This document shows positions 1 to 64,000 of a stretch of DNA of 64,000 nt, one piece after another. Source of the DNA: Brachypterus glaber (Eukaryota > Arthropoda > Insecta > Coleoptera > Kateretidae); contig OY294048.1 of the NCBI GenBank assembly GCA_958510825.1, positions 37,847,026-37,911,025 of the forward strand. The letters are read 5' to 3'. Both the position numbers and the translations under genes were made by a program. Positions within the stretch are counted from its first letter, which is position 1. The number at the start of each line of letters is the position of its first letter. The notes under the pieces were generated by a model. The model made no database searches. It was not told where the DNA came from and was given only the letters and a program-made list of their open reading frames with translations.

Positions 1-105
1 GCAGCGTTTTCAAAATATTAGATACATCAAAATTGATGTGAAAACGTCGCTATGCGACAAATGGAGTTACTGCTTTCTAGTTTAGTAGGGCAGTATAGTA
101 ATTTA
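1..105. mobile_element. Foldback MITE family 1, partial right half cut by the window edge
   Basis: This stretch matches the right half of the palindromic element at 19726-19850: the block gcagcgttttcaaaatatta, a copy of gtgaaaacgtcgctatg, then ggagttactgctttctag and gggcagtat. A more diverged relative is at 46892-47033. It is a non-autonomous hairpin element with no coding capacity. The left arm lies outside the window. Confidence 0.7.
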
Positions 106-232
106 AAGTTTCAATGTATAAAGACACCAAGTTTTAATGAAGCATAGAAGTGAATGCAATTTACAAATAATTATCATTAAAAAGTTACCAGTCCCAAAAC
201 AATTTTGAGGTACAACCTTTGGGTCATTCCGT

Positions 233-295
233 CGTTAAGTTACGTAATGACGTAACGTAACGTTACGACGTAACTTACGTACGTTACATTCGTAC
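233..295. repeat. Cluster of overlapping acgtaac/gttacgt palindromes
   Basis: About 60 bp consist almost entirely of the words acgtaac and gttacgt in both orientations, so the stretch can pair with itself. It probably marks the end of a decayed foldback element. No gene is seen here. Confidence 0.5.
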
Positions 296-369
296 ACCTT
301 AATTTAGGTCTCAGAAAATTACTCGTTTATTTGTATTTTAGGTTATAATCCTTACAGGCTGATTCAGAA

Positions 370-645
370 ATAAGTTTAGAAATTTTAAGGGTTGATTCTA
401 CATTAAAAAATATCAAAAAAAGTTCCTATAAAGGTTGACCTTGAAACGAGCCCTAAGGGAGCTACGACCCCCCTAATGAACATCTGAAAAGTAGTTTTTT
501 TTAATATCTCTGGAACCATATGAACTACAGTAACAATGTTTGATTTTATGTAATTTTTATTTGTTAATTTTAACCAGGGACGTGCAAAATGGGGGGCAAT
601 TTCACAATTTTCCCCAAACTTTTTCATCTGTAGATTTTTGACATT
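370..645. repeat. Dispersed repeat family 2, diverged copy
   Basis: The order 'gattctacatt', 'aaaaaaagttcctataaa', 'aagggagctacg', then 'taatatctctggaacc' recurs at 8850-9060, 23705-23960 and, shorter, at 26755-26850. It is an interspersed repeat. The short minus-strand frame across it is interrupted in other copies and is not treated as a gene. Confidence 0.55.
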
Positions 646-647
646 TT

Positions 648-1042
648 ATCAATAAAATATGATTATTTAAAAATATAATTAAAAGCTATTCTTTATGTAA
701 CATGGTAGGGCCAATCGTTCTCGAGAAAAAATGCACCAACAAAAATTTCAATACCTTAGGGTGATTTTACATTAAAAACTGTAAAAAAAGTCGTATAATC
801 TAGGTTCGAAAATCAGTAGTACTACACCCTTAAAAATGGTTTGTGGAAATTTGTATACACAGAATTTTTTTATAGTTTTTAATGTAAAATAGCTCCGCAG
901 TATTGAAATTTGTATTGGTGCATTTTTTAGTTGCCATTTTGAATGCTCAGAACGTAAAATTTTCTCTTTAATTGCAATTTTCTCGAGAACGGTTTGACTT
1001 TTTGATGTATGTATTTTAAACTAAATAATCATATTTTATTGA
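648..1042. mobile_element. Foldback element
   Basis: Left-arm landmarks (aataaaatatgattattta, tctcgagaaaa, atgcaccaa, atttcaatac, ttacattaaaaac) return in reverse-complement order on the right (gtttttaatgtaaa, gtattgaaat, ttggtgcat, tctcgagaa, taaataatcatattttatt). The arms are about 150 bp and imperfect. No coding potential is seen. Confidence 0.6.
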
Positions 1043-1454
1043 GAGTTAATTGCAGTCTTATACAAAACAAAACCTAGCATTTTGGCCACCGCGGCCAATA
1101 GGACCAATCTTTACCATCGAATTTGGTAGGTTTTTACGTTTTAGTAACATGTGAGAAGTTTCAGTTTAGGGTAGGCACGTGTTTTCTAATTTATTTCCTT
1201 TTTTTTACTATAGCCATTGTTTGAACCGTTTTTCCTTTTCTTTACTAATCTAAAGAATACGTCTAGGAAATGGCACCGGAATGAAAATAAAGTGAAATTG
1301 TACAACTACAGTAAAGAAAAGGTCGCTTTACTACGCAAATGTAAATCATAAAGCCTGATATACCGGATGGCATATTTATTAACCATGCACTAAAAAAAGA
1401 TCTGCTTTGGCAACAAAATGATTAGTTAAATACGGACTAACTAGTTTTCTGATT

Positions 1455-1572
1455 GCTGGAACCAGAAATCTGGTAGGGGCAAAAACACATCTTGTTGTGT
1501 TTACCAGAAACCAAAATTAGATCTGGTAGGCGGAACAATTGGTCTTGTTGCCCTTGCCAGATTTCTGGTTCA
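1455..1572. mobile_element. Short foldback repeat with gaaccagaaatctgg ends
   Basis: The segment opens with gaaccagaaatctggtag and closes with ccagatttctggttc. Further copies of 'atctggtag' and 'accagaaa' lie inside. This is a small MITE-like hairpin with no ORF. Confidence 0.55.
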
Positions 1573-1692
1573 CACCTCTACTCAATTAAATTTTAGATTA
1601 AAAAGTTTGTCAAAGAAATTTTATGGTTGATCTTGTAAGCTAAATCTGTGCGCTTTACATAATTATAATCAGTAAAATCCTAGCTGGTACGG

Positions 1693-1884
1693 TTATTTAG
1701 ATAATGTTAAAATTTCTTCAGGAGAGTTATCCGTCATTATAAATATTATTTTGTCGGCCAAATGAGATATTTCTTGTAGTACTTTTTGAATAGTTTTCAA
1801 ATCTATTAGAAAAATATCATACTTTCCTTTACTTTTCGAAAAAAACATTAAAACTGTATTTTTTAGGTTAAATCTCGGGTACAA
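1693..1884 (-). other. Short unassigned open frame, possibly a coding remnant
   Basis: A 63-codon frame on the minus strand ends in LQEISHLADKIIFIMTDNSP and a stop. Its composition is less biased than the surrounding AT-rich shadow frames. A tcag precedes the frame on the minus strand, so a terminal exon is imaginable. I recognise no family and see no neighbouring exon. From 1885 to about 2640 I see nothing else definable. Confidence 0.2.
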
Positions 1885-2695
1885 GTAAATACCTCTCGGT
1901 CTGGAGCGATCTGAGACCGGGGTAGTATTGGCTTGTACCTCACATTATACAAACTATTTCTATTCATTCCTGTCTAAATTTTATTGCCAGAGTGGTAATT
2001 TTTATTAGCCTTGTCTATGATTTGTTTGAAAAAGATTGTAAAATGGCAGATTAAAAAGTCAGTCAGTCGCAGTGTGATCTTTGTAAGGGACGGGTGTGAC
2101 CGCTTTGGCGGATGTTATTTAGTATCAGCATCGCAATCATTGATATGTACACGACTTGATTAATTTTATTTTTTATTTTATGTAATGTGAAAGTGTTCGT
2201 TTAATTGTAAAGTTTTAAGTGAGTCGTGATTATTAATATGTGATGTTAAATTTAAATTCAATGCATTTCGTTGTACACGTGGATATTTTTTTATGAATTT
2301 CAAAGAGATTTTTTTTTTATAAGTTGGCGTCTGCGCAAACATCAATACAGAGTGAGACGGTTTTGCGTAGGCCAAAATTATACTAGATCGAACTGGCCAA
2401 CTACCTAAAGGGAAAAACTATACTAGAATTGGATTGGATTGGAAAATTATGAGAATAACACTGATGAACATGTTTTATTGGAGTCTGAAAACTGCAGAAG
2501 AAGACGCGTAGAGTGCTTTTAAGCAAATAAAAGATAACGCCGGAAGGACAACCGCTTAAAACCGATGCCTAGTTATTCTTTTGCAAGCTCTTCTACCCAT
2601 CAAACATGTTGACAAAACTGTTGGTCCTAAATTGTCCACCCGCAGGCTGATTTTAAAAAAACGATTAATTCGATCGTAAAATCGTACATTGGCCA

Positions 2696-2962
2696 GTCTA
2701 AGGCTTCAGTCTTATGAACCAACGTACGTTTGGCCAACCTAAGACCAATCATTAATTTTCAACTTTTTCAACAATATTTTAAAATTGAAAAAAATTTCGT
2801 TTGACTTTGGGTGGCCAATGTAGGACCAATGCAGTTCTGCCAACATCGGCCGGTCGTATGCTGATGTTTCCTCAGTATGTATGCCCAATGTGGGTTTGCC
2901 AACATTGGTCCAATGTAGGAAATATTGGCCAACGTGCGGCCAACGAACCAATGTTTGCTGGG
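2696..2962. mobile_element. Foldback element rich in ttggcc/ggccaa
   Basis: Words such as ttggccaac, ccaatgtagg and caacattggtcc occur in both orientations. The segment ends in ggccaacgaaccaatgtttg ctggg, comparable in style to the element ending at 63774. The overlapping short frames on both strands are by-products of the inverted repeat. Confidence 0.5.
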
Positions 2963-3815
2963 TATTGTGTGCCTTGTTTTTATTTGTCTCATAAATCTGT
3001 ATAAAACAAAGAACTTTTAGCTCAAGAAGTAATTTCAGACCAATGTTTATGAAGGTTTCATCTTTTTGTTTGTTTATTTACTAACAGAAACGTGATACAG
3101 CTGTGTGGTGTAAAATGTAGATGTCGCTAGTAGACTTTCAGGCTACCTAGCAGCGATTTTGCGTAATTTCCACCTTATCATGAATTCAAATCATACTTAA
3201 ATTAAAAATGTAAAAAACTCTATTGTGTATACTATAATTATGTTTAATAATATAGTATATTTAAATCTATTAAAATTAAACTACTAGTTCATATAAAACT
3301 CATACAGAACTAATGTTTCTTAAAATTTACAATAAAATATCCAAAGTATATGTTTCCAATCGGCAACACTGTACCCCTGTCAGTCATTTTACGACATTAG
3401 ACTGTGAGTTTACACATTCTTTCTCTCTCTTTACGCGTACCAAGTGTAAACAATAGTCACTCCCCACCAGCCCCTCACCGTAGTTGGTTGACGCTTCAAA
3501 CAAAGCATACGGTAGATTTCATCATGTTCCTTCTTGAGGTACAAGTTCTTTGGTATAAAACTAATATAAATTTACTTTAACCTTTACTTTGTATTTAATG
3601 TTTTTAAAATAAAATAAGTTCTAAAAATTGTACTTTTTTATATTGAAAATTTGTACCTATTTGATTAGATTTTCAAAAGCATATGTACATATTCTGCGGA
3701 TCTTTATTTTACAGTTTCTATCCATTTGGATTTAAAATATTAATATTTTCTATTATAATTAACGTCTTAAAGCAGTTCCAGTTACGTGGGCAGCGCATGA
3801 ACCTCGCGGTCGTAA

Positions 3816-3862
3816 GGGACATTCCAGCTGGAATGTCCCGGCGTGGGCTAAGCCCACGCCGG
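3816..3862. repeat. Two adjacent perfect GC-rich hairpins
   Basis: A 24-bp perfect palindrome (gggacattccag and its complement, 3816-3839) abuts a 23-bp one (cggcgtgggct, a, agcccacgccg, 3840-3862). A related remnant, ttgagcccggcgtg, is at 7701-7715. The flanking gttaacacgttgag begins with a TTAA-type site, compatible with the edge of a piggyBac-like MITE. That assignment is inference. Confidence 0.55.
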
Positions 3863-4239
3863 GGCTCAACGTGTTAACAACGATAACACGGGTCAACACA
3901 AATTTGACTTTGACTTTAAAGTATAAAATTTCGATAGTTTAGGTCGTAATTACAGGAAAAAAATTATATGGCATAAAAAAGTTTGCTTTTGTATTTAGAA
4001 GACCGATGATATTTTTCAAAATCTGTGGTATTATTTTTTATTGGAAGATAGAACCATCGAAATAAATTTGTTTATCATTTTTATTAAGTTTTACTATCAA
4101 AATAACTTACAAAAAAGTAGAAAATACTTTAAAAGTGTACACTCTTACTCTTTCTTTTATGTTCATACTTAAGTACTTTCTCTCAATAAACCCCAGATAT
4201 AGTCTCCCATCATGTTTTCATTGGCCAATAATTGATAAC

Positions 4240-4480
4240 GTTAAAATGTCCATTACATTTGATTCACTGCTTAATTAAAAATTGCTCACCTTCCAAACAT
4301 CTTTTACAATACTACAAGCAACATTTGGAGCCCATGGCTTGTTTTAATTCCGAACAGGACAGTCAAAATATGCTTCGTAGGCTTCACAGAGAACGAGAGA
4401 TGTTTTTAGTTCATATTTCATGTCCCGAATTTAATAAATTGACCACATACGTAGCAAAATGCATCAGCATCATATTTACA
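4240..4480 (-). pseudogene. Decayed N-terminal fragment of a widespread arthropod repeat-ORF family
   Basis: The reverse complement encodes DADAFCYVCGQFIKFG, then after frame changes AYEAYFDCPVRN and NKPWAPNVAC. These resemble, in order, the N-terminal blocks (FCYICG, VK.AY..YF, K.WAPH.C) of a large uncharacterised ORF family that occurs in many copies in arthropod genomes and is generally treated as mobile-element derived. Stops and at least one frameshift interrupt it. A decayed central/C-terminal copy of the same family lies at 47793-48480. The overlapping 104-codon plus-strand frame is a shadow. The family match is from memory and unverified. Confidence 0.45.
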
Positions 4481-5513
4481 CTTTCGCGATGCCATTTTAA
4501 CGTTTTCTCGACATGTACAAAACACCTGATCATTGTTTATCACTGAGTGCCATCTGGAGGCACTGCGTGAACGTAAAAACCCCACTCAGATCTTGCGGTA
4601 TTTTTGAATGTATTTAAACTAATTAAAATTTATAAAAAAATTCAGAAAATGAGTATTATTACCACAACTATCACAAAAGCAAACTTTAAACCAAAAGAAA
4701 GTATTTTTTTTTGTTTTTGTGCATAATGAACTGAAAAATCATAATATAAACTTTAGGACAAAGAACAAAAAATTTTTTGTTGAGTCGTGTAATTCAAAAA
4801 ATGTGGTCTTGGAATTCAAATTTTATTTCAATGCCAAAAAATGATTCGCCTTAAGGGGAGCATCAGGTATATTTAGGTCTTTTAAAGTCGAGGGTATGAA
4901 ATATACAAATGTAGCTTTAGCAAAGCCCAATTCAATTACACGATATTGTTCCATTTTATTTTTTTTTATTTTGCTTGCGATTTTCTGATATTGTATATTT
5001 TTTTAAATTGTGTAATACACAATGTATATATATTATTGACAAATTTTTTATAACTTGCAAACACCTACATACACCTACACTTAAAGGTTTTAAGGTATCT
5101 ATACGAAAGTTATAGAAATAAGTAATAAAATCTTTTCTGGCCTATTGTGGGTATGCTTCGATGCGTAATACTAAGATTAACCAATCCCACAGTGGTTCCA
5201 GAAAAAAAAGTGACAAAATTCTGTTTTTTTTTTTGCATAGGGCCATATTTTTAACTGCTGATTACGAAAAAAAAAATAGGGAAAAATCTGGGTGGTTCAA
5301 TTTTTTTTAAATGTCCGATTTAGCTGAAATTTGGTATAAGGACTTTTTTAAGTAATATTAATGTGAACCAATACCCAAAAACTCAAAATATTCAAAATGA
5401 CGGAATAAATATGGCCGATTTATTTTTAAAATTTTGCCAAAATAAAAGAAAATATGTCACAAAACAAAAAAAAATGACAGATACCGCCCATTCTATTATG
5501 GGTTATTTTCCTT

Positions 5514-5662
5514 AGGGAACGTTCAAGTATTACGTAAAGCATATTTTGATCATTTTGGACCCCCTCCCTGTAACGCTATTTTTCTATACCATTCATTCAT
5601 GGGCGTAACACTCCTAAATTACCCCCCCTCTAGAAGCGTTACGTAATACTTGAACGTTCCCT
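5514..5662. mobile_element. Foldback MITE with agggaacgttcaagtattac termini
   Basis: The left end agggaacgttcaagtatt and the right end aatacttgaacgttccct are exact complements, extending through acgtaa. A third copy of the arm lies inverted at 6074-6102, so the element is embedded in a larger nested inverted structure reaching about 6100. Confidence 0.7.
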
Positions 5663-5679
5663 TATATATACTAGTAATT

Positions 5680-5965
5680 ACTGTAACAATTTCATGATTT
5701 TATACTGACCCATTTTTTTATATTATTTTGAAAAAAAAAAATATTAAAAATTTGTCAAAATATGAGTAATTTTTCTATTCTCTTCATATATTAAACAAAA
5801 TTACCCTTTTATTATTTATCTTTTAACTATTTTAGGGTAATTTTGTTTATTATATAAATGATATATAAATTACTCATATTTTGTCAAATTTTTAATATTT
5901 TTTATTCAAAATTAAATTAAAAAAAACGGGGCAGTATAAAATCATGAAATTTTTACAGTAGTTAA
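5680..5965. mobile_element. Foldback element, about 120-bp arms
   Basis: The block actgtaacaatttcatgatt, with ttatactg and tttgtcaaaatatgagtaat, returns reverse-complemented on the right as attactcatattttgtcaaa, cagtataaaatcatgaaatt and tttacagtagt. It is AT-rich and non-coding. Confidence 0.6.
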
Positions 5966-6486
5966 TAGTGCATATAAGGAAAATATCCAATAAAAGAATG
6001 GGCGGGATCTCTCATTTTGTTTTTTTTAAAGGGGGGTTAAATTTTTGTTTTGGTCATAAGGATCAAAATTTGCGTTACGTAATACTTGAACGTTTCCTTT
6101 GTGGCAAAACAATATTTTTTGAAAATATCATAGTGGTATGTGATACCGGTACGTAGCAGTTGCAGGTTAACAATTTTTATTACTGGTTCTTTACCTCAAA
6201 AATTTACGAAGTCTGACGTGAAAACGAAATTTAAATATAATTTCATATTCTGACAAACTGAAATTATGAGCCTATTTGCATGAATTTCTAATATTAAATT
6301 TCTCATTTTCAAGCCTACCAAGATCCGTTAAGAGTGATTGTACTTTATTATGCTCCACGCAGCTTCATAGCAGAGGAGTATTATACGTTTACTTCGGACC
6401 CCGACAAAGGAAAAATGTCCAAAATAAAAAAATATACTGCCCAGTAAAAAAGCTTTCCCATTTTTTACATCCGCGATTAAAATGGA

Positions 6487-6945
6487 TTTTTTATTATCAG
6501 ATTCACTTTTAGCAACCTTAAAAATATACCAATTTTTACGGAAACTACCCCCCGCCTTTTAGGGGGTGGAGTTAGAATTTTTTTATTATCAGATTCTCTG
6601 TCCGAAACCTTAAAAACCCCAATATACCAATTTTCACAAAAACTACCCCCAGCCCTCAGGGTGTGAAATTAGAACAATTCTATTATAAGGTTCAGTTTTA
6701 GCGACCTCAAAAAGCCCAATATACCAATTTTCACAAAAACTACCCCCCCATCCTTCAGGGGGTGAAATTAAAAAAATATATCAGATTCATATTAGTCGAC
6801 CCCAAAAACCCATATATACAAATTTTAAAGAAAATATTGAAAATATTTCAAAATACTTATAGTTAGAAAAATGTTATTATCAGATTCAATTTCAACAACC
6901 TCAAAAACCCCTATGTAGCAATTTTCAAATTTTTCTAAAAAAATG
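6487..6945. repeat. Tandem repeat, five units of about 92-98 bp
   Basis: Units begin near 6491, 6583, 6681, 6777 and 6873. Each runs ttattatcagattca, 'aacctcaaaaaccc', 'atataccaattttcacaaa', 'aactacccccc', 'ttcagggggtgaaatta'; the last two units have lost the C/G-rich part. It is a minisatellite-like internal region of an interspersed element that continues to about 7600. Confidence 0.7.
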
Positions 6946-7600
6946 TATCTTTCCCCATTCCCTTTTGGTAACATACCTGTATGCTAAATTTAATTTAATT
7001 TAATTAAGTCTCTAGAGTAAACCGTTCTTAAGTTATCATGCACACAAAATTTCCCGGACAGACCGATCGACCGATCGACTGACAATTATTTTTTGCTCGG
7101 AATTGATTTATATCGACATGAAACGTCTTAAAACGCAAAAATACGCAAAAAAATTGAAAATTTTTGCACGAATACAAGGGTTCCCGAAATTTTGAAAATT
7201 TTCAAAATGGGAAAGCAAAATGTACCAAATTCTAAACAACGTTCAAAAATTTCCGTCTGTCCTTCTTTGCGTCTATCCCTCTGTCCGTCTGTCTGGAAAA
7301 TCCCCCCAAATAAAAAGTTATGGAGGACTTAAAAAAGAATCAAAAAAATTGAACTTTTGCTTTTGCTAGCAACGTAATTTTTATTCAGGAAAAATTACTT
7401 TAATTAAATAAAAGAGTCAATCATATCTAATTTGAAAAAAAAAATCCAAAAAACAAAAAGTTATAGGGACCGTCACATAAAAGTTAGACACATCCCAATA
7501 CAATTTAATTAGGATTAACTTAAAATTTCACCGGGAAAAAAACTTCTTACATCTGGGAGGAGTATACTATAGAATGCGAAGCATTACATATGTTCGTAGC
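6946..7600. repeat. Interspersed repeat with gaccgatcga and ctgtccgtctg stretches
   Basis: The stretch continues the element whose tandem core is at 6487-6945. It has a tetranucleotide-like gaccgatcgaccgatcgact run (7061-7081), a ctgtccgtctgtctgg run (about 7280-7296) and the terminal motif atgcgaagcattacatatg. Similar ends recur inverted at 30590-30640, and similar gacggacgg runs at 26420-26456 and 32140-32152. No ORF is seen. Confidence 0.5.
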
Positions 7601-7856
7601 TCGTTACGTTAAGTAAAAGATAAACGAAAATTTTATCTAATAAGTTTTTTACAGAAAATTTTTATTAATATTATTAATATTAATATATTAATTAACATGT
7701 TGAGCCCGGCGTGTCCCTCACTACTACACTATTTTTAGATATTAGTTATAAAGTGAAAAACAATTTTCTTTGTATCTAAATCCATTATGTCTAATAGTTT
7801 TACAGGATCGCGCGGATCTGTGGCTACGGGAAATATTTGTGTGGAATGTGTGTGCA

Positions 7857-8165
<309 letters not shown>

Positions 8166-8440
8166 AACTTTATTGCCCAACAGTTAACACCAATTACAAG
8201 ACACAAAATAAAATAAAAGTATAAAGTTATATAAAAAAAAACTGGCCATAGACCAATAAATAGAAATAAAAATTAAGTATTTTTATTATATAAAATTTGT
8301 TTGAGACTAGAAAGATGAATATCAACATTATCAATACAGTTAAAATTTGAACACATGACATAAATAGGTGATTTCAGCATAATAGTAGTCCTTACAAAAT
8401 TGGTCTTAAGTGTATTAGTTAGTGCCTATTTCCTCTTGGT
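8166..8440 (-). pseudogene. LINE 3' end with C-terminal ORF2 remnant
   Basis: The reverse complement reads KTNFVRTTIMLKSPIYVMCS, then NFNCIDNVDI. This parallels the C-terminus of the better preserved LINE at 20246-21396 (NILMFSPLYIMCSNYERI). It is truncated upstream, followed by a short 3' UTR and the (TTTA)n tail. It is a dead 5'-truncated insertion of the same family. Confidence 0.7.
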
Positions 8441-8554
8441 ATTTAAAACCGAATCTTGCTTAGTAAAAACTCACAATCAAATTAATTGTACATGTTTCTA
8501 TGTGCACATAAATGTACATAATTAATATGTGAAATTAAAATGCATTACACGAAA

Positions 8555-8725
8555 TTAGCATACGCAGTAGAGGACCGACGCCTACCAGGCTCAGCTAGCC
8601 AGTCGGGCGGACGGGTAAGGTGAATTGCCTGCCTTTTGAAGCGAGGATCGTAACGTAGGAAGGAGCGGCAATCCAAACCTGCCGATTTGCAAGCCACGCC
8701 TACCTCGCTCTTTGCCCGACAAAGA
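8555..8725. other. GC-rich island of about 170 bp, unassigned
   Basis: Inside very AT-rich surroundings this stretch has long GC runs (gtcgggcggacgggtaag, ccacgcctacctcgctc). Short frames run on both reading directions with no recognisable product. It may be the body of a SINE or the 5' region of a retroelement. Confidence 0.3.
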
Positions 8726-8829
8726 AAAACCTGATCGCTTAACAGTTTGTTGTTGTAAATCAAACAACTGCACTCATTTGTAAATACCGAACACGTTTAC
8801 TTTTTTGTTGTTGTATTCTATGCAATATA

Positions 8830-9240
8830 CAGAATGTCCAGTAAATGATGCCATTAATTTTAAGGGGTGATTCTGCATAGGAAAATATGAAAAAAAGTTC
8901 CTATAAATATGTCTAAAAATGCGTCGTAAGGGAGCTAAGCACCTTTGAAAGTGGCTAAAAAATTATTTAATAACTCAGGAACTCTTTGAGTTGCAGTAAA
9001 GCGGTTTTGAATGTGAACTAACCTTAATAAGGTCATATTTTTCCTGCATTTCACAAGAGAAGCACAATCATATAAAACTGAAGGTTCACATACGCGTAAC
9101 CCAAAAAAAAAAACAACCACAAAAAGTATTTGTTGATAGCTCACAAGGCACCCTTTATAACATGTATTACCCTTTTCAGTCTCAAAAGTAAAAAACATTG
9201 ACTAAAACTGTACATTTAGGTTTTTTAAACAAAATGTATT
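8830..9240. repeat. Dispersed repeat family 2 copy
   Basis: It contains 'ggtgattctgcataggaaaa', 'aaaatgcgtcgtaagggagc', 'ctttgaaagtggctaaa' and 'gtgaactaaccttaataagg', in the same order as at 23705-23960. A weak 87-codon minus-strand frame overlaps and is not conserved in the other copy. Confidence 0.65.
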
Positions 9241-9482
9241 AGATTATATTCGTGTTTATCAAAGTACTTTGGTGTTTATCATGACAACAGCAGCTCAGCT
9301 ATTTTGACATTTTAATCGGTGGCGCCATCTAGCGAAAATTAATGATTTATAATGCAGACCAGTAACAATTAGTTTACTGGTATCTATTTTTCATTACAAG
9401 TCAGGTCCAGGCGTGAAAACAGTGGAACAAGAAATCACGTACTTTCCAAACTTTATTAATACATGTAATTTATGTATTACAT

Positions 9483-10507
9483 TAGGGTGCTTTTTTTTTC
9501 GACTATTTTTGTTTTTTCGGTCCCATCACGAAATTTTGTTGGAAGTACCCTAAAAAAAATTCCCTCAAAATTTTAGCCCTTAATATTTATATTAAGTAGT
9601 GGACCAAGGCATGTAAAGATTTCCCATTGAAAATACACGTAAACTTTGATTTTTTTTCTTTAAATTACTATAGCTTAGCGGCATTTTATGGCACCGCTTC
9701 GACCATAGACAGGTATTTCTCAAAATTGAATGCTCTACAAAAGTTCCCATTGCGGCATAATCATAACTCGTACTGGTGAGGTAGTTTGGGCCACCAAACC
9801 CAATTTTTTCATAAAATTTACGTTTTTCTGTCCTTATCTCGTAATTGACAAGAGCTACAAAAAATATTTAAATAATAAACTTGTAGGAAATTTAATTTCC
9901 TACAAAAATGGTCCTTAGCACTAAAACGCTAACATCAATATTTCTTGAGATATTAAATTCTAAAGTTTTTGTTATTTCAAATTATTATCGAGTATCACTT
10001 CAAATTATAAAAAATAGCAAGAACTTTAGAATTTAATATCTCAAGAAATATTGATGTTAGAGATTTAGTGCCAAGGACTATTTTTGTAGGAAATTAAATT
10101 TCCTACAAGTTTATCATTTAAATATTTTTTTGTAGCTCTTGTCAATTACGAGATAAGGACAGAAAAACGTAAATTTTATGAAAAAATTGGGTTTGGTGGC
10201 CCAAACTATCTCACCAGTACGAGTTATGATTATGCCGCAATGGGCACTTTTGTAGAGCATTCAATTTTGAGAAATATCTGTCTATGGTCGAAGCGATGCC
10301 ATAAAATGCCGCTAAGCTATAGAAATTTAAAGAAAAAAAATCAAAGTTTACGTGTATTTTCAATGGGAAATCTTTACATGCCTTAGTCCACTACTTAATA
10401 TTAATATTAAGGGCTAAAATTTGAGAGAATTTTTTTTAGGGTACTTCCAACAAAATTTCGTGATGGGACCGAAAAAACAAACATAGTCGGAAAAAAAAAG
10501 CACCATA
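9483..10507. mobile_element. 1025-bp foldback element with 9-bp target-site duplication
   Basis: Two arms of about 500 bp are near-exact reverse complements meeting around 9995; for example tgtaggaaatttaatttcct, ttgggccaccaaaccc and ttttggttttcg-type terminal blocks all return inverted. The termini are tagggtgctttt and aaaagcaccata. The 9-bp word gtattacat lies on both sides (9474-9482 and 10508-10516). Long arms with a 9-bp duplication suit a Mutator-like (MULE) foldback. It is non-coding and appears young, because the arms are highly similar. Confidence 0.75.
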
Positions 10508-10519
10508 GTATTACATATA

Positions 10520-12000
10520 CAGTTGCGAATAATTTTTTTTTTAATTTTCAGGAATTTCTTTCTTCTAAGAAGGTAGCATTACTTTTTGTGGCAAATTCTT
10601 AAAAGGTTCTTCAAATCAAATTGTGACATCAGGGATTTATTTACTTTGCCATCTTGTGAAGCTATCGCTTAGCAAAATCTTTCCGGTAGATTTATCCCTG
10701 TATTTGTACAAGGGAACATGCTTCGTCTAAATAGATCGGTTGAACGTTATAGCGGATGTAATGGGTTGTTTAAAACAGTCAATCCATGTCACAGAAGGGT
10801 CAAGACATAGCAATGGAGATTTCTCCATTTAGATTAGACAGGGACAAAAGTTCTACCCAAAAAGGATAGAAGTAATATCACCAACATAAAGAAAAAAAAA
10901 TCTCCTAGGTTTTATGTTGGCTGCACTGTCAGTAACGCCATTTTCTTTAGCCACTGTCATTGTGTGAGCTGCGTTTGATATTGTTTTGATTTCATTTTTT
11001 TGTGTGTTTTTATTAATATTGTGGTTTTATTGACTATTATAGTACTTTTACGAGTTTTGATATTTAAATATTGTTTACCAAAGGTAAGTTCTTTCTTTCT
11101 ACCTTAGATTTAAAGCCTAGGCGAAATTCTTTTGGACTTTTGCAACGCTTGTAAAAACATCTTGGCATTTTGGTAGCTATAACAGAAATAACGCTCGTCA
11201 TAAAATGAATTTCTTGAAATGTAGAAACTGGTAACAATATTAAAATATATAATAATAATATATAGTTAATAATAAATATGATAAACAATAAATAAATTCA
11301 TATTTACCTTTTCGTATTTGAGGTTATGTTTTGTAAATAAATAAACAGATTAAGCAATCAACCTAAGAACAATTAATAGGATTTATATTTCATTCTTTAT
11401 TATACTATTAAATCATCAGTTTTATTTCTTAGCAAAAAATATTCATTTCTTTAGCTTTATTTACAAAAATCAACGGTAATTTTTGATAAAAATTGAAAAA
11501 AATGCAATATTTTTTTAATTTATTTAAGTTGGTAGTGGCGTGCCGTGTACAAATGAGATAGAGATAGGGTAGACGTCTTCTGTTTCATAATTCTAGTTGT
11601 ACAGAGCTCTATTGCTGTCGTAAGTAATATTCTGCCAGCATACTGAAGTAATTTACTTCTCACGAGGGAGCCCCTTGTTAAATTGAGACATTAAACACAC
11701 AAAACAAGTCAATATTAATTTATTTTCAATATTTCGATTGGACATTTATGATAAAATTTGTTTAAAAACTTTTTTCTTCAAGCGTACTAAAATGTTCATA
11801 TTTTATAACTGAACACACTAGTTAAAAGTAATATATTTTTTTTACAGTAAAAAAATGAGTTCCTGTTGTATGTCGTAAAAAAAAGTTAGTTAGCAAAACC
11901 ACCACTGGCGGCAGCACTCTTTGACTTTGATGACAGCCATACTTCAAACTTGTTTGTTTATTATGTAAACAGGTGGTTTATTCGAGATTCTGTGCAAAAA
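10520..12000. other. Unique-looking AT-rich DNA, no supportable gene
   Basis: I see only short shadow frames here. A 74-codon minus-strand frame (11064-11288) contains MPRCFYKRCKSPKEFRLGF, faintly like the start of a THAP zinc finger (C-x4-C after MP), but the downstream C-x2-H pair is missing. Nothing else definable is present. Confidence 0.35.
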
Positions 12001-12022
12001 CCTTGTGTGAAATTGATTAAAA

Positions 12023-12154
12023 ATGATTGAGGAAGAATATATGGTTTATACACCTGAAAATCTCTCCGAAATTGCAAATGCTACATTAGACAAGTTACCA
12101 TCGAAATCGCGAAACGTGTACGAGTTAGCCTACGAAATAAAAAAAAAGAGCTAA
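12023..12154 (+). CDS. Short ORF resembling the N-terminus of a recombinase-like mobile-element protein
   Basis: An ATG-initiated frame of 43 codons contains TLDKLPSKSRNVYELAYEIK and ends in a stop after an A-rich KKKS. The pattern LP.KSR..YE.AY.. is typical of the N-terminal core-binding region of tyrosine-recombinase-like ORFs scattered through insect genomes; that match is from memory. The upstream AT-rich leader looks like a 5' UTR. It is truncated right after the motif and is probably a dead fragment. Confidence 0.35.
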   Translation: MIEEEYMVYTPENLSEIANATLDKLPSKSRNVYELAYEIKKKS

Positions 12155-12261
12155 GGAAGGTTTAAGTTAATTTCGAAAGGGTTTTATTGGCCTTTTTTAA
12201 TAAAAAACATACTTTATTACTGAATAAATTAAATTCAAAAATTAATATTTAAAAAAAATAT

Positions 12262-12440
12262 ATAGGATGCTTGAAGAAAAAATAATATGTTTCACTCAGA
12301 GGAAAAGTGCTTTTTTACTCGTCTGTAGTTTCCGGACTCCGCTTCGCGTCTTCTGTAAATTCTACAGACTGGTAAAAAAAAGCTTCACTTTTCCTCTTAG
12401 TAAAAGAATATACTATTTTTCTACATACGACTTCTTTAGA
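12262..12440. mobile_element. Foldback element with a GC-rich loop
   Basis: The left arm (gaagaaaaaataatatgttt, cactcagaggaaaagtg, tcgtctgtag) and right arm (ctacagact, cacttttcctcttagt, atatactatttttc) are complementary around the loop ggactccgcttcgcgtc. It is non-coding. Confidence 0.6.
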
Positions 12441-12444
12441 AAAA

Positions 12445-13930
12445 ATAAATACTAAGATGTACTACCTAGGTAGGTAATGTCAAAAGGTATCATACTCAAG
12501 ATAAAATTTAAAAATTATATCTATCGGAATTCTGATGTGATGAAATTTTTACTATATTTTTCTGATAATTATTTTTTTACAAATTTTGTACTACTATGTC
12601 TACAAAAATTAGTAATTAGTTTTCAAAGGGGAAAACCACTGTTGGCCTGTGTAATTTAAAAACATTAAAATAAAAAAACATTAAAATAAAAAAATAAATT
12701 TTCGGAGAACTGTACGACAGATTTTTTTTAATCTTATTTCTGTAATTCGCATTCAAAAATATATTAAAATCACCTTTTAAATCCAAGACATGTTTTTTGT
12801 CGCCAGTCTGTGTTATACTCATATGGATATTTATTATTTAAGCGGTATTGTAAAATTTTCAAGGGTGAAAAGTGGCTATTAGGGCTATCAAGTGCAAGTA
12901 ATATACTCCAACTACGGTTTTTAAGGACCACAGTTGGCTTTGACATGATTTGTGAGTACTTACTTTCGAAAGCCTTATAAGGTATGTCGTCCAAATAAGG
13001 CCCGGTATCGTTACAGGGCTCCAAGCCCCTAACCCCCTCCCTAAATTTAAATATTCTTAAATTTTAAAACTAATGATAAGAATTCTACAAATCTTAATGC
13101 TGGAGTATCTTATAAGTAAACTGTTTTAAGGACTAAATGCGGAACGGTGTGATTTCATTATTTCCCGAGCAAAAAAGTTGTTTAAATCTAGTTTTAGTTG
13201 TAAATGTAATAAATTATTTTAAAATTTGTTTAAATTAGTTTATTTATAATATAAATATTTTTTTAATAACTTTATAATTAAAGCAAAATTTTCATTTGTT
13301 TATATTTACCTACAAGTGTTTCGTAGAGCACCTCGGTCGCATAGCAACCACCAATTGGTGCTTTGTCATTGTTGACAAAGCAGTATTCGGCATTTATCCT
13401 GCCGGTACCGTTAACAGAGACTTTACTTTTAGGTAAATAATTTAATTGACTTCAAAGCAGAATCTTCTGCCGGATTTTTAAAATTGATGAGCTTTCCATA
13501 AGAATCGTGTAAATGCATATTCTAGGAATTATTAAATTACTCCTTTTTTGCCCCCCTAAGACGGTTTAAGAATAATTCTAAATATAGATGAAATTTAAGA
13601 AAAATCATAAAAAACAGTTTAATTATACAGGAGTGTTTTGGGGTGATTCTAAACGGTTAATTCTACGTCAGTACAACAAGAGTACATTTTTTTATGTATT
13701 TTTACCTAAGAAATACTATTTTTAAAATAAACCCACAAAAAAGTTAAGCAGTAAAAAATTTGGAGCGAAAAGTTAATGAGCAAAATCTCTCCAAAGTTAT
13801 AAAATGAGAAATATTCTTATTAACAGGGGCTTAGCAGCCAGGCCGCCTAGCTCCTTTAGGTAGCTAGTACCTAGGTTTTCTTCGAGGTTTTCTCTAAACA
13901 AATGAAAATCGTTTTTTTTTAATGGTTTGA
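12445..13930. other. AT-rich DNA without a supportable gene
   Basis: Short frames are present, the longest an 84-codon minus-strand frame at 12770-13024, but none carries a recognisable domain or paired splice sites. A small inverted repeat, caccaattggtg, is at about 13349-13360. Confidence 0.4.
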
Positions 13931-14157
13931 TATACAGGATGTCCCAGCTAAGACAGATCAATCGTTTTTTAGCGTTATTATTAAAGCTATCGGAGTAAAA
14001 TTTATGTCAGTCAATATACGTGTTCCTAAACAAAAATTTTCTACTAGCTTTTGTTTTCAAGACGTACATAGCTTATATGACACCAATTTTTTATACAATT
14101 TTAATAAATACCTACTAAAATTAAAAATCTATCTTTATTCTTTATACATTGACCAAA

Positions 14158-14640
14158 TATTGTTACATAATTTGTATTTAAATTAATAATTTCATTTGGA
14201 ATAATCCTAATAATTTCATTTAAAATGATCATAATTTATTATTTTGTTAAAATCGCAATAATTATAATTATAATTAGTTTATTTGCATTTGTGGTTAAGG
14301 GTTCAAGAACCCATACTGTTTCCTAGATGGAACTACTTTGTTTTTTAAACTTTAATAAAGTTCATTTAACCCTCTTTTGCTACTACTTATGGTACTTTTA
14401 CGATAGGCGTACGTTATAATTGTTTAATGTTACATAACTTCTATTTAAATTATAAATAATTTCATTTGGAATAATCCTAATTTACTATTTTGTTAAAATT
14501 ACAATAATTTTTTTATTAGCATCTGTGGTTAAGGGTTTCAAGCATCCAAACTATTTCCATTAGCTACTCTGTTTTTTAATACTTTAATCTAAATAGAGTT
14601 TATTTTAACCTCTTTTGTTACTACTTTATTATTTAATGTT
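14158..14640. repeat. Two direct repeats of about 230 bp
   Basis: Copies starting near 14158 and 14425 share 'tgttacataa', 'aataatttcatttggaataa', 'ttattttgttaaaat', 'tgtggttaagggtt' and 'ctttaa...aaccctcttttg'. They are diverged tandem duplicates inside the foldback element, non-coding. Confidence 0.6.
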
Positions 14641-14861
14641 TAAATCCTAAACGCATATTACCCTAGTTAAATTTTATTCAGTTTTGACAATTTATATCAC
14701 CTTTATCCAGATTTATAATTTTTATATTCCATTCGCGAAACCCTTAACTGCAATCAAACTAAGTGAAACTCGTGGACTTCTTGATAAAATAATGTTTTTA
14801 AAAAAATCCTTATTATTTTAAAGAAATTAATTATAATAATAATAATATTATTTATCCATAC

Positions 14862-15180
14862 ATACAGATAATAAGACAATTACCAGCTATATTTTAAATA
14901 GATAAACTCAATAATAACCCCTGCGTGGCTTTTACTTTGTTGAGTGGATAATTATTTATTTTACCCACTCAACTGTCACTTGGCAAAATATTTTCTTGTA
15001 AATGTCATTAAAATTTTTAATAAAAATATGAATTCCTAAGTTATTTATTGGATAAAACCTTGTATGGCACTCATGGGTAAACCGATATTGCCCTCTCGAA
15101 AATTAACCTGCTTGGCTGAACCCTAGGTTAATTTTCTCATGGGCAATATCTTACTTTACTCACTAGTAACATAAATAACT
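14862..15180. repeat. Left arm of a long-range inverted repeat (partner 17097-17370)
   Basis: The blocks tatccatacatacagataat, tcaataataacccctgcgtg, tggataattatttattttac and ggcactcatgggtaaaccg are all found reverse-complemented at 17097-17370. The left copy carries about 60 extra bp near 15108-15140. The arms are about 2 kb apart. Confidence 0.75.
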
Positions 15181-15429
15181 ATATTATGATTTTTTTAGCA
15201 AATGTAAATAAATTAAAAAATACTTTAATAATATATTTTTTAAAATATTATTTAAAACGACAATTAAAAAAAATATATCTTAGAAATAAAAGATGGTAGA
15301 AAACTTTTGTTCTTGCACAAATATCGCTTTTTGGGTGTATACGACTGACGTAAATTTTATTCCGATAGCTTTATTAATAACGATAAAAAACGATTGATCT
15401 CTTTTAGCTGGGACACCCCCTATAATATT

Positions 15430-16510
15430 TTTTACAACTCACGAACGAATTATAAAAGAAACTAGATGAAACGTTGCAAGCACCCTGTCAAAACATCGGC
15501 ACTATTGTACACTAGAGCCATCTAGTTTGCAAATTTCAAACTAGGTGTTTTGTTTGATTTTAAATTCTGTATCTTTAAAACATTATATTCTAGCAAAAAA
15601 CTGTATATAACATTTTTTATAGGGCTTAAAAAGAGCTTTTATTTAAAATATATTTTTTTGAAATCGGGTTATAAATATGTGAGATATGCTAAAGAAACCT
15701 TTTACTGCTTTAAACGCCAATATCTCGAAAATGCGTTTAAAATTATCTTTTATATAAGTGCCAAATTAACCAAATACAATAATAATTGCCTTAATTATAA
15801 ACAAAAAACGCTAAAAATAGGAGTTTTACCCTATTTTTACCCCCTTACCCCCAATCGTTTACCCCCAAAATCTAATCAGCTCTTCGAAATACGATAAGAA
15901 ACAATATGCAAAAAACCGCAAGTCGATATCTCACGTAGAAATGGAGTTAGAGTTTACACCCAGACAGACTGACAAACAGACGGAGGCAAATTTTTTTTTA
16001 CTGATCTCGACTCAGAATGGTCTAAAACGTCGAGAAATGTGAAAAAAACGTGGTCAAAGATTTTGACTTTTCGGCGAAGATTTCAATACGTCGGCACTCT
16101 TAGTAGCACTAAGTGCCAATGTAAAAAAATGGGTATCAAAAAGTCGAAAAACTAATTTCTAATTTCTAGCGCACCGTGAAAAGTAGAAACTTTTACTTCG
16201 AACTCTATCAAGTTAAACTTTTAATAAATAATTTAACTTTACCTGGCTTTTGTATCTAATCAATGTCTGACACTGGCATCAGTTATTGATACCTGTACAT
16301 TTGTGCTGGCTTTCCTGAAATGCGAAATTCTAGAATTCGTAAATGGAATGTTTGATTTGAGAATAACGAATCGAGTTTAAGGCTCTGACTTTGTGATGTG
16401 TACTTAGTTGGCAGACTGACGGCTGATTAACTACAATTTAAATTCCAGGTAGAATTATGATTTGGATTTTGGTAATAGATAACACTAGTTTACAAGAGTT
16501 TTAAACGCAC
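15430..16510. other. Interspersed-repeat-like DNA, no gene
   Basis: The region contains a CA/GA-rich 'cagacagactgacaaacaga' run (15961-15980) like those at 7280 and 26420, and poly-C patches (acccccttacccccaatcg). A 115-codon plus-strand frame (15550-15897) has strongly AT-biased composition and no recognisable domain. Confidence 0.4.
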
Positions 16511-17023
16511 TTTTTCTATTTTGCGACTCTTATAAGCTCATAATCACACGCATTTTGCGTGTTCTTATAGGCCTATAAGAGGTCTGTACTTTTTGTTCTT
16601 TTGGGTTGGCAACAGACCTGGCCTATCGCTTGACGTTTTCCGTGCAAATGTCAATGTCGCTTTAAAGTTTAATTTTCTACAAAATTTTGTGTTTAGGTTA
16701 TTTTTACCATGTTAAAATTGTGGCTTGGTTAATTGCAGTAAAAAAGAGAAGAGATGACTATAAAATATATCAAAATATAATTTGTTCTTAGAATTTTAAA
16801 CATGATGTAAACTGTAATGCCAATTCAAAACAAAAATCCCTAAATCAGTCATCAATTAAAATGTAAGTTTTTTTAAATTTTAGAGCGAAATAGAAAAAAC
16901 TGTATAAAGCACTCGTTTCATAACACGTTTTTAGCGCACTAGTACTTTAGAAAACTCGCTGCAAGCAGCTCGTTTTCTAAACTTGTACTCGTGCGCTAAA
17001 AACGTATGTTATGAAACTAGTAC
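16511..17023. repeat. Dispersed repeat family 4, copy 1, ending in a foldback
   Basis: It is about 95% identical by eye to 36704-37145: 'aagctcataatcacac', 'ataagaggtctgtacttttt', 'ggcaacagacctggcctatc', 'gcttgacgttttccgtg', 'aaaaagagaagagatgacta'. Its last part (16912-17022) is a hairpin whose arms share tttttagcgcac and cataac, around the loop ctcgctgcaagcagctcg. No ORF of note is present. Confidence 0.75.
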
Positions 17024-17096
17024 TTTAATATACTATTATTTTATCGCCTTTACTTTTTTTAATATTCTGCAATGACCTATTGGAGGCTCTAAGTAC

Positions 17097-17370
17097 TGTA
17101 AATAGTTATTTATAGTACTAGTGGGTAAAGAGAGGGCAATATCGGTTTACCCATGAGTGCCATACAAGGTTTTATCCAATAAATAGCTTAGAAATTCATA
17201 TTTTTATTAAAAATTTTAATGACATTTACAAGAAAATAATTTGACAAGTGACAGTTGAGTGGGTAAAATAAATAATTATCCACTCAATACAGCCACGCGG
17301 GGGTTATTATTGAGTTTATCTATTTAAAATAAAGCTGGTAATTGTCTTATTATCTGTATGTATTGGATAA
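17097..17370. repeat. Right arm of the inverted repeat with 14862-15180
   Basis: It is the reverse complement of the left arm apart from a short indel. It directly abuts the 5' truncation point of the LINE fragment that starts near 17383. Confidence 0.75.
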
Positions 17371-17382
17371 ACTCATTTATTT

Positions 17383-18000
17383 TTCAATTTGCTGACGACA
17401 CATCGGTTGTCTTAGCACCGAAGCACTGGCAGACGCTGCAAGCGAGATCCTTCGTTTGATGTGAAGTTGGTGCAACGAAAACGGTTTGCTATTAAATTCG
17501 AATAAATCGGCTGTAATACAGTTTACAGTTTACATAAAATCCTCCTACTGTAGACAGCATTTGGGTTCATCATAATAAAAATAGCATTCCTGTTGTCGAC
17601 TGTACCAGGTTCTTGGGTGTAAACAGAGACTACATATTTCTGACAGTGTATTCACTATATTTATATAGTATGTTACTGTTCGTACGCGAAAATTTATACT
17701 TGTTTCTTACGAACGGAGAGCTCAATAATGGTATGCAAACACGATTGCAAAATATGCTTACTATACCAATTCACAATACCTCTACATTCGAAAAGTCACC
17801 ACATTATATGGCTATTAAAATCTATAACAAATTCGATAATAGCAAAAAAACCTTAAAAAACTTTAAAAAAGTCCAAATCCATTCTACAGTATTCAAGAAT
17901 ATCTCGATACATACTGACAATATCCAAAATATTCTTTGTAATTTATCTATGAAAATAAATTTTATTTATTTATCATTTATTTATTTATTTTAATATTTCC
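17383..18000 (+). pseudogene. Non-LTR retrotransposon (LINE) reverse-transcriptase fragment, 3' end
   Basis: The translation begins with the catalytic block FADDTSVVLAP, continues with frameshifted KSAVIQFT-like and RFLGVN blocks, and ends with a C-terminal region (MLTIPIHNTSTFEKSPHYMA, IKIYNKF). It is followed by a stop and an ATTT-type tail at 17960-17992. FADD is the polymerase metal-binding motif and LGV the downstream thumb motif of LINE reverse transcriptases. It is truncated upstream of the active site and frameshifted, hence dead. Confidence 0.8.
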
Positions 18001-18780
18001 TTACATATTTTTTAGTGCTGAATACAAATCCGTCAAGAAAAAAAACGCTGGTTCAGTTTATATAATAATAATCGACTCTAAAGGTTTTATAAGGGGAAAG
18101 CTAAAGAAATTATATGTTTTCCTTTAACATTTATAAAAATTAGTATTATTGGTGTACAACATGTTAGTAAATATTAATAAACAAGCATTGCGAGGGGTTT
18201 CAAATAGGCCAGCACGTTGGGTTGTGTTATGTTAATATGAAAAGATACTTTTTACAATACTGATATTGTAGTATTAATTATTACAGTACTAAATACGATA
18301 TAAAAAAATGTGTATGTATTTACAAAATTTGTATTTAAAAATATTACAGTATTTAAACTACAATAAAATTTTCTGTTTGTGTATGCCAAAATATAGAGTA
18401 TATATTTTTTAATTATTTTTAAGATAAAAATAAATTATATTTTTAGCTTAATTTCAGCCATTCCATAGAATTTGAAACCAAGGTGAAAATTTTAAAATTG
18501 TTTATATGCCATACTTTTATAATGAAATATATACGTTACAGTATAAAAAATAAAGTACTTGCACGAGATTAAACAATTAAATTTTGGAAAGTATATCGAG
18601 TGAAAATGCAATATCCAATGTAAAGAGTATATTATGTTATGGGAAGTATTGCATAATGTGTAATACTTATATGTATATGTGAAGATATTATATGTATATG
18701 TGAAGATATTATCTTAACGATTTGTTTAAAAAATTAAATTTTAATTTTAATTACCTTCTTTTTTGAAATAGCATCATACC
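18001..18780. other. AT-rich DNA, no gene seen
   Basis: The only structure noted is a direct duplication of the 22-mer built from tatgtatatgtgaagatatt (about 18670-18711). No supportable frame is present. Confidence 0.4.
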
Positions 18781-18784
18781 CTTT

Positions 18785-19345
18785 TGATAGGTAAGTATTC
18801 CTGCAAAAAAGGACCTATAGAGACCTATAAAGACTTGTGTAGGTTTCTATAGGGATTTATAGGTAACACAGGTTTCTATAGGAGCCGGCACCTATGATAT
18901 AGGGTTCCATAAGTACGACCTGTGAAACAAGGATTCATTGGAATATCTCTATGAAGAAATTGATAGGGATATTCGTATAAAAAACTATTAAATCCTATGA
19001 AACTGATTTATAGGGCTTTATAGGTTTTAAGGGCAAATTTTTACAAAATTTTTCCGAGTTTTTTTCCTGTTGCAGAAAAAAAGACGCTGGATAATAGGAT
19101 TTCATAGGTTTAAGTAGGTTTAAGTATGTTTAAGTAGGTTTAAGTAGGGAGTTCCCTATGAAACGTGTAGGTATTTATGGATTTTAATAGGGATTTTCCT
19201 AGAAAGTCATAGGGATCCATAGGAAACTTCCAATAGGTTTCAGTAGGTCTTTATAGGGAAATACCTGTCCAAATGTATATGAAAACCTATAGATGAAACC
19301 AGTGCAACAATTTTATAGGTTTCTATAGGGATTGATAGGTATTTT
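18785..19345. repeat. Cluster of ctata/tatagg words with an 11-bp tandem repeat
   Basis: The words cctata and tatagg(g/t) recur many times in both orientations, so the block can fold on itself. At 19105-19150 gtttaagtag repeats about four times in tandem at 11-bp spacing. The ends (ggtttctatagggatt twice) suggest a decayed foldback element. Confidence 0.5.
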
Positions 19346-19725
19346 CTTAGTAGGTGTACTGTAATAATAATGTTGAAATTATTGCCAAAATAATTTTAAA
19401 GTATAGTCAAACTAAATTCACTGCAGGTTTTGCATTATCACCAATGATATATTTGAATCAAAAAGAACCTTTTTCCGGCCATATTGTTATAGTTTTTTGT
19501 ATGCATCCCAAGGCTTACTAATTATTAAAAAAATACGCATTTCCCTCTAGTGATTTTGCAGTCAATCCAGATTAATGTTTTTGTTGGGAAAGTTGGCTAG
19601 AATTTCTAATTATACTTGAATAATGTCTAAATTAATTAGAAACAAGCTGTGAAGAAATAAAATGCTCCGCATTTCATAGTATACTCTTTGTAAATTCTTT
19701 GAACCGCTTGAGCACGTTATACTAT

Positions 19726-19850
19726 ACTGTCCTACTATGCTAGAAAGCAGTAACTCCATTTGTTGCATAGCAACGTTTTCACGTCAACTCTGATGTAATA
19801 TTTTGAAAACGCTGCTGGAGTTACTGCTTTCTAGCGTAATAGGGCAGTAT
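19726..19850. mobile_element. Foldback MITE family 1, full copy
   Basis: The left arm tagaaagcagtaactcc and right arm ggagttactgctttcta are exact complements, with matching atactg(t/c)cct and agggcagtat ends. The inner block cagcgttttcaaaatatta-like sequence is shared with 1-105 and 46892-47033. Confidence 0.8.
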
Positions 19851-20055
19851 ACTCTTCACACCGCGTAAGTGGTAGAAAAGTTCAATACGGTAGTTTCGAA
19901 TTTTCCAAAATCGACTACAACAATAGGAAAAAGATGCAGGAAAAGTCCGATTGTAATTTTTTCAGGAACAAATAGATTACCTGTTATAAGGATCGATGCT
20001 GCCAAGTTTGAAAAATCCATTTTGAAAGTAAAAGAGTTATAGGGACAGCTTCTCC

Positions 20056-21396
20056 CAAATGTAGATATGTTTATTTATTTATTTATTTATTTATTTTACA
20101 ACTTAACAGGACATACGTCCCTTTTACAAAGTTGTTATAATAAACTATGAAGTAATATAAATACAATAGAGACTTATATAAAAAAGAAAGAAAAAAACAA
20201 GATTTGCATAAAATATTAATACTTAATTATATGAGAAAATATGATTTATAATTCTACAGCATAACAAACAGATCTTAAGGAATTAATATTTGTAAAAAAT
20301 AAATCTAGAACACTTCCAATGCGTTCGTAATTGGAACACATGATATATAAAGGCGAAAACATTAGAATATTGGTACGAGGTGTTTTTAGGTAAAATAAAG
20401 TTCTATTCCTAGTACTAACGGACGGAACGTGAAATTTGAGTTTATTTAATAAGTATGGACAGTCAATAATATTATGAAGTAATTTATACAAAAACGCTAC
20501 ACTATAATAAAAACGGTGTGAAGCCATATTTACAAAACCAAATCTCTGCAGTAAACTTTTGGTAGGAGTATTAAGCGCAGGGTACTCATTATATGTTTTT
20601 AGGTACAGATACCTTAAAAACCTTTTCTGAACCTTCTCAATGCTGTTTCTGTGAATTTCATGTTTAGGGTTCCAAATAACTGCACCATAGTCCAACTTGG
20701 ACCTAACGAATGCATTATATAGCACTGTAAATGTGTGAGTATTTTGAATACCCTCAGAGTTACGAAAGATAAAACCTAATGATTTAAAAGCTGCTGAAGT
20801 TGTTTTGTTTATATGATCAACAAAGGATAATTGCGGATCAAAATGTATTCCTAGGTCTTTCATAAGATCAGGTCTAGAAAGAATAGAACCAGTTATGTTA
20901 ATTATAAATTATAGGTACTTTTTTCGTGGTAAAGGTAATAACGTTACATTTGGATACATTGAGAGGAAGACGATTTCGTACACACCATTCGTGTAGTCTA
21001 TTTAAGTCATCTTGGAGTTCAATAGCATCATTCACACAAGTAACCTTTTTAAACATTTTAATATCATCTACATAAATAAGGCATAGACATTTAAGAATGC
21101 ATGCAATGTCGTTAACAAAAAGTATAAACAAAAGAGGTCCTAGGACCGTCCCCTGAGGGACTCCGGAGGTGGCAGTGAAAAGAAAGGATTTGAAACCACG
21201 ATATTGAACGTATTGAATTCTTCCAACTAAATACGATTTAAGAAATCTAACGTCAAGTCCAAGCTTTTCAAGAATAAATAACAAAACTGGATGATCTAAA
21301 GTGTCGAAGGCTTTCATGAAGTCAGTGTATACAACATCTGCTTGACTATCTTCATCCAGCGCTTCAGAAATGTACTGAGTAATGCATGCCAGGTTT
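20056..21396 (-). pseudogene. Non-LTR retrotransposon (LINE), 5'-truncated, one frameshift
   Basis: On the minus strand the reverse transcriptase reads ADVVYTDFMKAFDTLDH (motif A), GVPQGTVLGPLLF (fingers/palm motif), CLIYVDDIKMF (catalytic YVDD), LPLNVSKCNV, then after a frameshift near 20880-20898 MKDLGIHFDPQLSF, DYGAVIW and FSPLYIMCSNYERI. This is the Jockey/CR1-type ORF2 layout. It is followed by a 3' UTR and an AAAT tail at 20068-20096. It lacks the endonuclease and ORF1. Apart from the frameshift the 1.1-kb frame is open, so the insertion is fairly recent. Confidence 0.9.
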
Positions 21397-21551
21397 GAAT
21401 GTTAAAAAATTTGCAATTTTAGATGATGATAAATTACGGTAGAAAAGTGTTTATTAACTTTAAGAACGAAGGACCAAATCCTAATGAGGGCCAGTTGAAA
21501 AATAATTAATTGGTAAAAGTTATTCCGCAGACTACATGGTCAACAGCAGTA

Positions 21552-22602
21552 CACAGAAAAAAAGGTTATCTTGGCAGAAGATAATAAATTATCTTGGATT
21601 TATATTATCTTAAATCGAGGTAATAATCTTCTTTTAGGATCATGTATCCTCGGTTTAAGATTATCTGTGACTTTGGTTTCCTTTAATTGTTCTCTTGGTA
21701 GAAAAATCCTTGGGTCAAGGATTTTTTTCTTAAATGCATGACATTTAAAATAGTAACAGAGAATCAAGAGCTATTATCTTGACGCAAAGCCCCTGGTGTC
21801 TTACGGTAAAGAGTTTGCCGGCCTTACCCCACGTAGATATACGGTAGACTCGTCCGTTGTTATTGGGAGATAAGTTAGGTTTGTTTTTTTTGCCGTCAGT
21901 TGTCTTTAAAGGTATATCATTGTTTTTATCTGCTTTAAAATGGACGTATTTGTATCTGTTACCCTCAAACGATGGGATCTTCAAATTTACTTAAAAAATT
22001 CACGGGTAAGTAGCTTTAAATAATTTATACCTATAGGTTATATATAAGCGCCATTTTGCAATGGCGTTGCAACAAGTTTTTCTTCAAAAACAATTGCTTT
22101 TTCCTACGACCACCTTTGAAACCAAATTTCACACGATTAACAGAGTAAGAAAGTATCATATTTCATAGGCGTGCGAAATAATATTATACCTGTGTGGGAA
22201 ATTTTTTCAAAATATTTACCATTCTATTAACCATGGAACCTGACTGTGGTATCAATATGATCTTGAATTAAGAGAATCATAATCTTAAATCAAGATTATA
22301 ATTCTCTTCATTCAAGATTATATTATCTTAAACCAAGACTTGGTGTAAGATAATTTGATCTTGGATAAAGATAATATGATCTTAAATCAAGATAATTACA
22401 TACTTGGTTTAAGATAATATGATCTTAAATATATGGTTTAAGTGGCTTTGATTTAAGGAAATGTCCTTAAATCTAGGACCTCAAATGCCAAGATCACGGC
22501 GGATTTGATCCAAGACAGTCATGGCGTTGAACATATCGGAAGCCATGGCGGCCTTGGTCCAAGATCGTTTTGCTTTGATTCAAGATATCCTTTTTTTCTG
22601 TG
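21552..22602. mobile_element. TA-flanked TIR element (cacagaaaaaaagg) with subterminal aagataat repeats
   Basis: It opens with cacagaaaaaaaggttatctt, closes with aagatatcctttttttctgt g, and is flanked by TA on both sides (21550-21551, 22603-22604). More than ten copies of aagataat or atcttaaa in both orientations cluster at 21560-21700 and 22250-22450, which is typical of transposase-binding subterminal repeats. A 79-codon minus-strand frame (21745-21984) is not recognisable. It is a non-autonomous element of the Tc1/mariner or a related TA-inserting group. Confidence 0.7.
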
Positions 22603-22706
22603 TAACTAACTGCAAATTCATTTGCAAAATTCTATATAATTATAATTATTATTAATTTAAACAAAAAACATATTAAACTAAATTAAATTGTTTGATATTT
22701 ACAAAT

Positions 22707-23372
22707 TTAAAAAATCTATATAAAACATTTTACTATTCCTTAAAACGACTTTTGTTTGATTAACGCAGTCGTCCCTCCGAAGTGACTGATCGATTTCGTG
22801 CTTTTTAGCACTCTTCAGAGCCACATATCGGTAGTAGGGACAACTACGAAAATCAAATCTTTTCCATATATCTCTATATAGAGTTTAAAAATCGTTGTAA
22901 GGAAAAGCAAAAACAGCTAGCGACATCTACTGCTAAAAGCAGAGACTGGATAAACCTATCGACAGTCCAAAAAAGGAAGCAGTATTGGTTTCAAGAACCT
23001 ATTGCACGCTGTCGATTCAATTGGCGGCAATGTCCACCGTGGCATTGATTAATCTGCCCCCTATCGACAGCGTGCAATAGGTTCTTGAAACCAATACTGC
23101 TTCCTTTTTTGGACTGTCGATAGGTTTATCCAGTCTCTGCTTTTAGCAGTAGATGTCGCTAGCTGTTTTTGCTTTTCCTTACAACGATTTTTAAACTCTA
23201 TATAGAGATATATGGAAAAGATTTGATTTTCGTAGTTGTCCCTACTACCGATATGTGGCTCTGAAGAGTGCTAAAAAGCACGAAATCGATCAGTCACTTC
23301 GGAGGGACGACTGCGTTAATCAAACAAAAGTCGTTTTAAGGAATAGTAAAATGTTTTATATAGATTTTTTAA
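22707..23372. repeat. 666-bp near-perfect palindrome, 310-bp arms around a 46-bp spacer
   Basis: The arm 22707-23016 reads as the reverse complement of 23063-23372 with no length difference. Checks along the arm include ttaaaaaatctatataaaac, acgcagtcgtccctccgaag, cacatatcggtagtaggg and ctgtcgat. The spacer (23017-23062) is a different, less AT-rich sequence. A transcript would make a very long hairpin. No ORF is seen. It is either a recent foldback insertion or an inverted duplication. Confidence 0.85.
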
Positions 23373-23704
23373 AAAACATATTGTTCTAATTTAGCCCAAA
23401 ACTCACCTTTAAAACAATATCCTTCTCTGACTTATGTAAGTATTGGAGTAATCCCGTTTATTATTAAACAAAATAAAATAATATATCTACTCTTCTAGCC
23501 ATAAATAAAGAGTATATAATAGGATGTAAACTTGGTTTGATTCGTGGAATATTTAGGTTTACACGTGTTTCTGACATTTCAAGCTGTTTGCAAATATGTA
23601 GTTATTATGTTTGTTCTAAAATACTGTAGTATATTTGAATGGTTATTAAATTCGCAATAAAATTATGCATATCCTATGAATATTATTCAAAATCATTCAT
23701 ATAC

Positions 23705-24060
23705 AGGGTTATTCAGAAATAGGGTCATTCATTTTAAGAGGTGATTCTACATAGGAAAATATGAAAAAAGTTCCTTTAAACTTTTTGTCTAAAAATGCGT
23801 CGTAAGGGAGCTAAGCCCATTTGAAAGTGGCTAAACAACTCGGTTTTTATTTAATAACTCATGAACCCTTTACGATATAGCAACGAGGTTTTGCACGTGA
23901 ACTAATCTTAATAAGGTCCATCTTCGTATGTTATGTTCATGTACTTATTTTAACCAAGGTTGTGTAAAACGGTGAGACCTTATCAGTTTTTTGCTATTTA
24001 ATTGCAAATTTAAAATCGATAGCATATGTCATTTAAAAGTTATCTAAAAGAATAATCATG
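23705..24060. repeat. Dispersed repeat family 2 copy
   Basis: It shares 'ggtgattctacataggaaaa', 'aaaatgcgtcgtaagggagc', 'tttgaaagtggctaaa' and 'gtgaactaatcttaataagg' with 8850-9060. It is preceded by acagggttattcagaaatag, a frequent kind of insect repeat terminus. Confidence 0.65.
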
Positions 24061-24424
24061 TAGGGGTATAAAAACAATATGACATTCAATACTTATTGTT
24101 ATAACAGCTGTATACTGTTTCTCTTTTGTAATAAATTGAAAAAAAATTTAAAAACATGTCTCATAAGTAAAATCAATACGCATCAAACTGTATATCATCG
24201 GTGATACTGCAAGTTTTATTAAAAATACTAAAACTATATTTAAATTACCACATAAGCAAATAAGTAATAAGTAACTACCGTCATAGATTTTGTGTTATGT
24301 ATTTTTTTTTAATTATTAAATTATTATTGATAGGTGGTATATCATACGTAGAAGGGTCTCACACCTCTTTCTATTGAAAATTTCAAAATTTTAAAAAATG
24401 TTACATTACACCTTCATCGAGACC

Positions 24425-24915
24425 TTCATCCACTTGCCGCTTTAATTACACTAGGCAACACGGTTTCTTGCCCTGATTGGAGTCATATACATATTTTTTA
24501 ACTAATTTTGGGTCGCTGAAATCAAATCTGGCCTCAGAATATTTCTATTACCTAAGGTTATTGAGAAAAATGAGATAAAAGTGGTAAAAAAAATCATTAT
24601 TTTGTTCTAAAATCATGGGAGCAATTATGAAAACTCTACACTTTTATTTTAAGCTTATTATTTTTTTCGCGTATTTACTGTGACATTAGGTCCTTGGCAT
24701 ATAGATTTTTGAATTTCTCGTATTTGTTTTTAATCGACCCTAAAACTTTCAAAATCCTACTCTTTTTTTTAAGATTTTGACAAAAAACGTCATAATTTCC
24801 TGGACTTATATCTCAAAAATTTTAGGTGCTGGAATTTTTCTAAGTCAGATTCGGATTCTACGTCCTCAAATTAGTAAGAAAAATTTACATTCCGATCGGG
24901 GCAAAAAAAAGATTC
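24425..24915. repeat. Dispersed repeat family 5, compact copy
   Basis: It shares 'actaggcaacacggtttctt', 'ttgggtcgctgaaa', 'gataaaagtggtaaaaaa', 'gaatttctcgtat' and 'ttccgatcggggcaaaaaa' with 28740-29840. Here the two halves are contiguous; in the other copy about 600 bp separate them. It is non-coding. Confidence 0.7.
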
Positions 24916-25299
24916 CCTATTGTTATGTTATGTTATGTTATGACTGAATTTCAATAATTTATTATCCATGGCTAGTAATAAAGTGTTATTACTAATAATC
25001 AGCAATGAGTAATTAATTATAATGGCTAATAATTTTGCAGTATCTAATATTGTTACTTACTTAAAATTATTAGGTACACTAATAATCAGTCATCGGCGAA
25101 TTTGCAGTGCTCGCATAGGCGCCGCGTCGAATCTAGCGTTGACGCGAGGTTTCAAATATTTACATTTTTATTTCTTTTTATCTTGATTTTTTTTAATGAT
25201 TCCATTTAAACGAGTTAGGTGGAAAAAAAGTTATCGATAAACAAAAATTAAAAACTTTCGTATTCTTAAAAGATAAAAATCGAATATTGGTTTTTTCTT

Positions 25300-25325
25300 C
25301 GAAATATATATATATATATATTTAT
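25300..25325. repeat. Short (TA)n microsatellite
   Basis: About ten dinucleotide repeats. From 24916 to 26750 the remaining sequence is AT-rich with A-tracts and no supportable gene; a gacggacgg run sits at 26420-26456. Confidence 0.7.
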
Positions 25326-26754
25326 AGTTAATATGTATAGTCAATATTGTTGTGTGTAACAAATTAGTCGTCAAATGTTTCGATTTAGTGACGTTTATAA
25401 AAATTTCCCTCATAATTCGGCAAAATTATTCCGTAAGCCTATGTTTCTGTGTTTATTTTCAACGTTGATGAGTCATAACTGAGTGTATGCCGATTACTGC
25501 TAATAACACAGTGACACGAGAAAAAAGGTCTGATTCCCCAGACGAGACAAACATTTCTATACGTTTTTGAGGTCGCTGAATCCGAATCTGGAGTTGGTTT
25601 GACTCGGTCAGGTCGCATTTCGTTGCTAACTTCAAAATGTGATGAAAAGTTTCAACTATTAAATATATTTTTAAATTGCTAGTCTATAAAATTACAGCGA
25701 AGTTTCTGTATATTTTATTACTGCAGAATTAATAGCCATAAGTAATAATTTACTCTAAAATTACTTAAATTCTATGATAGTTACTAAAAAATTTGTTTGA
25801 GGACAGGAACTTTGAATTCTATGATAAAGCATAAATTAAATTTCTTCGTTGATGGATAAAAGTTAATGACCAAACAAATTAAAATTCTTTATTAAATACT
25901 GAGGTCTTATTTTAAATTCAAATTTAATACAAGTTTTTAGCCGAGTTGTTCCTGACTTAATTATATCCGACTATAAATATTGATTCAGTAACAATTTGCA
26001 TAAACCTTAGAATTCTGCTAAAAGACTAAAACGACCCTAAAATCCAAATATAATATGTAGGTGCACGGAAACTGAAATATCTTTGTACCCTTTTAATTTT
26101 ACTTGAGTCTTATAAAACATTTTTTCTACAACGTCCTATTTCGTCAGAAAATGTTAAGTATTAATTACTGGTCGCTTAGGGATCAAAAATAAATAAAAAA
26201 AAATGTATTTTTTTTTTAATTTAATATTTTTTAGAAAAAAAAACTTTTTCTGAAAAACAAAACAAACATTCAAAAACAATTTTCTTAAAGAAAAAAAAAA
26301 TAAAAAAATATTTTTTTTCGAAAAACAAAAACAAAATTGGAAAAGATAGTTTTTTTAATAAAAAAAAATCGATCGATCGGATTATTTGTTCTCGAGTTAT
26401 CGGGCCCACAAAAAATGTAACAGACGGACGGGCAGACGGACGGACGGACAGATGGACATTTTCAAAGTTTAATGAATCACATTTGTATCCAAGAATTTTT
26501 TGTCTAGGCCTTTTTTTGGCGATTTTGGGAAATTCGAAACTATGCTCTGTTTTTTCAACCGCAGGATTGAATTCACAATCTCCGCATGCGACAGAAAAAC
26601 ATTATTTCTCGTCCTTGGATCATAATATACTATTAATAGTTGACTACCACATATAATTTGTGAGTAAAAAATACATATTAGTATTAGTTTTTTTATTCGT
26701 TTTTGTTCTTTGTTTCCGGATGGGTTTGAAAAAGTTTATGAAATAAAATAATTT

Positions 26755-27775
26755 TTGTTTGTAAAGGAGATGATTCTACAACATAAAATATGAAAAACCA
26801 ACACAAGAACATACGTCCGAAAATAAGCCCTAAGGAAGCTATGGACCTTCGAAGATGGACATGTTGAATGGAAAAAAGCACCAATAAAATTTTAATGCTG
26901 CAGGGCGATTCTTTATTTAAAACTAATCAAAACATTATTCTTAACCGAAACACCTAAATTTAATATTAAAGGAGTAATAGCCGAGCTAATAACCTTTTAA
27001 AAAGTAAAATTTTTGGTGGCACAAAATGTTGCATCCTCTTAATTGATTTTTTTTGTTTGAAAGCGGTTGCTTCTACAGTTTTACACTTTATGATATTTTT
27101 ATATATGTAATTTTACTCAAGGAATCTATATTTTTACAAAAAAATCCAAAAAAAATGCACATAAAAAAGTTTGGGGCAAAACTATGTTAAGCCTCACATG
27201 TTTGGTCGTCTAGGCATGCCTCTGGATAAATTCAAAAAAATAAGTTAACATAAACTAATTGCCCTTATTAATACTAGTATATATGAGAAACTTTGTCGCT
27301 CTAGCTCAAAGGATACCAGAGTTATTAATTAAAAACCTTATTCTTAGTACAATTTTAACTTTATAAAGTTAAAATTGTATACATATGCTAGTTTTTCATG
27401 TTTTGTGATGTAGGAACATCGTTTTATTTTATGTCAAAAGACTACAAACACCGTGTATGCATCTAATATGATGTCATGGTAAACTTGATGCTGCTTAGCG
27501 AACGGTGGTTAATTCCAATTTCTAGTTTAGTATATCAAAGCAGACTAGATTAGCTAAAATCATGACCTGAAACTTTAGAAATGTTTAGAGCCATGTCTCT
27601 TGTAACAATGTTGCAATTGTTAGGTAGGTATGTCAGCGAAACTGTAAACTTTTTACACAATTTATCCACACTTTGATACACACGGAAAAAGAAATACTTG
27701 AAGTTTTAGATCTTATTACTATTATCTCTTATTACTGAAAATGCCTATATACAGGGATTAAACTAAGACCTACCG
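26755..27775. other. AT-rich DNA with a family-2 repeat remnant, no gene
   Basis: A short family-2 fragment (gattctacaacataaaatat, agccctaaggaagctatgg) occupies 26765-26850. A complementary pair, ttaactttataaagttaa, sits at about 27354-27372. The short frames have no recognisable features. Confidence 0.45.
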
Positions 27776-27784
27776 ACCATTGAG

Positions 27785-28020
27785 GGGGCGGCGGTGGCTC
27801 AGTCGTGGACACCTCTATCTAGTAATCGAGAAGCCGGGGTTCAATCCTCGGATGTGGAACAACTTTTTCACAGAAATAAAATACCGTCGTTTCCCCACCA
27901 CGTTGGCTTGTGCTGCCGAAGATCTAAGCACACAGTACAAGAAAGGGTTTGCACTGGATAATGCCGTACTAGCACTCGGACCTGTGATACTACCCGGGGG
28001 CACCTAAAGGGAGCAGCAAG
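27785..28020 (+). mobile_element. tRNA-derived SINE
   Basis: It starts with gcggtggctcagtcgtgg, a good RNA polymerase III A box (tggctcagtcg), and has ggttcaatcc (27839-27848), a B box, at the usual distance. The head can be read as tRNA-like, followed by a GC-richer body unrelated to tRNA. The frames crossing it on both strands are artefacts. Confidence 0.75.
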
Positions 28021-28039
28021 GTGGCTGTCAGGTCTGTTG

Positions 28040-28235
28040 GCCGAGCTCACTTTAGGGACTTTCAAGCAACCAGCAAGCGTAAATGATCCTTAAGTAGTTT
28101 GGCGCCGGTCCAAGTGCACTGGCAGCCAATAAACTTTAGGGTAACCAGGATCTGTACTAAGGCTGCAAGTAAAAATGATCATTAAGTAGTTTGGAGCCGG
28201 TCCAAGTGTACTGGCAGCCAATAAACTTTAGGGTC
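28040..28235. repeat. Two direct repeats of about 75-100 bp in the SINE tail region
   Basis: The blocks 'aaatgatccttaagtagttt', 'ccggtccaagtgcactggca' and 'gccaataaactttagggt' occur twice with few changes (about 28079-28141 and 28159-28233). They are probably part of the same retroelement body. Confidence 0.7.
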
Positions 28236-28239
28236 AAAG

Positions 28240-28328
28240 CTAGGGACACTAGATCTAGGTCTTAAGTTAGCAAGGCGACAGACTGTCTGTCGCCTTGCTA
28301 ACTTAAGACCTAGATCTAGTGTCCCTAG
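28240..28328. mobile_element. 89-bp perfect hairpin MITE with short target duplication
   Basis: It consists of 44-bp arms with a single central base. The left arm begins ctagggacactagatctagg and the right arm is its exact complement. The word tcaaag flanks it on both sides (28234-28239 and 28329-28334). It lies inside the SINE-derived region and is younger than it. Confidence 0.85.
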
Positions 28329-28739
28329 TCAAAGCCGCTCACTTAGCCAAAAAAACCGACAAAACGAGGTTCGTATTCCTCGCTAAACTGTAGGTCCCGG
28401 GGTACAACAACAAAAATCCTCGTTAGAGTAGAAAAACTAGTAACACAGGGGTAGGCAAAAAGGACCAATATGGTCTAGTTGCCAGGCTTGACCTCCCCAC
28501 TATTACTACTACTCCTACTACCGACCATTGAGTTACAAGTTATTGTTCCTGTATTTATTTACAATTATACTGTAGCCTGAGCACCAATAAGCCTAAGCTT
28601 GTGCCGGATTTCTTCATTAATTTTGAAAGCAAACCAAAAATTCAGAACTCTCTTTACTAGTTTTATTATTTTCCATATTATTTTTACAATTACAATTTGA
28701 TTATTTCATTATCTCTTATATCAACGTAGAATGCAGACT

Positions 28740-29845
28740 CTGATTACACTAGGCAACACGGTTTCTTGCCCTGATTGTAGTCATATGTTTTTAATTTTGG
28801 GTCGCTGAAACCGAATTGGCATTATAATGTTTCTACTGGCTCAGGGATACTGAGAAAAATAAGACAAAAGTGGTAAAAAAATTATTTTAGCTGATTATAG
28901 CCCTCTTTTGTTCTAAAATCATGGAAGATAAAAATATGCAAATTTGGATTGGGCGACTTAGTTAAAAAATACCTAACTTAGAATATGGAAACTTTAAATT
29001 TATAGATAGAATAAGTTGGGATACTAGGGGAAAAAATATTTTAAAAGGTACATGAGAGGGGTACATAAGGGGACAAGCTTAGTGCCACGTACTCATGCTA
29101 AAAACCGCAGAAAAATCATGACTAGGGGGTCAAAAATAAACTAAAAATAAGTTACGTAATACGCTCCTTAAGTAATTAAGTGATATTTTTATAACGTAAA
29201 GCTATTAAAAAAAAAAAACGAAAAAAAAATAAGCAATATTGTTTTTTATAAATTATTTTTAAATTGGCATAATTGACTGAACTAAAATTTAAAAAATAAG
29301 AGGTCCTTGATTTTTAGAAGGTCAAATTCGGATTCTGCGCTTTTAAATTAATAAGAAAAATATATTTTTTTCGCTCGGGAAAAAAGTTTACGCTATGTGC
29401 TTTAATTTTAATGCTTTTTCATTTATTTACTTTTTACGAACAAATTAAGCAAATTAAGAAAATATTTTTTATATTTTTGTGGAGAATTTTATTATCTATA
29501 AAAAGCGCTATAAAATTTTTATACACATTTGATAGTTTTGTTACAAATGAGCAATTAAGTAAACTCTGCACTTTCATTTTAAGCTTTTTATTTTTTTTCG
29601 CATTTTTAGTGTGATAGTAGGTCCTTATCATATGGATTTTTGAATTCCTCGTATTTTTTATTATACCATAACATTTTCAAACTTCTGCTCTTTTTTTAAG
29701 ATTTTGAAAAAGAAAGTCATTATCCTGGACTTATCTCAAAAATATGAGATGTTGGAATTTTTCTTAGGTTAGATTCGGATTCTACGCCCTCGAATTAGTA
29801 AGAAAAATTTACTTTCCGATCGGGGCAAAAAAAGTTAGGATTAAT
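28740..29845. repeat. Dispersed repeat family 5, copy with internal insertion
   Basis: The left half (to about 28925) and right half (from about 29545) match 24425-24915. The extra AT-rich segment between has no gene. Small frames near 29411-29631 are shadows on opposite strands. Confidence 0.65.
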
Positions 29846-29849
29846 TAAA

Positions 29850-31135
29850 TTATTTGTTGCCTAGTATTATTAATTTTGATATTGTTAAATAATTTTAACT
29901 CTAACAAAAAAAAACAAATTGACATGACATGACTAAGTTTTAACTTTTGAACTGCTTGAGATATAGACCTGAATTTGGGAACACGTATGTTTTTTGTACA
30001 TATTTGATGTTTTTAAGGGTGGGGCAGGGTGAAGGTAAACATTTTTTTTTAATGAAAATGAAGTCATTTGGTAGATAAATTAAAAGGTTATTAAATTCTT
30101 GACCATATAATATCTAGATTTTGTTAAAAAATGAGATTTTCTTCGATTTTTTTTTGTATTTTCATTTGTATCATTTGTATCAAATTAGTATAAAGTAAAA
30201 AGTATAATTTAAGTTTTTTATTATTTAACAAGTTATATTTTTTAAGAAATTTTGACCAAAATTTCCATTTTTAATACCTACTCTCAAAAAAAATATTTAA
30301 AAAATATTGGCCAAAATTTGTTTTCGATATTTGTGTCGATATTTTTATTTGTAAAAAATATTTTTAGTCGAGTTAGTTAATTTTTTTTCTTGCTCAAAAT
30401 ATTTTTTGCTATTTTTTTTAATCACAATCCAATTTTCTGCAAGATTTTTTTATATATTTTTTATAACCAAACAATTAAAAATATATTTCCATATTTAAAT
30501 AAAATTATATTTAGTTTAAATTTTTTATTATTATTTTATTTGCTTCCCCAAATTTTTGAAAATTTTTAAAATGGGAAATCAAAATAAACAAGCCGTGAAG
30601 ATATGTAATGCTACGCATTCCATTAATGCATTATACTTATATTTGTATTGTATTTACCTAATACATAAAAATATTTTTTGCACGACCAAGACTAAAACCT
30701 AATTTTACGCTTTCATTTTCGGGACTAAACTTGCCGTTTTTCTCCCTAGGGAATAAAAATCACGGCAACCTTGATAATATTAAAATATTATACTTACTAT
30801 GTGCTTTGCTGGTTCAAAAATTAGGTTTGGTGGTGTTTTGTAATAAATTAGCGATTCAAACCAATTTATTTGATTTTAACAAAGAAAACCTTTAAAAATA
30901 ACATTGTTATAACAATTTATACATAACTTAAAATTTAACATCTTCGTCCATTTTTTTGACGTTTGTGTCAACCATATTAAAAAACAATTGAAATCGCGAT
31001 AGCCATGAAACTGACTTTTCGCAATTTACAGGCATCTTGATTAAATTACGAACATAAAACAACCGATTTTAGACGCGTGGTTTTTAATTTTAATTTTACC
31101 TACCTACCTAAATTATGTTTGGTCCTGTAAAAAAT
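29850..31135. other. AT-rich DNA with a repeat terminus at 30590-30640
   Basis: The stretch gaaaatttttaaaatgggaa followed by aagccgtgaagatatgtaat gctacgcattcc is the inverted counterpart of the end at 7190-7590, and a similar terminus is at 19645-19685. No gene is supportable. Confidence 0.45.
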
Positions 31136-31137
31136 AG

Positions 31138-31247
31138 TGTATATACCTCAGGACTAAACATGGCTGTTTTAGTCCCTTGCATTTCTGTTTCCCTCGCTCG
31201 CTACGCAGCGGGACTAAAACAGCCAGTTTAGTCCCTTGGTATATAAA
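31138..31247. mobile_element. Foldback repeat with ggactaaa/tttagtcc arms
   Basis: The left arm has tatacctcaggactaaaca and gctgttttagtccctt; the right arm has gggactaaaacagcc and tttagtcccttggtatata. The loop is gctcgctacgcagc, itself self-complementary. Non-coding. Confidence 0.65.
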
Positions 31248-31384
31248 TAACTATTTTTTTCAAATTTTTTTGTCTAGGACGATTTTTAAAATATTTTGAA
31301 AATTCGAAACTACCGTATAATATTATTCTAGCGCATGCGCTGTGAATAATATAATAATAAAAATTTGACTTACCCTGCCCGTTG

Positions 31385-31580
31385 TTATTATTAAGCGTGT
31401 TTAAGATCGCGTTCGAGAGGCGAGACCGCCGCCAAAACCACAACATACCTGCAGGAATAAGCGTCAAGCACTGTCAAACGCGCTTCGGCGTTCCTTCAGG
31501 ATCCTCTGTTACCATCAAGTCCAGCGCGCCTAAAGCTCATGGCTGGCCGGCACCCGCTCACCTTTCACACCGATTGTAAT
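31385..31580. other. GC-rich island of about 190 bp, unassigned
   Basis: This is a sharp GC-rich patch (gcgagaccgccgccaaaacc, ggctggccggcacccgctc) in AT-rich DNA, with a 65-codon plus-strand frame of unknown nature. It ends in attagttattaataaat repeats that look like a retroelement tail. It may be a SINE or a LINE 3' end from another family. Confidence 0.3.
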
Positions 31581-32373
31581 TAGTTATTAATAAATATTAG
31601 TAATTGATTAAGTGATTGATAATTACAATTAATAATAGGTTAGGATCACCGGTTTTAGCCACTGTACCGTTTTTTTGGGACTAGCTAAGTACTTGAGAAT
31701 TTAGCTTAAAATCATGATTTAAATCCGATGCTAATAAGAAAAATTAGGGAAAAAAAGATGTTAATTGGGTTTTAATTGTAGAACAACGAATACTGTATTA
31801 AAAAATGTGATTTTAAAAAAGAATATATTTCTCATTACTTTTTTTTTAATCGGTCACAATAATAATTTTAAATCTCGTTTAAATTCAGGTCAAATTCGTA
31901 AAACATTTATACCAATTTAAAGTCATTAAACAGTTACTTTATTAATATTTTAATACATTTATTTTAGAATTTATTCTTCAATTTAAAAAGTCCAAATGGC
32001 TATAACGTTATAACTGGGACACCAATATGCTTTTCTTCCTAGCTAAAGCCACACAAATAGCTAAAACTGGAACCTAAGTTGTTGTAAATGATGTTTTATT
32101 AATTTGTTCTTAGTCATCGTGGTTAAAAAAGTGTGGTACGGACGGACGGACATTTTGAAAGTTAATTATCCTTTTAAGGAAACGAATTAGTATCCAAGAA
32201 TTTTTATCTAGGACCGAGTCTAGGACGTTTTTCGGCGGTTATAAAGAACTCGAAACTACCGTTTTAAACTGTTCTAAAACTTGAGCGATGTAAAGCGTAT
32301 AATAAAAAAAAAAGAATTAGAGGTGTTGTTTTATTTAAAAAAAGTTTCTTGTAAACACTAACCTGGTTTTGTA

Positions 32374-33696
32374 CAGTGCGGTCCAAAAGTCACCCAGCCC
32401 CGCTAAAAAGAGAATTCATGAGCTTTAAAATGATGTATCGTAAGACATCCTTTTCCACTTTCCACTCCACGCGTGGCCAGGCCTTCCTGCCCACATATAA
32501 AGCTAAACATATCAAATGTGTATCCTCCCCTCCCTCCCAATCATCCTCCTCCCCTAACCTCCCCTATCCATGACAGATACAACACCAGCATCAGTGAGCT
32601 GAGACTCACTTCCCCATCACCATTCAAACTAATTAATATTAAGACAAATGATCCATAGGCACTAAGCCTGCCTCTTAAATATACCAAACAAACTACAAAC
32701 TGGCTGATAAAGTTTTAAGTTGTCTTGTTCACGTGTTTCGAATTTAAACCCTGGTAGAAAAGTACATGAATCTACCTTAACATAACATTAGATTAGTGAC
32801 ATTTTTATGTTTAGTCTCAAAGGTTATACAAAAACGTTATAAAATATATAAATCTAACCTTAAAAACTAACGTTTGACAAAAACGTTATAAAATGTATAA
32901 ACCTAACCTTAAAAACTAACGTTTGACAAAAACGTTATAAAATACATAAATCTAACGTTAGTTTCCCAACTAAATTCTAACCTTTTTCTAACCTTATTCT
33001 AACTTTAAATATTTTTTTAATTTTCATTATTAATACGTAAGCTATAGTAGAAAATACTCATTTCAGACAGCTATGTGCCTAGGTTTGATAATTATCTATA
33101 ATAAGTTTAAAAAAATATCCCCCAAAAGTCAAAATTATAGTAAGTCTGGCAACGCTGTACTAGAATTGAAAAAATATTGTAAGATTGTGAATGTATAAAT
33201 AAATACTAACTAACTAAATATGAAGTTTTTCTGATAGTAAACGTATTTATTGAAGTATAACAGCATATTACACGAAAAATATTTAGGGCCGCCTAAAACG
33301 ATGGCTATTTTATAAATAAATGTAACGAAATTATGTTTAAAAATATTATAATTGCTAAAATACATTAAGATTTATTTATATGAATAAATTTGTCTCCAGC
33401 TGTCATTTTATGATGCAGGTAGAAATTTCCTAGTTGGCCACGACCCCTCCGAAAGCTAGAAATTAAACGTACTTATAACGTATTTCTAACTTAAAAATCT
33501 AACGTTAGATTAACGTTTGTAGCTAACGTTTGATTCTAACGTTAAAAAGCGGGACATTTGCACATATTTTATAACGTACTTTTATACAGTTTTCTAACAT
33601 TAGAAAAACGTTATTCTAACGTTAAATTCCTACTAGGGAAGTTTAGATATCAGCTTGTTCAAAAGTTAAGAGGGGGGTGTCTTTTGGACCGCACTG
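32374..33696. mobile_element. Tc1/mariner-type TIR element, 1.3 kb, non-autonomous
   Basis: The termini cagtgcggtccaaaag and cttttggaccgcactg are exact complements flanked by TA (32372-32373, 33697-33698), the signature target of the Tc1/mariner superfamily. The interior has no transposase frame, only aacgtta-rich repeats near both ends (32829-32960 and 33480-33625) and a short pyrimidine-rich patch (32520-32570). Confidence 0.8.
32829..32957. repeat. Tandem 49-bp repeat, about 2.6 units
   Basis: The unit contains aaaaacgttataaaat, ataaatctaacctt and aaaaactaacgtttgac; starts are near 32831, 32880 and 32929. It lies in the left subterminal region of the mariner-type element. Related aacgtt words recur inverted in its right part. 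Confidence 0.75.
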
Positions 33697-33699
33697 TAT

Positions 33700-34720
33700 A
33701 ATAATAAAGAATTTGAACATTTCATTTCACTTTTACCTTTTATTTTTATCGTTTACAAAAAAGTTATCTATTTTTTATATTTATGTTAGACTGCCTTAAT
33801 ATGATGTTTTCTCAAGAAAAAGAGTGGCGACAAAAAAAATCTAAGAAAATGGGTTTTAAATGTTGTGTTTTAACTGGCAATAACTCGAATGGAGGCAGAA
33901 GATACTTATTTAATCCCATGTGGAGAATGGGAAAAAAATAAAAAAATATGCGAAGTATAACAAACAAATTTGTTTTTGCATTACAACACTGTACAAATAC
34001 GTCATGAGCTATGACCAATAACCTTAAAAATATATTTTTCTACGACTGCTTTAGAATGTAAGCAAATACACACACTTTTCAAACACAGAATGAATCCATT
34101 CTACCTCTAGATACGGTATGAATATTCCGTATCAAGTGTTAGAATGAGCATATGTCGTGCCATCTCTTGTTTATAAAAGTAAAGAAAACTGTAGCAAAAT
34201 TAGCAAAAATATGGATTTTTTACCATGAAACATTGAATAATTTAATGCAATTTAACATTTTGCGTTAATGTTACATAAAGTTTATTAGATTTTCCTAATA
34301 TTTGACCAGTTTTTTATCAATTTAGTTCAAAAAATTAAAACTGCCCCATCTATTGTTAAATATTGAAAACAGATATATGTCATAACAATCTGACATAACC
34401 TTCAATTTTTGCATTATAATTTGTAAATATGTGCTAAAATTAAATAAAAATCTTTTTTAAGTACTGATTTGATAAAATTATTAAATAACATTAATTGCTT
34501 TATTTAAAAATATGTGTGTGTGACACAAAAAACATTGTTTTTAACCTTGTCCGCAGTTTAAAGCCATACAGTGTTTCATATTTGCAGTCGAAGAAAAAGT
34601 ATAGTCTACAACACGAATGGAACAGTCATTCCGCGCTCAAGGGACCGTCATACCCGCTCGCGCGGTATATTGTCTATTCCATACTAGTTATAGAATATAC
34701 TATTTGACACATTTAGAAAT
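33700..34720. other. Intergenic DNA between the mariner-type element and the 3' end of the minus-strand gene
   Basis: It has AT-rich sequence with a small palindrome (gatacggtatgaatattccgtatc, 34111-34134 region) and a short GC-richer patch near 34620-34665. No gene is supportable. Confidence 0.45.
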
Positions 34721-34726
34721 AAAAAC

Positions 34727-34732
34727 TTTATT
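34727..34732 (-). terminator. Poly(A) signal AATAAA of the M13-like gene
   Basis: On the minus strand AATAAA is followed by a T-rich stretch (gtttttatttc). It lies about 145 bp beyond the stop codon of the last exon, a normal 3' UTR length for an insect gene. It supports the view that the reading frame really ends here. Confidence 0.55.
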
Positions 34733-34875
34733 CGAAAAAGGTTAAAACGCCTTTGCTGGTTTTCTGTTACCCTCGAATGTCCACTCTTTTACATACAGAA
34801 AACGTCACATTTTAATGCCTTAAAAGGCCATCGTACTTATGTCAAATAGATATAATCAAAAATAAGCATCAGAAT

Positions 34876-35200
34876 TTATGAAAAGCATCCAGTATATAAT
34901 TCAAATAGCAATATATCTTCATCTTTAACTAAATCTAATTTAAACAGTTGGAACATTCTTTCGTAATAATCTTTTAACAATGATAATAAATTATCTTTAA
35001 AGTCATTTTCTAATTTGGGTTCTAATTTTCTGTTCTTCATAAATTTAAAAAAATAATTTGTTCCATTTTCCTTGCAGTTATTTAATTCATTAAAAATATA
35101 ATAAGTAATTTCTGGCATTAGTTTTTTCGCTAAATCCATACAGTCCAAACCAAAATATAGGTTTATAAAAGTTGCTAATTCTAAATATTTTTGTATATAC
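34876..35200 (-). CDS. M13-like gene, last exon
   Basis: The acceptor is ttttttag before G-TAT-ATA-CAA at 35200; it restores the frame left by the previous exon (AA + G = Lys). A nearer AG at 35180 would break the frame. The exon encodes KYIQKYLELATFINLYFG, LDCMDLAKKLMPEIT, YYIFNEL, and ends LFELYTGCFS then TAA. The stretch C-x(8)-MPEITYYIFNEL resembles the M13 block around 'C...N.....AVG.LYV', which in neprilysin precedes the catalytic half. The catalytic half with HExxH and ExxA/GD is absent because the frame stops. No donor splice site precedes the stop. Confidence 0.65.
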
Positions 35201-35261
35201 CTAAAAAATATTTTATGTTAATATAAGTTATAATTTATATTAGTAATAAGGTTATTGGCAT

Positions 35262-36180
35262 TTAGTAAGTAAGTAAGTAATTTATTTGTAGAAAAATACA
35301 ATAGAAAAGTACATTTATAAATAGCATTATTTTGGAACACGCTAAGCATCGCTTGTGTTGTGTTCCAATGTTTTAAATAATATATTATAACAAAATATGT
35401 TTAAGATTTTTTTTATAATTATAATATAAAATTTTTTTAATATATACTTATTTTTTTTTATAATTTGTTGAATTATTAGTATAATTTTTTCTAGTGTTAT
35501 TAAAATTAGTGTAACAGTATTTAGTGAAGAACATGAATGAAATAAAATAATTTTTAAGGATAAAATTTCTTTGTTAGTTATTAGTAATAAAATTATGAAT
35601 GCTTTTTTTAAATATATGGTTTTTGTTAAGAGGTAAATTACGTAAGTTAGCAGGTAGAATATTATAAAACTTAGGTCCAAGAAAATTTAAAAATCTTTGG
35701 GAAATGGATTTATTTATTTTTTGGGTTGCAAGGTTATTATTCTGATTTGCTCTGGTATTGTAATCGTGCGAAATTAATTCAAAATTTTCTTTTTCTGTAT
35801 GAACAAAAATAACGACTGCTTTTGCATACAAAAGGCGAATGTTTAGTAACTGAGTTTCATCGTACAGTTTTTCAGTAGGGTATCTTTTAATTTTCCTATA
35901 TGCAATTTTTAATATGTAATTTTGAGTTATTTGTAATAAATTTAGGGCATTATCATATAATCCCCACCAGACAATAATGCCGTACTGCAATATAGACTCG
36001 ACCAAGGCTTTGTACATCATTTTTAAAACCCCAAAGTTTAAGTAGTTTCTAAAGGAGATGATTCTGCAGCCTATATGCAACCTTGTAATTTCGTCAATAT
36101 ATATTAAAAATAAAATTGGACCAAGCACTGTTCCCTGGGGTACTCCAGTTTCAATAAACATAATATTTGAGATAACCCTG
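35262..36180 (-). pseudogene. LINE fragment with in-frame deletion of the catalytic segment, TTAC tail
   Basis: It reads GVPQGTVLGPILFLIYIDEI, then jumps from CRIISF to LNFGVLKMMYKALVESILQY, skipping the region that normally holds YADD and the LGV motif, yet staying open. The C-terminal part (LLQITQNYILKIAYRK, HDYNTRANQNN, LGPKFYNILPANLR) is typical of LINE ORF2. The tail is a short agtaagtaagtaag run (35264-35280). It sits in the intron between the last two exons of the M13-like gene. Confidence 0.8.
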
Positions 36181-36181
36181 C

Positions 36182-36300
36182 TGAAAATGACGGGTCTGTG
36201 CGGGTATAAATGGTGCATAAACCGGACTTGAGCGGATGAAATTCACCCGCCCAAGTCCGGTTTGTGCACCATTTATACCCGCACAGACCCGTCATTTTCA
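36182..36300. mobile_element. 119-bp hairpin MITE in the LINE remnant
   Basis: It has 49-bp arms with one mismatch, beginning tgaaaatgacgggtctgtgc on the left and ending gcacagacccgtcattttca on the right, around a 21-bp loop. It supplies the spurious first residues of the open frame that runs into the LINE. Confidence 0.85.
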
Positions 36301-36309
36301 ATAGGGAAG

Positions 36310-36480
36310 AGTATCAAATAAAAAAAGTTTCTTCCACAACCCGGATTTGAACCTAGGTTATTTCCGGACCAATCATTATCGAAACTTTTTATATTTTTAG
36401 ATATATTATATATATTGTTTAATTCGTTTTTGAATTACCCCGTATAAAATAAACCGAAAGAGAAAATAAAAAAGGTACTT
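36310..36480. other. Intron sequence with a tRNA-like B-box word
   Basis: On the minus strand ggttcaaatcc (near 36345-36355) matches an RNA polymerase III B box, but no A box or acceptor-stem partner is visible. It may be a SINE scrap. Confidence 0.25.
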
Positions 36481-36482
36481 AC

Positions 36483-36652
36483 TTGGGTTTGTACTTATGA
36501 AGCATATCATCCATTTCTTTAAAATATTTAACATTTTCAGGGCTTATATTTATTTTATTTATTTTTTTATCAGTTAATATTGTTATTAGATTTTCTAAAA
36601 TTAAAAACCCTTTAAGCATGTTTGGATCCATTTTGTCCATATCCTCTAAAAT
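36483..36652 (-). CDS. M13-like gene, penultimate exon
   Basis: The acceptor is tgttttag and the donor gtaagt. It starts in phase 0 and leaves two bases (AA) to the last exon. It encodes ILEDMDKMDPNMLKGFLILE, NLITILTDKKINK, INISPENVKYFKEMDDMLHK and YKPK. The INIS...ENVKYFKEMDDMLHKY stretch parallels the M13 segment 'I.ITNEE.V.VYAPEYL..L..L...Y'. Its 5' splice partner is the exon at 38281, and phases match exactly. Confidence 0.7.
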
Positions 36653-36703
36653 CTAAAACAGTATCAAGTAAGCCATAAAAGTAGGATGCAGCGAAAGAAA
36701 ATA

Positions 36704-37145
36704 TTTTTTCTATTTTGCCACTGTATAAGCTCATAATCACACGAATTTTGCATGTTCTTATAGGCCCATAAGAGGTCTGTACTTTTTGTTATTTTGGGTT
36801 GGCAACAGACCTGGCCTATCGCTTGACGTTTTCCGTGAAAATGTCAATGTCGCTTTAAAGTTGAATTTTCTACAAAATTTTGTGTTTAGGTTATTTTTAA
36901 GATATTTTTAACATGTTAAAGTTGTGGCTTAGTTAATTGCAGTAAAAAAGAGAAGAGATGACTATAAAATATATCAAAATATTATTTGTTCTTAGAATTT
37001 TAAACATGGTAAACTGTAATGCCAATTCAAAACAAAAATCCCTAAATCAGTTATCAATTTAAATGTAAGTTTTTTTAAATTTTAGAGCAAAATAGAAAAA
37101 ATTGTACAAAGCACGCTTTTAGCGCACGAGTACAAGTTTAGAAAA
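36704..37145. repeat. Dispersed repeat family 4, copy 2
   Basis: It is highly similar to 16511-17010 and in the same orientation. It breaks off inside the terminal hairpin (gcttttagcgcacgagtaca). It ends about 50 bp from the acceptor of the exon at 36652, so it sits in the intron. Confidence 0.75.
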
Positions 37146-37169
37146 CGATATAAATGCATATAAAAAATT

Positions 37170-37680
37170 TTGTTGAGGAGGAAATTTCCAACAATTTTTG
37201 TTGGATGATTTTTTTAATATATTAATAACAATCAAGTTAATTTAAAAATAGCCATGTTGGAGGTGAAATTAGTTTTTTCCATTTTTCGGCCAAATTTTTC
37301 ATCGGACGATAAAAGTGGTTATAAGCAAACTTGTAGCTCTTGAAATTCTCTAGAAGTTTCATATATTATAAATTTTCATAGGTACTTTGATACGGTTACA
37401 GAGGGCGCAACTCGCCCGCCCACTGTAACCGTAACAAAATACTTATAAAAATTCATAATATATAAAACTTATAGAGAATTTCAAGAGCTACAAGTTTGCT
37501 CATAACAATTTTATCCTCCGATGAATAATTTGGCTGAAAAATCGAATAAAACAATTTTACCCCCAGCATGGTCATATTTGAATATGTATAACTCGATTAT
37601 TATTAATATAATAAAAAAAATTATTTAAACGAAACTTGTTGAAAATTGTTTCCTTAACAAAATTAATTATATACATTTTG
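37170..37680. mobile_element. Foldback element, arms of about 230 bp
   Basis: The blocks caaacttgtagctcttgaaa, ttctctagaagtttcatata and ccaacaatttttgtt reappear inverted at 37445-37660. The centre (about 37395-37430) is GC-rich: cggttacagagggcgcaac / cccactgtaaccg. It lies in the intron between exons 38281 and 36652. Confidence 0.75.
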
Positions 37681-37689
37681 ATCAGGGAA

Positions 37690-38270
37690 TGTTAAAATAA
37701 AAGTTTTATTTCTAACTGCCTTGTTAAAAATCACCAAAAAAGCGTGTTTTTCGAACTTTAAAAACAAGGATGTGTTTTCACTTATATCTCTGGACAGAAC
37801 ATTTCAATCTCAAATCCGATTTCACAGAATTAATGAGTATTAAAAAATGAACAAATTAAGCTATTAAACAAATTAAAATCTTTAGTCATAATTGAGAAAT
37901 AGGCATTTAAAAAATGTTTAAATTTTTTTAAGTTATTTGAACTTTTATCGAAAAAGTCCAAGCGAAAACCAATATCTAAAAAACAAAATATTTTTTAAAT
38001 CTACGTAAAAAACTGCATCTTATAGATATATAATGTTCCTGAAAAAAAAGTTTTAGGGCTGAAAACAACGATATTTAACTTTTTTTTCAAAAAAGCAGTA
38101 TCATTTATCTCAGAATCCCGAACCAAACTTAAGAAATGGAGGTCAAATTCGTGTTCAGCATCAAAAAGTACATCGAAAATGATATATCAGACAAAATGAA
38201 AAGATATGTTTTTTTTGTCGACCAGTGTAATGATTCATAAGTAACTAGTTTTGGATTAGATATTAGCATT
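37690..38270. other. Intron sequence, no further feature
   Basis: AT-rich DNA without repeats I could pair elsewhere and without a supportable frame. Confidence 0.4.
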
Positions 38271-38280
38271 TAGTCCTTAC

Positions 38281-38645
38281 CTCCACCGTTATGTGAATAC
38301 TCTTTTCAATGTCATATGCATTTTCATAATCTGATTTATTTAAAAATCCCAGATAGTCTATGAATTCTTCAATTTTTTCCTTATCATTACGATTTTCACA
38401 CTTAATTCGTTCTTTAATTGAAGTATCTCGGCTATGTTTTTTCTTAAATTTTAAAGCACAATAATCATGTTTCAGTAAGTTTATTTTATCTTCATTTTTA
38501 GATTTAAGGCCTGGAGATAATAGTAAGAAAATCTTGCCTTCTTTATTTATATCAAATTTTAAATTAAAAAGTGACATACTTCCAGTCAAAATTGAGGTGT
38601 TTACTGTTTCCATTAGATTTGCGTCGGTATTAAAGATGTTTGAAA
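38281..38645 (-). CDS. M13-like gene, second domain exon
   Basis: The acceptor is catttttag at 38645 (phase 1: G + TT = Val) and the donor GAG|gtaagg at 38281 (phase 0). It encodes VSNIFNTDANLMETVNTSIL, TGSMSLFNLKFDINKEGKIF, LLLSPGLKSKNED, a Lys-rich stretch (KFKKKHSRDTSIKERI), then EEFIDYLGFLNKSDYENAYD and IEKSIHITVE. In M13 enzymes the corresponding region has 'LF.....D.KN......+ Q.GL.LPSR' and an 'E..+A' helix. The GL and IEKSI positions fit, but the LPSRDYY substrate-side motif is not preserved. The frame remains open upstream of the acceptor for a few codons by chance. Confidence 0.65.
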
Positions 38646-38829
38646 CTAAAAATGAACAAGCTGTGAATATTTGCAATGCTACCATTCCATTGTATACTAT
38701 TCACAGTGGATGGTAAATTGCATTTTTCCAAATAAGGCAAAAAAAATTACAATTTTTCTAAAACATGAAAAACCAACATAGGAACGTATGGTACATGGTT
38801 ATTGTTATTATAATTTATAGTTTACTTAC

Positions 38830-39105
38830 CGATCGGTCCTGATTTGTCAAAAGATTTAAATCCCTTTTCATAATCCACACACCCTTTGTAAAACTTGTCA
38901 AATTGTTGTAAATGTGGATATAATTCACCATTTTCTTGTGTTTTAATAAATTCTAATAGGTTATTTGCTTTTTTGTTATCCATATTTTTATATCCTAAAA
39001 GACCATTACAAACATGGCCATTTAGAATTTTACATTTATTAGATGACTTCGATAAAAACTTATGCTCATCCTTTAATTCCGCCTGTATTGTGAACTCTTC
39101 CCCAC
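38830..39105 (-). CDS. M13-like gene, first domain exon
   Basis: The acceptor is tttaaccag at 39105 and the donor G|gtaagt at 38830. It is 276 nt, phase 1 on both sides, so it can join any micro-exon of the array. It encodes GGEEFTIQAELKDEHKFLSK, SSNKCKILNGHVCNGLLGYK, NLLEFIKTQENGELYPHLQQ, FDKFYKGCVDYEKGFKSFDK and SGPI. The C-x(6)-C pair and the FYKGCVDYE block resemble the M13 N-terminal 'C..(F/Y)..AC' and 'FY.SCMD.E' cysteine sites. I place the start of the M13-like domain here. The match is weak and by eye; a novel cysteine-containing fold is the alternative. Confidence 0.65.
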
Positions 39106-39144
39106 CTGGTTAAAAATAGTTTTGTAATTACATATGTATGAGGC

Positions 39145-41295
39145 ATTTCTCGCCTAGCATGTCAAGATTCTGCACTCGTCTCACGGATTTGGACCAAACT
39201 TGGAATAGTTGTACCACGATGGTCTGTTTCATCAGATAGTAAATTAAAAATCGCACAGTGAATATTTTCAAAACAGATTTGAATATTGGATGTGCAAATA
39301 TAGTGCGTAGTTTATGTTATAAAACATAACTATAGTCTATACACAAACATATACTATATTTACTGTGCGATTTTTAATTTACTATCTTGCTTGAAAAAAC
39401 AGACCATAGTAGGTATATATACCATGGCATCATATTTTTCAAATCAATCTATCCGTTTAACATATACAGGGTGTTCAATTTGACCGCGTACCGTCTACAG
39501 ATATACATTTAGCAGCCCATATCTCCTAGAAATATTGATCGATTTTAAAATCAAATATGCTTTAAAATCTTCTTTCTACGCTCATCTCATGACCAACTTT
39601 GATTTTTGGTATGACCAAAACACATAACCTAACATTTTTAGCAAAATATAACAATTGTTTTTTTCTCAAAATATACCTGCTTCGATTTTTTTTTTAAATT
39701 GGCTTAAATTAAGTTAATTTAAGTTCATAGTATTCCTATTGTATCGATCAACAGTCTACAGTGGGCCTGCTATTCCTTTTTTTTCTTAAATGCCCAAGTA
39801 TGGGGGAAATCTAATTTACTGACCAGTTTTAAATATTCAGATATACGTTTCCGCTACTCCGACCGGATTTGTGTTACATATCTAAGAAATTATTACGATT
39901 ATATATCTTTTATAAAAATTTCAGCCTCTCCGCCCCTAAATTAGGAGTAGTTTACTCGTGTAATACTCAAACTAGCTGTTCTAGTATTCCTAACGGAAAA
40001 TTATTACATATCTAACATGCACAAACCGTTATCTATCTTTTATCAAAAAATATTTTTCTCAACCCCTAAATCAGGGGTAGTTTACCCGTGTATTTTTTTA
40101 CTAAAATACTTTGAACGACCGTCCTATAAATCTGACAGGAGTATTATTATATATTTAATATGTGAACACTATTATCCGTCTTCCATAAAAAAATCGCTCC
40201 CGTACCCCTAAAATTGGGGGTAGTTTACTCGTGTAATTTTTTACTAAAATAATTGACCGGCCCTCCTATTACTCTGCGTAAAGTATTATTATTAAATTTT
40301 TAAGTGAAAAATGCACAAGCAAACTACCTCTAATGTAGGGGTTAAGGAGATAAACTTTTTACGGACGATAAATAACAATTTGTATATGGAATAATAAATA
40401 CTCCAGTCAGAATATTAGGACGTCTGGTCGGAGTATTTTAGTAAAAAAATACAAGAGTAAACTACCCCTAATTCTGGGGTTAGGGGGTTGATTTTTTTAA
40501 GAAACATGTATAATGATATTTTCATATTAAATATGTAATAATACGCCCTTCGGTGTAATAGGACGGTCGGCAGGTTGCATTTTAGTAAAAAAATACATCT
40601 GTAGACTACCCCTGATTTAGGGGTGAGGAAAAATATTTTTTGATAAAAGATAGATAATAGATTGTGCATGTTAGATATGTAATGATTTTCCGGTCGGATT
40701 ACTAGGACATTTAGTCTGAGCATTTTAGTAAACAATTACACGAGTAAACTACCCCCAATTTAGGGGCAGGGAGGCTGAAATTTTTTAAAAAAATATATAT
40801 ATATATAATCGTAATAGTTTCTTAGATATGTAATACGAATCCGATGGGAGTGGCGAAAACGTATATTGGGGCATTTAAAACTGGTCACTAAATTAGATTT
40901 CCCCCATACTTGCGCCTTTAAGATAAAAAGTCAATTTTCAAAAAAATCGAAGGGGTATATTTTGAAAAAAACGATTTTTATATTTTGCTAAAAATGTTAG
41001 GTTATGTTTTTTGGTTATGCCAAAAATCAAAGTATGTCATGAGATAGAGTGTGGAAAGGAAATTTTAAAGCATATTTGATGTTTTAAAATCGTTCAATGT
41101 TTCTAGGATATATGGTCTGTTAAATGTATTATTGTAGACGGTACTCGGCCAAATTGAACACCCTGTATATTTTAAATTGATAGATGGATTTGAAAAATAT
41201 GATGGCATCGTGTATATACCTACTAGTGCTACAACTATTCCAAGTTTGGTCCAAATCCGTGAGATGAGTGCAGAATCTTGGCACGCTAGGCGCCG
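39145..41295. mobile_element. 2.15-kb palindromic element with tandem units in each arm
   Basis: The outer arms share tctgcactcgtctcacggat and ggaccaaacttggaatagtt; the inner arms (39470-39690 and 40960-41165) share the acagggtgttcaattt terminus, attttagcaaaatat and aacctaacattttta. Between them are units of about 140 bp (ctcgtgtaattttttactaa, cccctaaattaggggtagttt): three in forward order on the left (about 39950, 40081, 40222) and three or four inverted on the right (about 40330, 40447, 40602, 40742). It lies in the intron between micro-exon 44646 and the exon at 39105. Frames at 40017-40211 and 40415-40735 are repeat shadows. Confidence 0.8.
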
Positions 41296-41299
41296 TCCA

Positions 41300-42015
41300 C
41301 ATGCTCACATGATCATAAACAGAACTTAATAAGCCTACGCACAAGACACATGACGGCACATTAAGCCAATTACAGCATCATTGTATTATCATAACCATAA
41401 CCATAATGGTTATGCGAGCATCCTGACGGCGCACATTAGGGAATGGTGGCCAAAAATACCTTGTATATGGTATTATAAAGATTATTTTTTAACGTTTTTA
41501 TCAACCAATCACTTAACAATATTTTTTTATATCGGGAATTTTCTACTGTAGAAAATTATAGTGAGAATCGCTGTAGTATTTTGTTTTTCAGTATTTCTCT
41601 TCTACAACAAGATGTTATACCTAAAACTAATTAATAATTAAATGTGAATATATTACTATTTATAATTATTGTTATTACTTTATTATTTACCAAAAAATAC
41701 CACAAAATATTCTTCTTTAAAAATGAAATGACAGTTTTTATAGGTTGATTTTATTTGAACATGCCTAGCGTAGTACCGCGCTAGTCAGTACTGCAGTAAG
41801 TGACTTTTAACTATTGACTGAACCATAATTTGCAATTTAAAAATGGACAAAAAAGGTTTTAGTTTAGCAATTAAGAATGGACTAAACTAAATCAAAGAAT
41901 ATGCCTGTAAAAATATTAAGGTAAGTAATAAAACAATTTATATAATTTTTCGATAAAAAAAATATAAAGTTGGTTTGACATATAATAAATCGTTAAAAAA
42001 TAATCTTCCAAATTA
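41300..42015. other. Intron sequence, no further feature
   Basis: AT-rich DNA with a small palindrome (aaccataatggtt, near 41400). No supportable exon was found by looking for phase-1 splice-site pairs. Confidence 0.35.
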
Positions 42016-42019
42016 CACA

Positions 42020-42185
42020 TGATTCTTCGAATTATCGGGAAAAATTCACAGTTTTCATTCAAATTGGCTGTCAAAGGAAATAATTACTCAAGGGGCATTG
42101 TCCCGGTCGTAATTATTTCCAGACAGCAAATTTTCATGAAAACAGCGAATTTTTCCCGCATAATTCTCAGCCTTCTGTGTAATTA
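42020..42185. mobile_element. Foldback element
   Basis: The left arm (cgaattatcgggaaaaattc, gttttcattcaaattgg, ggaaataattac) and right arm (gtaattatttcc, aattttcatgaaaac, gaatttttcccgcataattc) flank the loop tcaaggggcattgtcccggt. Confidence 0.75.
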
Positions 42186-42273
42186 TATCTAATTTTATAA
42201 TTTTTAATATTTTATAATAATAATTTATTAGCAGACTGGCAGGTACAATATTTTTTTATTCGTTAAAAGCCTA

Positions 42274-43063
42274 CCCAGGTAGCAAGGGATGTTATATTAC
42301 AAGACATTAACATCACTTTTGGGTGTATTTTTAAACTAAATCATAACATCACATAATATTGAAAAATAACATGTATTTAACATCACATACAACGTAAAAC
42401 GTCAGACGTGACAACCATGTTATTTAAAAACAAATATTTAGCAACGCAGTGAATATATCGCATGTCACATATTAACGTGGCTTTCACGTGAATGTCATGT
42501 TATTTTGCTTCTCACCGACGTTCGAAGCAAAAAAATTGATATAAGATGATGTTGATAGAGTAAATTATTATAAGGAAATTGTATATACATTATACGATTT
42601 CCAATGGATAGATGGCTCTGCCGGGCTTCTCAAGACCACGGACACGGATTAAAGGAATATATTCTCCGCTTAATCTGCAATTTCGTATTTAGAATCTCTC
42701 TGTTTCAATCTGTGATTGTTTCAATTATTGATTGATTTTAAATCCGACTTTTTTTATAGGGTTATAGCGTTTTTAATGGTTTTATTTAGAAAAAGCTAAT
42801 ATCCTAGGATATTATTTAAATATTAAAGTACCATGGTACTGCAGTAACGGCATCCATAAGATATTAGATATCAGCGCAGGAATGTGGATTTATGATGTCA
42901 CAAACACGTTATTTTCGGGATGTCATTGTGTGATGTTATTAGGGGCGGACTTAGGACATCCCCACCATGCTACATTCTTGTTAAATAAGACTACAATCTT
43001 AACATCACATGTCACATATCAACGTGATTTTCACGTGAATGTCATGTTATTTTGCTACCTGGG
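42274..43063. mobile_element. TA-flanked TIR element (cccaggtagcaa)
   Basis: The termini cccaggtagcaa and ttgctacctggg are complementary, with TA on both sides (42272-42273 and 43064-43065). A 48-bp direct repeat (gtcacatattaacgtg, tttcacgtgaatgtcatgtt) occurs at 42464-42511 and 43009-43056. The terminus resembles those at 62154 (cccagacagcac) and 62841 (cccagctaacc), suggesting a shared superfamily. Confidence 0.75.
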
Positions 43064-43149
43064 TAAGCGAGGCTTGTGTGCTTACTTACGGACAAATTCA
43101 GTTTATATACATTCTATAGTGCTAAACTAATCTAAATATAAACTAAAAC

Positions 43150-43860
43150 TATATAAAGTATATTATTAAACTATATAAGTATATAATTAACATCAAAATT
43201 GGTAGAAAAAGATAAAGAGAAATCAAGAAAAATTCAAAAATAATTGTTTTATTTAAAATTATCTTTTTAACTTCAAATTTGAAACGGGAAAATTTTGTTA
43301 ACGTTTTTATATTCAGAGGAAGTTGGTTTGGAGCCGCATATAATATAAATCTTTGCACTAAACTTTTTTTAAATAAAGGTATTGGTACATTTATGCTTGT
43401 GAATCGAGTGTTGGTGGGAAGAAAAGAGGTGATCTTATTATTAAAAGCCCATAAAATACACTTGTATATGTAATGCTTTTGAATATTAAATACTTTTGCT
43501 TCATTATATAGTTGGCTGGTGTTGAAAAGTTTATTTTTGTGGAGGGTAATTTTTAATATACAATTTTGCGTAGTTTGTAGAGTGTCTACAGACCAAACCG
43601 AAATGCAGTAGGTAAGTAATAATGGATTAGACTAGTGACTTGTAAATTAAAAGAATATCGTTTTTTGATAAAATGTTGCGGAGTATGTAAAATTTAGGTA
43701 GTAGTTGTCTGATTGTTTTGGATATATGAGTGACATGTTCGTCCCAGCGCAAGTACTGGTCAACAATCATGCCAAGATATTTAATTTTATTAATTTTACA
43801 TACTTTCAAATATTGATATAGTTGTTTTGTACAGTTATCTTTGTGAATTTTTACACAGTT
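43150..43860 (-). pseudogene. LINE C-terminal ORF2 fragment
   Basis: It reads KVCKINKIKYLGMIVDQYLR (LG motif), HVTHISKTIRQLLPKFYILR, then after a stop SVWSVDTLQTTQNCILKI, LYNEAKVFNIQKHY and YAAPNQLPLN. This is the region downstream of the reverse-transcriptase active site in Jockey/RTE-like LINEs. It is truncated on both ends and interrupted. Confidence 0.7.
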
Positions 43861-44019
43861 AAAATTTGGCTGACCAGTACTTTGCGCCGAGAAAGCGATA
43901 ACAGTTTACGTCGGTACTATCGCTCGAAGTACGGTCAATCCTGTCTAGAACCTCCCTTTACACGATCTGCGATTCACTACTTAACACGTGCAAATATACA
44001 CGTTACTTAGGGGATAGAC

Positions 44020-44345
44020 CAGGGTCGTAACCAGGGTGGCAAACTCAAAAAAAAAGCTTTGTCCCTGGCGGTTTCAACCAAAACTTGGCGCCCAAAAAAA
44101 AATTGTCGCCAAAAAAATAAAAAAACTCATGAAATAAGGCTTTGTCCCTGACGGTTTCTACCAACCTTGGCACCCCGGAAAAAAAAAGGAAAAAAAAATT
44201 ATTGGCGTTCCAAAAATTACCTTCAAGTAGGTGACTTAAAAAATACCAGGGAGGGGCTTAGCGAAAACGCCAGGGGGGTCAAACCAAGGTCAGGGGGGGC
44301 TTACAACGAAACCTGTAAAAACTGTACGAAGGGTCCCAAACGCCC
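44020..44345. repeat. Duplicated 'gtccctg(g/a)cggtttc' segment with G-rich tail
   Basis: Two direct copies of 'ggctttgtccctgacggttt' and 'accttggc(g/a)cccc' lie at about 44060-44090 and 44139-44175. A ggtcaaaccaaggtcagggg stretch follows. It is a decayed repeat; the 100-codon plus-strand frame across it is not supported as a gene. Confidence 0.4.
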
Positions 44346-44645
44346 CCTAATTAGTTCGTTTATTGAAAACGTATCTACGTCAATAACAATCAATATCGTG
44401 GCCGTTCATTGCTGTTCGGTCACTCGCTATGCACATATGCAGAAAGAGATTAAAGATACCATCTATTGAATTACAGTTCCACTTAAAAATAACCGCGCTA
44501 GTGAATATAGAGACAGGGCATATCGATCACATCTGACCTCAGAAACAGGAAAACAACATCAAGTTAAGTCCCATCTCTATTGTTCAGGCATTTTTTGTCA
44601 TCTCAAATTTGTTAAAAGATTGAACAAAAAGTTATAAAAACTTGC

Positions 44646-44678
44646 CAATAGTGGATTTTATTATATTTTCTTCTTCTT
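44646..44678 (-). CDS. Micro-exon 1 (numbered from the 3' end), 33 nt
   Basis: The acceptor is atctag and the donor is a GC type (G|gcaag). It encodes KEEENIIKSTI when joined to the preceding A-ending exon. It is the most diverged unit of the tight array and is followed by about 5.5 kb of intron before the exon at 39105. Confidence 0.55.
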
Positions 44679-44772
44679 CTAGATAAAACGGTAATTATTT
44701 TTATTATGAATTATTCTATAGCCAATTATTAATTAAAATAGTTAATTAAAAAAATTAAAAAAAAAAACTTAC

Positions 44773-44817
44773 TAGTAGTAGATGTTGTTATACTTTCTTC
44801 TTCTTTTTGAGTAACTT
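44773..44817 (-). CDS. Micro-exon 2, 45 nt
   Basis: The acceptor is ctag and the donor gtaag. It encodes EVTQKEEESITTSTT. It ends in A instead of the usual G, so the next split codon becomes Lys rather than Glu. Confidence 0.65.
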
Positions 44818-44896
44818 CTAGAAAAAAAACGATTATTATTATTATTTTGTATGACCAATTTAACAATATTTTATTCAAAAACCTATAAAAACTTAC

Positions 44897-44935
44897 CAGT
44901 AGTAGATGTTGTTATACTTTCATATTCAGTAACAT
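44897..44935 (-). CDS. Micro-exon 3, 39 nt
   Basis: The acceptor is tctag and the donor gtaag. It encodes DVTEYESITTSTT, the short non-Glu-run type also seen at 46656. Confidence 0.65.
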
Positions 44936-45012
44936 CTAGAAAAAATAAATAAATAATTTATAACCGATTATTTAATTAACAATGCTTTAGTTAAAAAGTT
45001 ATAAAACCTTGC

Positions 45013-45051
45013 CAGTAGTGGATGTTGTTGGACTTTCTTCTTTTTGAGTAA
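45013..45051 (-). CDS. Micro-exon 4, 39 nt, shifted acceptor and GC donor
   Basis: The usual ctag acceptor has become ctaa, but the AAG three bases downstream serves as acceptor and keeps the frame (G + TT = Val). The donor is gcaag. It encodes VTQKEESPTTSTT. Confidence 0.6.
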
Positions 45052-45137
45052 CTTTTAGAAAAAAAAACAATTAGGTATTTAATTTACAACCGATTATTAA
45101 TTTAAAATAATTTAATCAAAAAGTTATAAAAACTTGC

Positions 45138-45188
45138 CAGTAGTGGATGTTGTTATAATTTCTTCTTCTTCTCCTTTTTGAGTAGCTT
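45138..45188 (-). CDS. Micro-exon 5, 51 nt, GC donor
   Basis: The acceptor is ctag with AAG following (tandem acceptor). It encodes EATQKGEEEEIITTSTT. Confidence 0.65.
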
Positions 45189-45256
45189 CTAGAAAAAACA
45201 GTAATATTTATTTTATAACCAATTGTTATTTAACAATTTAACCTATAAAAACTTAC

Positions 45257-45313
45257 CAGTAGTGGATATGGTCATACTTTCTTTTTCTTCTTCTCCTTCT
45301 TCTTGAGTAGCTT
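45257..45313 (-). CDS. Micro-exon 6, 57 nt
   Basis: Acceptor ctag, donor gtaag. It encodes EATQEEGEEEKESMTISTT. Two substitutions (Ile to Met, Thr to Ile) set it apart from the array consensus. Confidence 0.7.
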
Positions 45314-45383
45314 CTAGAAAAAAAACATAAATATTTATTTTATAGCTAATTGTTATTTAACAATTTAACCTATAAAAACTTAC

Positions 45384-45452
45384 CAGTAGTGGATGTTGTT
45401 ATACTTTCTTTTTCTTCTTCTTCTTCTTCTTCTTCTTCTTCTTGAGTAGCTT
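45384..45452 (-). CDS. Micro-exon 7, 69 nt, expanded Glu run
   Basis: It encodes EATQ, ten Glu, then KESITTSTT. The expansion is a pure GAA run (ttc on the plus strand) and adds whole codons only. Confidence 0.7.
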
Positions 45453-45520
45453 CTAGAAAAAACATAAATATTTATTTTATAACTAATTGTTATTTAACAA
45501 TTTAACCTACAAAAACTTAC

Positions 45521-45577
45521 CAGTAGTGGATGTTGTTGTACTTTCTTTTTCTTCTTCTCCTTCTTCTTGAGTAGCTT
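45521..45577 (-). CDS. Micro-exon 8, 57 nt
   Basis: It encodes EATQEEGEEEKESTTTSTT with ctag acceptor and gtaag donor. The intron to the next exon is 68-70 bp. Confidence 0.7.
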
Positions 45578-45646
45578 CTAGAAAAAAACATAAATATTTA
45601 TTTTATAGCTAATTGTTATTTAAAAATTTAACCTATAAAAACTTAC

Positions 45647-45715
45647 CAGTAGTGGATGTTGTTATACTTTCTTTTTCTTCTTCTTCTTCTTCTTCTTCTT
45701 CTTCTTGAGTAGCTT
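45647..45715 (-). CDS. Micro-exon 9, 69 nt, expanded Glu run
   Basis: It encodes EATQ, ten Glu, KESITTSTT. It is nearly identical to micro-exon 7, two units away, which suggests duplication of a two-unit block. Confidence 0.7.
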
Positions 45716-45783
45716 CTAGAAAAAACATAAATATTTATTTTATAACCAATTGTTATTTAACCATTTAACCTATAAAAACTTAC

Positions 45784-45837
45784 CAGTAGTAGATGTTGTT
45801 ATACTTTCTTTTTCTTCTTCTTCTTCTTGAGTAGCTT
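45784..45837 (-). CDS. Micro-exon 10, 54 nt
   Basis: It encodes EATQEEEEEKESITTSTT, one codon shorter than the consensus. Canonical splice sites. Confidence 0.7.
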
Positions 45838-45905
45838 CTAGAAAAAACATAAATATTTATTTTATAACTAATTGTTATTTAACAATTTAACCTACAAAAA
45901 CTTAC

Positions 45906-45962
45906 CAGTAGTGGATGTTGTTGTACTTTCTTTTTCTTCTTCTCCTTCTTCTTGAGTAGCTT
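45906..45962 (-). CDS. Micro-exon 11, 57 nt
   Basis: It encodes EATQEEGEEEKESTTTSTT, identical to micro-exon 8. Canonical splice sites. Confidence 0.7.
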
Positions 45963-46030
45963 CTAGAAAAAACAATAATATTTATTTCATAACTAATTGT
46001 TATTTAACAATTTAACCTACAAAAACTTAC

Positions 46031-46087
46031 CAGTAGTAGATGTTGTTATACTTTCTTTTTCTTCTTCTCCTTCTTCTTGAGTAGCTT
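46031..46087 (-). CDS. Micro-exon 12, 57 nt
   Basis: It encodes EATQEEGEEEKESITTSTT, the array consensus. Confidence 0.7.
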
Positions 46088-46155
46088 CTAGAAAAAACAT
46101 AAATATTTATTTTATAACCAATAGTTATTTAATAATTTAACCTATAAAAACTTAC

Positions 46156-46209
46156 CAGTAGTGGATGTTGTTGTACTTTCTTTTTCTTCTTCTCCTTCTT
46201 CTTGAGTAG
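46156..46209 (-). CDS. Micro-exon 13, 54 nt, primary acceptor lost
   Basis: The usual ctag acceptor is ctgg here. The AAG three bases downstream can replace it and keeps the frame, giving ATQEEGEEEKESTTTSTT. If the lost site were still used the exon would extend to 46212. Confidence 0.6.
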
Positions 46210-46280
46210 CTTCCAGAAAAAACAATAATATTTATTTCATAACTAATTGTTATTTAACAATTTAACCTACAAAAACTTAC

Positions 46281-46337
46281 CAGTAGTAGATGTTGTTATA
46301 CTTTTTTTTTCTTCTTCTCCTTCTTCTTGAGTAGCTT
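46281..46337 (-). CDS. Micro-exon 14, 57 nt
   Basis: It encodes EATQEEGEEEKKSITTSTT; a Glu codon has become Lys. Canonical splice sites. Confidence 0.7.
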
Positions 46338-46405
46338 CTAGAAAAAACATAAATATTTATTTTATAACCAATAGTTATTTAATAATTTAACCTATAAAAA
46401 CTTAC

Positions 46406-46462
46406 CAGTAGTAGATGTTGTTATACTTTCTTTTTCTTCTTCTCCTTCTTCTTGAGTAGCTT
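46406..46462 (-). CDS. Micro-exon 15, 57 nt
   Basis: It encodes EATQEEGEEEKESITTSTT. The acceptor is tatag instead of tctag, still valid. Confidence 0.7.
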
Positions 46463-46530
46463 CTATAAAAAACATAAATATTTATTTTATAACCAATAGT
46501 TATTTAATAATTTAACCTATAAAAACTTAC

Positions 46531-46587
46531 CAGTAGTGGATGTTGTTATACTTTCTTTTTCTTTTTCTCCTTCTTCTTGAGTAGCTT
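46531..46587 (-). CDS. Micro-exon 16, 57 nt
   Basis: It encodes EATQEEGEKEKESITTSTT. Canonical splice sites. Confidence 0.7.
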
Positions 46588-46655
46588 CTAGAAAAAAACT
46601 ATATTATTTATTTTATAACCAATTGTTGTTTAACAATTTAACCTATAAAACTTAC

Positions 46656-46694
46656 CAGTAGTATATGTTGATATACTTTCATCTTTAGTAACAT
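46656..46694 (-). CDS. Micro-exon 17, 39 nt
   Basis: The acceptor is tttttag and the donor gtaag. It encodes DVTKDESISTYTT. It is the last unit of the tight array; a 4.1-kb mobile element separates it from micro-exon 18. Confidence 0.65.
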
Positions 46695-46891
46695 CTAAAA
46701 AAAAGGTAATTAATTTACATTCGATTACCCTGTCCCACAACGAAAATGTACTTTTTTTCTGACATAACCTGTCTTAAAGCAGTTATTCTTCTGATTACAA
46801 ATTTTTGTTCAGATTTGGGCTACCACCGCACGGTTTTTATATACAGGGTGCTTAAGAAAAAAAAACCTTTTTTTTATATGTCTGTATACAT

Positions 46892-47033
46892 CTATACTGC
46901 CGTGCTATGAAAGACCCGCGTATCTCCATTTGTAGAATAGCAGCGTTTTCAAAATATTACACCGAGTAGACGTGAAAACGTTGCTATGCGTCAAATGGAG
47001 ATACGCGGGTCTTTCATAGGACGGCCGTATAGA
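46892..47033. mobile_element. Foldback MITE family 1, diverged copy
   Basis: The arms ctatgaaagacccgcgtatc and gatacgcgggtctttcatag flank the core gcagcgttttcaaaatatta and gacgtgaaaacgttgctatg, which is shared with 1-105 and 19726-19850. Confidence 0.8.
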
Positions 47034-47792
47034 TCCTGAATTTATGAATATTTTTGTATCAAATTCGGGTGACTTATAAAAAAAGGATGTGCTTTTAAGA
47101 AGTTGATAGATTTTTTATAATATCGACCGCCATTTTTTATAGTAATTTTTTTTACTGTCAAATTTTTGAAAGACTTTTTTTTACGTAACAAGAATTAAAA
47201 CATTCTGTTTTTATCTCGCTTCAATTTACTTTTTTATTATTTAATAGGGAGCTTCTAGAAGTGGCGCTAAATAAATTTTGAGTGCATCGTGTCGGAAATG
47301 TTAACCCCAATGTATAGTAGGAGCGCCCCCGAGCAAGTCGAAACAGTACACAGGCCTTAAAACTGATTATAACGCTTCTTTGCCGTGTTTGTGTTAAAAA
47401 AAAATTCTGAAGCCGGTGGATCAGACTGGAAGGCAAAATTAACGTTGTTTATCCTGATGTCAAATCTGTATTTTTGCCCAAATTAAAAGAAAATATTTTG
47501 AAACAAGATACTGAAATGGAAGGACAAAATAATGAAATAAAAAAAATGTAAATAAGGAATCTGAAGATATTGAAATAGGAGAATATGTGACTGAGACATA
47601 TCAAGACTTGCCATTTGAACATAATGAAATTCATTTTTCGAGCAGATCTGAATTGTTTGGATGTTTAACAGTTTAACCTACTACAAAAAGACACAAGGAT
47701 TACTGTATACCGTAATCTAGAGCCTAAGTTTGCCTGCTTTTATGCAATGAAGGACGACCTTTGCTATTGTAGGTAATAATATACAGGGCTTA

Positions 47793-48480
47793 ATGCACCA
47801 AATGCAAATTAAATATCATAAGCCATCCCAGTGGCGTCTTTTTACAGATGCTTCAAAATCTAGTTTGAAGGTTGTTTTATTACACAATGGAAACAAGAAG
47901 CCTTCAATTCTTATTGCGTCGTATTCTACAAATATGAAAGAATATGAAAATATGAAAATTATCTTACTACATATTAAATTGCGGTTAACGAAAATTGTTG
48001 TAAAGGCATTAAAACAAGACGATGAACCATATTTGTAACTAAAAGAAAAGTTCCCGAAGCTGTCAGAAGCCAAATTAAAGAGGGGGTTTGTAGGACCACA
48101 ACTCAGAAAAAAATTTAAAGAGGAATTTTGAGTTAAAACATTCTAAGTCTGAAAAACTGGCCTGGCTTTCATTGAAAATTGTAATCTCTCGACTTCTAGG
48201 TTAAAAAAGGAAGAAGAATTATGTAGGTCTGGTGAAATCACTCATAAGAAACTACCGATTGGTGGGATATAGAATGTCCCTTAAAATACATTCACATCTG
48301 GATTACTTTCCAGCTAATCTCGGCGCTGTCAGTAAGAAGCAAGGTGAAAGATTTCATCAAATTGCGAATATGGAAAAGCGTTATTAGGCAAAAGGACATC
48401 CTGCTATGTTGGGTGATTACTATTGGTCCGTAGAAGCAGTATATACAACTGTATACAAAAGAAAAAAAAGTAATAAACAT
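47793..48480 (+). pseudogene. Broken ORF of a widespread arthropod repeat-ORF family
   Basis: The frame starts KYHKPSQWRLFTDASKSSLK and VVLLHNGNKKPSI, jumps (internal deletion) to LLHIKLRLTKIVVKALKQDD, then after stops and frameshifts KFPKLSEAKLKRGFVGPQ and, near 48285-48400, IHSHLDYFPANLGAVS and GERFHQIANMEKRY. These blocks appear in this order in a large uncharacterised ORF found in many copies in arthropod genomes. I know it only as a repeat-associated family of unknown biochemical role. A decayed N-terminal relative is at 4240-4480. It is clearly dead here. Confidence 0.6.
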
Positions 48481-49045
48481 TTACATTATTTTTAGTTCAG
48501 GTTATATAGTTGTTAACGCAAGTCATTAAGGCTCCTAGATAAAATTAAGCTAAATGCATTATTTATTATTATCTTATGGAAACTGTCTTTCGGTCAAAAA
48601 TTCTAAATTTTTAGTATGATATAGATTTCATCTTTCTGATCAAAAGCATGCAAGTCCGAAAACCCAGCACTTTTACAATATTGGTTGAAAATTACCATAA
48701 TTATAGCTTACATTCTACAAAAGATAGCAGTAAAATTACCAAAATAAAAATTCACATTTTTACAGTGAATTTACAGTACTGATTTAAATATACCACTTTC
48801 TTTGCTGGTAACATATGACCTACTTTATTTGCTGTGAAATTACCATATTTGCATTTAGCGTACGGGACAAAATTCAGTAATGGGAGAAAATATGTCTCTA
48901 GCTCCAAAAAAACTTAAATATGGATTTTTTGTGCAATTTAGTTATTAAAATGTCTTCAATATTAACTGGTTTTGATACTCAGTTAATAATAGCTTCTATA
49001 AATATCGTGTGTTTTGAAAATCTGATATATTAACCTAAAAAACGT

Positions 49046-49939
49046 AACAACGGTCCCTTGTCTCCCGCAACCTTGTATGTATGTATTTGTATGTAGATTA
49101 CCTTAATTAAACTTTGCAAAATATTTTTTAGTTAATCTAAGAACTGTTAACTTACGTCATAAGACTTATTTACTTGGAAAATCTTATACTGGTTTGAATA
49201 AAAAAAATAATAACTTATGTCTCCCAATTTAAATCGAGCGCTTCTTATATTAGTAAAATCCGACAGTGCTAGAATGCCGATCGTGGTACATTAAAATTAT
49301 TAGTAGAAGATCAGTACCAAGTATTTTAATTACGTGTTAAGAGCGGTAAGTACTTCTAATTGTAAATATGCATTTAATAAATTTAGTTTAAGCGATGTTA
49401 TTTTAATGCGTACTTTTTAAATGAACAACGCCGGTCCCTAATATTATCTTAATTGTTTTTAATTATATCTCAGACTAAACATTTTATATTTGTACAATAA
49501 CATATACAATACGTAACCTCAAATTTGCAGGAACTGATCTCAAAGACCTTGATCCAAATCCCACTAATTGTATCTAAACGCAACGACGGTCCCTTGTAAC
49601 GACGGTCCCCACGAAAAGGAACCGTTGTTGCTAACATAGGGAACGTTGTTACATATTTGAAAAATTATGCAAATTTTTACTCTGTTAACATTGTTCTTTC
49701 TAAAACTCTTGCAGAATAAAGAAATAAATATATTCCAAACTCAAAAAAAAACAATATAATGCCTAAAATTAATCTTAGAGAAAGCCAATTGGATGAAAAG
49801 GGGAGTGAGAAATATAAAAAATATTATATTAAAAATATTAATTTTATTTTTAAATTGAGAAAATTTGGTCCCTTTTCTAAGAACAACGGTCCCTATAAAA
49901 AAATAACGACGGTCCCTATAAATAATAACAACGGTCCCT
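49046..49939. repeat. Dispersed aac(a/g)acggtccct motif, seven direct copies and one inverted
   Basis: The 13-mer aac(a/g)acggtccc(t) occurs at about 49046, 49424 (with two extra bases), 49582, 49598, 49882, 49905 and 49927; a reverse copy (aaccgttgttg) is at about 49618. Spacing is irregular and the flanks are AT-rich. The frames at 49741-49995 on both strands simply traverse it. It could be a subterminal binding-site array of the surrounding element. Confidence 0.6.
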
Positions 49940-50873
49940 CTAAGAATAATAAAATTGTTGCTAATCAACTGTATGTACAACCCTCTTGGATTTGATCTTT
50001 TATTACAATATAAAGAATAACTATCACAATTTTTGTTTTTTAATATATTTTTTTTAATTTATTATTATTAAACCAATTTATACCATTATTAAATTTTATT
50101 CCGTACGTACTGTTCCGGCTCATACTATATAGCGCTCATACCTGTACTAAAATTACCATCATGAAGCACTTAAAATTGATGTAGCGCGCCACTTCTAGAA
50201 GCTCCTCATCAAAAAATAAAAAATCAAAATAAAGTCAACTTAGAAGCACATCCTTTTTTTAAAAGTTTCCGGAATTTAATCAAAAAATTCTACAGACATT
50301 TAAATTAATTTAAAAGGTGTTTTTTTTTCTAAAACACCCTGTATATAAAAAATGTGCTGTCGTAGCCCAAGTCTAAAAAAAGATTCAGATGGGGCGTTTT
50401 CTCGCTATCCTTTTCATCCAGGATAGACATGATTTTGACATATTTAATGACAAATTGAGTTTCAGTGGAAGTCAAAATGTGGTATTGAAAAAACTGTTTT
50501 CACAGCATATCCATTTTTATTGTAAAATCTAAAAAAAGTATGTAAAAGTGCAAAGTACATATATCTCCTATAGCCCTGTAGAATTCGGGTGACCCCAAAG
50601 TTCATAAATATTTTAGAAATAAAAAAACAGTTTAGTACCACATTTTGATTTCCACTGATACATTTTGCCATTTATCACTTATATGTCAAAATCATGTTTT
50701 TTACAGTCCATCCTGGATGAAAAGGATAGCGAGAAAACGGCCCAAGAATCAGGAGAAAAACTGCTTTAAGATGAGTTATGTCAGAAAAAAAAGTATGCTT
50801 CAAAAATTTCATTTTGTGGGATAGTGTTATTAATTTGCCTACAATAGTTTAGTCAAAAAGTATTAAAACTTGC

Positions 50874-50900
50874 CAGTAGTGGATGTTGTTATACTTTCTT
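50874..50900 (-). CDS. Micro-exon 18, 27 nt, GC donor, rebuilt acceptor
   Basis: It encodes EESITTSTT. A T-tract and ctaagag have been inserted into an ancestral longer exon (remnant AAATTATCCAAAAAGAAG at about 50917-50934). The new AG after the T-tract is the only nearby acceptor that keeps phase 1. It is plausible but less certain than the array exons. Confidence 0.45.
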
Positions 50901-50962
50901 CTCTTAGAAAAAAAAAATCTTCTTTTTGGATAATTTCTAGAAGAAAACAAATTACGTTGATG

Positions 50963-52951
50963 TACACTCAAAAATTTTCCATTTTTCCACCATTTTAGCT
51001 GATTCTAGACCTTGCTTCGTTTTTCTCGATCAGCTCGTTTTTTTGAGATAGGTATAGAGCAAAGTGTTTTTTTGCCTATAGTTGTAGTAAAAAAATTAAG
51101 GTCTAAATATTTTTTTGCGGTAGATTGGTTCTCTATTAATTAAAAAGCACAAAAAAAGCGGATTTAAAATATATTTATTCTTTTTTTTTATAGACTTCTA
51201 AATTTAAAATATGGCATTTTGTTGCCTTTTTTCGCTATATTTTCATGAAAATCTATTATATAAAATCCAAATTGACTGACTTCAGGAGAAAACACCCAGC
51301 CCAAACCCCTGGATTTAGAAACTTGAAGTTTGGACAGTTTGTTCTTTTTATCATTTAAGCACAAACTAAGAAACGATTTTTCGAAATTCAGCCCTTAAGG
51401 GGGTGAAACGGGGGATGAAAGGGTTTTTAAAAAGTGTGCGTATCTCAGAGACATCTAAATCTAGAATCTTCATATTAAAAGATACATGTTTCAGGATTTT
51501 TCGATATTCAACCCCTAAGGGGTAAAACGGGTGTTGAAAGGTTTTTTTAAAGGTGTACGTATCTCAGAGACCTCTTAATCTAGAATCTTCACATTTGTCA
51601 CAAGTATTCTTTATCAAAATCGAAAAGAAATATATTTCAGGAATTTTCAATATTCGACCCCTAAGGGGGTGAAACGGGGGTTACTTTACAATCTCAATAT
51701 TTATCAAAAAAGTTTTTTATTGATATCTAAAATTAAAATAAAAGAAATACTTCCTTCCCCTTGATTGCGGAAAAATTATTAAACGAGGTTAGTAAAGAGA
51801 GAACTAATTTAAGTTTTTAACTAACCCGTTCAAAGGACGGGCTTCACGGCTTTTTTATATAAATACTAAAGATATGGCTCTAATTTTTATGAACAACACT
51901 AACACACATACATGTGAGGTTTGTAAAAATAAAAAAGATTTAGATTGAATACAGTAACGGAGGTTTTACGGGAAATTATTAAAAGCAGAACAACAATATT
52001 TTGATGTTTATTTTATATTATTTTAATATTTTAAAGGAAGGAGAAAAATCTTTTCTTTTAATTTTTCGTTTTGTTTTTTTTTTCATAACATAATTTATCG
52101 TGTTGCTCTTTCAAAAATAAATAAAATACTTCAATATATTTGTTTTTTTTTTCGATACTCCGCGCTAAAATCTCTGTCACTGGATTAAATCAAAAACTTT
52201 TTAAACCGCACAGGGACGTCTCGAGGGGAACAGAACAACAATATTTTGATGTTTATTTTATATTATTTTAATATTTTAAAGAAAGGAGAAAAATCTTTTC
52301 TTTTAATTTTTCGTTTTGTGTTTTTTTTTTCATAACATAATTTATCGTGTTGCTCTTTCAAAAATAAATAAAATACTTCAATATATTTGTTTTTTTTTTT
52401 CGATACTCCGCGCTAAAATCTCTGTCACTGGATTAAATCAAAAACTTTTTAAACCGCACAGGGACGTCTCGAGGGGATATCCCGGGAAGGTCCTTTCGGG
52501 ATATCCCTGTGATATACAGGTAGTATGTCCCCGGGAAATACGAAGGACATTTGGGATGTACGAGGTTTTTCCATGGGATATACGGTTTGGAAAGTTGCTC
52601 GACTTCCCATTTAGTAACAAAAGTATATCCTGGGGAAGTCGCAAATTTCCGTTTAGTAATCCTGGGGATACGCATTGTAAAACGTGTCCTTTATGGGTAT
52701 GTGTTAGTACTGCATATAAAAATTAGTCATAGCTTTACAAGGGTGTAGATATCCACTGCAAAAAGAAAAGAATTAGACATTTTTTCACTACATCTATAGG
52801 AAAAAAACACTGTGCACTATATCTCAACAAAAAAAAAACGAGCTGATCGAGAAAAACGGAAAGGTTTCAAAATCAGCGCATCAAATATAACCAGACGCAA
52901 CTAAAAGGTCCCCGGCAAAAAAAAATATATTTTTTTGTAAAGCAGTGTCAT
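50963..52951. mobile_element. Foldback element family 3, copy with internal tandem repeats
   Basis: The left arm (tttctcgatcagctcgtttt, attggttctctattaa) is inverted at the right end (aatccactgcaaa, aaacgagctgatcgagaaaa). Inner arms pair around gtaacggaggttttac / ctaaaatctctgtcactgg. It carries three tandem units (51371, 51491, 51636) with cccctaagggggtgaaacgg and a direct duplication of about 246 bp (51986-52230 and 52231-52477). The related copy at 60880-61965 is more compact. Confidence 0.65.
52478..52690. repeat. GC-richer dispersed repeat, copy 1 (copy 2 at 57893-58140)
   Basis: The blocks gaggggatatcccgggaagg, cctttcgggata, gtatgtccccgggaaatac and cctggggaagtcgcaaattt recur at 57893-58140. 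Gene-like frames on both strands (ending RITKRKFATSPGYTFVTK on the minus strand in both copies) are shared only because the DNA is repeated. Confidence 0.7.
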
Positions 52952-53466
52952 TATTATTTTATGACCAATTACACAGGCCAACAAGTATTTTGTGATCGGA
53001 TATTTTTTTTTATTTTCTGGCTTAGTTAGGACTCACTGACTGCCAAACAAGTATTTTTTTGTTTTCATCACGTTTAATTTTTTTCAGCTATAGACCATGC
53101 CAAAAATCTCATTCTTTAACATGAAGTGTAGAATGTTTAAGTTTAACATAATCAAGAGAAACCATTTGACACGTTTTTAGAAAGATCAAAACAAAAATAA
53201 AATTTTGGACCACCCTTATGGCGGATTTTTTTTTATTTTTGTTATTTTATTAGAAACCAGCGGTATCAAAAATAGTCGTATCCAAAAATTCAGAATTTTG
53301 TCCCTCGTTTTTTTTTCTTGGCCCACTGTGCGGTTGTTCAAACCCCTAACGTGACGGACAAAAACGGAAGTTATATTCGAAATCGACATAACTAAATTAC
53401 CCAAATCAGTTGTTGGTCTGTGTTATTAATTAACAATAGTTTATCCAAAATCCTATAAAAACTTAC

Positions 53467-53493
53467 CAATTTTACTTTCATCTTCAGTATCAT
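53467..53493 (-). CDS. Micro-exon 19, 27 nt (module A)
   Basis: Acceptor tttttag, donor gtaag. It encodes DDTEDESKI. Only nine codons, yet phase 1 to phase 1. Confidence 0.6.
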
Positions 53494-53553
53494 CTAAAAA
53501 AAAATTATAACAGTTTATTGATTTAGTTTAGTCAGTAGTGGATGTTGTTATAC

Positions 53554-53595
53554 CTTCTCTCGAGCCTTCCCCTTCTTGAGCAACTTCCGAGGTAC
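53554..53595 (-). CDS. Micro-exon 20, 42 nt, donor shifted upstream (module A)
   Basis: The donor position used elsewhere reads CTACTG|actaaa here and is not a splice site. Twenty-one bases upstream GAAG|gtataa is a plausible donor and preserves phase 1, giving GTSEVAQEGEGSRE. The old exon remainder (ITTSTT) would become intronic. Confidence 0.5.
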
Positions 53596-53672
53596 CTAGA
53601 AAAACAATTATTATTATTTTATAATCAATTATTATTTAATAATAGTTTATTTAGAAACATTTAAAAACTAAC

Positions 53673-53708
53673 CAGTAATAGATGTTTTACTTTCATCTTT
53701 AGTAACAT
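53673..53708 (-). CDS. Micro-exon 21, 36 nt (module A)
   Basis: Acceptor ttttag, donor gttag. It encodes DVTKDESKTSIT. Confidence 0.6.
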
Positions 53709-53750
53709 CTAAAAAAAAAACAATTAATTTACAATCGATTACACTGCTCA

Positions 53751-54440
53751 AAAATATTTGCGGTTCCGAAATCAGCGCATCAAATATAACCAGACGCAAC
53801 TAAGAGGTTCCCGGCAAAAAAAATATATATTTTTTTGTAAAGCAGTGTCATTATTATTTTATGACCAATTACACAGGCCAGCAAGTACTTTGTGATAGGA
53901 TATTTTGTTTTATTTTCTGGCTTAGTTAAGACTCAATGACTGCCAAAAAAGCATTTTTTTTTTGTTTTCATCACGTTCAATTTTTTTCAGCTATAAACCT
54001 TGCCAAAAATCTTATTCTTTAACATGAAGTGTAGAATTTTTAAGTTATGGACATTGGTCTACATCAACATAATCAAGAGAAAACATTTGACACATTTTTA
54101 GCAAGATCAAAACAAAAAATAAAATTTTGGACCACCCTTATAGCGCGGATTTTTTTATTATTTTTGTTATTTTATTCGAAATCAGCGGTATCAAAAATAG
54201 TCGTATCCAAAAGTTCAGAAATTTGTCCCTCGTTTTTTTTCTTGGTCCACTGTGCGGTTGTTCAAAACCCTTACATGACGGACAAAAATGGAAGTCTATT
54301 CGAAATCAAAATAACTAAATTACCCAAATCAGTTGTTGGTCTGTGTTATTAATTAACAATAGTTTATTCAAAATCCTATAGAAACTTACCAATTTCACTT
54401 TCATCTTCAGTATCATCTAGAAAAAAATAATAATTTATAG
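53751..54440. repeat. Module B: second duplicated block
   Basis: It is the same order as module A. Only the 27-nt exon is intact. A chimeric remnant at 54461-54493 (GTAACAGAG junction) shows a deletion fusing the second and third exon sites; it has neither acceptor nor donor. Confidence 0.7.
54390..54416 (-). CDS. Micro-exon 22, 27 nt (module B)
   Basis: Acceptor tctag, donor gtaag. It encodes DDTEDESEI, one Lys-to-Glu change from the module A copy. Confidence 0.6.
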
Positions 54441-54460
54441 CAGTTTATATTTAGTTTAGT

Positions 54461-54493
54461 CAGTGATAGATGTTTTACTTTCATCTTTAGTAA
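54461..54493 (-). pseudogene. Broken micro-exon, splice sites lost
   Basis: The sequence still reads VTKDESKTSIT, but the left border is ctctg instead of an AG acceptor and the right border is CTG|actaaa. It probably arose by deletion between neighbouring exon units. Confidence 0.55.
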
Positions 54494-54495
54494 CA

Positions 54496-55195
54496 GAGAT
54501 TTTTTCTTATTTTAACACACACACATGTGAGGTTTGTAAAAATAAAAAAAGTTTTAGATTGAATCCAGTAACGGAGACTTTACTGAGAGTTATTTATAGC
54601 AGAACAACAATATTTTGAATTACTTAATGTTTTAAAGCAATAGAAAAAGTTTATTTTTATTTTTCGTTTTGTTTTTTTCATAATAAACTTGTTTATTTAA
54701 TATTATTTTAATGTTTTGAAGCAATAGATTTTTTTTTAATTTTTCGTTTCGTTTATTTCGTAATAAACCTAATTTATTGTATTGCTCTCCAAAAAATAAA
54801 TTAAATATTTCAATTTTTTTGTTTTTTTTTTACAATAACCCCCTGTAAAATCTCCGTCACTGGATTAAGTCTAAAACTTTTTTTATTTTTATAAACCGCA
54901 CATATGTGTTAGTATTGTTTATAAAAATTAGAGTCGTATCTTTAGTATTTATATAAAATTTTCATCAAAATATATCGAAAAAATGCGAAAAAAACTAATT
55001 TTTTGAATTTAGAACCTTATTAAAAACAACGAATAAAGAAATTTTAAATTCTCTTAAAGAACCAATCCACTGCAAAAAAAGAATTAGACATCTTTTTTAC
55101 TACATCTATAGGAAAAAAAACACTGCACTATATCTCAAAAAAAACGAGCTGATCGAGAAAAACGGAAAAAGGTTCCGAAATCAGCGCATCAAATA
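54496..55195. mobile_element. Foldback family 3 copy, left of the mariner insertion
   Basis: It shares 'taacggagactttactgaga', 'agcagaacaacaatattttg', 'cctgtaaaatctccgtcact' and 'aaaacgagctgatcgagaaa' with the copies at 59230-60010 and 61200-61960. It is interrupted at the word catcaaata by the mariner-like element. Confidence 0.65.
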
Positions 55196-55663
55196 CACGG
55201 TGTCCCACGGTAGACAAATCAGTCAAACTGTGGCGTTATTAACAAAGATATCAACATGAAACTTTTACCAGTCAATATGGACCTAATTATCTTCAATTGA
55301 CCCAAAACAAAAGTTTTCTACTTTTTTTTGGTTTTGAGCTAGAACTCCACACATGCACTTTTAAAAGCATAACAATACTTTCAAATGCCAAAATTAAAAA
55401 AAAATAACAATTTTTCTTTATCATATGATAGTTTTTTTCACTAAAAACAATAATTTTCGATTTAAATTCTTAATTTTATAAAACCTTAAAAAAGGGCAAT
55501 TGCATAATGGAATGACCCCGCTATGGCAAAAGAGTAGGATGCCTTGAAGTTAATTTTTTTAAATAAGTCGTATATGATGACATAAATGTAAAATTTGATT
55601 TTACATTATAATTAAAAAATTAACAAAGCAAGATTTTTATAAAACCAAGTTTTGAATGCCAAA

Positions 55664-55903
55664 ATGATAACTTTAGAAGTAAATAAAGAAATTATTTTAA
55701 CTTATGGAGAATATGCTCGAAATTTAAGAGAAACAACGAGAAGAATAGTAGAAAAGTTCCCCGATGATAGTATTAGTTACTTTAGCGTACGAAGAATTGT
55801 TAATTTATTTTTGGATACTGGAGGAGTGAGGGACATAAAAAAAGTTTGCGAAAGTCCAGTAACCAAAGATCCTGAAACTATAACTATAATTCAATCAATT
55901 TGA
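55664..55903 (+). pseudogene. Truncated transposase-type helix-turn-helix ORF
   Basis: About 79 codons contain EIILTYGEYARNLRETTRRI, VEKFPDDSISYFSVRRIVNL and FLDTGGVRDI. This fits the helix-turn-helix pattern (YGE...N..E...+Y.E+FP......F......L..TG) found at the N-terminus of insect mariner-type transposases and related domains such as DUF4817. The catalytic DDE part is missing, since an hAT element and non-coding DNA follow. It is a dead remnant of the host mariner-like element. Confidence 0.6.
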
Positions 55904-56138
55904 TATTTTAACTTATGAGAATTATTCTTAGTATCATTTAACTTTTAATTCCAACCAAAATGTACGTAATTAATTACATAACAATAAATTCATTGACTAA
56001 ATTGCCTATAATATGACAGTTATTTTCCTTTGTTCTTCTGTAATTGGTCTAATTTTGGTCTGGTTTGGTTCAAAAAAACAAAACAAACGACTAAGAACAA
56101 AAGCACGAAGTAGGACTAGATGAAGTGACCCTAATATG

Positions 56139-56765
56139 CAGGGCCGGACAGAGCCAGTCCGGGCCCCGGTGCAACTTTTTACTCGGGCCCCCATTTTTTC
56201 AAAACATAATTGTCCCATGCAGGCCTGCAGCTAAGGCACTGAGGGCCGAAGCGGCGCCCCCATTCATTAACTAAGCGCCGCAGTCGAAAATTTTTCCAAA
56301 TTATGTTAATTTCTGACTGTTTTATTTTCATAGTTCAGCAAGCTTAAGTATGTAAAAAATAATAAAGTCTTAGCGCCGCAGGCGAAATTTTTTTCAATTT
56401 TGATAGGACTGGCGCCGCAGGCAATTTTTTTACAAATTTTAAGCTTTTGCAAGCTTGAACTAAAAAAAATACGTAGGTAAATTAGCCCTAGCGCCGCGGG
56501 CGAATTTTTTTACAAATTTTAAAACACTAGTAACAGTGCACTATTATTTTTTACAAAAATCCAAAAAGGCTTAAGCGCTGCAGCGGCGAAATTTTTTCTA
56601 TTGCCCATTTGGAACGAGATCTACTTATTTGTTCATTTTGACGCCTTATCGATCTGGGGGAGTATAAATAAATAAACTGTTTATTAAAAACTTCTGTCGC
56701 CGGGCCCCATTCGAGCCCGGACCCCGGGTAATCTGTACCCCCTGCACCCCCTGAATCCGGCCCTG
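56139..56765. mobile_element. Non-autonomous hAT element, 627 bp, 8-bp target duplication
   Basis: The termini cagggccgga and tccggccctg are complementary, and the 8-bp word ctaatatg flanks it (56131-56138 and 56766-56773). An 8-bp duplication with CAGGG ends is diagnostic of the hAT superfamily. The interior repeats gcgccgcaggcgaa-like phrases (about 56270, 56370, 56410, 56495) and is GC-richer than the host. No transposase is present. Confidence 0.85.
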
Positions 56766-57892
56766 CTAATATGAACCAGCTGCAACTTCATGCAACTGCG
56801 AGGGAAGGGGATTCTTTACAAGCTAATTAATTATGTTTTTTAAAATCTCATAATTATAAAACATGTTTTATCATAAGTTGTCCAATAGGTTTTATAATAA
56901 CTTGGTTTACCAATACTTTCATTATGATATAGACTTGACTTTGTAAAAAAAACTGCTAAGATTAATCTAAGATTAATCCATTCATACCAATTAAAAAATT
57001 TGATTGAGCGCAAAAAATCAAAATTTATTAGTAATTAAGTAATACACTCTGTAGTATAAAATACCCTAGTCCACAAGGTCCTTACTAAGTCTAAGTAAAA
57101 ATCTAATTTATAACATTAGATTTGACATTTATTTTTATCGTGAACGTCATATTTGCAAACATTTATTTTCATAGCATCCTCTCTTTTACATTAGCGGGGT
57201 CATTCCATAATGCACTTACCATTTTTTACCGTTTTCTAAAATTAAAAATTTAAATAGAAAACTATTGTTTTTAGTAAAAAAAACTATCATATGATAAAGA
57301 AATGATATTATTTTTTTAAATTTTGGCGTTAAAAAATGTTATTATGCTAAAAAAAAATTCTGTTTGTTGCTCTAGCCTAAAAACAGAAAAAAGTACAACA
57401 CTTTTTTCTGGCGTAAATTGAAGGTAACTAGGTCTATATTGACTGGTAAAAAATATATTTTAATAGCTTTGATAATAACGCCACAATTTGACTGATTTGT
57501 CTACCGTGGGACACCGTGTATAACCAGACGCAACTAAAAGGTCCCCGGAAAAAAATATATATTTTTGTAAAGCAGTGTCATTATTATTTTATGACCAATT
57601 ACACAGGCCAACAACTATTTTGTGATCGGACATTTTTTTATTTTCTGGCTTAGTTAAGACTTACTGACTTCCAAAAAAGCGTTTTTTTTTTGTTTTCATC
57701 ACGTTTAATTTTTTTTAGCTATAAACCATGCAAAAAATCTCATTCTTTAACATGAAGTGTAGAACTTTTAAGTCATGGACATTGGTGTACATCTACATGA
57801 TCAAGAGAAACCATTTGACACATTTTTAAAAAGATCAAAACAAAAATTTTGGTCCACACTTATGTCGCGGATTTATTTTTTTTTTAAGACCC

Positions 57893-58140
57893 GAGGGGAT
57901 GTCCCGGGAAGATCCTTTCGGGATACCCCTGTTATATAGAGGCAGTATGTCCCCGGGAAATACCCCTCTGGACGTCCCTGGGATACACGAAGGATATTGG
58001 GGATGTACAAGGTATATCCATGGGATATATGCGGGTTCGGAAGTCGCTCGACTTCACGTTTAGTAACAAAAGTATATCCTGGGGAAGTCGCAAATTTCCG
58101 TTTAGTAATCCTGGGGATATCCATCGTAAAACGTGTGCTA
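57893..58140. repeat. GC-richer dispersed repeat, copy 2
   Basis: It corresponds to 52478-52690, with an extra segment near 57965-57990. It is followed by a poly-G patch (58212-58220) and the complementary gggggggtagttaccccc area at 58320-58346, which can pair locally. Confidence 0.65.
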
Positions 58141-58964
58141 TATGGCTATGCGTTAGTACTGCATATAAAAATAGAGTAATATCTTTACAAGGGAGTAGAT
58201 GTTTTTTTTATGGGGGGGGGGTAATACCAAGATCTTAGATATTTTTTCCGGGATAAAAAAGGCAAATTTATATTTTTTTATAGGATAATTCAATAAAAAA
58301 AAAATATTTTTATCCTATGGGGGGGTAGTTACCCCCATTACCCCCTCATCTACGCACTTGCATCTTTAGTATTAATATAAAAATATTATCAAAATAATTC
58401 AAAAAATGCAAAAAAAATCTCATTTATTAGATTAAAAAGCCAATAAAAAAAGAAATTTAAATTCGTTTTTTTTTTGCTTAAGGAACCAATCCACTGCAAA
58501 AAAATTGCTTGCCTGAACTCCGCTACGCAAAATGCAGTCTAGTGCGGAAAAGAGCCTCTTTCAATACTTGTTAGAAAAATAGCTATTTCAGCTATAAACT
58601 ATGCCAAAAATCTCATTCTTTAACATGAAATGTAGAATTTTTAAGTTATGGACATTGGTTTACATCAACATAATCAAGAGAAACCATTTGACACATTTTT
58701 AGAAAGATCAAATATAAATAAAATTTTGGTTATGGCGGGGATTTTTTTTTAATTTTTTTGTTATTTTATTCGAAATCAGCGGTATCAGAATTTTGTCCCT
58801 CGTTTTTATTTTTTCTTGGTCCACTGTGCGGTTGTTCAAAACCCTTACGTGACGGACAAAAACGGAAGTTATATTCGAAATCAACATAACTAAATTACCC
58901 AAATCAGTTGTTGGTCTGTGTTATTAATTAACAAAAGTTTATCCAAAATCCTATAAAAACTTAC

Positions 58965-58991
58965 CAATTTTACTTTCATCTTCAGTATCAT
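58965..58991 (-). CDS. Micro-exon 23, 27 nt (module C)
   Basis: Acceptor tctag, donor gtaag. It encodes DDTEDESKI. Confidence 0.6.
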
Positions 58992-59055
58992 CTAGAAAAA
59001 AAAATAATTTAGAACAGTTTATATTTAGTTTAGTCAGTAGTGCATGTTGTTATAC

Positions 59056-59112
59056 CTTCTTCCGAGCCTTCTCCCGAGCCTTCCCCTTCTTCTTGAGCAA
59101 CTTCCGAGGTAA
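59056..59112 (-). CDS. Micro-exon 24, 57 nt, donor shifted upstream (module C)
   Basis: It has the same donor situation as micro-exon 20: GAAG|gtataa would be used. It encodes VTSEVAQEEGEGSGEGSEE, expanded relative to modules A and D by an extra GEGSE-type repeat, again in whole codons. Confidence 0.5.
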
Positions 59113-59189
59113 CTAGAAAAACAATTATTATTATTTTATAACCAATTATTATCTAATAATAGTTTATTTAGAAACATTTAAAAACTAAC

Positions 59190-59225
59190 CAATAATAGAT
59201 TTTTACTTTCATCTTTAGTAGCAGA
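59190..59225 (-). pseudogene. Broken micro-exon (module C)
   Basis: It corresponds to the 36-nt exon of modules A and D. One base is lost (aaaaatct for aaaacatct) and the acceptor is destroyed (ctctgc), so it cannot be used in frame. Confidence 0.6.
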
Positions 59226-59229
59226 GATT

Positions 59230-60005
59230 TTTTCTTATTTTTTTTTCGCTATATTTTTATGAAATTTTTATACTAAGAATATGGCTGTGATTTTTATAAG
59301 CAACACTAACACACATGTGAGGTTTGTAAAAATAAAAAAAGTTTTAGATTGAATCCAGTAACGGAGATTTTACTGAGAGTTATTTAAAGCAGAACAAAAA
59401 TATTTTGAATTATTTAATGTTTATTTAATATTATTTTAATGTTTTAAAGCAATAGAAAAAGTTTATTTTTATTTTTCGTTATATTTTTTTCATAATAAAC
59501 TTGTTTATTCAATATTATTTTAATGTTTTGAAGCAATAGAATTTTTTATTTTTATTTTTCGTTTCGTTTTTTTCATAATAAACTTAATTTATTGTGTTGC
59601 TCTCCAAAAAATAAATAAAATATTTCAATTTTTATGTTTTTCTTTTCGATAACCCCCGGTAAAATCTCCGTCACTGGATATAAATCTAAAACTTTTTTAT
59701 TTTTATAAACCGCACATATGTGTTAGTATTGCTTATAAAAAATAGAGTCGTATCTTTAGTATTTATATAAAATTTTTATCGAAATATATCGAAAAAATGC
59801 GAAAAAAACTAATTTTTTGAATTTAGAAGCTTATTAAAAACAAACGAATAAAGATATTTTAAATTCGCTTAAAGAACCAATCCACTGCAAAAAAAAAAGA
59901 ATTAGACATCTTTTTTTACTACATCTATAGGAAAAAACACTGTGCACTATGTCTCAAAAAAAAAACGAGCTGATCAAAAAAACGGAAAAAGGTTCCGAAA
60001 TCAGC
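59230..60005. mobile_element. Foldback family 3 copy between modules C and D
   Basis: It has the same internal order as 54496-55195 and 61200-61960 (ggtttgtaaaaataaaaaa, taacggagattttactgaga, ggtaaaatctccgtcactgg, accgcacatatgtgttagta). No coding content. Confidence 0.65.
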
Positions 60006-60605
60006 GCATCAAATATAACCAGACGCAACTAAAAGGTCCCCGGCAAAAAAAAATATATATTTTTGTAAAGCAGTGTCATTATTATTTTATGACCAATTAC
60101 ACAGGCCAACAAGTATTTTGTGATCGGATATTTTTTTTATTTTCTGGCTTAGTTAGGACTCACTGACTGCCAAACAAGCATTTTTTTGTTTTCATCACGT
60201 TTAATTTTTTTCAGCTATAAAGCATGCCAAAAATCTCATTCTTTAACATAAAGTGTAGAATGTTTAAGTTATGGACATTGGTCTACATCAACATAATCAA
60301 GAGAAACCATTTGACACATTTTTAGAAAGATCAAAACAAAAATAAAATTTTGGACCACCCTTATCGCGCGGATTTTTTTTTTATTTTTGTTATTTTATTA
60401 GAAACCAGCGGTATCAAAAATAGTCGTATCCAAAAATTCAGAATTTTTTTTTTTTCTTGGCCCACTGTGCGGTTGTTCAAAACCCTAACGTGACGGACAA
60501 AAACGGAAGTTATATTCAAAATCAACATAACTAAATTACCCAAATCAGTTGTTGGTCTGTGTTATTAATTAACAATAGTTTATTCAAAATCCTATAAAAA
60601 CTTAC

Positions 60606-60632
60606 CAATTTTACTTTCATCTTCAGTATCAT
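60606..60632 (-). CDS. Micro-exon 25, 27 nt (module D)
   Basis: Acceptor tctag, donor gtaag. It encodes DDTEDESKI. Confidence 0.6.
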
Positions 60633-60694
60633 CTAGAAAAAAAAATTATAACAGTTTATTGATTTAGTTTAGTCAGTAGTGGATGTTGTTATAC

Positions 60695-60736
60695 CTTCTC
60701 TCGAGCCTTCCCCTTCTTGAGCAACTTCCGAGGTAC
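60695..60736 (-). CDS. Micro-exon 26, 42 nt, donor shifted upstream (module D)
   Basis: It is identical to micro-exon 20 and encodes GTSEVAQEGEGSRE with donor GAAG|gtataa. Confidence 0.5.
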
Positions 60737-60813
60737 CTAGAAAAACAATTATTATTATTTTATAACCAATTATTATCTAATAATAGTTTATTTAGAAACA
60801 TTTAAAAACTAAC

Positions 60814-60849
60814 CAGTAATAGATGTTTTACTTTCATCTTTAGTAACAT
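60814..60849 (-). CDS. Micro-exon 27, 36 nt (module D)
   Basis: Acceptor ttttag, donor gttag. It encodes DVTKDESKTSIT, identical to micro-exon 21. Confidence 0.6.
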
Positions 60850-60879
60850 CTAAAAAAAAACAATTAATTTACAATCGAT

Positions 60880-61965
60880 TACACTGCTCAACTCTCAAAA
60901 ATTTGCCGACACCATTTTAGTTGCATCTGGCTATATTTAATGCGCTGATTTCGGAACCTTTTTCCGTTTTATCGATCAGCTCGTTTTTTTTTTTTGAGAT
61001 ATAACGCACAGTGTTTTTTTGCTTATAGATGTGGTAAAAAAAAATTAAGGTCCAATTAATTTTTTTGTTTGCGGTGGATTGGTTCTCTATTAATAGGGCT
61101 CTAAACCAAAAAAAAAAACGGATTTTAAATATCTTTACTCTTTACAATGTTTGTTTTTTTATTGGTTTCTAAATTCAAAAAATGAGATTTTTTCGTATTT
61201 TTTCGCTATATTTTCATGAATTTTTTATATAAATACTAAGAATATGGCTCTGATTTTTATAAGCCATACTAACACACATGCGAGGTTTGTAAAAATATAA
61301 AAAATAGATTGGATCCAGTAACGGCGATTTTACGGAGAGTTATTTAAAGCAGAACAACAATATTTTGAATTATTTAATGTCTATTTAATATTATTTTAAT
61401 GTTTTAAAGCAATAGAAAAAGTTTTTTTTTTTAATTTTTTTTTTTTTTTTTTTTTCATAATAAACTTAATTTATTGTGTTGCTCTCCAAAAAATAAATAA
61501 AATATTTCAATTTTTATGTTTTTCTTTTCGATAACCCCCGGTAAAATCTCCGTCACTGGATATAAATCTAAAATTTTTTTTATTTTTATAAACCGCACAT
61601 ATGTGTTAGTATTGCTTATAAAAAATAGAGTCGTATCTTTAGTATTTATATAAAATTTTCATCAAAATATATCGAAAAAATGCGAAAAAAACTAATTTTT
61701 TGAATTTAGAAGCTTATTAAAAACAAACGAATAAAGATATTTTAAATCCGCTTTTTTTTGCTTAGAGAATCAATCCACGGCAAAAAAAATAATTATACCT
61801 TTTTTTTACTACAATTATATGCAAAAAAACCCTGTGCGCTATATCTCAAAAAAACGAGCTGATCGAGAAAAATGGAAAAAGGTTCCGAAATGAGCGCATC
61901 AAATATAGCGAGAAGCAACTAAAAGCTCCCTGGCAAATAAAAAAAATCTTTTTTTGTAGAGCAGG
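60880..61965. mobile_element. Foldback element family 3, compact copy
   Basis: The left arm (aaaatttgccgacaccat, atttcggaacctttttccg, atcgatcagctcgttttttt, gcggtggattggttctc) is inverted on the right (gaatcaatccacggcaaaa, aaaacgagctgatcgagaaa, ggaaaaaggttccgaaat). The centre pairs gtaacggcgattttacgg with taaaatctccgtcactgg. It lies between micro-exons 27 and 28. Confidence 0.7.
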
Positions 61966-62010
61966 GTTATTAATTTACAATAGTTTTGTCAAAAAGTTAT
62001 AAAAACTTGC

Positions 62011-62064
62011 CAGTCTCGTTGCCAGTAGTGGATGTTGTTATACTTTTTCCTTCTCCTTGCGAAC
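62011..62064 (-). CDS. Micro-exon 28, 54 nt, two in-frame GC donors
   Basis: The acceptor is ctaaaag. It encodes GSQGEGKSITTSTTGNET with donor G|gcaag at 62011. A second site, CTACTG|gcaac at 62023, is the ancestral donor position and would drop exactly four codons. Either choice keeps phase 1. Confidence 0.6.
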
Positions 62065-62145
62065 CTTTTAGAAAAAACGATTCTTATTATTTTATAACCA
62101 ATAATTTATTTACAATAGTTTATTCTTGAACCTATAAAAACTTAC

Positions 62146-62153
62146 CAGTAGTA
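62146..62153 (-). pseudogene. 3' stub of a micro-exon split by a MITE
   Basis: A canonical donor (CTACTG|gtaag) and the last exon bases are present. The exon is cut at TA by the element at 62154-62824 and resumes at 62827 with ctaaaacagaatc on the minus strand (TKTES in frame). No acceptor is identifiable before the next insertion at 62841. Confidence 0.55.
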
Positions 62154-62824
62154 CCCAGACAGCACAAGGATGACTTACAGATATCTTAAAGATGTCGTAG
62201 CTCGTCATTCAAGACGTCTTAAGAACGTCGGTTTTCGCCGTATATGCATCTTAAGGACGTCTTAACGACGTCGTATGTTACAAACGGTAACATCTTTAAG
62301 ACATATTTTTTAAGACGCCTTATTGACGCCTTGCACAGGCGACTTTACAACATAATACCCCCTCCCATTTACGTTGCCAGGTACGGCCGTATTGATATAA
62401 AAAGCGTAATAAGAATTAAATGAGAGGTAATTTGTTTGTCAAAAAAAGATCTTAAGAAAATGTGATTTTTTTAATTTTTTTTTTATTTTTTTTAATTTTC
62501 TTTTTTATTTTCTTTTTATTTTTGTCGTTTCTCGTAAAAAGAAAATTAAAAAAAATGATTTTTTTTTATTTTTCAAAAAAAGATCTTTAAAAAAAATTGT
62601 AATTTTTTTAATAGTTGATTGTGGTTAATTTATTTTTAGCGATGAGTATCGAAGTTAAGACGTCTTGTACCGATAATTAAAATACATCTTATAGACATCA
62701 TAATCAGATATCTTTTAAACATCCCTAAAAAGAAGTCCACAAGATATTCTTTTTATGTCTTTAGGCGTCCAGACATAATTAAGATCTAAAAAAGATGTCT
62801 TTAAGATATCATGTGCTGTCTGGG
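62154..62824. mobile_element. TA-flanked foldback MITE (cccagacagcac), inserted in a micro-exon
   Basis: The termini cccagacagcaca and tgtgctgtctggg are complementary, with TA at 62152-62153 and 62825-62826. The subterminal gatatcttaaagat and gacgtctta words recur in both orientations. The interior has a T/A-rich low-complexity stretch (62460-62620). Its right 205 bp are duplicated at 63795-64000. Confidence 0.8.
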
Positions 62825-62840
62825 TAGATTCTGTTTTAGT

Positions 62841-63774
62841 ATCCCAGCTAACCACCGTACGATAATCGGCATAAATAATTATTGGCCCATTGCTGGCTTG
62901 CCGATTATCGGCTAGCCTGTAAAGGACCGATCTGTGGCCGACGATACAACGCCAATTTAAAATATGATCTTGCGTAGAAGGAGAAGAAGTCAAGACGCAT
63001 GCGCAAGTTTTGCGCGGGTTGTGTTCTTAGGGCCGTTTGAGTTTGAGCTCTTTTAAAACAAGTAGTTAGAAAGGGATAGAACTATGCTCCGAGAGCTTCA
63101 ACTCAAACTGGCCTCTTGTGTTGTGATTTTGCTGAGTGAGTGATAAAGTTCATTAATGAAAATTTTCTGTGGCATGTGTTTATTTACAATTCTTAATAAT
63201 GATTTTTGAAGATAAAAAGTAAATAATTACATTTTTTTTATTAAATACTAAATTAACAATTAATTCACTTGTATTTAAGTCGCATTTAAGATCCCAGGGC
63301 GGGAAAGAAGCTCGTTAAGGTTCCGTAGGTACTAAAATATAAAAACTTATTCAGAATAATATTCTAAAACGATCGATATTATCGTTCTTTTTTATGCCAT
63401 GGTAAAATACTGATCCAACCTCCAACAAAATAATACTTTTTATAGTTCATTACAAAGGTTTTTTCAAAAAATAAAAAAAAACATCGAACCATTTTTTTTA
63501 ATACTTAATAAAAGATCTTAAGATCTTTTCGTGAAAAACAAAAAAAAATGAAAAAACAAAATTTTTCGAAAAAAGAAGCCGGCTAGCCATTACCGGCCCG
63601 TTATCGGCTAGCCATTACCGGCCCGTTATCGGCTTGCCATTACCGGCCAGTTATCGGCTTGTGCGACACTTCCATTACCGGGCCGGTAATGGCATGTCGT
63701 CAACGGACCGATGACTTTTTATGGGCTTACGGCATTGTGCCGTTGCCGGCCCATTGCTGGTGTGTTTGCTGGGA
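62841..63774. mobile_element. TA-flanked TIR element (tcccagctaacc), second insertion
   Basis: The left terminus tcccagctaaccacc and right terminus ggtgtgtttgctggga are near-complements, with TA outside. Words ccgataatcggc, ggctagccattaccggcc (three tandem copies at about 63580-63660) and cggcccattgctgg occur near both ends. A weakly bounded GC-rich patch (63000-63120) contains tttgagtttgagctc and caactcaaactgg in inverted order. No transposase is present. Confidence 0.7.
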
Positions 63775-63794
63775 TACTATAGCACATACAGTGC

Positions 63795-64000
63795 GATGAG
63801 TATCGAAGTTAAGACGTCTTGTACCGATACTTAAAATACATCTTATAGACATCATAATCAGATATCTTTTAAACATCCCTAAAAAGAAGTCCACAAGATA
63901 TCCTTTTAATGTCTTTAGGCGTCCAGACATAATTAAGATCTAAAAAGGATGTCTTTAAGATATCATGTGCTGTCTGGGTAGATTCTGTTTTAGTATACTA
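63795..64000. repeat. Direct duplication of 62640-62845
   Basis: Over about 205 bp only a handful of differences are seen (aaaaaggatg for aaaaaagatg, atcctttta for attctttt). It contains the right end of the cccagacagcac MITE and the split micro-exon sequence again, ending at the window border. It suggests a tandem duplication that included the exon insertion site. Confidence 0.8.

Follow-up and report, generated by a model that had tools for sequence, protein, structure and literature searches.

An array of symmetric micro-exons

The window that we analysed is a 64,000-nt stretch of contig OY294048.1 from the beetle Brachypterus glaber. Its minus strand carries an array of 28 micro-exon units between positions 44646 and 62064, each with an AG acceptor and a GT or GC donor. 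The units, in window coordinates, are as follows.

44646..44678, minus strand: unit 1, 33 nt, GC donor; last array unit ahead of the C-terminal exons
44773..44817, minus strand: unit 2, 45 nt
44897..44935, minus strand: unit 3, 39 nt
45013..45051, minus strand: unit 4, 39 nt, GC donor, acceptor CTAAAAG
45138..45188, minus strand: unit 5, 51 nt, GC donor
45257..46587, minus strand: units 6-16, a head-to-tail run with exons of 54-69 nt and introns of 68-71 nt
45257-45313, 45384-45452, 45521-45577, 45647-45715, minus strand: units 6-9
45784-45837, 45906-45962, 46031-46087, 46156-46209, minus strand: units 10-13
46281-46337, 46406-46462, 46531-46587, minus strand: units 14-16
46656..46694, minus strand: unit 17, 39 nt
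50874..50936, minus strand: unit 18, standing apart and divergent, GC donor, 63 or 27 nt depending on the acceptor
53467-53493, 53554-53595, 53673-53708, minus strand: units 19-21, a trio of a segmental duplication
54390..54416, minus strand: unit 22, 27 nt; the remainder of its trio is a broken remnant
58965-58991, 59056-59112, minus strand: units 23-24; the third trio member is broken
60606-60632, 60695-60736, 60814-60849, minus strand: units 25-27
62011..62064, minus strand: unit 28, 54 nt, GC donor
62132..62153, minus strand: donor half of an extra, uncounted unit, cut by an inserted repeat at about 62157-62830 (insert limits by eye)

The units are 27-69 nt long. As the first-pass annotation had reported, all 28 have lengths divisible by three and begin and end in phase 1. 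Each is open in that phase, and over the 443 array codons the phase-1 frame contains no stop, compared with 16 and 45 in the alternative frames. Units 1-17 lie head to tail, as had also been described, and 12 of their 16 introns are 68-71 nt long, with the remaining four at 77-94 nt. The donors fall into four classes: GTAAG (18 units), GCAAG (five: 1, 4, 5, 18 and 28), GTATAA (three: 20, 24 and 26) and GTTAG (two: 21 and 27). Boundaries were chosen among alternatives for units 4, 13, 18, 20, 24, 26 and 28. Unit 18 is 63 or 27 nt long depending on the acceptor, and the 63-nt form is absent from the lengths originally listed.

Three further copies, bringing the total to 31, are broken and were left out of the count. 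The first (54461-54494) is without a usable acceptor or donor, the second (59179-59223) has lost its acceptor and has a 1-nt deletion, and the third (62132-62153) is the donor half alone. The original statement that every unit has both splice sites therefore holds for the 28 counted units but not for all 31 copies. Repeat sequence is present within introns and within one unit. The locus combines fresh tandem units with older, divergent ones, broken copies and a duplication rich in repeats, and together they show how such an array grows and decays. No further unit occurs in the next 99 kb upstream of the array.

Translated in phase 1, the array yields 443 residues, of which 30% are Glu, 23.5% Thr and 11.7% Ser, with a net charge of -122, one Pro and no Cys. 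This composition agrees with the acidic Ser/Thr-rich stalk initially proposed. Potential splice dinucleotides inside the 21 distinct units are also mostly in phase (105 of 125 AG and 19 of 25 GT).

Phase-matched exons downstream of the array

Downstream of the array, four ordinary exons (39105-34876, minus strand) can be spliced in frame to a stop codon, which lends the proposed coding stalk additional support.

38830..39105, minus strand: exon e1 of the C-terminal domain, starts and ends in phase 1, stops in frame just upstream of the acceptor
38281..38696, minus strand: exon e2, 416 nt, acceptor uncertain
36483..36652, minus strand: exon e3, 170 nt
34876..35200, minus strand: exon e4, 325 nt, carries the stop codon
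34727..34732, minus strand: AATAAA poly-A signal, 144 nt past the stop

All three donor sites among these exons are GTAAG. The chance of an equally long open frame in random sequence is 0.0005 for e1, 0 of 4000 trials for e2, 0.013 for e3 and 0.00025 for e4. The e2 acceptor as first modelled (38696) is poor. Alternative in-phase acceptors lie at 38660 and 38645, and the latter, which shortens e2 to 365 nt, has a better pyrimidine tract. The C-terminal domain is accordingly 395 aa long, or 378 aa with e2 starting at 38645. Within the eight codons before e1 the frame holds two stops. Unless translation begins at an internal Met roughly 42 residues in, only a phase-1 splice can lead into e1. The closest candidate that we found upstream for this splice is unit 1. 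We rejected the idea that the array is unconnected to any gene, because e1-e4 are phase-matched, open to the stop and, at e1, in need of the array's phase.

Farther upstream on the same strand, an MSH2-like gene ends near 75.03 kb (window coordinate). It has its own last exon, stop codon and AATAAA there, which led us to reject splicing of the array into MSH2. When 62.2-163 kb was scanned for a first exon with a GT donor, none was found. No candidate in 62.15-75.1 kb was convincing, and no signal peptide was seen. A loose scan of 62.2-80 kb returned 13 ATG-donor pairs, among which only 66377-66272 combines a donor score of at least 9 with a strong hydrophobic stretch; its donor is GC. This candidate overlaps a plus-strand ORF that resembles a transposase (label by eye).

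Chance and repeat growth as possible sources of the array

Chance does not account for the array. In a control scan, we required a GTAAG, GCAAG or GTTAG donor with an acceptor 24-72 nt upstream, a length divisible by three and an open phase-1 frame. Between 44.6 and 62.2 kb, 24 of 28 donors passed, compared with 2 of 20 in the rest of the minus strand and 0 of 21 on the plus strand. Twenty first-order Markov sequences gave a mean of 3.0 and a maximum of 6 passing donors per 64 kb. Under stricter splice-site criteria the array gave 21 acceptor-donor pairs, of which a single unit may contribute several, and there were none in 62.15-75.1 kb or 39.2-44.6 kb. With far fewer such exons in both controls, a chance origin was rejected.

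Repeat growth is a rival explanation. The tandem part could be a 125-bp minisatellite that grew within a gene from one real micro-exon, so that a few units are spliced, most are passengers and the splice sites are intact through recent copying. Units 5-17 do form a single tandem repeat (45125-46680, 125-bp period, 90% match) with identical higher-order units, for example 7 = 9 and 8 = 11, and broken copies occur within the duplicated trios. In units 6-16, variable columns are about as frequent in exons (8 of 57) as in introns (13 of 68; p = 0.48). Across units 2-17, in contrast, exons vary less (20 of 51 columns, compared with 43 of 68 in introns; p = 0.015). Pairwise gaps in these units are multiples of three in 105 of 105 exon cases but only 15 of 209 intron cases (pairs not independent; unit 13 taken as 57 nt). 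Units 1-4, 17, 18 and 19-28, which are divergent and scattered across 17 kb, also keep phase, open frame and splice sites. On this evidence we consider a mainly passenger array unlikely.

The first-pass annotation had argued that random decay of a satellite would not keep both length and phase. That argument is weaker than stated. Many unit-length differences are whole GAA units, and multiples of three are kept because GAA slippage moves in steps of three anyway; units 5-17 are, moreover, one tandem repeat at 90% match. The lower exon variability across units 2-17 is not seen within units 6-16. Changes in the tandem exons are not concentrated at third codon positions. Exon sites in the right-hand trios are no better conserved than the rest, whether between A and B (6 of 103 compared with 26 of 489) or between A and C (0 of 105 compared with 17 of 764, p = 0.09; no significant exon excess).

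The family of the C-terminal domain

The C-terminal domain has no match in Pfam or the PDB. Of two homologue searches with it, one covered 4746 word-sharing candidates of about 217-691 aa and the other 7099 of about 461-1466 aa; neither gave a match at E 10 or better, and viral contigs gave nothing useful. Searched against the 648-Mb genome at E 0.001, the e1-e2 part matched only itself (10 candidates scored). A structure model of e2 alone reached a pLDDT of 37.6.

One lead, compatible with a gene that spans the array and e1-e4, is that the domain may be an M13 (neprilysin-like) N-domain that has degenerated and has no catalytic half. M13 proteins often carry a membrane anchor before the ectodomain, and the micro-exons would then encode a stalk between the two. 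We tested the 395-aa model and regard the assignment as doubtful. With a mixed M13 profile, the real score was reached by 40 of 4000 exon-wise shuffles (3041 given a score), and in a separate earlier run by 4 of 1000 (749 scored). Exon e1 aligns to the N-domain at the expected place, as do e3 and the beginning of e4, all in order, and the low-confidence e2 model shows the helix-helix-strand-strand-helix order expected for M13. Against this, 170 of 4000 shuffles (3429 scored) reached the real score with a vertebrate profile and 419 of 4000 (2752 scored) with a bacterial one, the poorest of the three, and hhalign gave 17 and 8 of 100. On their own, e2 and e4 align elsewhere, e4 out of order. Pfam gave no match to the PF05649 N-domain, and the family had been picked by eye ahead of testing. 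The N-domain resemblance seen in e1, in e3 and at the beginning of e4 is weak on all three profiles, and the gene model differs from M13 proteins in being without a catalytic domain: the 395-aa model ends in a stop and has no Pfam match to PF01431 with its HExxH. A link to the M13-like proteins of parasitoid-wasp venom was dropped, since nothing ties this genome to a wasp.

A probable gene with a micro-exon stalk

The exon boundaries, the shared phase, the open frame, the dependence of e1 on the array's phase, the stop and the poly-A signal are all present in the DNA. Judging from sequence, we think it likely (probability roughly 0.7) that the array and e1-e4 belong to a single protein gene on the minus strand, of which they are the middle and the 3' portion, and that its stalk is built from phase-1 micro-exons. 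This stalk would be acidic, rich in Ser and Thr and of low complexity, and four ordinary exons would add a C-terminal domain without a family match after it. The 5' end would be expected between the array and the MSH2-like gene, and the protein would probably be extracellular or membrane-anchored. Because the units are symmetric in phase 1 and most internal AG and GT dinucleotides are in phase, the frame would be kept when a unit is skipped, shortened at a splice site within it, multiplied through unequal crossing over or lost. The stalk could then differ in length between alleles, and possibly between transcripts, with no change to the frame of the C-terminal domain.

Several points count against this reading: the lack of a convincing first exon, the three broken copies among 31, the three GTATAA and five GC donors, the right-hand trios without exon conservation, the absence of third-position bias, GAA slippage and the poor e2 acceptor. 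The array and C-terminal exons might instead be the remains of a decayed gene whose expression has been lost, as the repeats inside introns and one unit, the broken copies and the failure to find a first exon or homologue could suggest, but e1-e4 are open to the stop with GTAAG at all three donor sites, whereas stops would be likely in a long-dead gene of this AT content, and we judge decay quite improbable.

Comparison with known micro-exon and repeat-exon genes

Genes with many small single-phase exons are rare (PMC9168663). Apart from bicycle genes, no insect gene of this kind is described in the titles and abstract openings of the open-access papers listed.

The two best-known kinds, schistosome micro-exon genes (MEGs) and aphid bicycle genes, encode fast-evolving, mostly secreted proteins, and the first-pass annotation had likened the array to both. 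As in MEGs, the exons here are many, short, symmetric and skippable without a frame shift, with repeats nearby. In MEGs, however, symmetric exons of 6-36 bp make up about 80% of the coding region (PMC5825161), whereas units of at most 36 nt (7 of 28) account for 8.5% of the coding sequence seen here and the whole array for 53%, with the 5' end missing. The array also differs in that its units are copied from a small number of repeat types and lead into a normal multi-exon domain. On the proportion of 6-36 bp exons, we rejected MEG membership.

With bicycle genes there is more in common than had been claimed. These genes have many unusually small internal exons, almost all starting at codon position 2 (PMC9168663), and here the 28 units of 27-69 nt, e1 and e2 all start at that position, while e3 starts at position 1. 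Megacycle genes appear to have grown through internal tandem duplication, as the array may have. The published bicycle gene-structure model nevertheless gives a low score of -17.6 to -21.3, with phase read per the paper, an incomplete gene and an assumed first exon of 60-200 nt and gene length of 32 kb. The array has no Cys and the C-terminal domain one loose C-Y-C spacing; some bicycle genes also lack the C-Y-C motif. Bicycle proteins have helical saposin-like folds (PMC13041983), unlike the low-complexity stalk here. Given the low score and the array without Cys, we rejected bicycle membership, so that by the features tested the gene is neither a MEG nor a bicycle gene.

In titin and projectin (PEVK) and in elastin, low-complexity, length-variable segments are likewise encoded by long series of small symmetric exons. 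The exon layout is alike, but the composition differs, with a single Pro in the 443 residues. The most far-reaching version of our reading would make the locus a splice-tunable, lineage-specific stalk gene, in which the array and its in-phase internal splice sites set the length and charge of an extracellular acidic stalk bearing a catalytically empty, highly diverged M13-like N-domain. We give it very little credence, but if true, protein variation by micro-exons would have arisen independently a third time, in addition to schistosome MEGs and bicycle genes.

A phase-preserving micro-exon array

The minus strand carries an array of complete micro-exons, numbered from unit 1, nearest the C-terminal exons, to unit 28, the outermost complete unit:

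44646-62064, minus strand: micro-exon array, 28 units, each flanked by AG (acceptor) and GT or GC (donor)
44646-46694, minus strand: units 1-17, a head-to-tail run of 17 units

Every unit is a multiple of three nucleotides long and runs from codon position 2 to codon position 1. Joined, the units translate through 443 codons with 0 stops (16 and 45 stops in the other frames). Where alternatives existed, we selected the boundaries, as for seven units. Introns of the head-to-tail run measure 68-94 nt, with 12 of 16 at 68-71 nt. Unit 18 is isolated from the other members, units 19-27 belong to duplicated trios within a repeat block, and 3 of the 31 copies found are broken. The first-pass annotation's description of 28 units sharing splice sites, multiple-of-three lengths and phase, seventeen of them head-to-tail with introns mostly near 70 bp, is thus borne out.

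As a test against chance, we counted donors with a suitable acceptor, a multiple-of-three length and an open phase-1 frame. Such donors made up 24 of 28 at 44.6-62.2 kb on the minus strand, compared with 2 of 20 elsewhere on that strand; the plus strand had none among 21, and 20 Markov sequences averaged 3.0, with a maximum of 6. A stricter splice-site scan found 21 acceptor-donor pairs within the array and 0 in the flanks (39.2-44.6 and 62.15-75.1 kb). On this sequence evidence, we conclude that the array is a real, unusual gene structure.

C-terminal exons and gene context

Four ordinary exons, e1-e4 in transcript order, lie left of the array:

39105-38830, minus strand: e1, joining in frame
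38696-38281, minus strand: e2, joining in frame; modelled acceptor poor
36652-36483, minus strand: e3, joining in frame
35200-34876, minus strand: e4, joining in frame and ending in a stop

Joined, they encode 395 residues and a stop. All three donors are GTAAG, and in each exon only the coding frame is open, save for e4's terminal stop, with AATAAA 144 nt beyond the stop codon. Alternative in-phase acceptors for e2 lie at 38660 and 38645; the pyrimidine tract of the latter is better, and its use would shorten the domain to 378 residues. Because two in-frame stops stand at most 8 codons upstream of e1, this exon must be entered by a phase-1 splice, unless an internal Met serves as the start codon. 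Phase 1 is the phase supplied by all units.

Scanning 99 kb of genome right of the array yielded no further units, and an MSH2-like gene with matched MutS domains, also on the minus strand, has its stop and AATAAA near 75.03 kb; the first exon is therefore expected in 62.15-75.1 kb. Scans up to 80 kb gave 13 weak ATG-donor pairs, among them one doubtful candidate with a better donor.

Farther right, a 376-aa open frame (L091:2596-3723, minus strand, ~145.6-146.7 kb) matches LD-carboxypeptidase (PF02016, PF17676) and has a hydrophobic stretch close to its N-terminus. LD-carboxypeptidase is a mostly bacterial enzyme, and the frame could possibly reflect horizontal gene transfer, or contamination. 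Acidic repeats make up a 755-aa open frame (L092:6162-8426, plus strand, ~159.2-161.4 kb) that is Glu-rich like the array, lies ~97 kb from it and matched no Pfam family. Within the window are near-perfect long palindromes, probably fold-back elements, at 9471-10517 (94% self-complementary) and 22706-23373 (96%), a perfect 305-bp (AATA)n run at 7860-8164, and an element with a match just under cut-off to DUF4817, a domain known from arthropods.

Identity of the C-terminal domain

Searches with the C-terminal domain returned no Pfam family and no relative among solved structures. Homologue searches over 4746 and 7099 word-sharing candidates gave no hit at E 10, and the e1-e2 part had no second match in its own genome at E 0.001. 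The predicted structure of e2 was of no use for fold search. An M13 N-domain was picked by eye before the tests. Of 4000 shuffles, 40, 170 and 419 reached the real score on the mixed, vertebrate and bacterial M13 profiles, respectively, as did 17/100 and 8/100 with hhalign. The alignment put e1 at the expected place, as it did e3 joined to the beginning of e4; e2 alone and e4 alone aligned elsewhere. The tests being mixed, we regard the M13 N-domain as a lead.

Age, selection and the predicted stalk

Positions 45125-46680 form a single 125-bp tandem repeat (90% match). The argument that satellite decay would not keep length and phase carries less weight than claimed. Among units 2-17, 105 of 105 pairwise exon gaps were multiples of three, compared with 15 of 209 intron gaps, but these pairs lack independence, and slippage of GAA repeats itself proceeds in steps of three. 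Exons were less variable than introns across units 2-17 (20/51 versus 43/68 columns, p = 0.015) but not across units 6-16 (p = 0.48), and the tandem exons showed no third-position bias.

The trios were carried, together with repeat sequence, by a segmental duplication ~85-94% identical:

52751-53751 and 59880-60891: segmental duplication pair
53762-54477 and 58586-59220: related blocks

In the right-hand trios, exon conservation did not significantly exceed that of the surrounding sequence, either between copies A and B (6/103 exon sites versus 26/489) or between A and C (0/105 versus 17/764, p = 0.09), and members were lost in 2 of 4 trios. Nearby, 204-bp copies (62639-62842 and 63793-63996, 98% identical) bracket a second inserted repeat adjoining an interrupted unit. 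Frame and splice sites therefore look maintained in most unit copies, while the residues of the stalk look only loosely constrained.

Within 21 distinct units, 105 of 125 AG and 19 of 25 GT dinucleotides are in phase. Unit 13 has GG at the usual acceptor place and an in-phase AG three bases further; units 20, 24 and 26 have lost the usual donor and contain an in-phase GTATAA. The predicted stalk would be robust, tolerating unit gain, unit loss and mis-splicing, because skipping units or using internal acceptors or donors would leave the frame intact.

Comparison with known micro-exon genes

The first-pass annotation likened the array to schistosome micro-exon genes and aphid bicycle genes, and inferred an insect host for it. 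The schistosome genes differ in that their exons are shorter than the array units and make up most of the coding region (PMC5825161). The bicycle comparison holds in part. The array shares with these genes small internal exons starting at codon position 2 (PMC9168663), but it lacks Cys, and its gene scores low, at -17.6 to -21.3, on the published bicycle-gene coefficients.
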